Source: Cyrtodaria siliqua
Taxonomy: Eukaryota; Mollusca; Bivalvia; Adapedonta; Hiatellidae
Direction of reading: 5' to 3'
DNA: 64,000 nt
Assembly (NCBI GenBank): GCA_037043455.1
Contig: JAWPHD010000231.1
Span: 248,001-312,000 of the forward strand
Shown here: positions 1 to 64,000 of the stretch, in pieces
How the letters are laid out: every line of letters starts with the position of its first letter
Position numbering within the stretch: position 1 is the first letter of the stretch
The notes under the pieces: model-generated
Told to the model about the DNA's origin: nothing
Database searches by the model: none
What the model saw: only the letters and a program-made list of their open reading frames with translations
Position numbers and translations under genes: made by a program

Positions 1-644
1 CCGAGCTTTCATTGATATTAACAACCGGTTAGTTTGATAAAGATCGGATGAAAAATGAAGGCCCTACCGTCTTAACGAGACAAAAGTTAACGACGGACAA
101 CACAGCATCCCATAAGCCAAAAAATGATTATTGATAAAATGAACATGAATTTGTGGGGTGGGGTGGGGTCTACCCCTGGAACCCATTCTAAAACAATAAA
201 ATATTACACGAAATATCACAGACTTTTCCATTGCTTGTATGTTAAAATCATTGCAAAATTCAACACATGATTGCTATTATACCTAAAGCATACATTTTAA
301 TAAGCATTTTCCCTTTGGAAAATAGCAAAAAATCACAATCTTTTACCTCAGTTTTGACAGCTTAACCCTTTTCCCAATTTTCTCGAAAAAAGCCCTGTAA
401 TAATCTTAAATTATTATTTTTTATTTAGGAATTGGTTTGGTGAATATACCACTACTGCGGGTAGTTGCAGCTGTTTTCAGTACTTTACAGTCCAATCATG
501 TGGCCAGGCGAGCGGATTAGGAAATAGAGTCAGACCCCCGAAGACACGCCATTGTTGCCATTGTCAGTACTTGCTGAACAGCCATGGAGAGCATTAAACC
601 AACCAGACCAGGACCAACCAGAGATAATTGGTAAGCGCCCCGTG
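1..644. other. no gene seen; AT-rich leader
   Basis: I see no coding region or clear repeat boundary here. There is a short G-rich run near 155-175. The end of the stretch leads into the dispersed repeat that starts near 645. Confidence 0.5.
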
Positions 645-1055
645 TAGTTCCCGGAGGCCCCCGTTTGATCACGGGGCAAAAAATAGGGCCACTGCAGATC
701 CCTTTGGAGGGATAGGCAGAGGGGTAGAATCCCCCAATTTCATGTTCATTTTATCATTTGTTGTTCATGTTCATTAAAGGTATTCGTCATGATCCCTGCA
801 CTGTTTCAGGTGCCATCTCGCTCACATCAAAAGAGCAGTGGCAGGAAAACAATAACGTGACTCCAGCGTAAATGGAGTTTCTACAGTAGAATTTGCAGCA
901 ACTCTGCAGTTCAGGGTGAGAAGGTTCTAGGCCCATTTTCCATATTTTATCTCGATGTACATGGAGGATGATGAGCCTGGCATGTTCATGCCTGTTAGGT
1001 GCCATATAACCTTTTCATGTGTTGGTGCGCCTTAAAACCCAATTCAGTTGGTAAG
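645..1055 (+). repeat. dispersed repeat A, full-length copy
   Basis: About 410 bp nearly identical to 13862-14275. Shared landmarks in the same order are a G/C-rich block (gggccactgcagatcc), the block ggcaggaaaacaataacgtg, the block ctgcagttcagggtgagaag and the end block ggtgcgccttaaaaccc followed by aattca units. A 3' half-copy lies at 10545-10655 and an inverted one at 16985-17125. The short aattca tail suggests a SINE or another short retroposon, but no tRNA A/B box was found. The 72-codon reverse frame inside it is not conserved as protein and was left out. Confidence 0.75.
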
Positions 1056-1164
1056 TGGCACTTAACGGAATTTTCCAATTGGTGGTCAGTGTTTGTTGGG
1101 AAACTTGTCTGTTTTTTTATTTATGATAATGTGTAGGTGTCACTCGCAAGTTCCACTGGTTTAA

Positions 1165-1587
1165 CAGTCTATTAAATCATTTTAGAATTATTTTATTTTT
1201 AGAATTTTGTGATTCTTGGTTTCAAGAAACTCATTACTCAATGAGTGATCTTAATCTGTTTCTCACAGCAATTAAAAGGCTCATTCAGCTCTGAGAACTC
1301 AATGAGTTGCATCATAATAGCATGACGTGATGTGACCATGTCATAATAACAGGGTGTGATGTCATTATATCAGAAGTGGTCATGAGTGAAACAATCAAAT
1401 GAAAATATGAATGAAGCATTCTGATTGTTGAAGTTCAAATTGAATCAATGATAAAAATTGGGCCAATGAATTTAAACTCATTACATTCTCAGAATACACT
1501 GAAGTTTTACTGGACATTAAGTGTTCTTGAAACCCAGAAACACAAAATTCTAGTAATAAAACAATTCTAAAATGATTTAATAGAGTG
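1165..1587. mobile_element. non-autonomous DNA transposon (MITE) with ~65-bp inverted ends
   Basis: The left end (1165-1230) reads ctattaaatcattttagaat and runs on to tttcaaga. The right end (about 1522-1587) is its reverse complement with a few substitutions. The interior has no open frame but holds several copies of a ctcaatgag-type motif. TTAA-like sequence sits just outside both ends, though the exact target duplication is unclear. It is too short to encode a transposase. The superfamily is not assigned; a mariner-like or other MITE is possible. Confidence 0.7.
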
Positions 1588-1697
1588 TTTTAAATATTGT
1601 GACAATGCAGCAGAGTTCACCAAAGTGCTTTTAACCGTGGAACGAATGGTGTCGTTATTTTCTTTCGTAAAACAAAAGTTGAATGACACCCAGGGAT

Positions 1698-1965
1698 TTA
1701 AAGGGACACACGACAATTTTGATTTTTAAAACTCACAGCATGTCATTAGTTATTCTACATACCAATAACTAGCATTTGTTCAATCTTATCATAAATTTTA
1801 AGAATAGACTAAATCAAATTGTTTTTGCATATATATTATAATCAATTGATTATATTTCACCAATAATTATATTTAAACCTGTGGTAGAATGACTGAAAAT
1901 GAAAACATTAAGACATTGATTTCAGTTGTTGATAAACACTTCGAGATTGGCGTGTGTCCCTTTAA
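1698..1965. mobile_element. TTAA-flanked MITE, copy 1
   Basis: An element of 260 bp (1702-1961) lies between two TTAA tetranucleotides (1698-1701 and 1962-1965). Both ends begin AGGGACACACG followed by A or C and CAAT, giving inverted termini of about 16 bp. It shares interior sequence, in inverted orientation, with 15730-16113 (the block tttaaacctgtggtagaat). TTAA duplications are typical of piggyBac-type transposons, so a piggyBac-like MITE is the best guess. No transposase is visible in the window. Confidence 0.75.
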
Positions 1966-1969
1966 TATT

Positions 1970-2486
1970 CAGAATGCTCAGGACTGTACTAGAGAGTCTG
2001 GTGTCAGCAAGTTGGCTTATTAAGCTGAGACAGACTATCTGTTCAAACTCCCCGCAGTGGTTACTTCCCCTTTCGATTACAGTAACCACTTCCACCACAC
2101 AAATTTATAGCTGAAATCCGGCTAAGTTTAATATTTTGGTTATAAATATATTTTAGGTAAATATTTCAACTTGCTTTGTTCATAATATAGGAAAATAGTG
2201 TGAAAAACGGTATTTGATCACAAAAATAATTTTATTTATAAAATCGATTTTAGCAAATATATATTGCTCGGCTGTCCGCACTTAGATCGACTGGAAACTC
2301 TCAGAACATCTGAGCCTGGGTATTGCCCGGGTGTGGGAAAAGTTTCTTGGAGCTGCTTCCACGGGTTAAATACCTGCTTAGTCTGAGCATAATTCAGTAG
2401 TTACTTATGAAACTAGTTTACCCTTGAGTCATAGCTACGGAGCGTTCAATTTGTAGTTTATTTTTATATGCACACCGGTTACAAGC
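1970..2486. other. unassigned; possible 5' flank of helicase fragment
   Basis: No repeat or gene was identified. It directly precedes the helicase-like frame at 2487 and could hold its former 5' untranslated sequence, but nothing specific supports that. Confidence 0.35.
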
Positions 2487-2675
2487 ATGTATTCCGTTGA
2501 GAAAATTACAGAAGCTGTGCGTAAATTTAATAAAGTGATTACACACAAGCCAAAACGGGTTGAATGTTTTCAACATCTTCTCGAAGGTGATGATGTTATT
2601 GTCAATTTGCCTGTTGGTTACGGCAAGAGTTTGCTGTAACAAGCATTACCTAGCATGCCTAGTGTATCGCAGTGT
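2487..2675 (+). pseudogene. RecQ-like helicase N-terminal fragment, broken by a stop
   Basis: From ATG 2487 a 50-codon frame reads MYSVEKITEAVRKFNKVI, then KPKRVECFQHLLEGDDVIVN and LPVGYGKSLL before TAA at 2637. The run ending GYGKS is a Walker A (helicase motif I) preceded by a Q-motif-like segment (KPKRVECFQ), the layout at the start of RecQ-type superfamily 2 helicases. After the stop the same frame continues QALPSMP, resembling the YQALP that usually follows GKSL, so the stop probably replaced a Tyr codon. No further helicase motif is seen downstream. It is most likely a fragment of a helicase gene or of a helicase-bearing mobile element. A weak splice donor (gtaaca, 2636) is an alternative explanation of the stop but fits less well. 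Confidence 0.6.
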
Positions 2676-2679
2676 CTTT

Positions 2680-3600
2680 TTTTCCCTGTTTGGCTGAACA
2701 AATTGCCCTATTTCTTTGCTTAACATTATTTACCTCTTTAACATTCTCAACATTATTATGTTTGGGATACATTTATAGAAGACAGTTTTATCTAAATTGT
2801 ACTACTTTTGCGTATTTACACACCCAAATCTTCAATTTCTGCCTAATACAGTATTACACTGTTCCCCCTATATCTCGAAATCGCATTATTTATCCCCCTT
2901 TAACTGAAAAAAATCACGCTTTCTTTCCTATTGAAGGGCCTGAGCCTCTTCCCCTATTTCTGAAGAAAAAAAGACCTGATCGCCATTTTTTATAATAACA
3001 TGACCTCCGCTATCCTCACGTGATTTGTGTGGTGGCATGGGTTATTGGCTACAATATCGCTGCGCGGAGGTTGCTATCTGTTTTGTAGCATTGCGTACAT
3101 GCACTTAGTAACACTGTGATGTCAGAGTAATGTCCATACTCTAAATTCATCTATCTGGTAGTTGTAGTATCGTATAGCCATGCCCCTTTAGTTACCCGAA
3201 ATTAAACGATTTAATGCTTTGCGTTCATTAAAGGAAATTTCACCGACCATGCTACAAGTTTTAATATTACGTGCTGCTTACATGATGGGTTTATAAAAGT
3301 GACGGTGAACTAAATATCTTTTAAAGATGGTCATCTTAAAATTGTTCAAAAGAAGTACAAGTAGATTATTTATTTTACATAAATTACTAAATACTACAAA
3401 TTGATGATGAAAATTTAAATTACTCTCAGTGGCATGGATAAGAGCATTATTATGAACAGTCTTCTTGTGAATGAAACCCAGGGAAAACATGTGACTTTAA
3501 TCTGAACTGGAGTCCTACCATCCGCAGAAGTTCCCAATTGTGACGGTATGGGTTATTTTCCAAAAATATAGAAACCACTCACTGTGATCATCTTTCACAA
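2680..3600. other. no gene supported
   Basis: AT-rich sequence. The frames at 2672-2995 (+) and 3278-3490 (-) show no domain, and their composition matches the flanking non-coding DNA. No repeat copy was recognised. Confidence 0.5.
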
Positions 3601-3774
3601 GAAGGGCGCTGACATGGCCAGTGGATAGTGTGGTGGACTTGAAATCATGGAACCCGGGTTCAAGCCTCACCAGTGCCACTAAGTTCATACCTACGTTACT
3701 GCTTAATTTCGCCATCTGCGCACCATATGACCCATTTATATGTCGACGTGCCGTAAAACACGATTCATTCATTC
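3601..3774 (+). mobile_element. tRNA-derived SINE
   Basis: The head resembles a tRNA. An A box-like TGGCCAGTGGA lies at 3615-3625 and a B box-like GGTTCAAGCCT at 3657-3667, spaced as in a tRNA gene, so RNA polymerase III transcription is plausible. The tail (3718-3774) contains gtcgacgtgccgtaaaacac and ends in attc repeats. That tail is nearly identical to the 3' end of the LINE remnant on the opposite strand at 22558-22622, so this SINE probably borrows the retrotransposition machinery of that LINE family. No clear target-site duplication was found. Overlapping frames on both strands are incidental. Confidence 0.8.
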
Positions 3775-4086
3775 AAGTCCTTCATGGTAATAAAATAATT
3801 CTTGTTGAACATATTTTGTCGACTATTATACTTGAAAATGATGTTCTTGTCGGTAATACTTGTCTTATGTGTTACAGGGAAATAATGACAGCCAGCATCC
3901 ACCACCATAATACATTTCGTGTTCAAAAAGAGAATATCACATTCAGCCCATCTCTGAATCAGTCGGTGGCCTAGATAGAACAAGAAAAAATGATCAGCAA
4001 TATTTTCATCACTTTGGAATCTCAGCCAAACATTGATGTGTTTCTGTCACAAAGAGGTAAATGTTTAAATGTAATACTTATAATAA

Positions 4087-4180
4087 AATATACTGTGTTT
4101 TACCATTTATATACCGTATTGTTTCTAATTAGCAATATACTGTGTTTTACCATTTATATACCGTATTGTTTCTAATTAGC
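4087..4180 (+). repeat. 47-bp tandem duplication
   Basis: Two identical or nearly identical copies (4087-4133, 4134-4180), each containing ccatttataccgtattg-type sequence and ending ctaattagc. They are followed at once by a C homopolymer. Confidence 0.9.
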
Positions 4181-4210
4181 GCCCCTCCACCCCCCCCCCC
4201 CCCCCCCCAC
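4181..4210 (+). repeat. C-rich homopolymer tract
   Basis: About 18 consecutive C inside a C-rich stretch. The length is prone to sequencing or assembly error. Confidence 0.9.
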
Positions 4211-4581
4211 TCCCTAACTTTTTAAATAAATACATGTTGAGGTGTAAAAGTGGTTAATATCCAAGAAACAGTATACACACACTTATGAATTTAATTTCAG
4301 TTTAATTGACATGGAGAATGCCCGCTTGCTTTTTCCCCCGACCAGACGTATCCATGTTTACGGTAAATAATAAAATAAACTGGAATTAAGCGAGTTAAAA
4401 AATGTGTAATGTATTACGTCATACCACTAGGACGCCTTAGAAACGATGAAACTGTCTATTTTACCTGTCGATCAAAGTGTCAGTTACAGCGTGTGACACT
4501 ACCTAGCATTCAAAACAAAGTCGGGTTTGACAGACTAACGTATGATTTCCAATAGTGACGTTATCGACTTAGTAAACTACC

Positions 4582-4896
4582 GGTAACAGGGCCGTCGATC
4601 TGCCGGACGCATTCCCCCTTCCAAAAAGTATGTTTTTCCCCCCCATTTCAGACTCAAAATTCCCCACTGAGGCTGAAAAAAATAAAAAATAAAAATTATA
4701 AAAAACTTCTGGTAAGTAAAATTTTGAGTACGAACTGTATTTAATACAAATTAAACATGAAGACTATTTAAAACAATGATTATAATCAAATTATGACCAC
4801 AAAATAATTCCCTCTTTCCTGTAAAAGCACGCAAAAATTCCCCCACCCAAGGGTATGGGTCGCAGTCCCCCAAAACAGATCGACGGCCCTGGGTAA
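4582..4896. mobile_element. hAT-like MITE with CAGGGCCG termini
   Basis: The left end at 4587 reads CAGGGCCGTCGATCTG and the right end at 4876-4891 is its exact reverse complement. Both are followed inward by C-rich blocks (ttccccc). The sequence ggtaa flanks both sides (4582-4586 and 4892-4896), a possible short target duplication, whereas hAT elements usually make 8 bp. No open frame encodes a transposase; the 98-codon reverse frame that overlaps the right end is not conserved. CAGGG-type ends are typical of hAT elements in animals. Confidence 0.7.
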
Positions 4897-5079
4897 TGAG
4901 TTACGGCACAGGGACTTTGTCTCGCTTATTTTTAGCATTATATAAGGAAATTTAAATGTGTGGTGGCTAACGAAAAGCGTTCTAATAAGTGCACCCGCCC
5001 CCTCCCTTTTTAGCTTGACTATTCGAAGAATAAGAGAGCTTATGTAATCACCCTGGCGTCGGCGTTGGTGTCGGCGTCC

Positions 5080-5680
5080 CACATCAAGGTTTGCGTGTAA
5101 GCTGTGTTTACAAGTCTATATCTCTTACATTTCTTATCCTAGCACAACCAAATTTGTTCATGGGCTTCCTTATAGCATTATTTTAAGGGCTGCATAAGCA
5201 ATTTTGGTTCCTGTAACACATGGGCTCCGATGGAACCCAAATTATGATAGCCCATAAAATGTGCCCCATTTCACATCAAATTTTGCGTGTAAGCTGTGTT
5301 TACAAGTCTATATCTCTTACAATTCTTACCCTAGCACAACCAAATTTGGCCATTAGCTTCCTTATAGCATTATCATAAGGGCTGCTTAAGTAATTTTGGT
5401 TCCTGTAACCCCTGGGCTTCCATGTAACCCAAAAATTCTGATAGCCCTTAAAATATGTCTGTTTCACATCAAATTTTACGTGTAAGCTGTGTTTACAGGT
5501 CTGTATCTCTTAATACATTTCTTGTCCTATCTGGACTAAATTTTGGAATTTGTTTCCTTATAGTATGTTGTAAAGGGTTGGATAAATAATTTTGTCCTTT
5601 GCAAATTCTGGGCTCCCATGGAACCCAAATTGTGATGGCCCATAAAATGTAAAATAAAGGCAGATTTAGGTTTGCATGTA
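5080..5680 (+). repeat. ~192-bp tandem repeat, three units
   Basis: Units begin at 5080, 5272 and 5465 with cacatcaa, followed by cgtgtaagctgtgtttaca and later cccataaaat. The third unit runs directly into the left arm of the palindrome at 5535-6293, so the palindrome duplicates part of this repeat in inverted orientation. Confidence 0.85.
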
Positions 5681-6293
5681 AGCATGTATATATCTATAAT
5701 TTTGGTTTGGGATTTGTTATAGCATTATGCATCTTATTACTTCACCCATATTGGGGCATGGGCTCCACCCCCATCCCCCACCACCCCTGCCCCCACAGCC
5801 CTCCACACTTTTTTTTTTACATATTTCTGTGTTGTTTTAGTCAATTCTTACACATATATGTTGCAACCCTCCCCTCCCCGCCCCCCCCTTACACATATAT
5901 GTTGCCCCCCTCCCCCCACTACCTAGCTCCACTGGGGGGGGGGGGGGCGGGGAGGGGAGGGTTGCAACATATATGTGTAAGAATTGACTAAAACAACACA
6001 GAAATATGTAAAAAAAAAAGTGTGGAGGGCTGTGGGGGCAGGGGTGGTGGGGGATGGGGGTGGAGCCCATGCCCCAATATGGGTGAAGTAATAAGATGCA
6101 TAATGCTATAACAAATCCCAAACCAAAATTATAGATATATACATGCTTACATGCAAACCTAAATCTGCCTTTATTTCACATTTTATGGGCCATCACAATT
6201 TGGGTTCCATGGGAGCCCAGAATTTGCAAAGGACAAAATTATTTATCCAACCCTTTACAACATACTATAAGGAAACAAATTCCAAAATTTAGT
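5535..6293. repeat. large near-perfect palindrome (354-bp arms)
   Basis: The left arm 5535-5888 and the right arm 5940-6293 are reverse complements with almost no differences. The one clear mismatch seen is gtaaaat against gtgaaat near 5650/6178. Paired positions sum to 11828 at both the outer end and the inner G/C tract, so no net indel has accumulated. The spacer is about 51 bp and includes C-rich and G-rich runs. Two predicted 94-codon frames, one per strand, share an identical N-terminal half purely because of the symmetry and are not genes. It may be a fold-back element, a recent inverted duplication or an assembly artefact. Confidence 0.9.
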
Positions 6294-6299
6294 GGAGGA

Positions 6300-6683
6300 A
6301 CTAATTCAATTCTATCGTGATGTATTGCATTGTACACCAATATTGAGCTTGTGCAAGTCCCATGCGGTAGAGGTTCATCTTCACTTAACTGATGCATGCT
6401 AAAAACCATGAAAGCAGGTTCCTGGTTCCACTCACATTCCTAACTGCATACATAATTTTTCACAATGAGTTTGTTCCAGAAGAACAATGCACAATGTTGA
6501 AAGAAATAATATGAATTTTCATATAGATCAGGCGTACTATTTCTCATAAATGTCATTTTACAAGACACAAATTACTGTTACAGTTGACTCTGAGATAGAA
6601 ATGTTAACCTGATGGTTCCATACACTGGATATATTTGCAGGTCTCAGGAAATATAAAAACAGGAGAAGGGTTAACTTCACAAT
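6300..6683. other. no gene supported
   Basis: AT-rich sequence to the right of the palindrome. I saw no open frame of note and no repeat copy. Confidence 0.5.
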
Positions 6684-6887
6684 TTAAAGGGTCACATAAA
6701 TATTCCATATATGGTAATTTAGAACAGTGATGTCATAGCTCTCAAAATGGCCGCTTCCATATCCGATTCAACAGAAACTTCAAATGATCATATCTTCTTT
6801 GTTTATCATCCGATTTTCACCCTTATTCAATTATTTCAGAACTCTCAATAATAAAGATGGTTTGGCTGTGTCGCTACTTCCCTTTAA
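6684..6887. mobile_element. possible TTAA-flanked MITE
   Basis: TTAA at 6684-6687 is followed by AGGGTCAC, and at the other end CTACTTCCCT is followed by TTAA at 6884-6887. The first four element bases match the other TTAA-flanked elements here (AGGG...CCCT). The inverted similarity beyond those bases is weak. Confidence 0.4.
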
Positions 6888-7200
6888 GCTTTTCATTTCC
6901 CTTTAATTTCACCAAATTTGTCGAGTCAGTAGAGCGATATAGGCCCTCTTGTTGATCTGATTTTTACCAAACTTACTAAATCACAGTTTATATCAATGTA
7001 AGTGTGAACAAGGACAATAATCACTGATTCAGCCAAATAAGACCCATAGTAGCCAGTAGAGCGCCAGCATGCCTTATTGGGCCTCCTGCTACTGCTGAAC
7101 GTGTTCTACATGTATTCATTTATAAATGTTCTATTTATAAATTAAGCATTTTATTTTTATGCTGTTTTTACATTTAAATGGACATATACGTCAATCTTGA
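6888..7200. other. no gene supported
   Basis: Unassigned AT-rich sequence. It ends where the ~180-bp repeat zone begins. Confidence 0.4.
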
Positions 7201-8450
7201 TTTTTAGCTCACCTGAGCCCAAGTGTGCTATTGGTATCACTCTTCGTCCGTCGTCATCGTTTAAAATCTCCATATATACAAACTTTGGACCCCCGGGGAA
7301 GGCCATTTTGCATGTTTTTCATAGACTTGTATAGGAAAAGACTTCATCTCTGAAACCGCATCGCACTCTCATATATTACATGTAGCATCAGCTTATGGTC
7401 CTCTACCAAGTTTGTTCAAATGGTGACGCACATTTTAACATGACTTATATAGGGAAAAACTTAAATAATCTGCTTCTCTGAAACTACAAGAGCCAGAGGT
7501 GTAATATTTTGCCTTTGCTATAAGCTTATGGTCCTCTATCAAGTTTGTTCAAATCAAGACCATGGGGTCAAATTTGGTCCCACCTCAGGGGTCAAATTTG
7601 TTTACGCCTGTTTGAAAAGCGGGATGTATTAAACTATAATGCATAATGAAACCCACATTCATGAAATATTGCCCAAGGTGAGAGGAAGAACCCTATTGTT
7701 TTTTTTCCAATACATGTAGGTCAAAGTCACAGTCGTCTTATATGGAAATATGCATTCCGCACTATAACTTCAAAACCAATAACACCAGGTACATTGTGCT
7801 AGTTAGAGAGGAGGAACTTTATTGTTTTTGGGGCCAGTTGGTCAAAGTGGCCTTATATGGAAATATGCATTTTGCACAATATCTTCAAAACCACAACACT
7901 TACTCTCATAAATCTTCATCTAGGTACATCGCCCTAGGTGAGTGAAGACCCTATTATTTTTGGGGCCAGTAGGTCAAAGGTCAGTGACCTTATATGAAAA
8001 TATGCTTTCAGTACAATAACTTCAAACCCATAACACCTACCTCAAAAAACCTCAAAGGTACATTGCACTATATGATAGGAAGAAACTAGATTGTTTTGGG
8101 GACAGGTAGGTCAAAGGTCATGGTCACTTATATGGAACTACTCTTTCCTCACAATAACTTCAAAACTGTAACACCTACACGGATACAACTTCATAAGTAC
8201 ATTGTCCTTGTTGAGAGAAGGAATACTATTGTTTTTGGAGACAGTAGGTCAATGGTTAAGGTCACAGTGTGACCTTAATATAAATGAAAATACGCTTTCT
8301 GCACGATAACTTTTAAACTAAAACCTACACATATGTACATTGCCCTTGGTGAGAGGTGAAACCCTATTGCTTTTGGGGTCAGTAGGTCAAAGGTCAATGT
8401 CAATGATATTGACCTGACACGGGCGTATAATGTATCATTAGGCGGCGCTC
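7200..8450 (+). repeat. degenerate ~170-180-bp tandem repeats with AGGTCA pairs
   Basis: Successive units share the order: aataacttcaaaac, a spacer, tacattgccctaggtgag, then attgtttttggggcca and gtaggtcaaaggtca. Clear units fall between about 7690 and 8400 and looser ones before. Several carry a perfect direct repeat of AGGTCA with one-base spacing (7971-7983, 8108-8120, 8384-8396). Short frames such as 7742-7945 follow the repeat and are not conserved genes. Confidence 0.8.
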
Positions 8451-8519
8451 TTGTTTCCATAAATTGTATAAGGAAAAACATTCAAAGATTTTCTTCTCTG
8501 AAACTGCAGTGATACACTA

Positions 8520-8790
8520 ACTGCGAATGAACAGCTAGATGCACCTATCCAACCAGAATCGGGGTCAATTCCCATCACTGGGGACATAACCCTTTATTAA
8601 TAACTGGAAACTGTTGAGATCCACACCCTAAAGCCATATATACAGTAACATAATACACATACTAGGTATGAGCTGACAGATAGTGACCGGGATCATACAA
8701 CTATCCAACCAGCATCGGCCCTAGGATCCATCCACATTTCTGGGTCATAGCTTAAAAACCGTTCAGATCCAACCCATAGCACCATATAAA
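8520..8790 (+). repeat. diverged units preceding the 258-bp array
   Basis: Loosely repeated blocks of the form atccaaccag, gggtcatagc or ggacataacc, then gagatcc or cagatcc and ccatata occur at roughly 150-180 bp spacing. They are related to the better preserved 258-bp units downstream. Confidence 0.6.
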
Positions 8791-9565
8791 CACTTAAAGG
8801 GCATGAACAGAAGGATACAGCCATCCAACCAGCTTTGACCCAGGAGTCCAGCCCCACTCATGGGGCTCCTAGGTCATAACTTAGAAATGGTTGGGATCCC
8901 CAATATATAACCATATATACACTTGCTGGCCCTGAACGTTTGAAGGCGGGCAGGGGATATATATTTTTTTTGTGATGGCTCATAGCTGCTTTATTCTCTT
9001 AATTGTGTTTGTTGCTCCCAAAAGATCACCTTTATCAGTATTTATTAACACTTAATGGGCATGGACAGAAGGATACAGCCATCCAACGAGCTTTGACCCA
9101 GGAGTCCAGCCCCACTCATGGGGCTCCTAGGTCATAACTTAGAAATGGTTGGGATCCCCACTATATAACCATATATACACTTGCCGGCCCTGAACGTTTG
9201 AAGGCGGGCAGGGGATATATATTGTTTTTTTTGATGGCTCATAGCTGCTTTATTCTCTCAATTGTGTTTGTTGCTCCCGAAGGATCACCTTTATCAGTAT
9301 TTATTAACACTTAATGGGCATGGACAGAAGGATACAGCCATCCAACCAGCTTTGACCAAGGAGTCCAGCCCCACTCATGGGGCTCCTAGGTCATAACTTA
9401 GAAATGGTTGGGATCCCCACTATATAACCATATATACACTTGCTGGCCCTGAACGTTTGAAGGCGGGCGGGGGATATATATTTTTTTTTGTGATGGCTCA
9501 TAGCTGCTTTATTCTCTTAATTGTGTTTGTTGCTCCCAAAGGATCACCTTTTTCAGTACTTATTA
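8791..9565 (+). repeat. 258-bp tandem repeat, three units
   Basis: Units begin near 8791, 9049 and 9308 (landmark atggacagaaggatacagcc at 8803, 9061 and 9320), so the period is 258-259 bp. Each contains ccccactcatggggctccta, ggcccTGAACGTTTGAAGGC and a ttctcttaattgtgtttgtt block. Units differ by only a few substitutions and by T-run length, indicating recent amplification. The ttctcttaattgtgtttgtt block is also part of dispersed repeat B at 9705-9840. Confidence 0.9.
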
Positions 9566-9704
9566 GCATTCACACTTGCGTTCGTTTAGTGCAGTGTGGC
9601 GGCTGTAAAGTGTCTCCCCGTGCTACGAATCAGTAGTGTTATTTTTACTGGTCCTTTGGGACCAACGAGCCCAATATGGGTGGCTTTGAAGTGGAATACC
9701 GCTT

Positions 9705-9840
9705 AAGCCGGTGCTAGGGGGCGTGAGATGTGTTGCTTCTTTCATTACTTCTCATGAACAGACTCAATAAAACCGAGTCTGCTGCTTTATTCTCTTAATT
9801 GTGTTTGTTGCTCCCAAAGGATCAACTTTATCAGTATTTA
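9705..9840 (+). repeat. dispersed repeat B, copy 1
   Basis: Shares taagccggtgctaggggg-type sequence, then ctcatgaacagactcaataa and aaccgagtctgct, then a tgtgtttgttgctcc block with 15422-15560 and, more diverged, with 36118-36232. A weak relative may sit at 53365-53415. The hairpin-like pair gactc...gagtc near the centre is kept between copies. The class is unknown; a SINE or MITE tail is plausible. Confidence 0.75.
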
Positions 9841-9844
9841 TCAC

Positions 9845-10039
9845 CATTGACTGAATGATCTATTTGTGTTATGAAATTATCAGTTTGTTCGACTGTTTTT
9901 TCGTCTTGGCAAAGACATCAGTGATTAATTCAGGGCCATTTTGGCCCTTTTGTTTAAATTTATGAGCCTTCACCGATATTAACACTATGGTTTAGTTTAG
10001 CAAAGATTGAATGCAAAACGAAGGTGTTAAAGCGATTTT
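9845..10039. other. no gene supported
   Basis: Short unassigned linker with similarity to the opening bases of the window (gagccttcaccgatattaac against gagctttcattgatattaac). It is possibly a further dispersed repeat edge. Confidence 0.4.
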
Positions 10040-11165
10040 TTAAAACAGCGTGTACAATAACAACGGGTCAATGACCTTGAATCTCTACTGGCTGGTTCTG
10101 AAAGCTAGTTCAGCATTCCTGTGTTTCATGAAAATCTGTCAAGTAGTTTCAAAGTAGTCGTTACAAGTTTTTATATATAACCATGTAAACAAAGATGGCC
10201 GCTGGCAACCATGTTTAATGTTGAATCAAAACAATTTTCAAGAAGTAGTTGTTAAAAATCTATTTTTAGCTGTGGCGGCCACCTTGAATTTTCGGCCGAT
10301 CTGAAATTTTGCTAGGATCAACTAGATATCAAGAGCAATATTTCAGTGAAATTTCATGAAAATCCGTCATGTTGTTTCAGAGGAGTATTAGCTACAAGTA
10401 TTTACTACATAACTCATGATGTAAACAAAGATGGCCACTGGCAGCCATGTTTAATGTCAAATCAAAATGATTTTCAAGAAGGACCAACATCATGTCATGC
10501 TGATCATTTTAGAAAAAGTCCCATATCAATATCAGAAGTCTAGGCCCGTGCTCCATATTTTATCTCGGTGTACATGGAGGATGAGCCTGGCATGTTCATT
10601 TCTGTTAGGCGCTATATAACCTTTCATGTGTTGGAGCGCCTTAAAACCCCAATTAATTTCATTTTCAAGAAGCAGTCGCTATAAAATTGTTTTTTAAAAA
10701 TCTATTTTTAGCCGTGGCGGCCATCTTGAATTTCCGGCTGACCTCAAATTTTGCTAGGATCAACTAGACATCAAGAGCAATATTCCTGTGAAATTCATGA
10801 AAATCTGTCAAATAGTTTTAGAGGAGTAGTCACTACAACTTTTTACTATATAACTCTGTGTAAACAAAGATGGCCGCTGGCAGCCATGTTTAATGTCAAA
10901 TCAAAATGTTTTTTGACATCATGTCATGCTGATCATTTTAGAAAAAGTCAATAGCACTTATAGTTTTCAAAAAGTAGTTGCTACAAATTTGTTTTTAAAC
11001 ATTCTATTTTTAGCTTTGGTGGCCATCATTGATTTCACATCAACATGAATTTTTGCTAGGATCAACTAGAGTTCATGGGCAACTTTTCTGTAAAGTTTCA
11101 TGAAAATCCAAACAGTATTTTCAGAAGAGTAGTCGCTACAACAAAAAGTTTACGGACAACGCACC
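10040..11165 (+). repeat. ~280-bp imperfect tandem repeats (four units)
   Basis: Units share gtggcggccaccttgaattt, tttgctaggatcaactaga, tttcatgaaaatccgtca and aacaaagatggccgctggc. Approximate unit starts are 10046 (partial), 10260, 10680 and 10985. A 3' half-copy of dispersed repeat A is embedded between units two and three (10545-10655). The 65- and 67-codon frames (10346-10543, 10751-10954) are two translations of the same repeat, not paralogous genes. Confidence 0.8.
10545..10655 (+). repeat. dispersed repeat A, 3' half-copy
   Basis: Starts at the ggcccgtgctccatatttta block and ends ggagcgccttaaaacccca. Equivalent to the last ~120 bp of 645-1055. Confidence 0.75.
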
Positions 11166-11343
11166 ACGGCATAAGCTCTGCTGATCTTTGAACAGTAGAG
11201 CTGAAAAGAACAATTGCTGAAATAAATAACTTTTAAGTTATATTTAATATATATGTGCAATATAAAAGCAGTGTTTAATATGTTAAATAATTTCAGTTTT
11301 GTCAAAACACAGTAGAATATATATGGTCACAATACTTCAGTGT

Positions 11344-11694
11344 TTATGTAAGCAAAGGGTAAATGGTGTTGGTTTGCAATAGATCTATAACCTTCTCAAA
11401 GTGCTTGCCAAGATCGACCATTTCTTTTGTTTCCGTTTCCTCCATTTCTTGAGCGGACAGCTTAGACTTTCCTTTCGTAAAATCCGAAAATTCTTTACAA
11501 GAGTACAACAGACTGCATATATACTTGATTGACAAAAAAGAGGAGGAGTCGCTCCAAGTACCCATACTTGTAAATTTCATGACGATTTGGAAGGTGCAAT
11601 GCATTGAGCTGATTTCAGAACAAATGTTTCCTAAATACCATTGGAGTAAATTATTAATTCTGTCAGTCATGGATACATTGCATTTATACAGTAA
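11344..11694 (-). CDS. unidentified open frame, possible terminal exon
   Basis: A reverse-strand frame of 108 codons from ATG 11670 to the stop at 11344, open further upstream to about 11694. The C-terminal half is hydrophilic and helix-like (FTKGKSKLSAQEMEETETKE, then MVDLGKHFEKVIDLLQTN), which looks more protein-like than most frames here. I do not recognise a family. Low-complexity AT-rich sequence follows on the reverse strand, as in a 3' untranslated region. No convincing splice acceptor was identified. It could be the last exon of a host gene, part of an unrecognised transposon, or a chance frame. Confidence 0.3.
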   Translation of the reverse strand, partial: LLYKCNVSMTDRINNLLQWYLGNICSEISSMHCTFQIVMKFTSMGTWSDSSSFLSIKYICSLLYSCKEFSDFTKGKSKLSAQEMEETETKEMVDLGKHFEKVIDLLQTNTIYPLLT

Positions 11695-11809
11695 TACAGG
11701 TCAAACAGTTGAACATGTTCCTTGGAAGGGTTGTGATGTTGATCCAGCATAACTGTAGAACCTAAATAGTAAGGGATCTTTTTTATAACTCCGCAAATAA
11801 CGTCTGTCG

Positions 11810-12480
11810 GTTGGTCTGTCAGTCTGTTAAAAATACGCGCTATTTCTATGTACCCCATTACCCACTAGATGAATTTTCACGAAACTTGCGAGTATGAAGT
11901 GGAGATGTGCACATCATCAAACTGTTCTTGTTCGATGAATGTTCACCGTGTTGTGGTCCTTCCAATATTTTTAGACAAAAATGCTGTCTGCGCTATTTCT
12001 TCATAATCACGATAGATTTTCACCAAACTTTGTGAGAAGCGTTATTATGAAGTGGAGATGCACATAGCGTATTCTTGTTCCAGTTCAATGATTCTGACAG
12101 AGTAATGGCCCTTTAAATATTTTCACATACAAATCTTGTCTGTACAATTTCTCCATAAACCCTTGGTGAATTTTCAGCACGCTTTGTGAGAAATGTCATT
12201 ATGAAGTGGAGATGTACATATCGTGGTCTCGTCGTGGTCTCGTTCCAGTTTGTTGAATTTTGATGGAGTTATGTCCCTTTGAATATTTTCATACAAACAT
12301 TGTTCCTGCTATCACCCCTTGATAGATATTATCAAAACTTTGTGATAAGCTTCAATATGATGTGGAGATTCGCTTTGTTTTTAACAGAGTTGTGACCCTT
12401 TGAATATTTTCACACAAAAATCTTGTTTGCGCTATTCCCAATAACCCCTTCATGGGTTTTTACCAAACTTTGTGAGAAGC
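11810..12480 (+). repeat. degenerate ~165-bp tandem repeats (parent of 82-bp array)
   Basis: About four units share the order ctatttctccat, gattttcaccaaactttgtg, agaagc, tatgaagtggagatgcacat, then a ttccag block and tgaatattttcac. Units differ widely from each other. The shorter 82-bp units that follow use the second half of this repeat. Confidence 0.8.
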
Positions 12481-13170
12481 TTCAGTATGCAGTATGAAGT
12501 GGAGATGCACATATCGTCATCTCCTTCAGGTTCCATGATTTTTTACAGATATAGTCCTTTGTGAGAAGCATCAGTATTAAGTGGAGATGCACATATCGTC
12601 ATCTCCTTCAGGTTCCATGATTTTTTACAGATATAGTTCTTTGTGAGAAGCATCAGTATTAAGTGGAGATGCACATATCGTCATCTCCTTCAGGTTCCAT
12701 GATTTTTTACAGATATAGTCCTTTGTGAGAAGCATCAGTATTAAGTGGAGATGCACATATCGTCATCTCCTTCAGGTTCCATGATTTTTTACAGATATAG
12801 TCCTTTGTGAGAAGCATCAGTATTAAGTGGAGATGCACATATCGTCATCTCCTTCAGGTTCCATGATTTTTTACAGATATAGTCCTTTGTGAGAAGCATC
12901 AGTATTAAGTGGAGATGCACATATCGTCATCTCCTTCAGGTTCCATGATTTTTTACAGATATAGTCCTTTGTGAGAAGCATCAGTATTAAGTGGAGATGC
13001 ACATATCGTCATCTCCTTCAGGTTCCATGATTTTTTACAGATATAGTCCTTTGTGAGAAGCATCAGTATTAAGTGGAGATGCACATATCGTCATCTCCTT
13101 CAGGTTCCATGATTTTTTACAGATATAGTCCTTTGTGAGAAGCATCAGTATTAAGTGCAGATGCGCATAT
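12469..13170 (+). repeat. 82-bp tandem array, about eight units
   Basis: Unit starts (atagtcctttgtgagaagca) fall at 12551, 12633, 12715, 12797, 12879, 12961, 13043 and 13125, an exact 82-bp period with almost no differences. The first (12469-12550) and last partial units are diverged and join the ~165-bp parent repeat on both sides. Near identity indicates very recent expansion or homogenisation. Confidence 0.95.
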
Positions 13171-13325
13171 CGTCATGGTGTTTCGTTTTTATGATTGGAG
13201 TTCTGGCCTATTGAATATTTACCCAGAAAGATGTTGTTCATGCTATTTCTCCATGATGGATTTTTACCAAACTTTCTCAGAAGCATCAGTATGAAGTGTT
13301 GATGCACATATTGTCGTGAGGGTAC
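13171..13325 (+). repeat. right-flank unit of the ~165-bp repeat
   Basis: After the 82-bp array the full-length layout returns: tgaatatttacccag, gctatttctccat, tttttaccaaactttctcag, agaagc, gaagtgttgatgcacata. This shows that the 82-bp array lies inside a tract of the longer repeat. Confidence 0.75.
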
Positions 13326-13329
13326 ACAT

Positions 13330-13861
13330 TTGAAGGTGTATTTATCACCTTCAGTGATAGTTCTAGTTGCTGTCTGTTTCAGACAAACTGGCATCTATAT
13401 TATTCTTCTTGACAAAGAATTCTCCAGAGTAGCTTACAATGCCTGCTGCAAAGCCTATTTATATTTTCTTCTTTTGCTCCGACGTATTACAGGTTTTGTT
13501 TTCAGTCAAGCGAAATTGCCCAATCAGCTGTAGAGTGGCGAATGCATTCCTGCAAAATAAATCATGAATTAAAATGGTTGTACTACAGCCACTTTCACAA
13601 ATAGCCTTTGAAACTAATTTTAAATATGAAAATCCAATATCGCCCTTTTCATATAATATTTACGGTATTTCGTGCAGATAGCTAAACGACTCGTACATAT
13701 ATTATATATCTTTATCTAACACGTCTATACTGCAGAGTGTATTCTGAAAACATCCCCTAATGATCAGTTGAAGATGGAAGCAGTAGCTGGTTTCTGAACT
13801 TGGTGGTGCCACATAGTTTTTCCGCCAAAATGATTGGTTTCCTAACTCATTGATTCACTCG
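13330..13861. other. no gene supported
   Basis: The frames at 13330-13533 (+) and 13173-13394 (-) have no recognisable domain and one crosses the repeat boundary. The rest is AT-rich and unassigned. Confidence 0.45.
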
Positions 13862-14275
13862 TTTCCGGGGGCCCCCGTTTGGTCACGGGGCAAATAATAG
13901 GGCCACTGCAGATCCCTTTGGAGGGGGTAGGCAGAGGGGTAGAATCCCCCCCAAATTCATGTTCATTTTATCATTTTTTGTTCATTTTTCATTAAAGGTC
14001 TTCATCATAATCCCTGCATTGTTTCAGGTGCTATCTCGCTCGCATCTAAAGAGCAGTGGCAGAAAAACAATAACGTGGCTCCAGCGTAAATGGAGTTTCT
14101 ACGACAGAATTTGCAGCAACTCTGCAGTTCAGGGTGAGAAGGTTCTAGGCCCATTTTCCATATTTTATCTCGATGTACATGGAAGATGAGCCTGGCATGT
14201 TCATGCCTGTTAGACGCCAGCCATATAACCTTTTCATGTGTTGGTGCGCCTTAAAACCCCAATTCAATTCAATTC
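13862..14275 (+). repeat. dispersed repeat A, second full-length copy
   Basis: Matches 645-1055 along its length, ends cgccttaaaaccccaattca, and has an extra attca unit at the 3' end. The 76-codon frame 13959-14189 is contained in it and is not open in the sister copy. Confidence 0.8.
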
Positions 14276-14279
14276 TGTT

Positions 14280-14629
14280 AATACACGATGCCCACATTAC
14301 ATTTTACTGGTGAAATTATACATATTAAAAAGCGGGAAATACTTGCTCCGTTAAATTCGATGACATAACTTTTTTTTTTTCAACATTAATTTCAGAGTAA
14401 TCATTATTTATAATAATACACATGCAACATATATGTACAAACTGCACACAAGCAACGTTTCATTCACATACAATTTAAAGAAACATTTCTTTTAATATAA
14501 TGTCAATACCATACCAGGTTATTGTTAAAAATAGTACTTCAGTAGTACTTCAAAAAAAAAGCAAGAGTGCCAAATTGACACAATATACACACGTTGTACA
14601 TACGGCATTTATATGACCATCATCGGCAA
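14280..14629. other. no gene supported
   Basis: AT-rich with a short T tract and an A tract. Nothing was recognised. Confidence 0.45.
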
Positions 14630-15080
14630 GTACAAATTTACCTTGACTCTGCCCCAAGTTTCATCAAGATCTGATTATAAATGTAAGTTATTCAGCGGAA
14701 ACCATGAAAAATCGTAATTTTTCAAGAAATCAAAGGGTCACAACTCCGCATTATAGGTGCAATGTGGCTGGTTATCGAGTTTGACAGACATTATGCCCAT
14801 ATGAAGCATTATCCTCAAGTTTCATCAATCAAGACCTGATTATAAATGTTAAAGTTATAGAACAGAATCCGCTAAAATCAAAAATGAAAGGACCATAACT
14901 CTTGCCTTATGGGTGCAATGTGGCTGGTCATCGAACTTGATAAAGATAAGTTTCATCAAGATCAAATTATCAATGTTAAAGTTATGTATTGAGCTGAAAC
15001 TGCAAAAATCTTTAATTTTCAAAAATCTGGTGTTTCTTGAGCAAGAGCATTGGTTATCGAACTTGACCGAGCTATTGTGG
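14630..15080 (+). repeat. degenerate ~180-bp tandem repeats
   Basis: Three units share gtttcatcaagatctgatta, aaatgttaaagttat, a gaccataactc-type block and gtgcaatgtggctggttatc followed by gaacttgac. They resemble the other ~180-bp repeats of the window in style but not in sequence. Confidence 0.75.
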
Positions 15081-15421
15081 CCATAAACATTGTTTTCAAT
15101 TATGGAAACGGTAAATGTATTTATAAATTATCTGGCAATAGCTGTGCAGCTATACAATTCAGATTTACCTCACTTCCCCGTGCAGTCACACAGTGGTAAA
15201 AGTAGTATCTACATCATGCACATAATACTACTTAGTAGCGTTTTAATATTTTCGGGGTCAAGGTCATACTTAGAGTTCAAAGGACACTTCGGGGGCATTT
15301 ATCACTTACAGTGATATTTCTTGTTAAATATATATGTTTCTCTCCGAGACTATCAAGAAATGTTCAAATGATGCTTAAGAGTTAAATTTGTTAATTTATA
15401 CTACTACAAAAATTCATCTTT

Positions 15422-15560
15422 AAGCCGGTGCTAGGAGGCATGAGAGGTGACTCTTATAATTACCTCTCATGAACAGACTCAATAAAACCGAGTCTGCTAT
15501 TTTTCTCTCTTGTTTGTGTTTGTTGTTTCCAAGGGATTACCTTTTCAGTATTTAAATATA
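15422..15560 (+). repeat. dispersed repeat B, copy 2
   Basis: Contains aagccggtgctaggaggcat, ctcatgaacagactcaataa and aaccgagtctgct, ending in a gtgtttgttgtttcc block. Compare 9705-9840. Confidence 0.75.
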
Positions 15561-15729
15561 TTACACTTTTGCTGTGTAATTCGTTATTAATTCGCATACC
15601 TATACCCCCTGTATCCAGTGGATTACCGAAAATATAGAATGGTGTTATGTTTTACTCCCAATCCCATGCTGTAAGCTACGTTATAATTCATTGTTCAGAA
15701 CAAATCAGAGAAAAAAAATTCAATTTGGA

Positions 15730-16113
15730 TTAAAGGGACACGCGGCAATTTTGAATCAATAATCAAACACTGAATTTTTTTTTTTTTAAAAAGTTTGGGT
15801 CGGCCCCTTAAAAATAGGGTCGGTCGGGCCACCGGAAACGCAGGTATTTTTTTGTTTGGCTTTATCATTTTGATTTAAAACCTGCTTGCATATATAATTA
15901 AATAAAATTGTGAGTTTCCTTGCTTTCATCTTATTCTACCACAGGTTTAAATATATTATTGATGCAATATGATTAACATTTAATACTATGCAAAAACAAA
16001 TTGCTTTAAACTATTCTTTCAATTAATGATTGAACCATTTGTATGCAAATTGTGTAGAAAAACTAACACCGTGAGTTTTTTTCAAAAATCAAGATTGCTG
16101 TGTATCCCTTTAA
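15730..16113. mobile_element. TTAA-flanked MITE, copy 2, with internal insertion
   Basis: TTAA at 15730-15733 is followed by AGGGACACGCGGCAATTTTG, and TTGCTGTGTATCCCT is followed by TTAA at 16110-16113. Terminal and interior sequence match the copy at 1698-1965 in opposite orientation. After the left terminus a T-rich tract and a ggtcggccccttaaaaatag block (about 15770-15860) interrupt the element. A sister block, ggtcggccccttaacaaaag, lies just outside the right end near 16122. Confidence 0.75.
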
Positions 16114-16189
16114 ACGGTTTTGGGTCGGCCCCTTAACAAAAGGGTTGATCGGGCAATAACAAACACATCTAGTTTTCTTTTTGGCCCCA

Positions 16190-16984
16190 CTCGTTTAATT
16201 ATAAAAAACAATACATTCGCTCGCCTTATGGGCTCGTGAAATTTCTTTTCGGTTAATGAAATATTGTTTTCAATTGAACACTGAAAATGTGATAGTTCAC
16301 CGGTTATATATAAAACAATTTTAAATATAAATAATTACAACGTGATGGCCAAAATAAAAAAGATTAAATTATTATATTAAACTACATAAAATCTGTGTCA
16401 TTTGATAAATGGATATACTATAGTTATTAGTAGAATTTGTATGATCTGAAAAACGCAGTTTGTTTATGTTCAACGTTTCAAGTCGAGTATTAGTGTGTAA
16501 TATATATAATATTACTGTCGAACTTGCTCCGGATGTCCCCAGGCATTAAGTGAAATAACTAAGCTGAAATTAAATTATACCACTACAAATTTTGAATATG
16601 GAGATTTTTTTTCATAGGCAAAAAAACCCCTGTCTGTTTCTGGTCTTATTCCCAAAAAAATTAGGGTAGGTAGGATTGTTTTTTAGAATTATTCCTCACT
16701 ATACTAAAAACAAATCAAGAACATTAAAAGCATGTTTCTTGAACATAATATGGATGGTCCACTATAAAACTGACACACCTTAAAACAATTAAACAATCTT
16801 TTTATTTATAAAAAAAAGTAAAAATTGGGACCCCAAAAAAAGTTTAGGATCAGAGCCTAAAAAATAGAGACGGTTCGAAGACCAGAAACGAACCTTTTTT
16901 TCTCTCTCCCTTAATGCCTTGGTTCTTATCACACTGCTTTGTATCTTCCAATATGTCCTCCATCATAGGACTCAAAAAAGGGCA
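16190..16984. other. no gene supported; AT-rich
   Basis: Very AT-rich. Two diverged copies of a short motif related to the gggtcgg block occur near 16620-16690 and 16840-16900 (tttctggtcttattcccaaa and gttcgaagaccagaaacgaa). No gene was found. Confidence 0.45.
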
Positions 16985-17125
16985 TCATGCAAATTGCGCA
17001 CCAAGACTAAAAGGTTATATATGGCGTCAACAGGAATTAACATTGCAGGCCCACCGTCAATGTACACTGAGATAAAAAAAAATGCGCAGTGCTAATGAAC
17101 CTTCTCACCTACAAATTCTGTTAAA
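16985..17125 (-). repeat. dispersed repeat A, inverted 3' half-copy
   Basis: On the reverse strand it matches the last ~130 bp of the family: ggttcattag/ctgc block, tttatctcagtgtacattga, cctgcaatgtt, tgttgacgccatatataacc, then gcgcaatttgcatg. It is clearly diverged. Confidence 0.6.
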
Positions 17126-17550
17126 GTATCTATCCGCCAACAACAGCCAAATTTAAGAACAGATGTACACCGTTTCTAAGCCTACTGACAATGAGGTATA
17201 TATATAACTTACATGGTTCGAGAATCTAAACCTAAACTCTATAGACATGATAGACACAAAATAAACGGCTTTAACCAGTCAGGGAAAACGCCGAAACTGG
17301 TGTGTCGAATTAAGTTAAAATTACCAACTGATAATTCATTTTATGCATATGCAGCAATAATTCAATCACAGGTATTTTAAAAAAGGTCAATAAACCTATA
17401 CTTTTAATCGGCACATATACATTTAAAATTATACGACCTGAACAGAGTTTTGAACATTTTCTTAATAATAGTCCATAATTTTTCCGTTATTTGGCGGGTT
17501 AGTTTCTGTAACGATATATCTACTGATACTGCGACACCCTCTTTCGAACA
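17126..17550. other. no gene supported
   Basis: AT-rich and unassigned, leading into the tRNA-like segment at 17551. Confidence 0.4.
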
Positions 17551-17640
17551 TTATGTACAGGTTTCCAAACCCACAACCTTTTGATTTTAAGTCTGACAAT
17601 CTACCAATACCACTAAATCACGCACTCCTCTAACATCCCA
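17551..17640 (-). mobile_element. decayed tRNA-derived SINE head
   Basis: The reverse strand reads as a worn tRNA. TGATTTAGTGGTATTGG fits an A box region, ttaaaatcaaaaggttgtg a leucine- or lysine-like anticodon and variable region, and GGGTTTGGAAAC a B box. Loss of the invariant GTTCGA core means a functional tRNA gene is unlikely. The body downstream on the reverse strand was not delimited. Confidence 0.45.
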
Positions 17641-17649
17641 TTTCTTGCT

Positions 17650-20280
17650 GGAGCCATGATCATTGTTTTTTGGCACCAGTTAAATTATACTTGAAACAAT
17701 ACAGGGAGGATGATGAAGACCTGTAATGAACATGAATTCTGTGTGATTAACCTCTTTACATTTGAAAAGCAATTGACAACCAAAAACGTAAAAAAAAATC
17801 AACTTAATCCATTTTAGGGTCGCGGTCGTCCCCCTAAATCCGCCCATGTGGCCTACCAACAATTTGCTTGTATCTCGAAATTGTATGGCTTACAGGCACA
17901 GTGAATACAAATTGGCCGACACATTTTGTCAAAAGTACAAAAATGTCTGACATAATTTGTCAGTGACAAGCAAAACCAAACACGCTATTAATCGAAAATT
18001 ATATTAAATTAAAAAAACGTTCAGCTGCCACTCCACACAACTTTATTTGTAGTTTAATACGCCACAAGATCTAACTTGGGAGTAAGATTTACTCGTATGT
18101 GTTCAATTGCTAAACACATTTGCATGTGTTCAATTGCTAAACACATTTGCCCTTCAGGTGCCCCTGTGTGATTTTCATCGCAATTGTGTGCGATAGTGGG
18201 AATATGGATGACACTATCGATTTCAGAGTGCAACAGTTAGTCGATTTAAACAGACATCGCTATTTTCTGACTCAACCAAACGCGTGTAAACGCTACGATT
18301 AATGTTACCTAGGATTTGCCGGTGATTTGCCTTCCCGAACCATTTTAGTATCGCCATGTTTGTTTATTACTGATCCGGGCACCGACTTTCGTGGAAATGA
18401 GGCCGTTGAAGTGACGTCATCTCATGAATAATTATGAGCATTTCCGCTATTAATAGAAACAGCTTCTTTTTTTCTTTTTCGAGTTTCTCGTTACTAAGAC
18501 ATTGTTTTCAAGTAATATGTCAAATTCGTGCATGCTTGAGTCATTCTCTTTCCAATAATATATGGTTATATTTTAGTCATCCGGTATGGAATGGGGCTTT
18601 AAGGAGACATAAACGTACACGGTGTTTGGTAATATGTTTTAAAGGGAATGGAGGCGATATGGAAGCATTAAAGGTGCCAATCCAAATATGAATACAAACA
18701 TTGTAATGTGTTTCAGATTCATCTTCATTGTGCATTTGAACTAATCGAGGACCTAATATTCATCCGATGTATTTATTGTTAATAAAAAAGTTAAAAGATC
18801 TTGGAAATTAGACGACCCTGCTAATTGTGATGTATAAATCATTAATAGTAAGGCCAAGAAAACAATAGTCGTGTTTCAGCTTTCCGACCGACTCTATATT
18901 TTGTCCCGACCCTAACCTTCTTTTTCCTGCTTCAAAAAAACACAAAAAAACAACAACAAAAAACGATCTCGATAATATTGTTTTCGTTCTGTATTCGTCA
19001 ATGTTTTAGTTCGACGGAAATACTGCGATTTGTGTATCTCTGATGTTTACGCTTGTTTTTACCCGACAATGGTTTATGGCTGTCACAAAATGTCACGGGT
19101 AGAGCGTATTGGTCGTACATAGCTCTTGTAAGTTGTCAGTTACACCCTAATCTATTGTTGAGTTGAAACAAATTCACAATATCCATGATATATTCATGTA
19201 ACATGTAAAAGCGTGCACATTTTAATTGGCCGCCAGAGAGGCCGTGTCATAAGTTTATTTTTGTGCTAATGCATGTAAACGTATAGGTCTATCTTTCTTA
19301 AACGGCAAAATTGTGTAAGGGGCCTCTCGTGTAGATTTTAATACTGCGAATTTAGCCACGTATGTCACGGACTGAACGGGGGAAATAATGGTTTGGGCGT
19401 AATGTTTGCTATAAAACCCATTGTCTCCTAGTTCTTGCCGGGATTGCTTGACATGGTTGCTTTGGTTGGAACAGAGGTTGGACGGCGAAATTCACAGGCA
19501 ATATGTGGTCAGTATTTATTTTATTAAAACTTTTATTGTACATTTGTATTCAGTGGGCGGCGCCATCTGGGTTGGCGGTTACGACATCCGGTTAGCTTTG
19601 ATGTTTCTCAAACATTAACTTTAGACTAGCATATGATTTTGAAGTTACTTTATTAGATGTAATTATTGTAATTGATCATTAATTGTAAAACAATATTAAT
19701 TTGATAACAGTGGATAATAGGTGCATTAGTTAACGTTGGCGTATAACTCAGTGATTGTAATACACGATTGTTAACATTAGTTAACAATGAGATGAGTGAC
19801 TAGGATAAATGTTCGACGCGTATGCATAGCGTTGTATAATGTGGTCATTAGTTGACATACGTGCATGCATAACTCAGTGAGTGTAATATACGAGTGATTT
19901 GATAATGTTTATATTACATGTATTAGGGGCATTGATTATCAGCGACGTACATGGCGTATACATGGCGTTGTATAATATGTATACATTGCTACTCATCATT
20001 TGTACAGCTTACATATATTTATTGAATAATGATTTGTTTGGGTAATGATAATTATGCAAGATTGTTATGTTTGTCAACCGACATCTAAAACGTATGTATA
20101 ATTACAGCCTAAGCCATCCAGGGTTGCATATTAGCCATCCAGGTGTGGATGTAAGCCTTCCGGAGTGGAGCTAAGTTTCCACGATTAACGTAACGAGCGG
20201 TGGAGACGGTCCCCGTACCTGCGCAGCATGGCCAGGTTTTAGTAGCGACAACCCCCGGGACACAAGGTGCCCGTTATCAG
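17650..20280. other. unassigned region, no gene supported
   Basis: No frame shows a domain. A short duplication (gtgttcaattgctaaacaca, twice near 18098-18145) and a palindromic TGACGTCA (18412-18419) are visible. The 85-codon frame 18434-18691 and the 65-codon frame 19421-19618 look like chance. A near-repeat of gtgatataac/catacgt sequence with ttgtataatgtg occurs twice around 19800-19990. Confidence 0.45.
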
Positions 20281-20623
20281 TCCTCACTGGAGGAATTGAA
20301 TGTTGTTTAACGGCTCATCAACACAGTATAGGTTATTTAGAGCCGCCCCAGAGAGAGGGGAAGGATACATAGGAATCCGGGAACCTGCCCTACTCTTATT
20401 ATCGAATAGATTCCTATGGTTCTTTAACGTGCTCGGAGGTTAGACCGATACACGGGACCGCCCGGTTTACGTCCCCATCCGACGGACGAGGCTAAGGTAA
20501 AGTGTCTTGCCCAAGGACACACCGACTGAATTCAGTGGCACCACGGAGGATTGAACCCGGGGCCTCCGGTTACAAATCCGCCGCGTTACCGACTGCGCCA
20601 CGCCAGCCTCCTCACTGGAGGAA
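20281..20623 (-). mobile_element. tRNA-derived SINE with intact 15-bp target duplication
   Basis: The direct repeat tcctcactggaggaa flanks the element (20281-20295 and 20609-20623), bounding an insertion of 313 bp (20296-20608). On the reverse strand the head has an A box TGGCGCAGTCGG (20600-20589) and a B box GGTTCAATCC (20557-20548). The body follows with cttgggcaagacactttacc, a block common in invertebrate SINEs with a conserved central domain, and ends near acaacattcaa. The head and body are well preserved, so insertion is comparatively recent. Assignment to a named core family (such as Nin-DC or Deu) was not checked. Confidence 0.88.
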
Positions 20624-22557
20624 CATCACCCACAATTTCAGTGGAGGTTAACCATCATTACATCGCGTCATCAACCCTTACAGAAGGCATTTGATGACAA
20701 TCACCCATTGGATTCGCGCATCATCATCTTCATGAGCTCTCGCGCATCACAGTTATCGCGCTAGATCATAAATCAACATTGTTATAACTTTAACAACACT
20801 TTAGTGTCTTATACATTCAGTATTTATAACAATACTAAGAACGTCTTAAACGTTTATGAGAACATTCTTTTCATAGTTAATCTGTGTATTCGCTTGTTTT
20901 TTTTAGATAATTGTATATATATTAAACATATTTTAAACGTTGCATTAAACTTATGTAAATGCATTCATCGTCATTGATTCTTTCCTGAGTTAGCCCCAAC
21001 CACTAGGGTCATCCTGTGACAATGGCTTTCAATGTCGCTAAATGCGACCACCAAGAGGCATGGAGTTATATTAGCTGTATTTAACTTCCGACAAAATGGT
21101 GGCCGATATTATCGGGGAGGTTCATCTTCATATAAAGGCTACAATAGTACTGTCACCGGTTCTGTATGTATTTTTCCTAGCAACACAATAAAAAAGTCAT
21201 TTATAAAATTGAAATATTAAAAGTTAAAAAAAGTGATTTTATTTCATTGTATGTTTTACGATCAGAAAATTATATCATGTATCATTGGTTTATTTGTTTT
21301 TAATAGAAATGATTTTTATGACGTATAAAATTAATGTGCTTCAATCCACTTGTTTAATATATTTAATACTTCCAGTTTTTGAATAGCAACATAGAGAGGT
21401 GTGTGTACTTTTATGTACGTTGCATGTTTTATTGAAACCATCTTCCAAACAAATGCATTTTAGTTCTGCTCTGCGACGTTTATTTCCCATCTTCATGTGA
21501 TGAGTTCAAAGTCCATTTTGGAGCAATTTTAAATTATATATATTAATATATACATCCTTGAGTCCCTCAAAATCAGAGCTAAGAATTATGTTTTCTGGAA
21601 TTTCTACCTTTGTGTAGTAAAAAAAAAAAAAAAAAAGGTAACTGACCTACCTACCCTATTTTTTTTGAGCAGGAAACCTGAAACAAGACTATTTTTTTTC
21701 TTGGCCTAATGCGTATGATGCTTTAAGGCTCCTGTACATTCGAGTTGTGTTATAGAAATACACACTATTTTAATTAAATATGTACAACTGTTAGCAATAG
21801 TGTCCATTTAAAGTAATATTTATGATATATAGCAACAACACGCAGACGAGTTATCCAGCTTTCCAGACTGAACATGTTCATTAACAATAATTAACGGCGG
21901 TAACTTGCTGCTTAATTTAATGCATATAGACATTTCATAGGAAACTGATTCACAATATGAAGGTTTTCATTTGTATTTGGGTTGACACAAATCACCCGTC
22001 TAGATCGCCTCCGGTCCCTCTAATAATATGCCTGTGTTGCGTAGCTTAAAGCTCAACGCAAAATTGACAATGACTTATCACGTTACATATCAGTTTTCGT
22101 AATGGATAGACGTTTTGCGTATGATCCTAATTAAAATAAGTAGGTTTAAATTTTCTAAGCAAGAGAATTCAGTCAGTGTCTTGTATGCATTTCCTAGAAA
22201 AAGAATATTAATGCCCTACATTTCCATGACAAACCCGTAAATGATTATGTCCTTTATGGTACGTTGATACATCAAGACCAAGGTCATGAATAAGAGTATA
22301 GTTTTCGAATCTTAACATGTTATTCTGGACGGTTCATGTAAACCGCGAGATTAAACTGATAGCAGATTGATGTGCGACGGATAAATATGTACAAACCGTC
22401 TCAAAGTTTACAATATTCAAATAAAACTGTTTTTATTGAATGACAGATAAAATGTCACATTTCATTAAACGACGTCATAGTAAGGTGTTTACAAACAAAC
22501 TGACGTCCAATAAATCAAAATGCCGACTCGCATGAAAAGACGTTTTTTCGACAATTG
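20624..22557. other. unassigned region, no gene supported
   Basis: AT-rich with an 18-A tract near 21620 followed by a block of the gggtcgg-related motif (gacctacctaccctattttt). The 62-codon frame at 21032-21220 has no recognisable feature. Nothing else was identified. Confidence 0.45.
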
Positions 22558-23018
22558 AAATGAATGAATGAATGAATGGTGTTTTACGGCACGTCGACAC
22601 ATAAACAGGTCATATTGTGCGCAAAAATTGATGAAAAATGAAGAAATGAAGTATTAATTAAAAATTAATGTAAATATATAAAGATAAAACTATTAAAAAA
22701 TAAGGGATAAGGTGTAATATAAACTATGTATGTAAATCAACGAATGCCCGTCAACGGGTATATAAACAAGTAAATATATATAAAAACACATTATAATGAT
22801 TTATATAGTCTGATCTCTTTTAGGAAATCTAAAACAAGACTAAAATCTACAGTATCAAATAACTCTTTCATAGTATTAACATTGTAGTACCTTTGACGCA
22901 TAGGATCAAAGTCTACACATTCCAATAAGATGTGTTTGACCGTTAACGGTGCAAAGCAGGGCATACATTCTGGCAATAGCTTTAGATGCATATCCAGATT
23001 AAATTGCGTTAGAATCAT
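22558..23018 (-). mobile_element. 3' end of a non-LTR retrotransposon (LINE)
   Basis: The reverse frame 23018-22791 (75 codons) ends LKEIRLYKSL. It contains CMPCFAPLTVKHILLECVDF, a Cys/His pattern typical of the extreme C-terminus of LINE polyproteins with a terminal RNase H/zinc-knuckle region (I- or Jockey-like lineages). It is 5' truncated. The 3' untranslated part runs to 22558 and closes with cgtgccgtaaaacaccattc followed by attc repeats. That tail is shared with the SINE at 3601-3774. No catalytic domain remains. Confidence 0.75.
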
Positions 23019-25060
23019 GTTAAATAGTCTGAATGTTTAACTTTAAGCTAATTGTTTGTTTTCCGATTACAATCTAAATATAAACAATCCGTGTGCCATG
23101 TTACTAACCTACCCGCATCAAACGTGGATAATGAACTACACATATTATGATTGAACAATCAGTAAACATTGACATCATATTTCTTGGAAAGAGACACAAT
23201 TGTTACATACGTTTAATAGTTTGTTTAACAGGTGTTAAATTACCTGTGTGTTCACCTTACACAATTATATTAAAAGTATGGATTAAAGAGATGTAAATCC
23301 TACTGTAGTATGGTATTTTAATAAGAAGAATTGCGTTAGACTGAATGTAAAGTATGCGGTACAGTTAATTATGCATACATCAAGGAAAGCTTATATACAG
23401 GGCAGAATTGGAAAATATTCCTGTAAAAATAACAACATGATTGCTGTCTGTAAACTTGTTTGTTTGTTTGAATGGTGTTTGGCGTTATTTTTAGCACATT
23501 TTAGACCATTTTGTGTTAGAGGCAGACAAACCCATTTTGCCTAGGTAGAACCAGGACTGTATAAATCCCGTCATCCAGCATTCAGTATGGGGGCGAGATT
23601 TTGTATATAATCTGGATGGCCAATCGCCTTTGTTACGTATTTTTTTGATCATGTATAATTACATTTGGTTATACGTTATACATTTTTTCTGTCATGACTA
23701 TGAACTAAAATGACAGAAAGAAAAAGAGGCAGAGGGGTATGCCAGTTATTATGTTACTAGTTATATACGCAAACAATCGCATACGTTTGTAATGCGAAGA
23801 ATGACTATATAATGATGACTTGAAGTTTGTAAATTAAAAAAGTATTTGTCGCAAACATATACGTTATACTGCCTTTATGTCAAATGCATAAATATGTCGA
23901 TTTCTAAAGAATATTATTATATGAAATAAACGTCATATTAAAACGATGCAAAATACAAGTTTAACAAATGTAAATTCATATACAATGTTCACACTAACCC
24001 ATACACCACGGTCATACAATAATAGCACACAATGGCAACACATGTGTATGTCTTTCCAATTAGTTGTATTTATCGCATGCCTGAGAGTTCTTTCTGTTGT
24101 CCAAAGTCGTATGATATATTCAATACAGGAAAACCAAAGTGTAATGATATGTCGTATAACGGCACACTTTTCAAAAAGCGTGCCGTTATACCATATATCA
24201 AACAAGGTGGTGTGGCAAGCGATAAAACAGTTATGGAATATTCAACTTCGTGTTACACGCATATATCATGACAATATCTCGGCTTACGCCTAGATATATT
24301 CCATGATATATGCTCGTACCACCTCGTTGGACATTCTATAACTAATAATTAGCGTTGTAAAGATATATATGTTAAGCTTAAATTTCCTAAACTAACTATT
24401 AACTTAAGTTGGCGATTATGTAATTTAAAGAGCATTTCCATATTATGTTTAATAATGTGCTATAGCGTCATACCCAGACGAACAATTCGTAGGGTTACAA
24501 CCTGTGGCATATGCTATTAAGAGTTAAGCATCCTGGTACATATACTTCCATTATGTGTATTATCGAGTAAAGAGAGGTAACTCTTTTTAAATTATATTAT
24601 TTTATTAACATGATTGTTGTAGATGGTTTTGATAAAGCTCCGTCCAGGCACGCATTACGAATCCAATTAACTAAGGCGCCCTGTTAATTAGGCTTACATT
24701 GTTTATCTCATTAACCCTAAATTAAGGGAAAACACCGAGTTGATAATTTACTGAAATGTGGAAAATATACATGTGAGTATGTTTATGTAATAGTTTATAG
24801 TATTATATAAAAACAAATTATCAAGTCGAATGTTTTTATTCTGACTGTTGGTTCTAAAGTATTTAGGTACTCTTCTGCTATTTGGCAAATACAACTAAAA
24901 CAATAGTTATGACACAATTATAGGATTGTTTATAAACATGTATATCGCCATTTATTCCAAAAGATATTGTTTGAAAATTAAATGTAATATTTGCATTTCT
25001 TGCAGTTAAAAATAATTTGCTTTTCAAGTTCTTTATTTTATATATATTTCAATTTTTCAT
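23019..25060. other. unassigned region with two hairpins
   Basis: No gene is supported. Two inverted repeats stand out: gtataacggcac (24154-24165) with gtgccgttatac (24180-24191), and gcatatatcatg (24259-24270) with catgatatatgc (24302-24313). They may belong to one small palindromic element. The frames at 23933-24293 on both strands cover the hairpins and look incidental. Confidence 0.5.
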
Positions 25061-25300
25061 TATTATTGCAGTCCAAAATTCGTTTTATCCAGCTTGCCTT
25101 TAATGAGTAGATGATGTAATATCAATAATTTTAAGACCTCCCTTTTTGTAATCTCTCATTAATGTTTTTCTTTTGATTTTATCCGGTTTTCCATCTCATA
25201 TAAATTCGTACATACTATGTGTTATTTGATTTATTTTATCTGCAGATGGAATAGGTAAGACGGAATAGACCATTCTAGCTATTTACCAAATTAAGCAAAA
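25060..25300 (-). pseudogene. L1-like LINE reverse transcriptase fossil
   Basis: In the reverse direction the sequence reads VYSVLPIPSADKINQI, a stop, DGKPDKIKRKTLMRDYKKGG and LKIIDI. In a shifted frame it then reads LKASWIKRILDC. The DGKPDKIKR...DY..GGLK.ID...LK.SWIKR series is the classic region just after the reverse transcriptase fingers/palm in L1-clade LINEs. The stop before DGKP probably replaced Trp (FIWDGKP). At least one stop and one frameshift make it non-functional. Its edges beyond this block are unclear. It is too broken to give a long open frame. Confidence 0.75.
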
Positions 25301-26080
25301 AATGTTGAATATAGGAAAACATATGAAGAAACTGTAGGAAATGTCCTTAATATAAGGTATAGTACGTACGATTCGGAAAGGATTGAACTATTACTTTCTT
25401 TTATCATTTTAGCTGAGAATCCTATATGAAGGGATGGGCTGATTTAGGGGAGATCAACTTTTCTTTAAAAGTCGCAAACCCGCCCACCCATCACTAAAAT
25501 CATGATGCGAATTATCTCCTCGCAAATACTGTGTCCGCTCCTGACGTTGATGGTGATGCAATATGTCTAGGACAGGACACAGCGGTTGCATACTAATAGT
25601 AGTCTGGAAAGCATGAGTTAATAACATATTTGCCCCAACTGACGTAATGCTATTAAACATTGTGTAATAATCAGTTAAAGAGAGGTAACTCTTACACAAT
25701 TATGCTATAGTACACGCATATTATAGTAAATAATTAGAATAAGTAGATAATAATGGTAAAGCGCTGTTAATTATAGGCCAACGCCTTAAAGTACTCTTAA
25801 CTAGGCCTTTATCGATTTGCGTTATTGAAAACCAAATGGACAGGACAGTTTTGAACATTTCCACATTGTCTACACTAAGATGTGTATGTATATTTAAAAT
25901 TGATGTTGATTGAAATACATAGTATTATCTTTTAAACCGATGGGGAAAATAACAATTAATTTGTAATAAATTCTCCCGCTGAAGCGAGTATATTTACTCA
26001 CTGATTAATTGCATAATAATTACAAAATAACGTACACAGCTTATACAAATAAATCTCGGCAATGTAGTTAATATGTGAAG
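25301..26080. other. no gene supported
   Basis: AT-rich. A block taaagagaggtaactctt near 25675 repeats one near 24567, so an unrecognised dispersed repeat may be present. The 81-codon reverse frame 25454-25699 has no feature I recognise. Confidence 0.4.
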
Positions 26081-26084
26081 GAGA

Positions 26085-26150
26085 TCGGAGACTCAGGGAG
26101 ACTCAGGGAGACTCAGGGTCAGGGAGACTCAGGGAGACTCAGGGAGGAGA
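26085..26150 (+). repeat. 10-bp minisatellite
   Basis: About six copies of gagactcagg with one short interruption (gtca). The 78-codon frame that overlaps it reads through this repeat. Confidence 0.9.
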
Positions 26151-26360
26151 AGCAGATAATCAAACCCAGGTTACAATGTAAAACAAACCAACAGCGCTTA
26201 CGGACAATAAAGCTACGGATGAAGGTTAACATCATCTCCCGTGACGGTTGTCACAATTTCATGATTTTAAATGATAAAAGTAGTGGTGTTGTCATTTATC
26301 TTTGCTGCTAGTCGCTTATTGTTGGTATTTATTAACAGCAGAGGTTGCATTGTACAGTAT

Positions 26361-28545
26361 AATAGGGTACCGGTATCAGGTTGTAGGGTACCAGTATCAG
26401 TATGTAGGGTACCAGTATCTGAATGAAGGTACCAGTATTAGTATGTAGGGTACCAGTATCAGTATGTAGGGTACCAGTGTCAAAATGTAGGTACCAGTAT
26501 CAGGTTGTAGGGTAACAGTATCGGGATGTAGGGTACCAGTATTAGTATGTAGGGTAGCATTGTCGGGATGTAGGATACCAGTATCAGGTTGGTGGGTACC
26601 AGTATCAGTATGTAGGGTACCGGTATCTGGATGTAGGGTACCAGTTACGAGTATTTGGATGAGAGTACCAGTATCAGTATGTATGGTAACAGTGTCCGGA
26701 TGTAGGATACCATTATCATGTTGTAGGGTAACAGTATTAGTATGTATGATAACAGTGTCCGGATGTAAGGTACCGGTATCATGTTGTAGAGTATCAGTAT
26801 CAGGATGTAGGGTAACAGTATCAGTAAGTAGGGTACCAGTTACGAGTATCTGCATGAAGAGTACCAGTATCATGTTGTAGGATATCAGTATCAGTATGTA
26901 GGGTACCAATGTCAGGATGTAGGGTACCAGTATCAGGTTGCAAGGTATCGGTATCAGGATGTAGGGTACCAGTATCAGGATGTAAGTACCAGTATCAGGA
27001 TGTAGAGTACCAGTAATAGCATGTAGAGTAACAGTATCATGATGTAGGGTACCAGTATCAGGACGTAAGTACCAGTATCAGGATGTAGAGTACCAGTATC
27101 AGGATGTAGAGTATCAGTATCAGGATGAAGATTACCAGTGTCTGGACGTAGGCTACCAGTATCAGGATGTAGGGTACGAGTTTCAGTTTATAGGGTACCG
27201 GTATCTGGATGTAGGGTATCGGTATCGGTATGTAGGATATCAGGATTTTGGTTACTTGTATCTGAATGTAGGGTACCAGTAACAGGATGTAGGGTATCAG
27301 TATCAGGATGTAAGTACCAGTATCAGAATGTAGAGTACCAGTATCTGGATGTAGAGTACCAGTATCAGGATGTAGAGTACCAGTATCTGAATGTAGGGTA
27401 CCAGTATCAGGATGTAGGGTACCAGTATCAGGATGTAGAGTACCAGTATCAAGATGTAGGGTACCAATATCAGGATGTAAGTACCAGTATCAGGATGTAG
27501 AGTACCAGTATCAGGATGTAAGTACCAGTATCAGAATGTAGGGTACCAGTATCAGGATGTAGAGTACCAGTATCAGGATGTAGAGTACCAGTATCAGGAT
27601 GTAAGTACCAGTATCAGAATGTAGGATACCAGTATCAGGATGTAGGGTATCAGTATCAGGATGTAGGGTATCAGTATCAGAATGTAGAGTACCAGTATCA
27701 GGTTGTAGAGTACCAGTATCAGGATGTAGAGTACCAGTATCTGAATGTAGGGTACCAGTATCAGGATGTAGGGTATCAGTATCAGGATGTAGGGTACCAA
27801 TATCAGGATGTAAGTACCAGTATCAGGATGTAGAGTACCAGTATCAGGATGTAGGGTACCAGTATCAGGATGTAGGGTATCAGTATCAGGATGTAGGGTA
27901 CCAATATCTGGATGTAGGGTATCGATATCGGTATCTAGGATATCAGGATTTTGCGTATCAGTATCTGAATGTAGGGTACCATTATCTGGATGTAGGGTAT
28001 CGGTATCGGTATGTAGGATATCAGGATTTTGGTTACTTGTATCTGAATGTAGGGTACCACTATCAGGATGTAGGGTACCAGTATCAGGATGTAGGGTACC
28101 AGTATCAGGATGTAAGTACCAGTATCAGAATGTAGAGTACCAGTATCAGGATGTAGAGTACCAGTATCTGGATGTAGGGTACCAGTATCTGGATTGTAGG
28201 GTACCATTATAAGGAGGTAGGGTACCAGTTTCAGTATGTAGGGTACCAATATCTGGATGTAGAGTATCGGTATCGGTATCTAGGATATCAGGATTTTGAG
28301 TATCAGTATCTGAATGTAGGGTACCAGTGTCACGATGTAATGTACCAGTATTATAATATAGGGGTACCTGTTTCAGGATGTAGGGGTACCCGATGTAGAC
28401 TATGTAGGTCACACATGTCAGGATGTAGGGATATCATTATCGGTATGTAGTGTACCAGCATCAGGATTTTGGGTACCAGTAACTGGATGTAGACTATGTA
28501 GGTCACAAATTTCAAGATATATGGTTACCATTATCAGGATACCTA
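26361..28545 (+). repeat. 21-bp minisatellite array (ggtaccagtatcaggatgtag)
   Basis: About one hundred units of 20-22 bp, of which ggtaccagtatcaggatgta is the core. Many include the GGTACC hexamer. Variants alternate cagtatcagga, cagtatctgaa and cggtatcggta. A longer composite block with atatcaggattttg recurs near 27237, 27947, 28018 and 28286. Because 21 is divisible by three, frames stay open for long runs on both strands and give repeat peptides (VPVSGCR-like forward; GTLHPDT-like or YILILVP-like reverse). These are not supported as proteins. The array fades at 28400-28545. Confidence 0.95.
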
Positions 28546-28549
28546 CCTG

Positions 28550-29364
28550 TTTATCTTTGCATTAACCTTGTGGCAATAAACAGTCAGAATAATGTATTTA
28601 TTTAACAATACCCGATACTTAATATGAAATAATGGCATCACAATTTCAAGGTATTTCATATGTGCAAGTGGTGTTCAACTTATAACTTAGCAGTTGCTTA
28701 AAGTTGTTTTCTTCAGCCGAAGTGACTGTTTTTAAAACTACGTGATTATGTACAACTGTACATTTAGAATGTATGCATATACAAATCATTTCCGATTGGT
28801 CAAATCGTTTTTTATCGTAATTATTTGCAAATGTGTGTGTTTTGCCCCCAGATGTCTAAGCAATATATGTATTCAATTTATTTTGATATTAAAGTATTAA
28901 AACTTATTTGTTACAGAGGAGGAAATGATAACAATGCCTGCAGCTGATGTTTTGAACTAGAGTTTTCATAAAATCATTTTTTATATTTAGGGAAAATCGA
29001 AAACTAACAAATAGATGCATATTTCCACTTTCTTGCGCCTCATACAATGACATATCGAAATACTATAACGTTAAACGACAATTTACAAGCATTTTGTTTT
29101 TGCTTAATTTATATTGCAGATAATTTTATAATGGAAGATATTTGCTTCAAGTCTTATTCTCTCCCTTATTTCAAATATAAGGATGTAGAAAAATTATGAA
29201 TTACATCATTGTATATCTAATAATATTTTATACCGATGGAATCATTAAAATTACCACAATGAACATATTCGGGTTGAATCATGTCAAGATATTTAAATTA
29301 ATTACAACAAATAAAGTGTCACGTTATAAGTTGAACTTCTTGTTACACTACAAATAGATATACA
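28550..29364. other. no gene supported
   Basis: AT-rich, no frame or repeat recognised. Confidence 0.45.
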
Positions 29365-29640
29365 CATCGAACTTAGCATTTAAAATGCAAAGTCAGAATG
29401 CATTCATCTTTACCCCTAATAGCCGATCTAGTTGGTGTACCAAGTCTGTCACAATATATCGCACATTTAAATAGTAATGCCGAACTGTAAATAAGGTCAA
29501 CTGCTAAACATGCAGTCTCGTTGCATCTGTGGTCATAACCCTTTTTCATACATTTCCTAAAATTTTGAGTATAGTGTACAAAAGCGATCACAACTTTACG
29601 AAGTTTGCAGACAGAACTTGTAGTCTTTCACAAAACACTA
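29365..29640 (-). pseudogene. family P retroelement, C-terminal fragment
   Basis: The reverse frame 29591-29373 contains CMKKGYDHRCNETACLAVDL, aligning with FIKRGYDPIILQRTACLVVD in the better copy at 33707-33964. It is followed by CDRLGT, matching the region after that motif. It is isolated and 5' truncated, with no reverse transcriptase core. Confidence 0.6.
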
Positions 29641-29689
29641 AAATGTTTTCCGATAACACTGATGCAGTAGCTAAAAAATATTAAACAAA

Positions 29690-31268
29690 CTTCGCCCCCT
29701 TTCATGAACGGTGAATTAAGAAAAGCTATATTTAAAAAAAGACAACTAAGAAACACTTATTATAATTGTAAATCCAATTCAATTGGGAAAGATTCAGAAA
29801 ACTTCGTCACCAAACTGAAATGAGAACCTTTAGAAGTTTATTTTATGGAAAGATGCGGTGGGGGAACAAAATCAAAGGATTTCTGGCCCACCATAAAGCC
29901 GTTTTTATCTAGCAAATCAGTGAATAAATCAGATAATAATATTATTCTGAATGAAAACAACAAGCTCATTTCTGAACCGGACAAAGTCTGCAATATTTTT
30001 AATAATGTTTACGCTAATATAGCAAACAACATAGGTATTAATAGTACCGCTGCTTTTAACATGCAACATCCAAGTATTTTAGCTATTCAACGTACCCACT
30101 AAGAACTTACAACGTTTGATTTTAAACCAGTAACGGGAGATACCATCACACAATTTATTAATACATTAGACGCCCAGAAAGATCTTAAAGGTTGGAGTCA
30201 ACACCTTAGCCATCCCATTAAGGGAACTAGTTAATTCCTCTATCAAACAATCATGTTTCCCTGAAAAGCTAAAACTTGCACAGGTCACACCATCTCAAAA
30301 GAATATCACCTCCGAAAAAAGTATACAGACCTGTAAGCATCCTACCGGCTATGTTAAAAAATCTTCGAAATGACACTTACCAGTTACTCACATTTTGAGA
30401 ATATTTTTAATAATTTTTTTTCAGCTTTTAGAACCTCTTTCGGATGTCAAATTACCCTCTAATTAAAACTGATTGAAGATTGGAAGAAGGCCTTGGATAA
30501 CATGAATATGTCGCCGATATCGTCATGGACTTATCCAAGGCCTTCAACTGTCTATCCCACGAATTAATTATTCTTAAATGTAAAGCCCTATGGTTTAACT
30601 GATAATGCCGCAAAAATGATGGCAAACTATTTATCCGACAGAAAGCAAGGAGTAAAAAGTGAGAAAAGTTGGTTCCTTATATAGTTTAACGCTTATGCAT
30701 TTCGCATATTGTATGCAATCCTCTTTTCTGGTACTGGGTGGTGAAGACGGTCGTTGAACTGGCTGATCCTGCTGGGACTAGAATATAGAGGCAATTAACG
30801 GGGTATTTTTGGGGGTTAAGTTGTACAATTTTTGAACCGTTCACAGGTAGTACTTCTCAAATATATATACTATATGATTGACAACAACCTAGAATATTGT
30901 CCTATTGCGTATACTATTTTTAGCCGCTTAGGAGTAATGTCTTATTATGTGTCTTAGTTATTTTAGCTCTGCTGTAACAACCCCGCCTATTTGAATAATA
31001 TGTGCATATATAGTATTATTAACATGCCTATAAATATTGTTTTATTGTTGTTTTAATTTGCATGATATTGTTTTATTCGCTACTCATATTGTCTTAATTT
31101 ATGTCTTAAATGTATACCTAATTGCCATTTAAAATCCACTAGGTATTTTGTTTGCTTGTTAAATGGATACTATGTTTTGTCGGAAAAAAGCTTAAAGATT
31201 ATCGTTATACAGTTTGTACATAACCGACGTGAAATAAATATTATCTTATCATATCCTATCTTATCTTA
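29690..31268 (+). pseudogene. decayed non-LTR retrotransposon (reverse transcriptase)
   Basis: Protein similarity runs through several broken frames. PFMNGELRKAIFKKRQLRNT lies near 29700. The 85-codon frame 29845-30102 includes KDFWPTIKPFLSSKS and ILNENNKLISEPDKVCNIFN. Further on come a LVNSSIKQSCFPEKLKLAQV block, YRPVSILPAMLK, motif A as DLSKAFNCLSHELI (about 30530) and a NYLSDRKQGVK block (about 30630). These are, in order, the linker, fingers and palm of a Jockey/CR1-type LINE reverse transcriptase. The rest of the palm (FADD) is deleted. The 3' part ends gacgtgaaataaatatta with a tatct-type tail at 31240-31268, a typical LINE end. Multiple stops and frameshifts. Confidence 0.8.
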
Positions 31269-31369
31269 CCTCTTTAGTTATACACAAATAAGCGAATGGT
31301 AGAGTACTTAACTCATTTAAAAGCTCTTTCAAAATGAATATGTTGAGAGAAGATGCGACAGTAGCATGA

Positions 31370-31650
31370 AAATAGGCTTTGTCGGACTGAAGTGTTGTCT
31401 ATGGTAGATATAATTTATATTAGTTGTAGTAAAGACAGGCTTGTCAATGTTTAATACATGTTTATCATCCAGATACGGTGAGGTGTTGTTAGAAGATCCG
31501 ATGGCATCTATATGAGTATCTGGTTTAAGACTCAACATGAAATCCCCTTCACAGCGATACCAAAACAAATCTGCGAAAAGAGGTACACAGTGTGTACCCA
31601 TTTCAACTAGATTACTCTGTTTAGTAAGTGACTTGATCAAGGTCAAGGTC
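31370..31650 (-). pseudogene. family P retroelement, reverse transcriptase core fragment
   Basis: The reverse frame of 143 codons (31760-31329) contains SLTKQSNLVEMGTHCVPLFA, DLFWYRCEGDFMLSLKPDTH and SPYLDDKHVLNID. An MGT.C.PL.ADLF...Y..DF segment followed at ~35 residues by Y(L/I)DD is the palm (motifs B and C) of a reverse transcriptase family widespread in invertebrates. I judge it closest to Penelope-like elements, without a search. YLDD keeps the two catalytic Asp. Flanking residues at both ends are unrelated, so only the core is preserved. Confidence 0.7.
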
Positions 31651-31709
31651 AAAATCTCAATGTACCACGTGTTGCAACCAACACATACCCTCCCTGTTAG
31701 ATGTAGGCC

Positions 31710-31861
31710 TGTTGTACGATGTTGTACCTCTGTACTGCGTATGCCAAGTGTACCATTCACTACTATTCACCACGAGTAACTATGTTGTATGATGTTTTAA
31801 ATCTGTACTGTGTAGGTCAAGGGTACCATTCGCTACTATTCACCACGAGTAACTATGCTGT
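31710..31861 (+). repeat. 73-bp tandem duplication
   Basis: Two units (landmark actattcaccacgagtaact near 31763 and 31836), each with a tgttgta-gatgtt block. Each differs by a few bases. Confidence 0.85.
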
Positions 31862-31869
31862 GCAAATGT

Positions 31870-32728
31870 CCAAAACGTTTAATTCTGATTATTCAGCCTC
31901 ATGTCCAGGTACTAGACATCATGTTTGGATGTTACGTGATATGAAATTGTTTGATGGAGTTGAAGATTAGCAAGAAAAGCGTATATTAACTAACTATTAC
32001 GTAACTAGTAAGTGCATTTGTCTTAGTAGTAACTGTATTGTTTGAAAATGATTGTTTGTGTTACCCACACATTTACTGTTATTAATATGTTAATGAATAA
32101 TTGTGAACGATCTCACGAAGGATAACATTTCACGAAGGATAACTGTTTATTTACAATTTGAGTGTTGGTAAAAGGTTGTTTCCCTTTTATAAAAATATTA
32201 TTGTTTTGGTATTACATGTATTCATTTAATTACATTTAATATAATGAATGTGTAGGGGTTATATGTGTGATTCTCGATAGGTTACTGTACTATTGTACCT
32301 AACATACATGTATGTGGTAAAAGTGGAAGTAGGCTTCGGAAGTAAAACAGAGCAAACAGTATACGTTTACAATTACTGTATTCTATACATTCTGTTGTCT
32401 TTTAAAGAAGGACTACTCTTGTCACCCTAGTACTCATACGGTAGATTTTATTACGCGAAGGCATGTGGATGCTAAACGCTATACGTAATATCATGTTATA
32501 AAAATAAGCAAAACATGTTCGAAAAAATAACAATGCTCTTCATTTTCCAGTCAGTAATGATAACTGACACATGAAAGGCCATATGGATTGTCCGAAAACT
32601 CATGGAAAGGTATCATGCGTAAAACTATCTCGCTTTAATCCGCGCTCCATTAATCGTCTGCGCTTGAAGTACTTAACTACAAGCGTAGAAGCTGCAGATC
32701 TTGGAATGCAGAGTCGTACGTCATTGTA
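31870..32728. other. no gene supported
   Basis: A short duplicated cacgaaggataac (about 32113 and 32133) is visible. No gene or known repeat was recognised. Confidence 0.4.
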
Positions 32729-32990
32729 AATGAGTTTCGGGTACTTATTTATACTGTCCTGTTTTCGTTGTGGTTTGGTGTATCCTAGAACCTGGTTTAT
32801 ACGCACAGCGGCCTTTGTGCCACTGATTGTCATCACTTCTGTGTTTGTGGTGTGCATACTTTCTTTTTATCTTCTCTATTTTTCTTTTCCTTTTGATTGT
32901 GTTGAATACGTGTTTTTGGTTGACTGTGTTCTGTGAATGCTACTTTGCCTGTTAGACGTTAATATTTTCTTTATAATTCTTACATGTACA
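32729..32990 (+). mobile_element. family P retroelement, 3' region fragment
   Basis: Shares with other copies the order: tttatactgtcctgtttt, ggtttggtgtatcctagaac, cggcctttgtgccactgat, then a tgttttggttgactgtgt block and gaatgctactttgcctgtt. It lacks coding similarity and ends near the usual 3' terminus. Confidence 0.75.
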
Positions 32991-33139
32991 TGTCAGGGAC
33001 ATGTTTCTGAAAAATAAATAAACATGACCTACTTTTCGTACTCCGTTATTTTAGTTGTTACCAACCAACCGAATTCGGGTGCATGCGTATCATTTCTCTC
33101 TTCGTGGGGCAGTTCAAAATAACCTTAATTGTCGTGATT

Positions 33140-33735
33140 AACAAACTTCTTTCATACTATCTTTGTTAAACTTGTTAAAAGGTTTATTAAAATGGTTATG
33201 ACCCTATCATTTTGAAACGCACTGCATGGTGGACCCAGTTACAGTTCACCACTATGCTTTCCCCTTTACTTGTGCGATGGCCGGACAGGCTGTGGACCCT
33301 ATGAAGACGTATACCTAAAGCCCAAAAGGACGGTGACGTTTGATGTTTGTCTGCAGTCTTGTCTTGTCGTGTCCTCAATAGTTTATTCTCTTGTTGCTCT
33401 GGCTTCTGAAAAGTCATTGAGTACCTTCATTGTGGCTAACTAGGCTATTGTTTTTTTGTATTTATATATATACACGAGCATCTTTGTGTTTTACTTATAT
33501 TGCCTATTAATGCTGCCTTGTTGGTTAGAGAATAGTTCATGGCGGGGATTTCCTTATTTGCATTGTCTCGTTGTATTGGGTTGACGGTAGGGTAAGTGCA
33601 CCCTAGAACATGGTTTAAACCCCCAGCGACCTTTTTTGCCACTGACCGTTCCAAGGGGGTAGCCTTATTGCCAACCATTTAGTGTTTGTGATGTCTTATT
33701 TTTCTTTTGTTGTTCTTTGTTTCTGTGTGTTTTGT
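33140..33735 (+). mobile_element. family P retroelement, C-terminal and 3' region
   Basis: Begins with a broken form of the coding end (ggttatgaccctatcatttt; acagttcaccactatgcttt). It continues through ccggacaggctgtggaccct, gtcttgtcgtgtcctcaata, cattgagtaccttcattgtg, tgctgccttgttggttagag, catggcggggatttccttat and ccgttccaagggggtagcct. It stops just before the next copy starts, so the two lie nearly head to tail. Confidence 0.8.
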
Positions 33736-33964
33736 ATATGCGACATATATGCGACAAGGACTATCACAACCTGACTTCTATGGTGATGTGATTTATAAAC
33801 TTCGTAAGATTCTAGGTCATGATCACTTTCATACTATCTTTGTTAAACTTGTTAAAAAGTTTATCAAAAGAGGTTATGACCCTATCATTTTGCAACGTAC
33901 TGCATGCTTGGTGGTGGACCCTTTTACAGTTCGCCACTATGCTTTCCTCTTTATTGTACGATGA
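33707..33964 (+). CDS. family P retroelement, C-terminal coding end (partial)
   Basis: A frame of 85 codons whose residues 16-82 read MRQGLSQPDFYGDVIYKLRK, ILGHDHFHTIFVKLVKKFIK, RGYDPIILQRTACLVVDPFT and VRHYAFLF. This is the conserved tail of the same reverse transcriptase family as 31370-31650 (a Q.GI..PEFYGD..Y..RK segment, then a G(Y/F)....(R/M)..AC.VV.P.TV...AFLF segment). The first ~15 residues are hydrophobic and probably not part of the element. No catalytic domain is included: the copy is 5' truncated. It is the best preserved coding piece of the family in the window. Confidence 0.7.
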   Translation: MLFFVSVCFVYATYMRQGLSQPDFYGDVIYKLRKILGHDHFHTIFVKLVKKFIKRGYDPIILQRTACLVVDPFTVRHYAFLFIVR

Positions 33965-34575
33965 CCGGACAGGCTGTGGACCCTATGATGACGCCTACCT
34001 AAAGCCATTTGGGACGGTGGCGTTTGATGTTTGTCCATGATCTTTCTTGTCGTGCCCTTAATGGTTTTTTCTCTTACTGCTCTGGCTTCTGCAAAGTCAT
34101 TGAGTACCTTCATTGTGGCTTTCTAGGCTATTGTTTTTTTGTATTATATTTACACGAGCATATTTGTGTTTTACTTATATTGCCTGTTGATGCTGCCTTG
34201 TTGGTTAGAGATTAGATCATGGCGGGGATTTCTTTATTTACACTGTCCTGTTTTAATGGGATGACAGTAGGGTAAGTGTGAGGTTTGGTGCACCCTAGAA
34301 CCGGTTTAAACTCCAGTTGCCTACTTTGCCACTGATCGTTCCAAGGCGGTAGCCCTATTGTCAACCCTTTTTGTGTTTGTGATGTCGTTTGCATTTATTA
34401 TTGCTTTTGCCTTCTTGTTTGTCTGTTTGCGTGTTTGTTTCTGTGTTTTGTGGTTTACTGTCCTCCTTGAATGCTACTTTCCCTGTCCGATCTTTTTATA
34501 TTTCTTGTGGTTGACTGTCGTCATTGAATGCTACTTTTCCTGTTCGATTTTTTTATATCTATATTTATGTGGGAT
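33745..34575 (+). mobile_element. family P retroelement, longest 3' copy, with duplicated terminus
   Basis: Contains the coding tail (33753-33964), then the full 3' region with the landmarks listed for the copy at 33140, ending at the ttgaatgctactttccctgt block. The last 57 bp are present twice in tandem (34450-34506 and 34507-34563), each with gaatgctacttt, cctgtccga or cctgttcga, then ttttatat. Later frames (34009-34215, 34358-34591) are translations of the 3' region and not conserved. Confidence 0.85.
34450..34563 (+). repeat. 57-bp tandem duplication of a family P 3' terminus
   Basis: Two units start with gtggttt-actg or gtggttgactg at 34450 and 34507. They share ttgaatgctact, a cctgt-cga core and ttttatat, with about ten differences. 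Confidence 0.85.
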
Positions 34576-34751
34576 CTATAATCTTCCGTAATTACATAAT
34601 CACACTAAATCAGATCGTAAGTACGCCTTGATACCCTCCGTCGTATAACGTGTGTGTTTAATGAGAATTATCGGTAATTACACACGCAGGTGGGAAGGAA
34701 TCGGATTGTTTTAATAATGCAATTGGAAGAAAATTATATGTGTACATAAGT

Positions 34752-34965
34752 GTAGTTGTGTAGTGGTTAGAGTGTATGACCTTCAATCAGGAGGTCGTGG
34801 GTTCCAAGGCGGTAGCCCTATTGTCAACCCTTTATGTGTTTGTGACGTCGTATACCTTTATTTCTTATTAACATTGCCATTCATGTTTGTCGTTTTCCGT
34901 GTTTTGTTTGGTTTACTGTGTTCTGGGAAAGCTGCATTTCCTGTTCGACTTTTATACTTATTTCG
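34752..34965 (+). mobile_element. SINE-like chimera: tRNA-like head joined to family P tail
   Basis: 34752-34806 resembles a tRNA: A box TGTGTAGTGG (34757-34766), anticodon-arm-like gaccttcaatcaggaggtc, B box-like GGGTTCCAA (34799-34807). At the B box the sequence passes without a gap into family P 3' sequence (gttccaaggcggtagcccta...), ending gctgcatttcctgttcgact. GTTCCAAGG occurs at the same point in ordinary family P copies (for example 34338-34346), so the join sits in a 9-base stretch common to both parts. The result has a pol III-like promoter and a retroelement 3' end, the architecture of a SINE. No target duplication is seen. Confidence 0.7.
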
Positions 34966-34969
34966 AGTC

Positions 34970-36117
34970 CCCTGGCAGCGTCATACCAAAGCCTTTAACA
35001 TGGTAGTAGTTACGTGTACCCCTTGCTTGACGATCATTTACATAATGGGTAGTACTACGTCTGGTTGTCCCATTGTCAGAAAAAAGTATCCGCGTGGGGT
35101 ATCATGTACTACGAAGTGGCCTTCCAGTGTGGCAGTATCTGCTTCGAGTAGACTGTAGATAGATGCATAACACTACATCATTCCCACTAAGGTCCACTCT
35201 CAATGAAGAGTCATCGAGTGATTCTTCTCGGGGATCAAATGGTAGAGGGGCTATATTCCATAGAATTACACACACACACAAACTCATTATACTTGTCTAA
35301 TAATACACAAATATGTAACAGTACAAAAAAATATCCAAACAATTAGATGACCTTTCGTGTACTTTAGAGTGTACTTTAACACTATCAGTTATGGACAGGA
35401 TCTCTATAAACATTTTGCTTTCGTTCCAATCCATTTATTGTTGTATGTAACATTTGTATAGAATGTTATCTTTGAAATAAAATATGTTTAAATCAACAGT
35501 ATCTTTTGACAAAATTGAAATTAATCGAACTACGTTGGCTTCGCGTAAACACGCTTCATTTGTATTGAAAAGACGACTGGAAACATAATACAAGGATACT
35601 TTTATATAATACCTCCCGTCTAGCTGAATGACAATTTTCACAAGTGTACCTTAGTTCGCCGAACAATAATTATCAAAAGTGTACCTTGGTAAGCAAAAAC
35701 GTTTGAATCTTAAATTTAAAATGGTTTATTCTAAAATACCAAAACGTCTTTCTACCCACCTTGTTGCACAGTGTCTTTTACATATGTGTAACATATGTGT
35801 ACTATATCATGTTTTCAAACCATTTTAATAACTCATATTTATGTTAACTTTGTGCTTTTGATGAGACGTGATCGCGGATCCGAATTTGTTCATGGCAAAT
35901 ATTTTACAACTGTCTGTAATGAGTATGTATTAATACATGACGACGAAGTAAAAGATGGGCGGGCTGGAAGAATGCTTATATACGCATACGTTTTAGACTC
36001 CTAGAGAAGACATAATGTTATAAAGATTATATGCATATTAGAATATAATATAATAAACTTGTATTCAACAAGTGTACAATAAAGAATAATTATGGTGAAC
36101 TTGATGCCAACAAGCCT
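34970..36117. other. no gene supported
   Basis: The 131-codon frame 34763-35158 spans the chimera and unrelated sequence and is not a gene. A short AC repeat (acacacacacac, about 35270) is present. Elsewhere AT-rich and unassigned. Confidence 0.45.
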
Positions 36118-36232
36118 TGAGATGTATTGCACCTTATAGTACCTCTCATGAACATAATAATCAAGACGTGTCTGCTACATTTCTCTCTTCCGTGTGTGTT
36201 TGTTGCTTCCATTAGATACCCGTTATTAATAT
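36118..36232 (+). repeat. dispersed repeat B, diverged copy 3
   Basis: Contains tacctctcatgaacataata, caagacgtgtctgct, ctctcttccgtgtgtgtttg and ttgcttcc in the family order, with more substitutions than copies 1 and 2. Confidence 0.6.
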
Positions 36233-36234
36233 TA

Positions 36235-36760
36235 TTAGAAATTAATATCGCCAGCCAGCATGTTTTATCTCATTCAAAGTCATCTCCAATATTTAGCCAC
36301 ACCTTACCAACCGAATATGTCAAATGGCAAATATAAAGGTAATTTTAACTTTATTAAGAATACAAAGAATGTTTATTGGTATAAAAAGAGACAAAACAAA
36401 CATTCATAGCAGCACTCTCCGTTTTATGCGGATCATTTGTTCTTGTATTGTTAACCGAGCTTATTTGTAAGACAGTGAACAATACATAAATGAACACATT
36501 GTTTTGCAACTCGACTATCTGGTCCGGAAACATCTCATCTGAACACGTATGCTTTCTCCATGTGGATATTTAAGTTTCTGATTAGAAGAACGCTTAAGTT
36601 CTGCACATTCCTTTTAACGTCTTAATGTTAGTGTCGCTGATCTGATTCATATGATATTGACTGATGTCAATTGAAGATCATTGTAATGATTTGACCTAGA
36701 GATTAAATCTTTTAGTGATATTGACATTATACTGTCAAGGTAATATTAAGATATTGCAAA
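36235..36760. other. no gene supported; left flank of the satellite
   Basis: AT-rich and unassigned. No sign of a gene. Confidence 0.45.
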
Positions 36761-39700
36761 AATAAAAGTAGATACAAATGTCAAGTAGGAAATGTAGAAC
36801 TAAAAGTAGATACCAATGTCGAGTAGAGGAAATGTAGAACAAGAAGTAGATACACATGTCGGGTAGGAAATGTAGAACTAATAGTAGATACAAATGTCGA
36901 GTAGGACATGTAGAACTAAAAGTAGATACAAATGTCGAGTAGGAAATGTAGAACTAAAAATAGATACAAATGTAGAGTAGGGAATGTAGAACTAAAAGTA
37001 GATACAAATGTCGAGTAGGACATATAGAACTAAAAGTAGATAAAATGTCGAGTAGGAAATGTAGAGCCAAAAGTAGACACAAATGTCGAGTAGGTAATGT
37101 AGAACTAAAAGTAGATACAAATGTCGAGTAGGAAATGTAGAACTAAAGTAGACACAAATGTCGAGTAGGAAATGTAGAACTAAAAGTAGATACCAATGTC
37201 GAGTAGGAAATGTAGAACTAAAAGTAGATACAAATATCGAGTAGGAGATGTAGAATTAAAAATAGATACAAATGTAGTGTGGGAAATGTGCAACTAAAAG
37301 TAGACACAAATGTCGAGTAGGAAATGTAGAACTAAAAGTAGATACCAATGTCGAGTAGGAAATGTAGAACAAAAAACAGATACACTTGTCGAGTAGGAAA
37401 TGTAGAAATTAAAGTAGATATAAATCTGGAGTAGGAAATGTAGAACTAAAAACAGACACAAATGACGAGTAAAAAATGTAGAACTAAAGTAGATACAAAT
37501 GTCGAGTAGGAAATGTAGAACTAAAAACAGACACAAATAACGAGTAAAAAATGTAGAACTAAAAGCAGATACAAATGTCGAGTAGGAAATGTAGAACTAA
37601 AAGTTGACACAAATTTAGTGTAGAAAATGTAGAACTAAAAGTAGAAACAATTGTCGAGTAGGAAACGTAGAACTAAAAAGTAGATAGAAATGCCGAGTAG
37701 GACATTTAGAACTAAAGTAGATACAAATGTCGGGTAGGAAATGTAGAACTAAAAGTAAACCCAGATGTCGAGTAGGAAATGTAGAACTAAAGTAGATACA
37801 AAACGTCGGGTAGGAAATGTAGAACTAAAAGTAAACTCAGATGTCGAGTAGGAAATGTAGAACTAAAGTAGACACAAATGTCGAGAAGGAAATGTAGAAC
37901 TAAAAGTAGACACAAATGTCGAGAAGGAAATGTAGAACTAAAAGTAGACACAAATGTCGAGTAGGAAATGTAGAACTAAAGTAGATACACACGTCGAGCA
38001 GGAAATGTAGAACTAAAAGTAGACACAAATGTTGAGAAGGAAATGTAGAACTAAAAGTAGACACAAATGTCGAGTAGGAAATGTAGAACTAAAGTAGATA
38101 CACACGTCGAGCAGGAAATGTAGAACTAAAAGTAGATACAAATTTCGAATAAGAAATGTAGCACTAAAAGTTGACACAAAATTCGAGTAGAAAATGTAGA
38201 ACTAAAAGTAGAAACAATTGTCGAATAGGAAACCTAGAACTAAAAAGTAGATGCAAATGCCGAGTAGGACATTTAGAACTAAAGTAGATACAAATGTCGG
38301 GTAGGAACTGCAGAACTAAAAGTAAAGCCAGATGTCGAGTAGGAAATGTAGAACTAAAGTAGACACAAATGTCGAGTAGGAAATGTGGAACTAAAAGTAG
38401 ACACAAATGTCGAGTAGGTAATGTAGAACCAAAGGAGACACAAATGTCGAGTAGGAAATGTAGAACTAAAAGTAGACACAAATGTCGAGTAGGACATGTA
38501 GAGCTAAAGTAGATACAAATGTCGAGTAGGAAATGTAGAACTAAAGTAGACACACATGTCGAGTAGAAAATGTAGAGCCAAAAGTAGACACAAATGTCGA
38601 GTAGATAATATAGAACTAAAAGTAGATACAAATGTCGAGTAGGAAATGTAGAACTAAAAGTAGATACAAATGTCGAGTAGGAAATGTAGAACTAAAAACA
38701 GATACAAATGTCGAGTAGGAAATGTAGAACTAAAAGTAGATACACATGTCGAGTAGGAAATGTAGAACTAAAGTAGATACACACGTCGAGCAGGAAATGT
38801 AGAACTAAAAGTAGATACAAATTTCGAATAAGAAATGTAGAACTAACAGTTGACACAAATGTCGAGTAGGAAATGCAGAACTAAAAGTAGACACAAATGT
38901 CGAGTAGGAAATGTAGAACTAAAGTAGATACAAATGTCGAGTAGGAAATGTAGAATAAGAAGTAGACACAAATGTCGAGTAGGAGATGTAGAACTAAAAG
39001 TTGACACAAATGTCGAGTAGGACATGTAGAGCTAAAGTAGATACAAATGTCGAGTAGAAAATGTAGAGCCAAAAGTAGACACAAATGTCGAGTAGATAAT
39101 ATAGAACTAAAAGTAGATACAAATGTCGAGTAGGAAATGTAGAACTAAAAGTAGATTCAAATGTCGAGTAGGAAATGTAGAACTAAAAACAGATACAAAT
39201 GTCGAGTAGGAAATGTAGAACTAAAAGTAGACACAAATGTCGAGTAGGAAATGTAGAACTAAAGTAGACACAAATGTCGAGTAGAAAATGTAGAGCCAAA
39301 AGTAGACACAAATGTCGAGTAGATAATATAGAACTAAAAGTAGATACAAATGTCGAGTAGGAAATGTAGAACTAAAAGTAGATACAAATGTCGAGTAGGA
39401 GATGTAGAACTAAAAGTAGTCACACATGTCGAGTAGGAAATGTAGAGCTAAAGTAGATACAAATGTCGAATAGGAAATGTAGAACTAAGAATAGACACAA
39501 ATATCGAGTAGGAAATGTAGAACTAAAGTAGACACAAATGTCGAGTAGAAAATGTAGAAATAAAAGTAGACAAAAATGTCAAGTAGGAAATGTAGAACTA
39601 AAAGTAGACACAAATGTCGAGCAGTAAATGTAGAACTAAAAGTAGATACAAATTTCGAGTAAGAAATGTAGAACTAAAAGCTGACACAAATGTCGAGTAG

Positions 39701-42700
39701 GATATGTAGATATAAAAGTAGACACAAATGTCGAGTAGGAAATGTAGAACTAAAGAAGATCCACTTGTCGAGTAGGAAATGTAGAATTAGAAGTAGACAC
39801 AGATGTCGAGTAGGAAATGTAGAACTAAAAGTACACACAGATGTCGAGTAGGAAATGTAGAACTGAAGTAGACACAAATTTCGAGTAGGAAATGTATAAC
39901 CAAACGTAGACAAAAATGTCGAGTAGGAAAGGTAGGACTAAAAGTAGACAAAATGTCGAGTAGGAAATGTAAAACCAAAAGTAGACACACATGTCGAGAT
40001 GAAAATGTAGAACTAAAAGTAGACACAAATGTCGAGTAGGAAATGTAGAACTAAAGTAGATATACATGTCTAGCAGGAAATGTAGAACTAAAAGAAGATT
40101 CAAATTTCGAGTAAGAAATGTAGAACTAAAAGTTGACACAAATGTCGAGTGGGAAATGTAGAAATAAAAGTAGACACAAATGTCGAGTAGGAATTGTTGA
40201 ACTAAAGTAGATACATATGTCGAGTATGAAATGTAGAACTAAAGTAGATACAAATGTCGAGTAGGAAATGTAGAACTAAAAGTAGACACAAATGTCGAGT
40301 AGGAAATGTAGAACTAAAAGTTGACACAAATATCGAGAAGGATATGTAGAGCTAAAGTAGATACAAATGTCGAGTAGGAAATGATGAACTAAAGTAGATA
40401 CAAATGTCGAGAGTAGGAAATGTAGAACTAAAAGTAGACACAGATGTCGAGTAGGAGATGTAGAACTAAAAGTAAACACAAACTATCGAGAAGGATATGT
40501 AGAGCTGAAGTAGATACAAATGTCGAGTAGGAAATGTAGAACTAAAAGTAGACACAAATGTCGAGTAGAAAATGTAGAGCCAAAAGTAGACACAAATGTC
40601 GAGTAGATAATATAGAACTAAACGTAGATACAAATGTCCAGTAGGAAATGTAGAACTAAAAGTAGATACAAATGTCGAGTAGGAAATGTAGAACTAAAAA
40701 CAGATACAAGTGTCGAGTAGGAAATGTAGAACTAAAAGTAGACACAAATGTCGAGTAGGAAATGTAGAACTGAAGTAGACACAAATGTCGAGTAGAAAAT
40801 GTAGAGCCAAAAGTAGACACAAATGTCGATTAGATAATATAGAACTAAAAGTAGATACAAATGTCGAGTAGGAATTGTTGAACTAATGTAGATACATATG
40901 TCGAGTAGGAAATGTAGAACTAAAGTAGATACAAATGTCGAGTAGGAAATGTAGAACTAAAAGTAGACACAAAAGTCGAGTAGGAAATATAGAACTAAAA
41001 GTTGACACAAATATCGAGAAGGATATGTAGAGCTAAAGTAGATACAAATGTCGAGTAGGAAATGAAGAACTAAAGTAGATATACATGTCGAGCAGGAAAT
41101 GTAGAACTAAAAGTAGATACAAATTTCGAGTAAGAAATGTAGAACTAAAAGTTTACACAAATGTCGGGTAGGAAATGTAGAAATAAAACTAGACACAAAT
41201 GTCGAGTAGGAAATGTAGAACTAAAGTAGATACATATGTCGAGTAGGAAATGTAGAATTAGAAGTAGACACAAATGTCGAGTAGGAAATGTAGAACTAAA
41301 AGCAGACACACATGTCGAGTAGGAAATGTAGAACTAAAAGTAGACGCAAATGTCGAGTAGGAAATGTACAACTAAAGTAGATACAAATATAGAGTAGAAA
41401 ATGTAGAACTAAAGGTAGACACAAATATCGAGTAGGAAATGTAGAACTAAAGTAGATAGAAATATAGAGCAGGAAATGTAGAACTAAAAGTAGACTCAAA
41501 TGTCGAGTAGGAAATGTAGAACTAAAAGATGACACAAATGTCGCGTATGACATGTAGAGCTAAAGTAGATACAAATGTCGAGTAGGAAATGTAGAACAAA
41601 AAGTAGATACAAATGTCGAGTAGGAAATGTAGAACAAAAAGTAGATACACTTGTCGAGTAGGAAATGTAGAACTTAAAGTAGATGCAAATGTCGAGTAGG
41701 AAATGTAGAACTAAAAACAGATACAAATGTCGAGTAGAAAATGTAGAACTAAAAGTAGACACAAATGTCAAGTAGGAAATGTAGAACTAAAAGTAGATAC
41801 AAATGTCGAGTAGGAGAAGTAGAACTGAAAACAGATACAAATGTCGAGTAGAAAATGTAAAACTAAAAGTAGACACAAATGTCGAGTAGGAAACGTTGAA
41901 CTAAAAAGCAGATACAAATGCCGAGTAGGAAATATAGAACTAAAGTAGATACAAATGTCGAGGAGGAAATGTAGAACTAAAAGTAAACACAGATGTCGAG
42001 TAGGAAATGTAGAACTAACGTAGATACAAATGTCGAGTAGGAAATGTAGAACTAGAAGTAGACACAAATGTCGAGTAGGAAATGTAGAACTAAAAAGCAG
42101 AAACAAATGCCGAGTAGGAAAAAAAGAACTAAAGTAGATACAAATGTCGAGGAGGAAATGTAGAACTAAAAGTAGACACAAATGTCGAGTAGGAAATGTA
42201 GAACTAAAAGCAGATACAAATGTCGAGTAGAAAATGTAAAACTAAAAGTAGACACAAATGTCGAGTAGGAAACGTTGAACTAAAAGCAGATACAAATGTC
42301 GAGTAGGAAATATAGAACTAAAGTAGATACAAATGTCGAGGAGGAAATGTAGAACTAAAAGTAAACACAGATGTCGAGTAGGAAATGTAGAACTAACGTA
42401 GATACAAATGTCGAGTAGGAAATGTAGAACTAGAAGTAGACACAAATGTCGAGTAGGAAATGTAGAACTTAAAGTATATACAAATGTCGAGTATGAAATG
42501 TAGAACTAAAAGTAGACAAAAATGTCAAGTAGTAAATGTAGAACCAAAAGTAGACACACATGTCGAGTAGGAAATGTAGAACAAAAGTAGATAGAAATAT
42601 AGAGTAGGAAATGTAAAACTAAAAGTAGACACAAATGTCGAGTAGGAAATGTAGAACTAAAGTAGATACAAATGTCGAGTAGGAAAGGTAGGACTAAAAG

Positions 42701-45700
42701 TAGACAAAATGTCGAGTAGGAAATGTAAAACCAAAAGTAGACACACATGTCGACATGAAAATGTAGAACTAAAAGTAGACACAAATGTCGAGTAGGAAAT
42801 GTAGAACTAAAGTAGACACAAATTTCGAGTAGGAAATGTAGAACCAAAAGTAGACAAAAATGTCGAGTAGGAAATGTAGAACTAAAAGTTGACACAAATG
42901 TCGCGTATGCCATGTAGAGCTAAAGTAGATACAAATGTCGAGTAGGAAATGTAGAACTAAAAGTAGACACAAATGTCGAGTATGAAATGTAGAACAAAAA
43001 GTAGATACAAATGTCGAGTAGGAAATGTAGAACAAAAAGTAGATACACTTGTCGAGTAGGAAATGTAGAACTTAAAGTAGATGCAAATGTCGAGTAGGAA
43101 ATGTAGAACTAAAAACAGATACAAATATCGAGTAGAAAATGTAGAACTAAAAGTAGACACAAATGTCGAGTAGGAAACGTTGAACTAAAAAGCAGATACA
43201 AATGCCGAGTAGGAAATATAGAACTAAAGTAGATACAAATGTCGAGGAGGAAATGTAGAACTAAAAGTAAACACAGATGTCGAGTAGGAAATGTAGAACT
43301 AACGTAGATACAAATGTCGAGTAGGAAATGTAGAACTAGAAGTAGACACAAATGTCGAGTAGGAAATGTAGAACTAAAAAGCAGAAACAAATGCCGAGTA
43401 GGAAATATAGAACTAAAGTAGATACAAATGTCGAGGAGGAAATGTAGAACTAAAAGTAGACACAAATGTCGAGTAGGAAATGTAGAACTAAAAGCAGATA
43501 CAAATTTCGAGTAGAAAATGTAAAAATAAAAGTAGACACAAATGTCGAGTAGGAAACGTTGAACTAAAAAGCAGATACAAATGCCGAGTAGGAAATATAG
43601 AACTAAAGTAGATACAAATGTCGAGGAGGAAATGTAGAACTAAAAGTAAACACAGATGTCGAGTAGGAAATGTAGAACTAACGTAGATACAAATGTCGAG
43701 TAGGAAATGTAAAACTAGAAGTAGACACAAATGTCGAGTAGGAAATGTAGAACTAAAAGTATATACAAATGTCGAGTATGAAATGTAGAACTAAAAGTAG
43801 ACAAAAATGTCTAGTAGTAAATGTAGAACCAAAAGTAGACACACATGTCGAGTAGGAAATGTAGAACTAAAGTAGATAGAAATATAGAGTAGGAAATGTA
43901 GAACTAAAAGTAGACACAAAAGTCGAGTAGGAAATATAGAACTAAAAGTTGACACAAATATCGAGAAGGATATGTAGAGCTAAAGTAGATACAAATGTCG
44001 AGTAGGAAATGATGAACTAAAGTAGATACAAATGTCGAGAGTAGGAAATGTAGAACTAAAAGTAGACACAGATGTCGAGTAGGAAATGTAGAACTAAAGT
44101 AGATACAAATGTCGTGTAGGAAATGTAGAACTAAAAGTAGACACAAAAGTCGAGTAGGAAATATAGAACTAAAAGTTGACACAAATATCGAGAAGGATAT
44201 GTAGAGCTAAAGTAGATACAAATGTCGAGTAGGAAATGATGAACTAAAGTAGATACAAATGTCGAGAGTAGGAAATGTAGAACTAAAAGTAGACACAGAT
44301 GTCGAGTAGGAGATGTAGAACTAAAAGTAAACACAAACTATCGAGAAGGATATGTAAAGCTGAAGTAGATACAAATGTCGAGTAGGAAATGTAGAACTAA
44401 AAGTAGACACAAATGTCGAGTAGGAAATGTAGAACTAAAAGTAGACACAAATGTCGAGTAGGAAATGTAGAACTAAAGTAGATACAAATGTCGAGTAGAA
44501 AATGTAGAACTAAAGGTAGACACAAATATCGAGTAGGAAATGTAGAACTAAAGTAGATAGAAATATAGAGTAGGAAATGTAGAACTAAAAGTAGACACAA
44601 ATGTCGAGTAGGAAATGTAGAACTAAAGTAGATATACATGTCGAGCAGGAAATGTAGAACTAAAAGAAGATACAAATTTCGAGTAAGAAATGTAGAACTT
44701 AAAGTTGACACAAATGTCGAGTGGGAAATGCAGAAATAAAAGTAGACACAAATGTCGAGTAGGAAATGTTGAACTAAAGTAGATACATATGTCGAGTAGG
44801 AAATGTAGAACTAAAAGTTGACACAAATATCGAGAAGGATATGTAGAGCTAAAGTAGATACAAATGTCGAGTAGGAAATGTTGAACTAAAGTAGATACAA
44901 ATGTCGAGTAGGAAATGTAGAACTAAAAGTAGACACAGATGTCGAGTAGGAGATGTAGAACTAAAAGTTGACACAAACTATCGAGAAGGATATGTAGAGC
45001 TGAAGTAGATACAAATGTCGAGTAGGAAATGTAGAACTAAAAGTAGACACAAATGTCGAGTAGGAAATGTAGAACTAAAGTAGTTACAAATGTCGAGTAG
45101 GAAAGGTAGGACTAAAAACAGACAAAATGTCGAGTAGGAAATGTAAATCCAAAAGTAGACACACATGTCGAGATGAAAATGTAGAACTAAAAGTAGACAC
45201 AAATGTCGAGTAGGAAATGTAGAACTAAAGTAGATATACATGTCGAGCAGGAAATGTAGAACTAAAAGTAGATACAAATTTCGAGTAAGAAATGTAGAAC
45301 TAAAAGTTGACACAAATGTCGGGTAGGAAATGTAGAAATAAAACTAGACACAAATGTCGAGTAGGAAATGTTGAACTAAAGTAGATACATATGTCGAGTA
45401 GGAAATGTAGAATTAGAAGTAGACACAAATGTCGAGTAGGAAATGTAGAACTAAAAGTAGACAAAATGTCAAGTAGGAAATGTAAAACCAAAAGCAGACA
45501 CACATGTCGAGTAGGAAATGTAGAACTAAAAGTAGACAAAAATGTCGAGTAGGAAATGTACAACTAAAGTAGATACAAATATAGAGTAGAAAATGTAGAA
45601 CTTAAAGTAGACACAAATGTCGAGTAGGAAATGTAGAACTAAAAGATGACACAAATGTCGCGTATGACATGTAGAGCTAAAGTAGATACAAATGTCGAGT

Positions 45701-48700
45701 AGGAAATGTAGAACAAAAAGTAGATACACTTGTCGAGTAGGAAATGTAGAACTTAAAGTAGATGCAAATGTCGAGTAGGAAATGTAGAACTAAATACAGA
45801 TACAAATGTCGAGTAGAAAATGTAGAACTAAAAGTAGACACAAATGTCAAGTAGGAAATGTAGAACTAAAAGTAGATACAAATGTCGAGTAGGAGAAGTA
45901 GAACTGAAAACAGATACAAATGTCGAGTAGAAAATGTAAAACTAAAAGTAGACACAAATGTCGAGTAGGAAACGTTGAACTAAAAAGCAGATACAAATGC
46001 CGAGTAGGAAATATAGAACTAAAGTAGATACAAATGTCGAGGAGGATATGTAGAACTAAAAGTAAACACAGATGTCGAGTAGGAAATGTAGAACTAACGT
46101 AGATACAAATGTCGAGTAGGAAATGTAGAACTAGAAGTAGACACAAATGTCGAGTAGGAAATGTAGAACTAAAAAGCAGAAACAAATGCCGAGTAGGAAA
46201 TATAGAACTAAAGTAGATACAAATGTCGAGGAGGAAATGTAGAACTAAAAGTAGACACAAATGTCGAGTAGGAAATGTAGAACTAAAAGCAGATACAAAT
46301 GTCGAGTAGAAAATGTAAAACTAAAAGTAGACACAAATGTCGAGTAGGAAACGTTGAACTAAAAAGCAGATACAAATGTCGAGTAGGAAATATAGAACTA
46401 AAGTAGATACAAATGTCGAGCAGGAAATGTGGAACTAAAAGTAAACACAGATGTCGAGTAGGAAATGTAGAACTAAAAGTATATACAAATGTCGATTATG
46501 AAATGTAGAACTAAAAGTAGACAAAAATGTCTAGTAGTAAATGTAGAACCAAAAGTAGACACACATGTCGAGTAGGAAATGTAGAACTAAAGTAGATAGA
46601 AATATAGAGTAGGAAATGTAGAACTAAAAGTAGACACAAATGTCGAGTAGGAAATGTAGAACTAAAGTAGATACAAATGTCGAGTAGGAAAGGTAGGACT
46701 AAAAGTAGACAAAATGTCGAGTAGGAAATGTAAAACCAAAAGTAGACACACATGTCGACATGAAAATGTAGAACTAAAAGTAGACACAAATGTCGAGTAG
46801 GAAATGTAGAACTAAAGTAGACACAAATTTCAAGTAGGAAATGTAGAACCAAAAGTAGACAAAAATGTCGAGTAGGAAATGTAGAACTAAAAGTAGACAC
46901 AAATGTCGCGTATGACATGTAGAGCTAAAGTAGATACAAATGTCGAGTAGGAAATGTAGAACTAAAAGTAGACACAAATGTCGAGTATGAAATGTAGAAC
47001 AAAAAGTAGATACAAATGTCGAGTAGGAAATGTAGAACAAAAAGTAGATACACTTGTCGAGTAGGAAATGTAGAACTTAAAGTAGATGCAAATGTCGAGT
47101 AGGAAATGTAGAACTAAAAACAGATACAAATATCGAGTAGGAAATGTAGAACTAAAAGTAGATACAAATGTCGAGTAGGAGATGTAGAACTGAAAACAGA
47201 TACAAATGTCGAGTAGAAAATGTAAAACTAAAAGTAGACACAAATGTCGAGTAGGAAACGTTGAACTAAAAAGCAGAAACAAATGCCGAGTAGAAAATAT
47301 AGAACTAAAGTAGATACAAATGTCGAGGAGGAAATGTAGAACTAAAAGCAGATACAAATGTCGAGTAGAAAATGTAAAACTAAAAGTAGACACAAATGTC
47401 GAGTAGGAAACGTTGAACTAAAAAGCAGATACAAATGCCGAGTAGGAAATATAGAACTAAATTAGATACAAATGTCGAGGAGGAAATGTAGAACTAAAAG
47501 TAAACACAGATGTCGAGTAGGAAATGTAGAACTAACGTAGATACAAATGTCGAGTAGGAAATGTAGAACTAGAAGTAGACACAAATGTCGAGTAGGAAAT
47601 GTAGAACTAAAAGTATATACAAATGTCGAGTATGAAATTTAGAACTAAAAAGTAGACACAAATGTCGAGTAGGAAATGTAGAACCAAAAGTAGACACACA
47701 TGTCGAGTAGGAAATGTAGAACTAAAAGTAGACACAAATGTCGAGTAAGAAATGTAGAACTAAAGTAGATACAAATGTCGAGTAGGAAATGTAGAACTAA
47801 AAGTAGACAAAATGTCGAGTAGGAAATGTAAAACCAAAAGCAGACACAAATGTCGAGTAGGAAATGTAGAACTAAAAGTAGATACAAATGTCGAGTAGGA
47901 AATGTAGAACTAAAAGTATATACAAATGTCGAGTATGAAATGTAGAACTAAAAGTAGACAAAAATGTCTATTAGTAAATGTAGAACCAAAAGTAGACACA
48001 CATGTCGAGTAGGAAATGTAGAACTAAAAGTAGACACAAATGTCGAGTAAGAAATGTAGAAGTAAAGTAGATACAAATGTCGAGTAGGAAATGTAGAACT
48101 AAAAGTAGACAAAATGTCGAGTAGGAAATGTAAAACCAAAAGCAGACACAAATGTCGAGTAGGAAATGTGGAACTAAAAGTAGACACAAATGTCGAGTAG
48201 GAAATGTAGAACTAAAGTAGATACACATATAGAGTAGGAAATGTAGAACTAAAGGTAGACACAAATATCGAGTAGGAAATGTAGAACTAAAGTAGATAGA
48301 AATGTAGAGTAGGAAATGTAGAACTAAAAGTTGACACAAATGTTGAGTAGATAATATAGAACTAAAAGTAGACACAAATGTCGAGTAGGAATGTAGAACT
48401 AAAATTAGACACATATGTCGAGTAAGAAATGTAGAACTAAAGTAGATACAAATATAGAGTAGGAAATGTAGAACTAAAGGTAGACACAAATGTCGAGTAA
48501 GAATGTAGAACTAAAGTAGATACCATATAGAGTAGGACATTTGAACTAAAATTAGACGCATATGTCGAGTAGGAAATGTAGAACTAAAGTAGATACAAAT
48601 ATAGAGTAGGAAATGTAGAACTAAAGGTAGACACAAATATCGAGTAGGAAATGTAGAACTAAAGTAGATAGAAATATAGAGTAGGAAATGTAGAACTAAT

Positions 48701-51700
48701 AGTAGACACAAATGTCGAGTAGGAGATGTAGAGCTAAAGTCGATACAAATGTCGAGTAGGAAATGTAGAACTAAAAGTAAACACAAATGTCGAGTAGGAA
48801 TGTAGAACTAAAGTAGATACAAATATAGAGTAGGACATGTAAAACTAAAATTAGACACTTATTTCGAGTAGGAAATGTAGAACCAAAAGTAGACACAAAT
48901 ATAGAGTAGGAAATATGGAACTAAAAGTAAACACAAATGTCGAGAAGGAAATGTAGAACTAAAAGTAGACACAAATGTCGAGTAGGAAATGTAGAACTAA
49001 AGTAGATACAAATGTCGAGTAGGAAAGGTAGGACTAAAAGTAGACAAAATGTCGAGTAGGAAATGTAAAACCAAAAGTAGACACACATGTCGACATGAAA
49101 ATGTAGAACTAAAAGTAGACACAAATGTCGAGTAGGAAATGTAGAACTAAAGTAGACACAAATTTCGAGTAGGAAATGTAGAACCAAAAGTAGACAAAAA
49201 TGTCGAGTAGGAAATGTAGAACTAAAAGTAGACACAAATGTTGCGTATGACATGTAGAGCTAAACTAGATACAAATGTCGAGTAGGAAATGTAGAACTAA
49301 AAGTAGACACAAATGTCGAGTATGAAATGTAGAACAAAAAGTAGATACAAATGTCGAGTAGGAAATGAAGAACAAAAAGTAGATACACTTGTCGAGTAGG
49401 AAATGTAGAACTTAAAGTAGATGCAAATGTCGAGTAGGAAATGTAGAACTAAAAACAGATACAAATATCGAGTAGGAAATGTAGAACTAAAAGTAGATAC
49501 AAATGTCGAGTAGGAGATGTAGAACTGAAAACAGATACAAATGTCGAGTAGAAAATGTAAAACTAAAAGTAGACACAAATGTCGAGTAGGAAACGTTGAA
49601 CTAAAAAGCAGATACAAATGCCGAGTAGGAAATATAGAACTAAAGTAGATACAAATGTCGAGGAGGAAATGTAGAACTAAAAGTAAACACAGATGTCGAG
49701 TAGGAAATGTAGAAATAACGTAGATACAAATGTCGAGTAGGAAATGTAGAACTAGAAGTAGACACAAATGTCGAGTAGGAAATGTAGAACTAAAAGTATG
49801 TACAAATGTCGAGTATGAAATTTAGAACTAAAAGTAGACACAAATGTCGAGTAGGAAATGTAGAACCAAAAGTAGACACACATGTCGAGTAGGAAATGTA
49901 GAACTAAAAGTAGACACAAATGTCGAGTAAGAAATGTAGAACTAAAGTAGATACAAATGTCGAGTAGGAAATGTAGAACTAAAAGTAGACAAAATGTCGA
50001 GTAGGAAATGTAAAACCAAAAGCAGACACAAATGTCGAGTAGGAAATGTGGAACTAAAAGTAGACACAAATGTCGAGTAGGAAATGTAGAACTAAAGTAG
50101 ATACACATATAGAGTAGGAAATGTAGAACTAAAGTAGATAGAAATGTAGAGTAGGAAATGTAGAACTAAAAGTTGACACAAATGTCGAGTAGATAATATA
50201 GAACTAAAAGTAGACACAAATGTCGAGTAGGAATGTAGAACTAAAGTAGATACAAATATAGAGTAGGACATGTAGAACTAAAATTAGACACATATGTCGA
50301 GTAAGAAATGTAGAACTAAATTAGATACAAATATAGAATAGGAAATGTAGAACTAAAGGTAGACACAAATGTCGAGTAGGAATGTAGAACTAAAGTAGAT
50401 ACCAATATAGAGTAGGACATGTAGAACTAAAATTAGACACATATGTCGAGTAGGAAATGTAGAACTAAAGTAGATATAAATATAGAGTAGGAAATGTAGA
50501 ACTAAAGGTAGACACAAATATCGAGTAGGAAATGTAGAACTAAAGTAGATAGAAATATAGAGTAGGAAATGTAGAACTAATAGTAGACACAAATGTCGAG
50601 TAGGAGATGTAGAGCTAAAGTCGATACAAATGTCGAGTAGGAAATGTAGAACTAAAAGTAAACACAAATGTCGAGTAGGAATGTAGAACTAAAGTAGATA
50701 CAAATATAGAGTAGGACATGTAAAACTAAAATTAGACACATATGTCGAGTAGGAATTGTAGAACCAAAAGTAGACACAAATATAGAGCAGGAAATATGGA
50801 ACTAAAAGTAAACACAAATGTCGAGAAGGAAATGTAGAACTGAAAGTTGACTCAAATGTCGAGTAGGAAATGTAGAACTAAAATTAGACACAAATGTCGA
50901 GTAGGAAATGTAGAACTAAAAGTTGACACAAATGTCGAGTAGGACATGTATAGTTAAAGTAGATACAAATGTCGAGTAGGAAATGTAGAACTAAAAGTAG
51001 ACACAAATGTGGAATATGAAATGTAGAACTAAAGTAGATACAAATATAGAGTAGGAAATGTAGAACTAAAAGTAGACACAAATGTCGAGTAGGAAATGTA
51101 GAACCAAAAGTAGACACAAATATCGAGTACGAAATGTGGAACTAAAAGTAGACACTAATGTCGAGTAGGAAATGTAGAACTAAAGTAGATACACATATAG
51201 AGTAGGAAATGTAGAACTAAAGGTAGACACAAATATCGAGTAGGAAATGTAGAACTAAAGTAGATAGAAATGTAGAGTAGGAAATGTAGAACTAAAAGTT
51301 GACACAAATGTCGAGTAGATAATATAGAACTAAAAGTAGACACAAATGTCGAGTAGGAATGTAGAACTAAAGTAGATACAAATATAGAGTAGGACATGTA
51401 GAACTAAAATTAGACACATATGTCGAGTAAGAAATGTAGAACTAAAGTAGATACAAATATAGAGTAGGAAATGTAGAACTAAAGGTAGACACAAATGTCG
51501 AGTAGGAATGTAGAACTAAAGTAGATACCAATATAGAGTAGGACATGTAGAACTAAAATTAGACACATATGTCGAGTAGGAAATGTAGAACTAAAGTAGA
51601 TACAAATATAGAGTAGGAAATGTAGAACTAAAGGTAGACACAAATATCGAGTAGGAAATGTAGAACTAAAGTAGATAGAAATATAGAGTAGGAAATGTTG

Positions 51701-52289
51701 AACTAATAGTAGACACAAATGTCGAGTAGGAGATGTAGAGCTAAAGTCGATACAAATGTCGAGTAGAAAATGTAGAACTAAAAGTAAACACAAATGTCGA
51801 GTAGGAATGTAGAACTAAAGTAGATACAAATATAGAGTAGGACATGTAAAACTAAAATTAGACACATATGTCGAGTAGGAAATGTAGAACCAAAAGTAGA
51901 CACAAATATAGAGTAGGAAATATGGAACTAAAAGTAAACACAAATGTCGAGAAGGAAATGTAGAACTGAAAGTTGACTCAAATGTCGAGTAGGAAATGTA
52001 GAACTAAAATTAGACACAAATGTCGAGTAGGAAATGTAGAACTAAAAGTTGACACAAATGTCGAGTAGGACATGTATAGTTAAAGTAGATACAAATGTCG
52101 AGTAGGAAATGTAGAACTAAAAGTAGACACAAATGTCGAATATGAAATGTAGAACTAAAGTAGATACAAATATAGAGTAGGAAATGTAGAACTAAAAGTA
52201 GACACAAATGTCGAGTAGGAAATGTAGAACCAAAAGTAGACACAAATATCGAGTACGAAATGTGGAACTAAAAGTAGACACTAATGTCA
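36761..52289 (-). repeat. 15.5-kb satellite array, 37/38-bp monomer
   Basis: About 410 copies of a monomer that reads on the plus strand gtcgagtaggaaatgtagaa then ctaaaagtagacacaaat (38 bp). A 37-bp form has one A less (ctaaagtag). Common variants are gatacaaat for gacacaaat, aaaacagata for aaagtagata, and tatagagtagg for gtcgagtagg. The last grows frequent after about 48.2 kb. The two lengths often alternate, so a 75-bp dimer keeps one reverse frame open and yields a 25-residue repeat (LLLVLHFLLDICIYFSS then TFPTRHLC). The many reverse frames of 60-172 codons here arise this way; they have no independent start signals or non-repeat ends. Larger blocks are duplicated (see findings). Strand is given as the orientation matching family P termini. 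Confidence 0.97.
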
Positions 52290-52454
52290 CGTTTTCAAAT
52301 GTATTATCAAAATCAGTTGTTGTTTTTGGATGATGCTGTATTGTTCTTTGATGACTCTGTTGTTGTTCTTCGATGACTCTTTTAGTCGCTATGATTATTT
52401 GAAAGGGTAGTTTTGCCCTGTTAGCTTTGCCTTTATTCATATATACAAAGTTAT
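52290..52454. other. unique sequence bordering the satellite
   Basis: The array ends abruptly at actaatgtca. A reverse frame of 107 codons (52515-52192) runs from here into the satellite. Its non-satellite part (KANRAKLPFQIIIATKRVIE and following) has no domain I recognise. Confidence 0.45.
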
Positions 52455-52628
52455 CAGTAGCGTAGCTACCTATTACACCAAAAGGCCCGGGCCTGCACAT
52501 AATTTTCAAATGCATGCTTGAAAAATATAAGAATGAAATAATAGTGTATTAATTTTACGGGGAAGCATGCCCGGACCCCACTAGCAATAATCAGGCCTGC
52601 ACATCAAAAAGGTCTAGCTACGCCCCTG
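52455..52628. mobile_element. hAT-like MITE
   Basis: The left end CAGTAGCGTAGCTACC and the right end GGTCTAGCTACGCCCCTG are inverted repeats with a few mismatches. CAGGGGCGTAGCTA is a common animal hAT terminus. Interior blocks gggcctgcac and aggcctgcac are direct repeats. No transposase is encoded. Flanking 8-bp sequences do not match, so the target duplication is lost or the boundary is slightly off. Confidence 0.7.
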
Positions 52629-52629
52629 G

Positions 52630-53160
52630 CTATATATATCATGCATGATTACAAGTTATATCTATTTTTATCTGACTAATATTTCACAACTTTATTACCG
52701 TGAACATTGCGAGCACATTGCATTGAATGCTTTATAATGCTTCGCATATAACAAAAGCCGCAAAACAAAAACCTGAAACATTATGCGAACGTTACTACGT
52801 AGGTCTTTATTGTTTTGTATAAAATAATAAAACCAGTATCGAATGCCAGCAGGTAATGTACTTAACCTCTTTGAACTCAGACCCACAATCCGCATGATCC
52901 GAACATTGATTAATAAAAAAAATATGTATGTTCCGTAGGTTTCTATACTGGATAGGACAGAAAAAAACATGCGATAATTCAGATCGTTAATCAACTATTG
53001 CTAAACTTTTAAATTGTAAAGTTGAATATAGTTTCCTTTTAAAATGAACGGCTTGTCGTGTTAGATAACTATAATAATGATGGGAGTGGGGGATGGGGGA
53101 GGGGCAAGGGATAGGGGATCTAATAACAGGATAAAGCAAATTTAATTTGATGATAACAGA
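52630..53160. other. no gene supported
   Basis: The reverse frames of 99 and 108 codons (52994-52695, 53313-52987) show no recognised domain. A G-rich low-complexity stretch lies at 53078-53115. Confidence 0.45.
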
Positions 53161-53164
53161 TAAC

Positions 53165-53295
53165 AATGAATTAAACATATAAAAGCAGATATAAAAGTCG
53201 AACAGGAAAGGTGGCAGTCCGCACCAGACAACGAAAAACACGGAATGAAATAAAACAACAGCTACAAGGATAAACGAAATGCAAGGTATATAATA
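53165..53295 (-). mobile_element. family P retroelement, 3' terminal fragment
   Basis: On the reverse strand ccacctttcctgttcgactt is followed by ttatatctgcttttatat. This matches the 3' terminus of other copies and is the fragment most like the satellite monomer by position-to-position comparison. The preceding gtgtttttcgttgtctgg block fits the family's preterminal tgttttggttgactg block. Confidence 0.65.
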
Positions 53296-53685
53296 GGTAG
53301 CAATCCCAAACATAATTTGTTGCGATACGGGTGAGTTAGGCTAGAGGGTGTGGACGGTGGCAAACACGTTTCACTACCATTCCTGAACAGTTTCAGTCAA
53401 ACCGAGACTGCAATATGTTTTGTATTTATCGTGTTCGACGATTTACAAATTTCTCCTTTCATGCTTTTTTTATAGGCTCAGAGGAGAGGAGGTTATATCT
53501 ATCTTATACGATATGTGTGATCAATGGCGAGTGGAAACAACCTTTTTTATTTTGCCATTCATTACAGATTGTGAGGGTAAATAAATATTCTCAGTAACCG
53601 ACAACAAGGGATAGATTTAGCCAATAACAGATAACATTCAATTTACCAAGTACAGATAAAGTTAATTGTATTTCACAATAACAGA
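53296..53685. other. no gene supported
   Basis: A possible weak copy of dispersed repeat B (cctgaacagtttcagtcaaa, ccgagactgc) lies at 53365-53415. Nothing else was identified. Confidence 0.4.
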
Positions 53686-53689
53686 AAAA

Positions 53690-54400
53690 CGATATATAAG
53701 AAGATAATTATAAAAGTTGAATAGACAAATGTAGCATTCAAAGACCACATTCAACCAAAAACACTCATAGAAACAAACAACACTTACAAATTTGATTGAA
53801 AGGCAAATTGTATGACATTACAAGCATAAAAAGAGTTGACAATTGGGCTACCGCTTGGAACGGTCAGAGGCAAAATAAGGCCGCTGGGTTTTTTAACCAG
53901 ATTATTTCACGCCTACAATATTGCCATCCCAGTAAAAGGGGAGAGTGTAAATAAAGATATCCCCGCCAGGTTATATTCTCTAACAAACACGGCAGAATTA
54001 AATTAATAGGCAATATAATTATAAAACATATATTATCTTGAATACTTGAATATAAAACATAATGGCCTAGAAAGTCACACAGCAAGTACTCAATGACTTG
54101 GCAGAAGCCAGAGAAACAAGAGAACAAACCATTAAGGGTACGACAAGACAACATGTAAGACAAACATCAAACGCTAGGGTAACCGTACTCTGAGGATTTA
54201 GGTAGACGCCATCACAGGTTACACATTCTGTCCAATCACTGGACACTCAAAGATTAAAGAATAGTGACGAATTGTAAATGGGTCATCCACTAAACATGCA
54301 GTTCGTTGTAAAATGATAATGATAGTGTCATAACATCTTTTGATAAACCTTTTAACACGTTTAATAAGTTTCATAAATAACCTTTGCCACCTCTATAATT
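53690..54400 (-). mobile_element. family P retroelement, C-terminal and 3' region
   Basis: The reverse strand encodes KRVKRFIKRCYDTI, then LQRTACLVDDPFTIRHYS (about 54350-54240). It continues through the 3' landmarks (cttgtcgtacccttaatggt, ccaagtcattgagtacttgc, ggcggggatatctttattta, ccgttccaagcggtagccc) to ctacatttgtctattcaact near 53735. The frame 54163-53864 is a translation of the 3' region, not a separate gene. Confidence 0.8.
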
Positions 54401-54509
54401 GAGAATCTATCATATATCGAACCTATACAAAATGTATACGCCCATGACCAAAATTTGTAAATGGTGCGTGTCGAAGTATCTGTTTAAGCGCCGGTAAATT
54501 AAATCGATA

Positions 54510-54555
54510 AAAAGACGTATTCCTTGAATGCTGCATTTCCTATTCGTCGAGTGTA
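54510..54555 (+). mobile_element. family P 3' terminus, isolated
   Basis: ccttgaatgctgcatttcct, then attcgtcgagtgtatctact and ttta. It contains both the family's gaatgctgc lead-in and a segment (tgtatctacttttaa) identical to the satellite monomer over 13 or more bases. Confidence 0.6.
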
Positions 54556-54559
54556 TCTA

Positions 54560-55005
54560 CTTTTAAAGTCTAAGATTGAAAAAAAAGAACATGTCCACTA
54601 CGCGCTAAATACCCTTATTATACACATTCCGAATTTAACACGATATACTGGTAAATATTTATTTGTCTCTGAATAGGGTCGTGTTTCATTTCAAATTGAA
54701 CGTTATTCAGAGCGGTGAACATGTTTGCCCCTGGCCATAATAGGGTGTGTGGCTGGGTCAAAGATCTCGTTTTATTACGAGCGCGGAGATTTGCGATGGC
54801 CATCTAGTTCTAATTAGCTTGTCGTTTGTTAACCATTTATAACTTGTAATCTCTCCTCTGCTAACTGACTATTTACTTTAAACTATATCGTCAGCCTACC
54901 TATCAAACTTCGTTTTGTTTTTCAAACGGCGTTTTCTTTAGGACCTATTTACAGCCTATTGCATTTAGGGGGAACATAATTTGTATAGGTAACTGTAAAT
55001 CATGT
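54560..55005. other. no gene supported
   Basis: AT-rich and unassigned. The 61-codon reverse frame has no recognisable feature. Confidence 0.45.
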
Positions 55006-55009
55006 TAGA

Positions 55010-55312
55010 TTAGATCATGGCGGGGATTTCTTTATTTACACTGTCCTGTTTTAATGGGATGACAGTAGGGTAAGTGTAAGGTTTGGTGCACCTTAGAACC
55101 GGTTTAAACCCCCAGTAACCTACTTTGCCACTGACCGTTCCAAGGCGGTAGCCTTATTGTCAACCCTTTTGTGTTCGTGATGTCGTTTGCATTTATTATT
55201 ACTTTTGCCTCGCTGTTTGTCTGTTTGCATGTTTCTTTATGTGTTTTGTTGTTGACTGTCTTCCTTGAATGCTACTTTCCCTGTCCGATCTTTTTATATT
55301 TCGTTATACAGT
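55010..55312 (+). mobile_element. family P retroelement, 3' region fragment
   Basis: Starts at agatcatggcggggatttct and closely follows the copy at 34210-34500 to cctgtccgatctttttatat. No coding part remains. Confidence 0.8.
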
Positions 55313-55314
55313 TG

Positions 55315-56093
55315 CATGAGAAAATCATTGTATGCACTTTTGTTTCAGTTGATGACGCCCTCCCAATGTAGCTTTTGTATGAAACCAACATATGAAAACA
55401 TAAAATCAGGTGTTTTCATTTGTTGTGTTTTGGTGTGTTTTATTCTAAAACAATGAATTATCAACTCAGTTTTGTATTTAGTACAGCATAGTGGTTAATT
55501 TACTTTTTTCTTCTACATAAAAGTAAAGGTTGAAGTGATATATACTGCTATACCCTACTGTACATTTCAATGTGCCTGGAAGTCAAATATGAATCGAGAT
55601 TTTTTGTATTACTTGCTGTATGTTTTCATACCTGATATGGTGAGATAAAATGAAAATATACGATCCTGGATCTGTTTACAATCTTACCATTGTCATCCGT
55701 TATGCTTCACAAAGCCTAAAATGTATGTCGACCTCCTTGTTTACATTGTATAATTTGAAACAACATGGCGGCATTATTTTTAGAAATTGTCGTCTGCGTA
55801 TGTCTGTTTCTAGGTTTCGCATGTACCAAATAAAACGTAGGTTATGCAGGGTGGTGTTGTTGTTCAATGTTCAGCACTTCCAGCAATCGATCATATTTAT
55901 CTTTTATTTTGGAATGAAAAACATTATATCTAGCAAATACAAGGTAGGTAAATAGTATACTGCGTTTATATTTAATTATTTACACCACTATTAATGATTT
56001 GAATGATCCGCCGTCGCCATTTTGGTTTTCCCCTGTCAATAAAAGTATATGTAAACAGGGGGTGTCAAATTGATTTTTTGGCTTTGCGAAGCT
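55315..56093. other. no gene supported
   Basis: The 101-codon frame 55650-55955 and the 75-codon frame 56003-56230 do not show a recognised family. Otherwise AT-rich. Confidence 0.4.
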
Positions 56094-56294
56094 TAGAGAA
56101 TGGCTACGCAAAGATTGCAAACAGATTCAGGAGCGTCCGTTTTCATTTTATTCAATCATATCAGGTATGGAAACATAAAAAAACCGATTCATATTCGACC
56201 TCTAGGAACCATGACATGCACTGTAGATAATGTTCAATATATCAATGCTTTTCAAAGAAAAAACTTTCACTCCGGCCTCAGTTCATATACCTGA
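56094..56294 (+). pseudogene. possible retropepsin fragment
   Basis: A 64-codon frame from ATG 56100 begins MATQRLQTDSGASVFILFNH and later has IRPLGTMTCTVDN. TDSGASV resembles the D(S/T)GA active-site loop of LTR-retrotransposon aspartic proteases, and the later PLGT...V block fits the expected spacing of the second strand region. No flap motif is clear and no reverse transcriptase follows. A chance match is quite possible. Confidence 0.3.
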
Positions 56295-56299
56295 GCTAA

Positions 56300-56984
56300 T
56301 CGATAATGTAGCATGTAAATGAAAAAGAAATTAAAAATTTAAGTGTGTATATTTTTAAAGTATTTGAAATGAGGAAAACGCTAATGAATTGATTTGATGT
56401 AATTGTAATTCCATGTTTCATTTTCTCATTTTCTCATTTTCTCCTTCTCAATTGTAATGTTTTGTGTTATTTTAATATTGTAATATTTTATTTTTACATA
56501 GTCATGTATATTTGTGTGTGGTGGTTTTGTCACGCTTGAAAATGCAAATAGAGCTTCTTTTTTTATTGTGTTTGAAACGTATGTGTATGTGCTTATATGT
56601 CCATGACATGGATACGATTAAGTATAATACATCAACCATAACATTGATGTATTTATATATGTTTAGTCGCCTTCTTCGTGAAATGTTAAATAAAAGTACT
56701 GACGTGTTCATGTGTTTGCTTCTATTTTTGTTTTCTGTTTGTGTTCTTCTGCATCTGATATTTGTTAATACATATATGTATGGATCTTGCTACGTCTGTT
56801 AAAATGTATATGTATAATATTGTATGATCACATGGGCCTATGGCTTACTGATTTTGAAATAAAGTGCTTCTTCTTCTATTTATTTTAAGCAGTAAATAAA
56901 CCAGCTTTCCATGCATTTTAAACGATCATTTAGCGTTGGGAAATAGATCCCTAATTGTAATTAGTCTTCCTAATCTTCGCATTC
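56300..56984. other. no gene; possible retroelement 3' end at 56820-56880
   Basis: AT-rich sequence ends in acatgggcctatggcttact followed by a tgaaataaagtgcttcttct tail. This looks like the polyadenylation-signal end of a LINE or other retroelement with a ctt tail. The frames at 56502-56802 on both strands have no domain. Confidence 0.4.
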
Positions 56985-57310
56985 AATGGTTTATTCTCTT
57001 GTTGCTCTGGAATCTGCCAAGTCATTGAATACCTCTTTTGTGGCTTTCTAGACTATTTTTTATATATATACAGGAGCATCTTTGTGTTTTACTTATATTG
57101 CCTATTAATGCTGCCTTGTTAGTTAGAGAATAGTTCATGGTGGGTATTTCTTTATTTACACTGTCCCGTTTTATTGTGTTGACAGTAGGATAGTTGTGAG
57201 GTTTGGTGCACCCTAGAACCTAGTTTAAACCCCCAGCGGCCTTCTTGGCCACTGACCGTTCCAAGGCGTTGACTGTCGTCCTTGAATGCTGCTTTTCCAG
57301 TTCATTATTT
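56985..57310 (+). mobile_element. family P retroelement, 3' region fragment
   Basis: Runs from caatggtttattctcttgtt through aatgctgccttgttagttag, tttggtgcaccctagaacct and ccactgaccgttccaaggcg. It then jumps directly to ttgactgtcgtccttgaatg and a terminus, so about 90 bp of the usual 3' region is deleted. Confidence 0.8.
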
Positions 57311-57425
57311 TACCATTTTATTAAACTATATTGTTGGTGCAATATTATAAAAAGTTAGTAATATGTAAAAACAATTTTCTTTGAACTATTCTAACAATTA
57401 ATATTAATGATTGAATATGGTAATC
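57311..57425. mobile_element. fragment of the TTAA-flanked MITE family
   Basis: Shares tattgttggtgcaatatta, atatgtaaaaacaattttct and gaactattctaacaattaa with the interior of 15734-16109 (for example tattattgatgcaatatga). The termini are missing. Confidence 0.55.
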
Positions 57426-57900
57426 TAAATATTTTCGGAAAACACAATACCCCATTAATACCCAATAGCGTGTATTTGATTACATGAAAGGACACAATGT
57501 CAAGCAATTATAAAAGAAAGAGATATTTATCTATTCGTCCAAAGTTTGTAAAGTCAACCTTAAACTGCTTAATGTAATTGTTGTCACCGTTAACAGATTT
57601 GGTCATTTAAATAAGTAAGCGACCCATTTAAGGGGCAAATGTGACAATCATTATAATTCCAAAGGTTAGTGGGACATATCGCTTTTATTTTTGTTTGACG
57701 TGGTTGACGGTAACTGAAAAAATAACGTTTAACGAGGCTTATCTCCAGAATTGAACCAGGACATCATTGCCGCGGATATACTAATACAACACAATGAGCA
57801 TACATATATATTAAATTTAATTTAAAATTAAAAATGCAAGCACACGGTCAAATTTACTCTAACATAGGTTGAAATATATGTTGGTGCAGTAAATCAACAA
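57426..57900. other. no gene supported
   Basis: AT-rich and unassigned. Confidence 0.45.
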
Positions 57901-57904
57901 TTAC

Positions 57905-58480
57905 TAGCATGTCAAAACAATTGCCCTGTTGACGACAGTCAACAATAAACACAAAGAGAAACAAAGAACAACTTTAAGATGAATAAAAGGCAATATAAGA
58001 TATTTCAAACACAAAATTGTTGACAATAGGGCTGCCACTTTGGAACGGTCAGTGGCACAAATGGCCGCTGGGGTCTAAACCAGATTCTAGGGTGCACCGA
58101 CCCTCATTATTACCCTATTGTCATCCCAATAAACAGGACAGTGTAAATAAAGATATCCGCGTCAGGTTATAATCTCTAACAAACAAAGCAGCATTAGTAG
58201 GCAATATAAGTAAAACACATAAATGAGCATGTATGTATAATATAAAAAACAAAGCCTAGAAAGCCACAAAGTAAGTAGTCAATGACTTGGCTGAAGTCAA
58301 AGCAACAAGATAACAAACCATTAAAGGTACGACAAGACAAGATTAAAGACAAACATCAAACGCTACTATAACGATTTGGGTAGACGTCATTATAGGGTTC
58401 ACTATTTGTCCGGTCATCGTACAATCAAGGAGGAAAGCATAGTGGCGAACTGTAAATGGGTCAACCACTTGGAGAAAAAA
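57905..58480 (-). mobile_element. family P retroelement, 3' region
   Basis: The reverse strand begins with VVDPFTVRHYAFLLDCTMTG (about 58470-58400). It continues with the family landmarks (cttgtcgtacctttaatggt, ccaagtcattgactacttac, tgctgctttgtttgttagag, cggtgcaccctagaatctgg, ccgttccaaagtggcagccc) to the terminus near 57915. It is continuous with the coding fragment at 58490-58800 except for an internal deletion. Confidence 0.8.
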
Positions 58481-58489
58481 AAGGAATTT

Positions 58490-58800
58490 AGCTGGGAGCA
58501 GAGGCTATGAAGAGGTTAAAAGCCAGGTGGTGATAGTCTTTGTCGCAGAAGAGTTCTTAAAATACCGTTATATTTTAAAAGTAGATCAGGGTTAAGATAA
58601 TACAATTTTGCAAAAGCTTTTCCAAGTTTATGGTAATGGTAGCCCTGCTGGAGTAGTTTTTTAGTTATACAACGATTATGAATATTAAAGTCCTCAACAC
58701 GACTACACGCTCTAGAGAAACTATTAAGTTGAGAAACATAGACCCCATAATAAGTAGCTAGGGGTATATCACCATCTAACCATTTTACTAATTACTAATT
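58490..58800 (-). pseudogene. family P retroelement, post-RT coding fragment
   Basis: The reverse translation reads KWLDGDIPLATYYGVYVSQL, NSFSRACSRVEDFNIHNRCI, TKKLLQQGYHYHKLGKAFAK, LYYLNPDLLLKYNGILRTLL, RQRLSPPGF and a stop. The DGD(V/I)P...YGVY.SQL.(R/S)F.RA series, then LL.QGY.YHKL.K.F, is the region directly after the reverse transcriptase palm in this family. It places this copy between the RT core (31370-31650) and the C-terminal tail (33753-33964). The FYGD..YK.RK block that should follow is deleted. The frame is broken by stops and so is absent from ordinary long-frame lists. Confidence 0.75.
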
Positions 58801-59892
58801 ATTCCGCCATTTTAAACTGCCTTTAATTTCTCCTTTCATAGTTTTGTTTTTAATAAATGTACCCAAAACATTGCATTTTTGAGAAAGTAAGAGTAGGAAA
58901 ATTATGTTAACAAACAATGAAAGAACTTTTCCCAGGCAAATAGTGGGGTGGGGAATGCAGGCTATTTTTCTTCAGGAAGAGGCCTTATTATGCCTCATTT
59001 TATGAAGGAAAAACAAGCCCTGGATGTGAACGTATTGACCGTGCCCGGGGTGGTAAAGATTCTGCGTCTGACATCTTCTCGCATTTCTAATCCTCAGGAC
59101 TTCGAGGTATACATTGCTGGTTATTCTTAGGAAAATGTGGATGGTCTGCCATCTACACTACAACATCGACCGTTATATGTAGCCTAACATGTGCAGAAAA
59201 TGAATTAATCACCATTCATCATAATATTAATTATCTGAACGTTTGCGTTAGAACCAACACAGGTAGGTGCTTTTCCAACTGGTTACTTTATAGCACGGGT
59301 ATTGATTATGTAAGCATGCAATTTAAAACTATCGCATATGTCAGTTTCAACTTAGTTGTTTTAATTATCGCCTGGCTACGTCGGGAGATTTAATGCCCAT
59401 ATGACTGTAATATTATACACCTATGCTTGACACAGTCTGTATCATATCCGTTTATGTTAAAATAAACATACTGCGGCTTTAGGGACCAGGCAATATTTAT
59501 TGGGGGGTTGGGACCGGTGCAAAATGGCATGGGACAGGTTCTTTTTTTGTCGCGACAAACCATGAGACGATACTTTTTTTTTTGCTAGCTTGCCATGGGA
59601 CGTACACTTTTTTTAAAGTCAAATTCTTACCCCCGCAAAAAACTTTAAACAATTACAAATATTGAAGCGCCTATTTCTATAATATCCGGGGAATCCCGAA
59701 AAAAAGCCGCGGAATAAATTCGGAATTCCGGTCTTCGGAGTAATGGACATAGATTTTAATAGAAAATAATTCGGAAAAAAATAAAAAATAAATTCCACGG
59801 ACAGATTTATTTTCCTCGGAAAGTCTTCGGCTTTCCGATTTCTTTGGACCAATATGTATTTCTTTGCAAAACATTCAGGCATCAACAATAGT
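58801..59892. other. no gene supported
   Basis: A 60-codon frame at 58948-59130 (MGNAGYFSSGRGLIMPHFMK and following) has unusually even composition and could be an exon or transposon remnant, but I do not recognise it. Around 59480-59620 a gggaccggtgcaaaatggca and catgggacgtacac block suggests a dispersed repeat. The reverse frames at 59619-59888 overlap AT-rich, ttcgga-rich sequence and look incidental. Confidence 0.4.
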
Positions 59893-60045
59893 TTGGAAAA
59901 TATTCGGACATCGGCATTTCTTCGGAAAATATTCTGACATCGGCATTTCCTTAGACATTGGCATTTCTTTCGGAAAATATTCGGACATTGGTATTGCTTT
60001 CGGAAAATATTCGGACATCAGCATTTATTCAGAAAATATTCGGAC
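59893..60045 (+). repeat. ~30-bp minisatellite
   Basis: Units ggaaaatattcggacatcgg then catttctttc begin at 59895, 59924, 59972, 60002 and 60032. The period is 29-30 bp, with one unit lengthened by ~18 bp. The 76-codon frame 59864-60094 is a translation of these units. Confidence 0.85.
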
Positions 60046-60779
60046 AGAAGTAATCTTTAAAATTAAAAAACAATTAAAATTTATTTTTGAATAAAGAAAA
60101 GCGGAACAAATTCCATTTTTTACTAATCGTTCTTTCCTCTTATTGGACATGTATCCGATTTCTGATTTTCTTTGACAAAATTACGATTTTCGATTTGGTT
60201 CAGAAAATATTCAGATTTAATTTGTGTTTACCAGCAGAAAAACATCTCAATTCTGTTGTTGAAATTATTCCAATTGCTGCTTGATTTCCGGAACAGTCTG
60301 GTTTTCTTTGGAAAATCGTTCAAAGAAAATCGTTCGCTTTCAAGTTTCTGCAGAAGCAAATCTGTTAATTATATTAGTCATGCATATTGATAAAAGGTTC
60401 ATAATGGCCTGCTGAAAATGTATACGATAATGTATTATTTCAATTTGTACTCATATAGTAAAAATTAACCTTGTAACTGCCAGTTTTGGAGTAACTTTTT
60501 CTACATTAGGCGAACGTGTTCGTGTCCGAAATGGCCTGCTGAGTTACTTCCCTTATATGCATTATCGCCATTTACATAAAAGGAAAACACATTTTGTTGC
60601 ACGGTTCACATTCAAAATAACTTGTTTTTGTTGAATGTTATATGTAGCGAACTGAAAATACAGTACAGTATACTGAATCAATGTAATTTAGACAGTATTA
60701 TGTATATTAGAATACCTGTTCGGTTTAAAATAATTATATTCTTATACATGTACATATACAAAATTTATGCAGACTCCCT
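60046..60779. other. no gene supported
   Basis: AT-rich and unassigned. It separates the minisatellite from the 3' end of the LINE. Confidence 0.45.
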
Positions 60780-60868
60780 GTGCAGACTCAACTGAATCTG
60801 AATCTGAGTAGATACGTCGAAGTAACCAATACTGGCTTTTATTCAACGGGCTGGTGTGCGCGTAAAAT

Positions 60869-61009
60869 TTAATCTGGTAATGTTAATTCACTTTTGAAGC
60901 TTTCGATGGTCTGTTGGTTCACAATATTGTCACTGAGTTTATTCCAATCTATCACTGTTCTTGGGAAGAAAGAGTATATGAAATTATCACTATTTGTCTG
61001 TATTAATTA
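60869..61009 (-). pseudogene. LINE ORF2 C-terminal tail beyond a premature stop
   Basis: After TAA (61009-61007) the same frame continues LIQTNSDNFIYSFFPRTVID, WNKLSDNIVNQQTIESFKSE and LTLPD, then TAA at 60871-60869. The FFPRT..DWN.L segment is the usual C-terminal end of ORF2 in this LINE group, so the stop at 61007 is most likely a nonsense change and 60869 the ancestral terminus. In-frame spacing is 46 codons. Confidence 0.8.
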
Positions 61010-62905
61010 GAAACACTTTGTGTTATTGTTCACTTGGTTTGCAACAATGTTTTTATGTATGTAGTCCTCGTATTTCTTAGCTCTAATTGTTCGTTTAGGC
61101 CTAAGGGGATTCAGATAGTGTTCAATATTAATAGCTGGGACTTGCCCTTCCACCACCTTGTACAGGAACGTCAGCCGCTGGTGGCATCGTCTTTCTTGTA
61201 GTGGGGCCAGTTCCAGGTCCTTCAGCATGGTGGTCACACATCCATCTTGTCTGGATCTGTAATGCTTCTTGATGAAGCGTGCGGATGATCGCTGTATCCG
61301 CTCTAGCTTGTCGATTTCGCCTTGCTGGTAGGGGTCCCTGATAACACACCCATATTCCAGTTTGGAGCGAATCAGTCCGAGGTAGGCGTTCTTCCGGCAG
61401 CTAGAAGGACAGTGCCTTAGGTTTCTTCTCATGAATCCAAGGGTAGAGTTAGCACGTTTGGTATGTGTAGTCCATTTCAGGTCATCAGAGAATGTAATTC
61501 CAAGGTAAGGATTTTCTTGAACTTGTTTTAGAATTTCGCCGTCGATGGTGTAAAAATAGCTGGACTTCTGTTTGCTGCTGAGGAGATAGCATTTCTTGGC
61601 GTTGAACTTCATACCCCAGTCATGCGCCCATTGTTGTAGATTTTTGAGGTCTAGTTGGAGGAGTTCGTGTTCTTTGATGGAGTTAATAGTTCTGTATAAT
61701 AGACAGTCATCCGCGAACAGGCGTATGTGGGACTTGACTCTCTCGGGCAGGTCGTTGATGTGGCAGAGGAACAGCAGAGGCCGTAACACCGAGCCTTGGG
61801 GTACGCCGGATCCTACTGGGACGTGTCGGGACTTCTCACCTTCCACCACCACGCACATTTCACGCTGTTGGAGGAAGCTGGCAATCCAGTCGAGTAGGGG
61901 GCCACGGATACCATAGTTCTCTAGCTTAAGGAGAAGTCGTTGGTGGGGGACGGTGTCAAATGCTTTGCTGTAGTCCAGTATCATTGTGTCGACCTGTTTA
62001 TTCTTGTCATAGTAGCCGAGTAGATCGTGAGCTGTGACGACTAGTTGTGTCTCGCAGGAGTAGCCTGAACGGGAGCCATGATTGAGGTCGGTAAGTACCC
62101 TGTGTCTGTCTAGGTGGTCGAGCATATGGTGACAAATGATATGTTCCAGTAGTTTGGATAGGACACAAGTGAGGGACACTGGGCGGTAGTTCTCTGGAGT
62201 ATGGCGATCCCCTTTCTTGAAGACCGGCGCAGTGTTGGCGCTTCTCCAGTCCTTGGGTAGATCCCCGGTGTCAACTGACTTTTGGAAGATGGCGGTAATG
62301 GCTGGGGTGGCTTCTGTCGCGCACGCCTGGAGGACTCTGTTTGGTATCTCGTCTGGGCCAGTTGCCTTCCTAATGTTGATATTTTTTAGAAGCTTCAGTA
62401 CCTCTTCTTCCCCGATATGTAGTGCGGGTATGCTCTCATCTATGTGGTTGGAGAGTGGAGGGGGTGGCTGGTTGTTGTTGTCCTTCGTGAAGACTGACTG
62501 GAATTGGTTGATCAGGATCTCCGCTTTACCTTTACAGTCGCTGACAAGGTGGCCATGGTTCCGTAGAGGGGCGATGCATATGTTGTCTACCTTCTTGGAC
62601 TTAACGTAGTTGTAAAAGGGGTTGGTGTTGTTGTTTTCCAGGCCTTCGTTGATAACTTTGTTGATATGGTCCAATTTAGCTTTGCGGATGAGCCGTTTAG
62701 TTTCCTTTTGGCATTTTCTGTAGTTTGTCCAGATGTTGGTTTTCTTGGCCCTTTTGAAGATCCTAGCTTTCCGCTTGAGCTGTCTTTTTACTTTTCTTGT
62801 GATCCATGGTGTTGCGTTTCTTGAAGTCTTCATTTTGGATGGGATGTTTTCTTGAATTGTTGGTTTGGAGCATTTCTTAAAAGGTGTCCCAGAGATGGTG
62901 TACAT
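61007..62905 (-). CDS. LINE ORF2, reverse transcriptase part
   Basis: 632 codons. It copies the element's RNA into DNA at a nicked target site. A basic linker comes first (about residues 1-100, WITRKVKRQLKRKARIFKRA). Next are KATGPDEIPNRVLQ (~180-193) and WRSANTAPVFKKGDRHTPEN with YRPVSLT (~220-246). Motif A is DYSKAFDTVPH (D311), motif B GVPQGSVLRPLLF (~367-379) and motif C FADD (397-400, both Asp present). The thumb region is YLGITFSDDLKW, and the C-terminal RIQRSSARFI and LAPLQERRCHQRL blocks follow. GPLLF has become RPLLF and HGFR has become HGSR, so activity may be impaired. The ATG at 62905 is a by-product: the frame should join the endonuclease, and a one-base excess in the A4 run (plus strand 62879-62882) separates them. 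It is closest to Jockey/CR1-like mollusc elements. Confidence 0.92.
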   Translation of the reverse strand: MYTISGTPFKKCSKPTIQENIPSKMKTSRNATPWITRKVKRQLKRKARIFKRAKKTNIWTNYRKCQKETKRLIRKAKLDHINKVINEGLENNNTNPFYNYVKSKKVDNICIAPLRNHGHLVSDCKGKAEILINQFQSVFTKDNNNQPPPPLSNHIDESIPALHIGEEEVLKLLKNINIRKATGPDEIPNRVLQACATEATPAITAIFQKSVDTGDLPKDWRSANTAPVFKKGDRHTPENYRPVSLTCVLSKLLEHIICHHMLDHLDRHRVLTDLNHGSRSGYSCETQLVVTAHDLLGYYDKNKQVDTMILDYSKAFDTVPHQRLLLKLENYGIRGPLLDWIASFLQQREMCVVVEGEKSRHVPVGSGVPQGSVLRPLLFLCHINDLPERVKSHIRLFADDCLLYRTINSIKEHELLQLDLKNLQQWAHDWGMKFNAKKCYLLSSKQKSSYFYTIDGEILKQVQENPYLGITFSDDLKWTTHTKRANSTLGFMRRNLRHCPSSCRKNAYLGLIRSKLEYGCVIRDPYQQGEIDKLERIQRSSARFIKKHYRSRQDGCVTTMLKDLELAPLQERRCHQRLTFLYKVVEGQVPAINIEHYLNPLRPKRTIRAKKYEDYIHKNIVANQVNNNTKCF

Positions 62906-63713
62906 TGGAGTTGTTTCGGTATAGTCGTAGGGTTTCTGTAGAGATGGTTGATATGTCTTTCTTTAGAGTTTCCCAGTTGGCCTTGGAGAACGTATAACAT
63001 TTTCTGGGTTTCTGTTTGGCATAGTATGGCTTGGTAACGGAATCAGCAACTACAATGTCATGGTCGGAGATACCAGGTGCGTTGGAAGTGGATTTAATGA
63101 GGGATGGATTCGTGGTAAATATAAGATCCAGAATGTTGTTTTCTCTAGTTGGCTTGTCGTGCACTTGAGTGAGATTGAAGTCAATCGACAGGTCAAGTAG
63201 AGCCTGTTGAACATCTTTGTCTTGAGCATCTCGCTGTACAGAGAGGTTCTGCCAATCTATGGCGGGGCAGTTGAAGTCGCCGGCTATAATGGTGAGGCGT
63301 TCTTTGTCGTTCATCGCCAGGTTGATTGACTTCCGTAGTTCGTTCACATCAGCCATGTTTCGATGGGGCATGTAGAATGAGGAGACTAGGAGGTTCTTCA
63401 TACCCTTGAGTTTCACTTGGACCCATTCTACTTCACATTTCGTGACCAGTTCAGGTTGTTCCTCAGCTATCAGATCCTCGTGTACTAGGACGAAAACTCC
63501 CCCTCCGAGTGTTCCTCTATCGTTTCTGTAAGCTCTGTAGTGGGTTGGGAATACTTCGCATGACTGAATGGCGTCGGGGGCTGGAGATTTACCTGGCTGG
63601 ATGCCCTTTAGCCACGATTCTGTGCCGCAGACTATGTCAGGCTTTATGTAGTGGAGGGCTGCTTGGAGTTCTGCGCTTTTCCCACCACCAATGCTCCGGC
63701 AGTTGACGTTCAT
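62877..63713 (-). CDS. LINE ORF2, apurinic-type endonuclease part
   Basis: 278 codons. It nicks target DNA to prime reverse transcription. Residues of the endonuclease/exonuclease/phosphatase fold are present in order: N4 (NVNCRS), E32 (GTESWL), Y114 (SFYMPHR), D146 and N148 (AGDFNCPAIDW), then S216-D217-H218 (SDHD). ILDLIFT (~194-200) is also conserved. The frame ends HHLWDTF and a stop; the reverse transcriptase frame overlaps it by 29 bases in another phase and repeats the same junction, showing a one-base frameshift. Upstream of M1 the frame is open (FQKKQNLRI), so M1 may not be the native start. Confidence 0.92.
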   Translation of the reverse strand: MNVNCRSIGGGKSAELQAALHYIKPDIVCGTESWLKGIQPGKSPAPDAIQSCEVFPTHYRAYRNDRGTLGGGVFVLVHEDLIAEEQPELVTKCEVEWVQVKLKGMKNLLVSSFYMPHRNMADVNELRKSINLAMNDKERLTIIAGDFNCPAIDWQNLSVQRDAQDKDVQQALLDLSIDFNLTQVHDKPTRENNILDLIFTTNPSLIKSTSNAPGISDHDIVVADSVTKPYYAKQKPRKCYTFSKANWETLKKDISTISTETLRLYRNNSNVHHLWDTF

Positions 63714-63934
63714 AATCCGAAGATTCTGTTTTTTCTGAAACGCAAAACAATGAAGAGGTGTTGGTCGGGGACTGCGGTCGATGAGGAGAAACCTTGTTGA
63801 CGTGATCTGCTGTGTCTTTCAGCTGGACTGCTGACATGCAGGGGGCTGAACGCTGAACTAGATGTGAAAGAGTCTATGGTAGAATCAATGGACGATAACG
63901 GATGGAAAATGGTTGAAGTACTCAGTTCAAAACT
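63712..63934 (-). pseudogene. probable N-terminal part of LINE ORF2
   Basis: A third reverse frame is open from about 63934 to 63712 and is Ser/Thr-rich: STSTIFHPLSSIDSTIDSFT, SSSAFSPLHVSSPAERHSRS, RQQGFSSSTAVPDQHLFIVL, RFRKNRIFGL and a stop. It meets the endonuclease frame around the six-A run near 63730, suggesting a second one-base frameshift. Low-complexity Ser-rich leaders before the endonuclease are usual in this group. It could instead be the end of ORF1. Confidence 0.45.
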
Positions 63935-64000
63935 TCAAAATGTAAAACTAGTAATGTTTATGCTATCACATTTACAACATAACACACTGTACATGGGAGT

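Follow-up and report, generated by a model that had tools for sequence, protein, structure and literature searches.

Where does a tandem tract of ~15.5 kb with a unit of only 38 bp come from? The window analysed here, a stretch of 64,000 nucleotides from the bivalve Cyrtodaria siliqua, poses this question at positions 36763-52288, where TRF reported an array with a period of 38 and 411.5 copies. On the minus strand the repeated unit has the sequence GTTCTACATTTCCTACTCGACATTTGTRTCTACTTTTA. Wrap-around alignment on the same strand resolved 411 full units of ~38 bp and a 20-nt partial unit at 52288, together with a doubtful 3-nt remnant (TTT) at 36760-36762, left of the array. The preliminary description of this DNA had proposed that the end of a retroelement was amplified about 400 times. 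In the orientation of that element, here called family P, the 5' edge of the array (52269-52288) begins in the middle of a unit and without an adjoining P body. The 3' edge, at 36763, is in phase with P's own 3' end: the last unit ends ..ATCTACTTTTA, in the phase seen at P 3' ends of the older type. By eye, no target-site duplication was recognised at the array edges.

Two main unit types alternate across much of the array, one with G28 and T34 (n=192) and one with A28 in which T34 is deleted (n=101), and this alternation is consistent with the 75-bp dimer period obtained from TRF. Over the whole array, position 28 is occupied mostly by G (216/412), followed by A (189/412). The more P-like type, A28 with T34, accounts for 83 of 411 units array-wide and is clustered at the 3' edge: absent from the first 34 units, it makes up 17 of the last 34 and all of the last eight. 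Additionally, near-identical units form runs that reappear within the array at constant lags, the longest run comprising 21 units at a lag of 30. Changes per full unit amount to 2.55 in the first 20 units, 2.15 in the last 20 and 2.27 overall. Apparently more diverged edges (3.6 and 4.23 changes per unit) were an effect of the partial end units, and the full units at the edges are ordinary. Other repeats are present in the window as well. A second long tandem array, at 26363-28492, consists of ~102 copies of a 21-bp unit, TAGGGTACCAGTATCAGGATG, and each of its strands contains long open frames. At 12490-13176 an 82-bp unit is repeated 8.4 times with 99% matches, and diverged relatives of it are found from 11893; at 5653-6175 two opposite-strand ORFs with near-identical protein form an inverted repeat.

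The window carries about eleven copies or fragments of family P, which have the 3' end in common and differ at their 5' ends. On the left side of the array, all on the plus strand, are a fragment with the 3' end (32769-32975), a fragment without it (33149-33735), a copy whose 57-bp 3' end is tandemly doubled (33826-34558) and another fragment with the 3' end (34801-34965). The P copy nearest the right edge of the array is a fragment at 53183-53289 (-) with the older-type 3' end ..TTCGACTTTTATATCTGCTTTTA. It is followed by a copy with a diverged 3' end at 53701-54367 (-) and by P6, a short P 3' end at 54523-54566 (+, edges approximate) which among the P ends of the window is closest to the array unit. 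P7, at 55007-55308 (+), has the 3' end of a younger subfamily; P8 lies at 56983-57312 (+), and a copy at 57931-58469 (-) lacks the terminal ~40 nt. The monomer-like fragments quoted in the preliminary description do occur where it had placed them. At 61007-63818 (-), two long ORFs read, by eye, as the reverse transcriptase and endonuclease of a LINE-type retroelement.

What kind of element is family P? It had been labelled Penelope-like, a label that the motifs recognised by eye fit and that Pfam does not back with a match. One copy (L012) contains an ORF with IPMGTNCAP..RYLDDI, reverse-transcriptase-like by eye, which ends ~210 nt before the 302-bp 3' segment used as query and has no endonuclease. 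Another copy (L010) contains an ORF with GVTGRSLKVRFREH, which is GIY-YIG-like, and then CEC, again by eye. The two motifs were found in these different copies and not together in one, and a Pfam search with the two ORFs returned no match at E <= 0.001. Among 7996 candidates scored from a protein database, 6796 were relatives; the best 120 of these 6796 are without a named function, and 17 of the best 120 contain Pfam PF26215. SECIS_1 was matched above the gathering cut-off within family P at 33977-34037 (+) of the window, and at the gathering score in eight of 20 further P loci with nine hits (L002, L007, L008, L009, L014, L018, L021 and L022), which suggests that this retroelement may encode a selenoprotein. 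Separately, Rfam gave a match of 57.8 bits at 321-434 (+) of locus L005, to RF00485, the editing signal of potassium channel RNA. A hammerhead ribozyme gave no Rfam gathering hit in positions 31500-64000 of the window and the 20 loci, a coverage outside which the full-length P 5' ends fall.

Naiad elements possess a reverse transcriptase related to those of Penelope and telomerase, to which an N-terminal GIY-YIG is joined by CxC. Their members in clams code for selenoproteins with a SECIS, and they are not known to carry a canonical hammerhead. Such a combination, in an element with tens of thousands of copies, is characteristic of Naiad Penelope-like elements, and family P looks like an element of this type.

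Family P is abundant in the 2.88-Gb assembly of 26,948 contigs to which the window belongs. A 41-mer from the P body had 32,001 matches with up to two mismatches and a 30-nt pattern of the older-type terminus had 22,776 with up to three, against none for the reversed-pattern control in either case. The element stops at ..TATCTRCTTTTA (TTTTA) in 30 of 30 excised terminus loci, with flanks that differ thereafter by eye; a younger subfamily, ending ..TCTTTTTATATTTC, is also present. For a sample picked by the body alone, we took L103 and 30 of the 100 listed places that match the body pattern (n=31). In 27 of these 31 copies the alignment ends within 9 nt of the P terminus. Two others end 13 and 24 nt short of it, and the second of these looks by eye like a complete end that carries an indel. 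The remaining two form a duplicated pair and break off 52 nt short of the terminus. The window's contig itself carries two near-identical P copies 14 kb apart, L118 (C231:5405-5725) and L119 (19626-19946). Both are broken at one common point and joined to an apparent inverted P fragment, and the pair is probably a segmental duplication.

Judged from the sequence, the array unit consists of the terminal 35 bp of the older P subfamily and 3 further bp (GTT). When the circular unit was compared with a 279-nt consensus of the P 3' end (50 copies), the best ungapped placement over all offsets, rotations and both strands was the last 38 nt, with 32/38 identical, on the predicted strand. The mean over 5000 dinucleotide shuffles was 20.9 (sd 1.08) and the maximum 26, so that the prediction of the preliminary description, that the consensus end of family P would match the monomer better than shuffled sequence, held. 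Most tests were done with the A28 unit, which differs from P's last 35 nt at four positions (15, 16, 22 and 26). Given that G is the majority base at position 28 of the array, the G28 type was re-tested as well, and it reached 31/38 against a shuffle maximum of 25 (n=2000).

The 30-mer that seeded the 50-copy consensus came from a window copy picked as monomer-like, and the consensus is conditioned on this choice. As a control for such bias, we rebuilt the consensus from the body-selected copies, after L118 and L119, which are without the end, had been dropped from the 31. The older copies (n=16) gave 29/38 at the exact terminus, a score equalled by 0 of 2000 shuffles. The younger copies (n=13) gave 24/38 (59/2000 shuffles) and all 29 pooled gave 25/38 (5/2000); the three consensuses place the unit at the terminus in one and the same register. 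Since the older copies match and the younger ones do so poorly, the unit comes from the older P subfamily. Of the eight P ends tested in the window, seven share one register, in which their best alignment with the doubled unit lies at the P terminus, and for six of the eight no more than 20 of 1000 dinucleotide shuffles reach the same score; for the ends near 53183 (-) and 54560 the number is 0 of 1000. P7 (from 55007; 134/1000 shuffles) and P8 (from 56983; 764/1000, in a different register) are not significant against the unit. For many of the 31 body-anchored copies taken singly the match is likewise not beyond chance in 500 shuffles, and only seven reach <=1/500; pooled, the 31 have a mean of 28.5, compared with a shuffle mean of 20.6 (sd 1.53) and a best shuffle of 29.5. 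A chance likeness of two AT-rich sequences would account for the non-significant single young copies and for the low score of the younger consensus, but with 32 identities against a shuffle maximum of 26, precisely at the terminus and on a single strand, and with older body-selected copies that no shuffle equalled, the unit is homologous to a mobile element beyond chance and the probability of mere coincidence is negligible.

Taken alone, this similarity would also speak for the opposite direction, in which a satellite that already existed gave family P its 3' end, or stray array units landed beside P copies. The distribution of the two sequence types argues against this. The P terminus has its 22,776 matches across the genome, and all of the 30 + 31 loci read either have P upstream or were drawn from P bodies. 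The core CCTACTCGACATTTGTNTCTAC, which holds all four array-specific bases, has 117 matches in the whole count for the genome, all on one strand, and 117 within the window, every one in the array; copies with the four bases and additional changes inside the core are missed by this search. Matches to a 58-nt dimer pattern (up to three mismatches) fall inside the array in 39 of 39 cases. With these core and dimer patterns, the array type was found at no second locus of the 2.88-Gb assembly. Given that P is everywhere and the array type at one place, the array comes from P, a genome-wide dispersed element, and not P from the array; the reverse is extremely improbable. The similar fragments around the array had been read beforehand as P ends and not as stray satellite units, and this reading is borne out: P ends are joined to P bodies in tens of thousands of places, and since a match to the array-specific core turned up at no other place, the monomer-like fragments are not array units gone astray.

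The preliminary description had spoken of a satellite derived from a Penelope-like 3' end. The origin stands, with 32/38 at the terminus; a genome-wide satellite family is not supported, with one locus found. Indeed, the tract is a long tandem array of a short unit, as a satellite is, and in the assembly it neither occurs at many loci nor takes up a major fraction of the genome. Within the limits of the assembly, the tract is a long minisatellite confined to a single locus and not a dispersed satellite. Could there be related arrays, members of one larger satellite family, that the assembly has lost or collapsed? Long tandem arrays are frequently lost from assemblies, and the present one is in 26,948 contigs. 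The edges of such arrays are expected to survive, however, and under the patterns used no remnant of even a few units was seen elsewhere in 2.88 Gb, which makes missing arrays very unlikely. A place where a P body runs directly into array units, which had also been proposed as a check, was not found: neither the first ~880 bp beyond the right edge nor the ~1.8 kb next to the left edge showed a P body. Such a junction copy is helpful, not required, for assigning an array to the class of transposon-derived tandem repeats.

A more serious alternative is that the element wrote the array itself. Canonical Penelope-like elements may carry an optional tail of 30-40 bp between two reverse-transcription starts (PMC11167929), and the available part of a second paper describes the tail likewise (PMC3846280). 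Repeated restarts of reverse transcription on a 38-nt tail, or the insertion of tails into old tails, followed later by recombination, might then have produced the array. The unit is indeed a terminus and of the size of a Penelope-like tail, and P ends are sometimes doubled, in several sizes. Tandem duplications of the 3' end span 57 bp in the window (34448-34558), 85 bp in L022 (~2949-3101, -), ~85 bp in L056 (306-483) and 12 bp at the 3' end of L042. The junction in L022 resembles an internal CATCTTTATAGTTG stretch, which suggests that microhomology may have been involved there. Routine dimers of the 38-bp tail were searched for with an exact gapped pattern, which would let diverged dimers escape; the one genome match proved on reading to be a mutated single copy.

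Against such an origin, the sole genome match to a P-type tail dimer is not a dimer. No second tail was present downstream in any of 50 exact-tail copies, where a loose filter had flagged 14 of the 50 and none was convincing by eye. None of the 31 body-anchored copies stops near -40, which gives no sign of an optional tail in P, and the array core is known from one locus only. A hint in favour comes from other P rows, of which 5 of 68 are without the last ~40 nt or more, in a listing that covers 68 of 113 rows and leaves out the exact-tail seed copies. On this evidence repeated writing by restarts or by tails into tails is unlikely. A stronger form of the idea, in which P's 3' terminal ~38 bp would be a self-duplicating tail and a telomerase-like reiteration would have written a non-telomeric array that recombination later homogenised, appears to us very improbable. 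That arrays are repeatedly written by the element itself is not supported.

We regard it as highly probable instead that, at a single locus, one inserted 3' end of the older P subfamily underwent local duplication and expanded into the array through slippage and unequal exchange. In a first step, target-primed reverse transcription would have placed at the site, 3' end first, a P copy heavily truncated on its 5' side, and this copy would have supplied one terminus. Slippage or a microhomology error could then have duplicated this terminus together with 3 bp. The motif CTACWTTT is found near both ends of the duplicated P tail and could have served as the microhomology, as we infer from its position; the extra GTT could be flanking DNA of the founding P copy, which is only a supposition. 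Finally, slippage and unequal exchange would have enlarged the array to 411 units, and during this enlargement the array-private bases A15, C16, A22 and G26 would have spread through it. The clustering of the A28/T34 type and the repeated blocks suggest that the founder lay close to the 3' edge and that slippage came next, along with unequal exchange that may have proceeded block-wise. After the initial insertion of P the element's own enzymes would be unnecessary, and no function is assigned to the array in this model. Some observations speak against it: the P copy that founded the array did not turn up, the array has no P body next to it, and four fixed differences separate the unit from the P consensus. 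Moreover, the units at the edges show no clear excess of divergence over inner ones, which means that the classical edge signature expected from unequal exchange is missing and that only the repeated blocks argue for this step.

Satellites that arise from untranslated regions of LINEs, LTRs or transposon ends have been described, in the available parts of two sources (PMC12628747; PMC7004042), and they resemble the array of C. siliqua in that a sub-segment of a mobile element became tandemised. Among molluscs, PcH-sat of the limpet Patella caerulea is a tandem repeat whose unit shares a long stretch with the Nin-SINE retroelement; according to the accessible portion of the report, the unit measures 179 bp and the repeat makes up ~10% of the genome, on several chromosomes (PMC11121367). 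The array described here differs from it in having a 38-bp unit and one locus found, and in that almost all of this unit is a retroelement 3' terminus. A satellite of Harttia catfish, HviSat02-2707, is said in the accessible text to be "connected to Penelope elements", has by its name a 2.7-kb unit, and is not stated there to derive from the terminus (PMC11955569). The optional Penelope-like tail (PMC11167929; PMC3846280, the latter in its available part) is, as here, a terminal piece of 30-40 bp, but it is described as a single extension and not as a tandem array. In the accessible main text of one review (PMC12628747) Penelope is not mentioned, whereas the tract studied here is the 3' end of a Penelope-like element. 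Our search of the open-licence literature found no tandem array derived from a Penelope-like 3' terminus, the nearest case being the Harttia satellite.

Tandem repeats from pieces of transposons are already known, and the array of C. siliqua is a well-resolved further case, which leaves the general view that such pieces seed tandem repeats unchanged. Given that the amplified piece has the size of a Penelope-like tail, the P terminus is worth examining for features that promote slippage. What the locus offers is an unusually clean record of the birth of a tandem repeat, in which the source element, the exact piece, the orientation, the phase and the single site are readable. It could therefore serve to test how transposon ends give rise to minisatellites, and how private mutations spread within an array.
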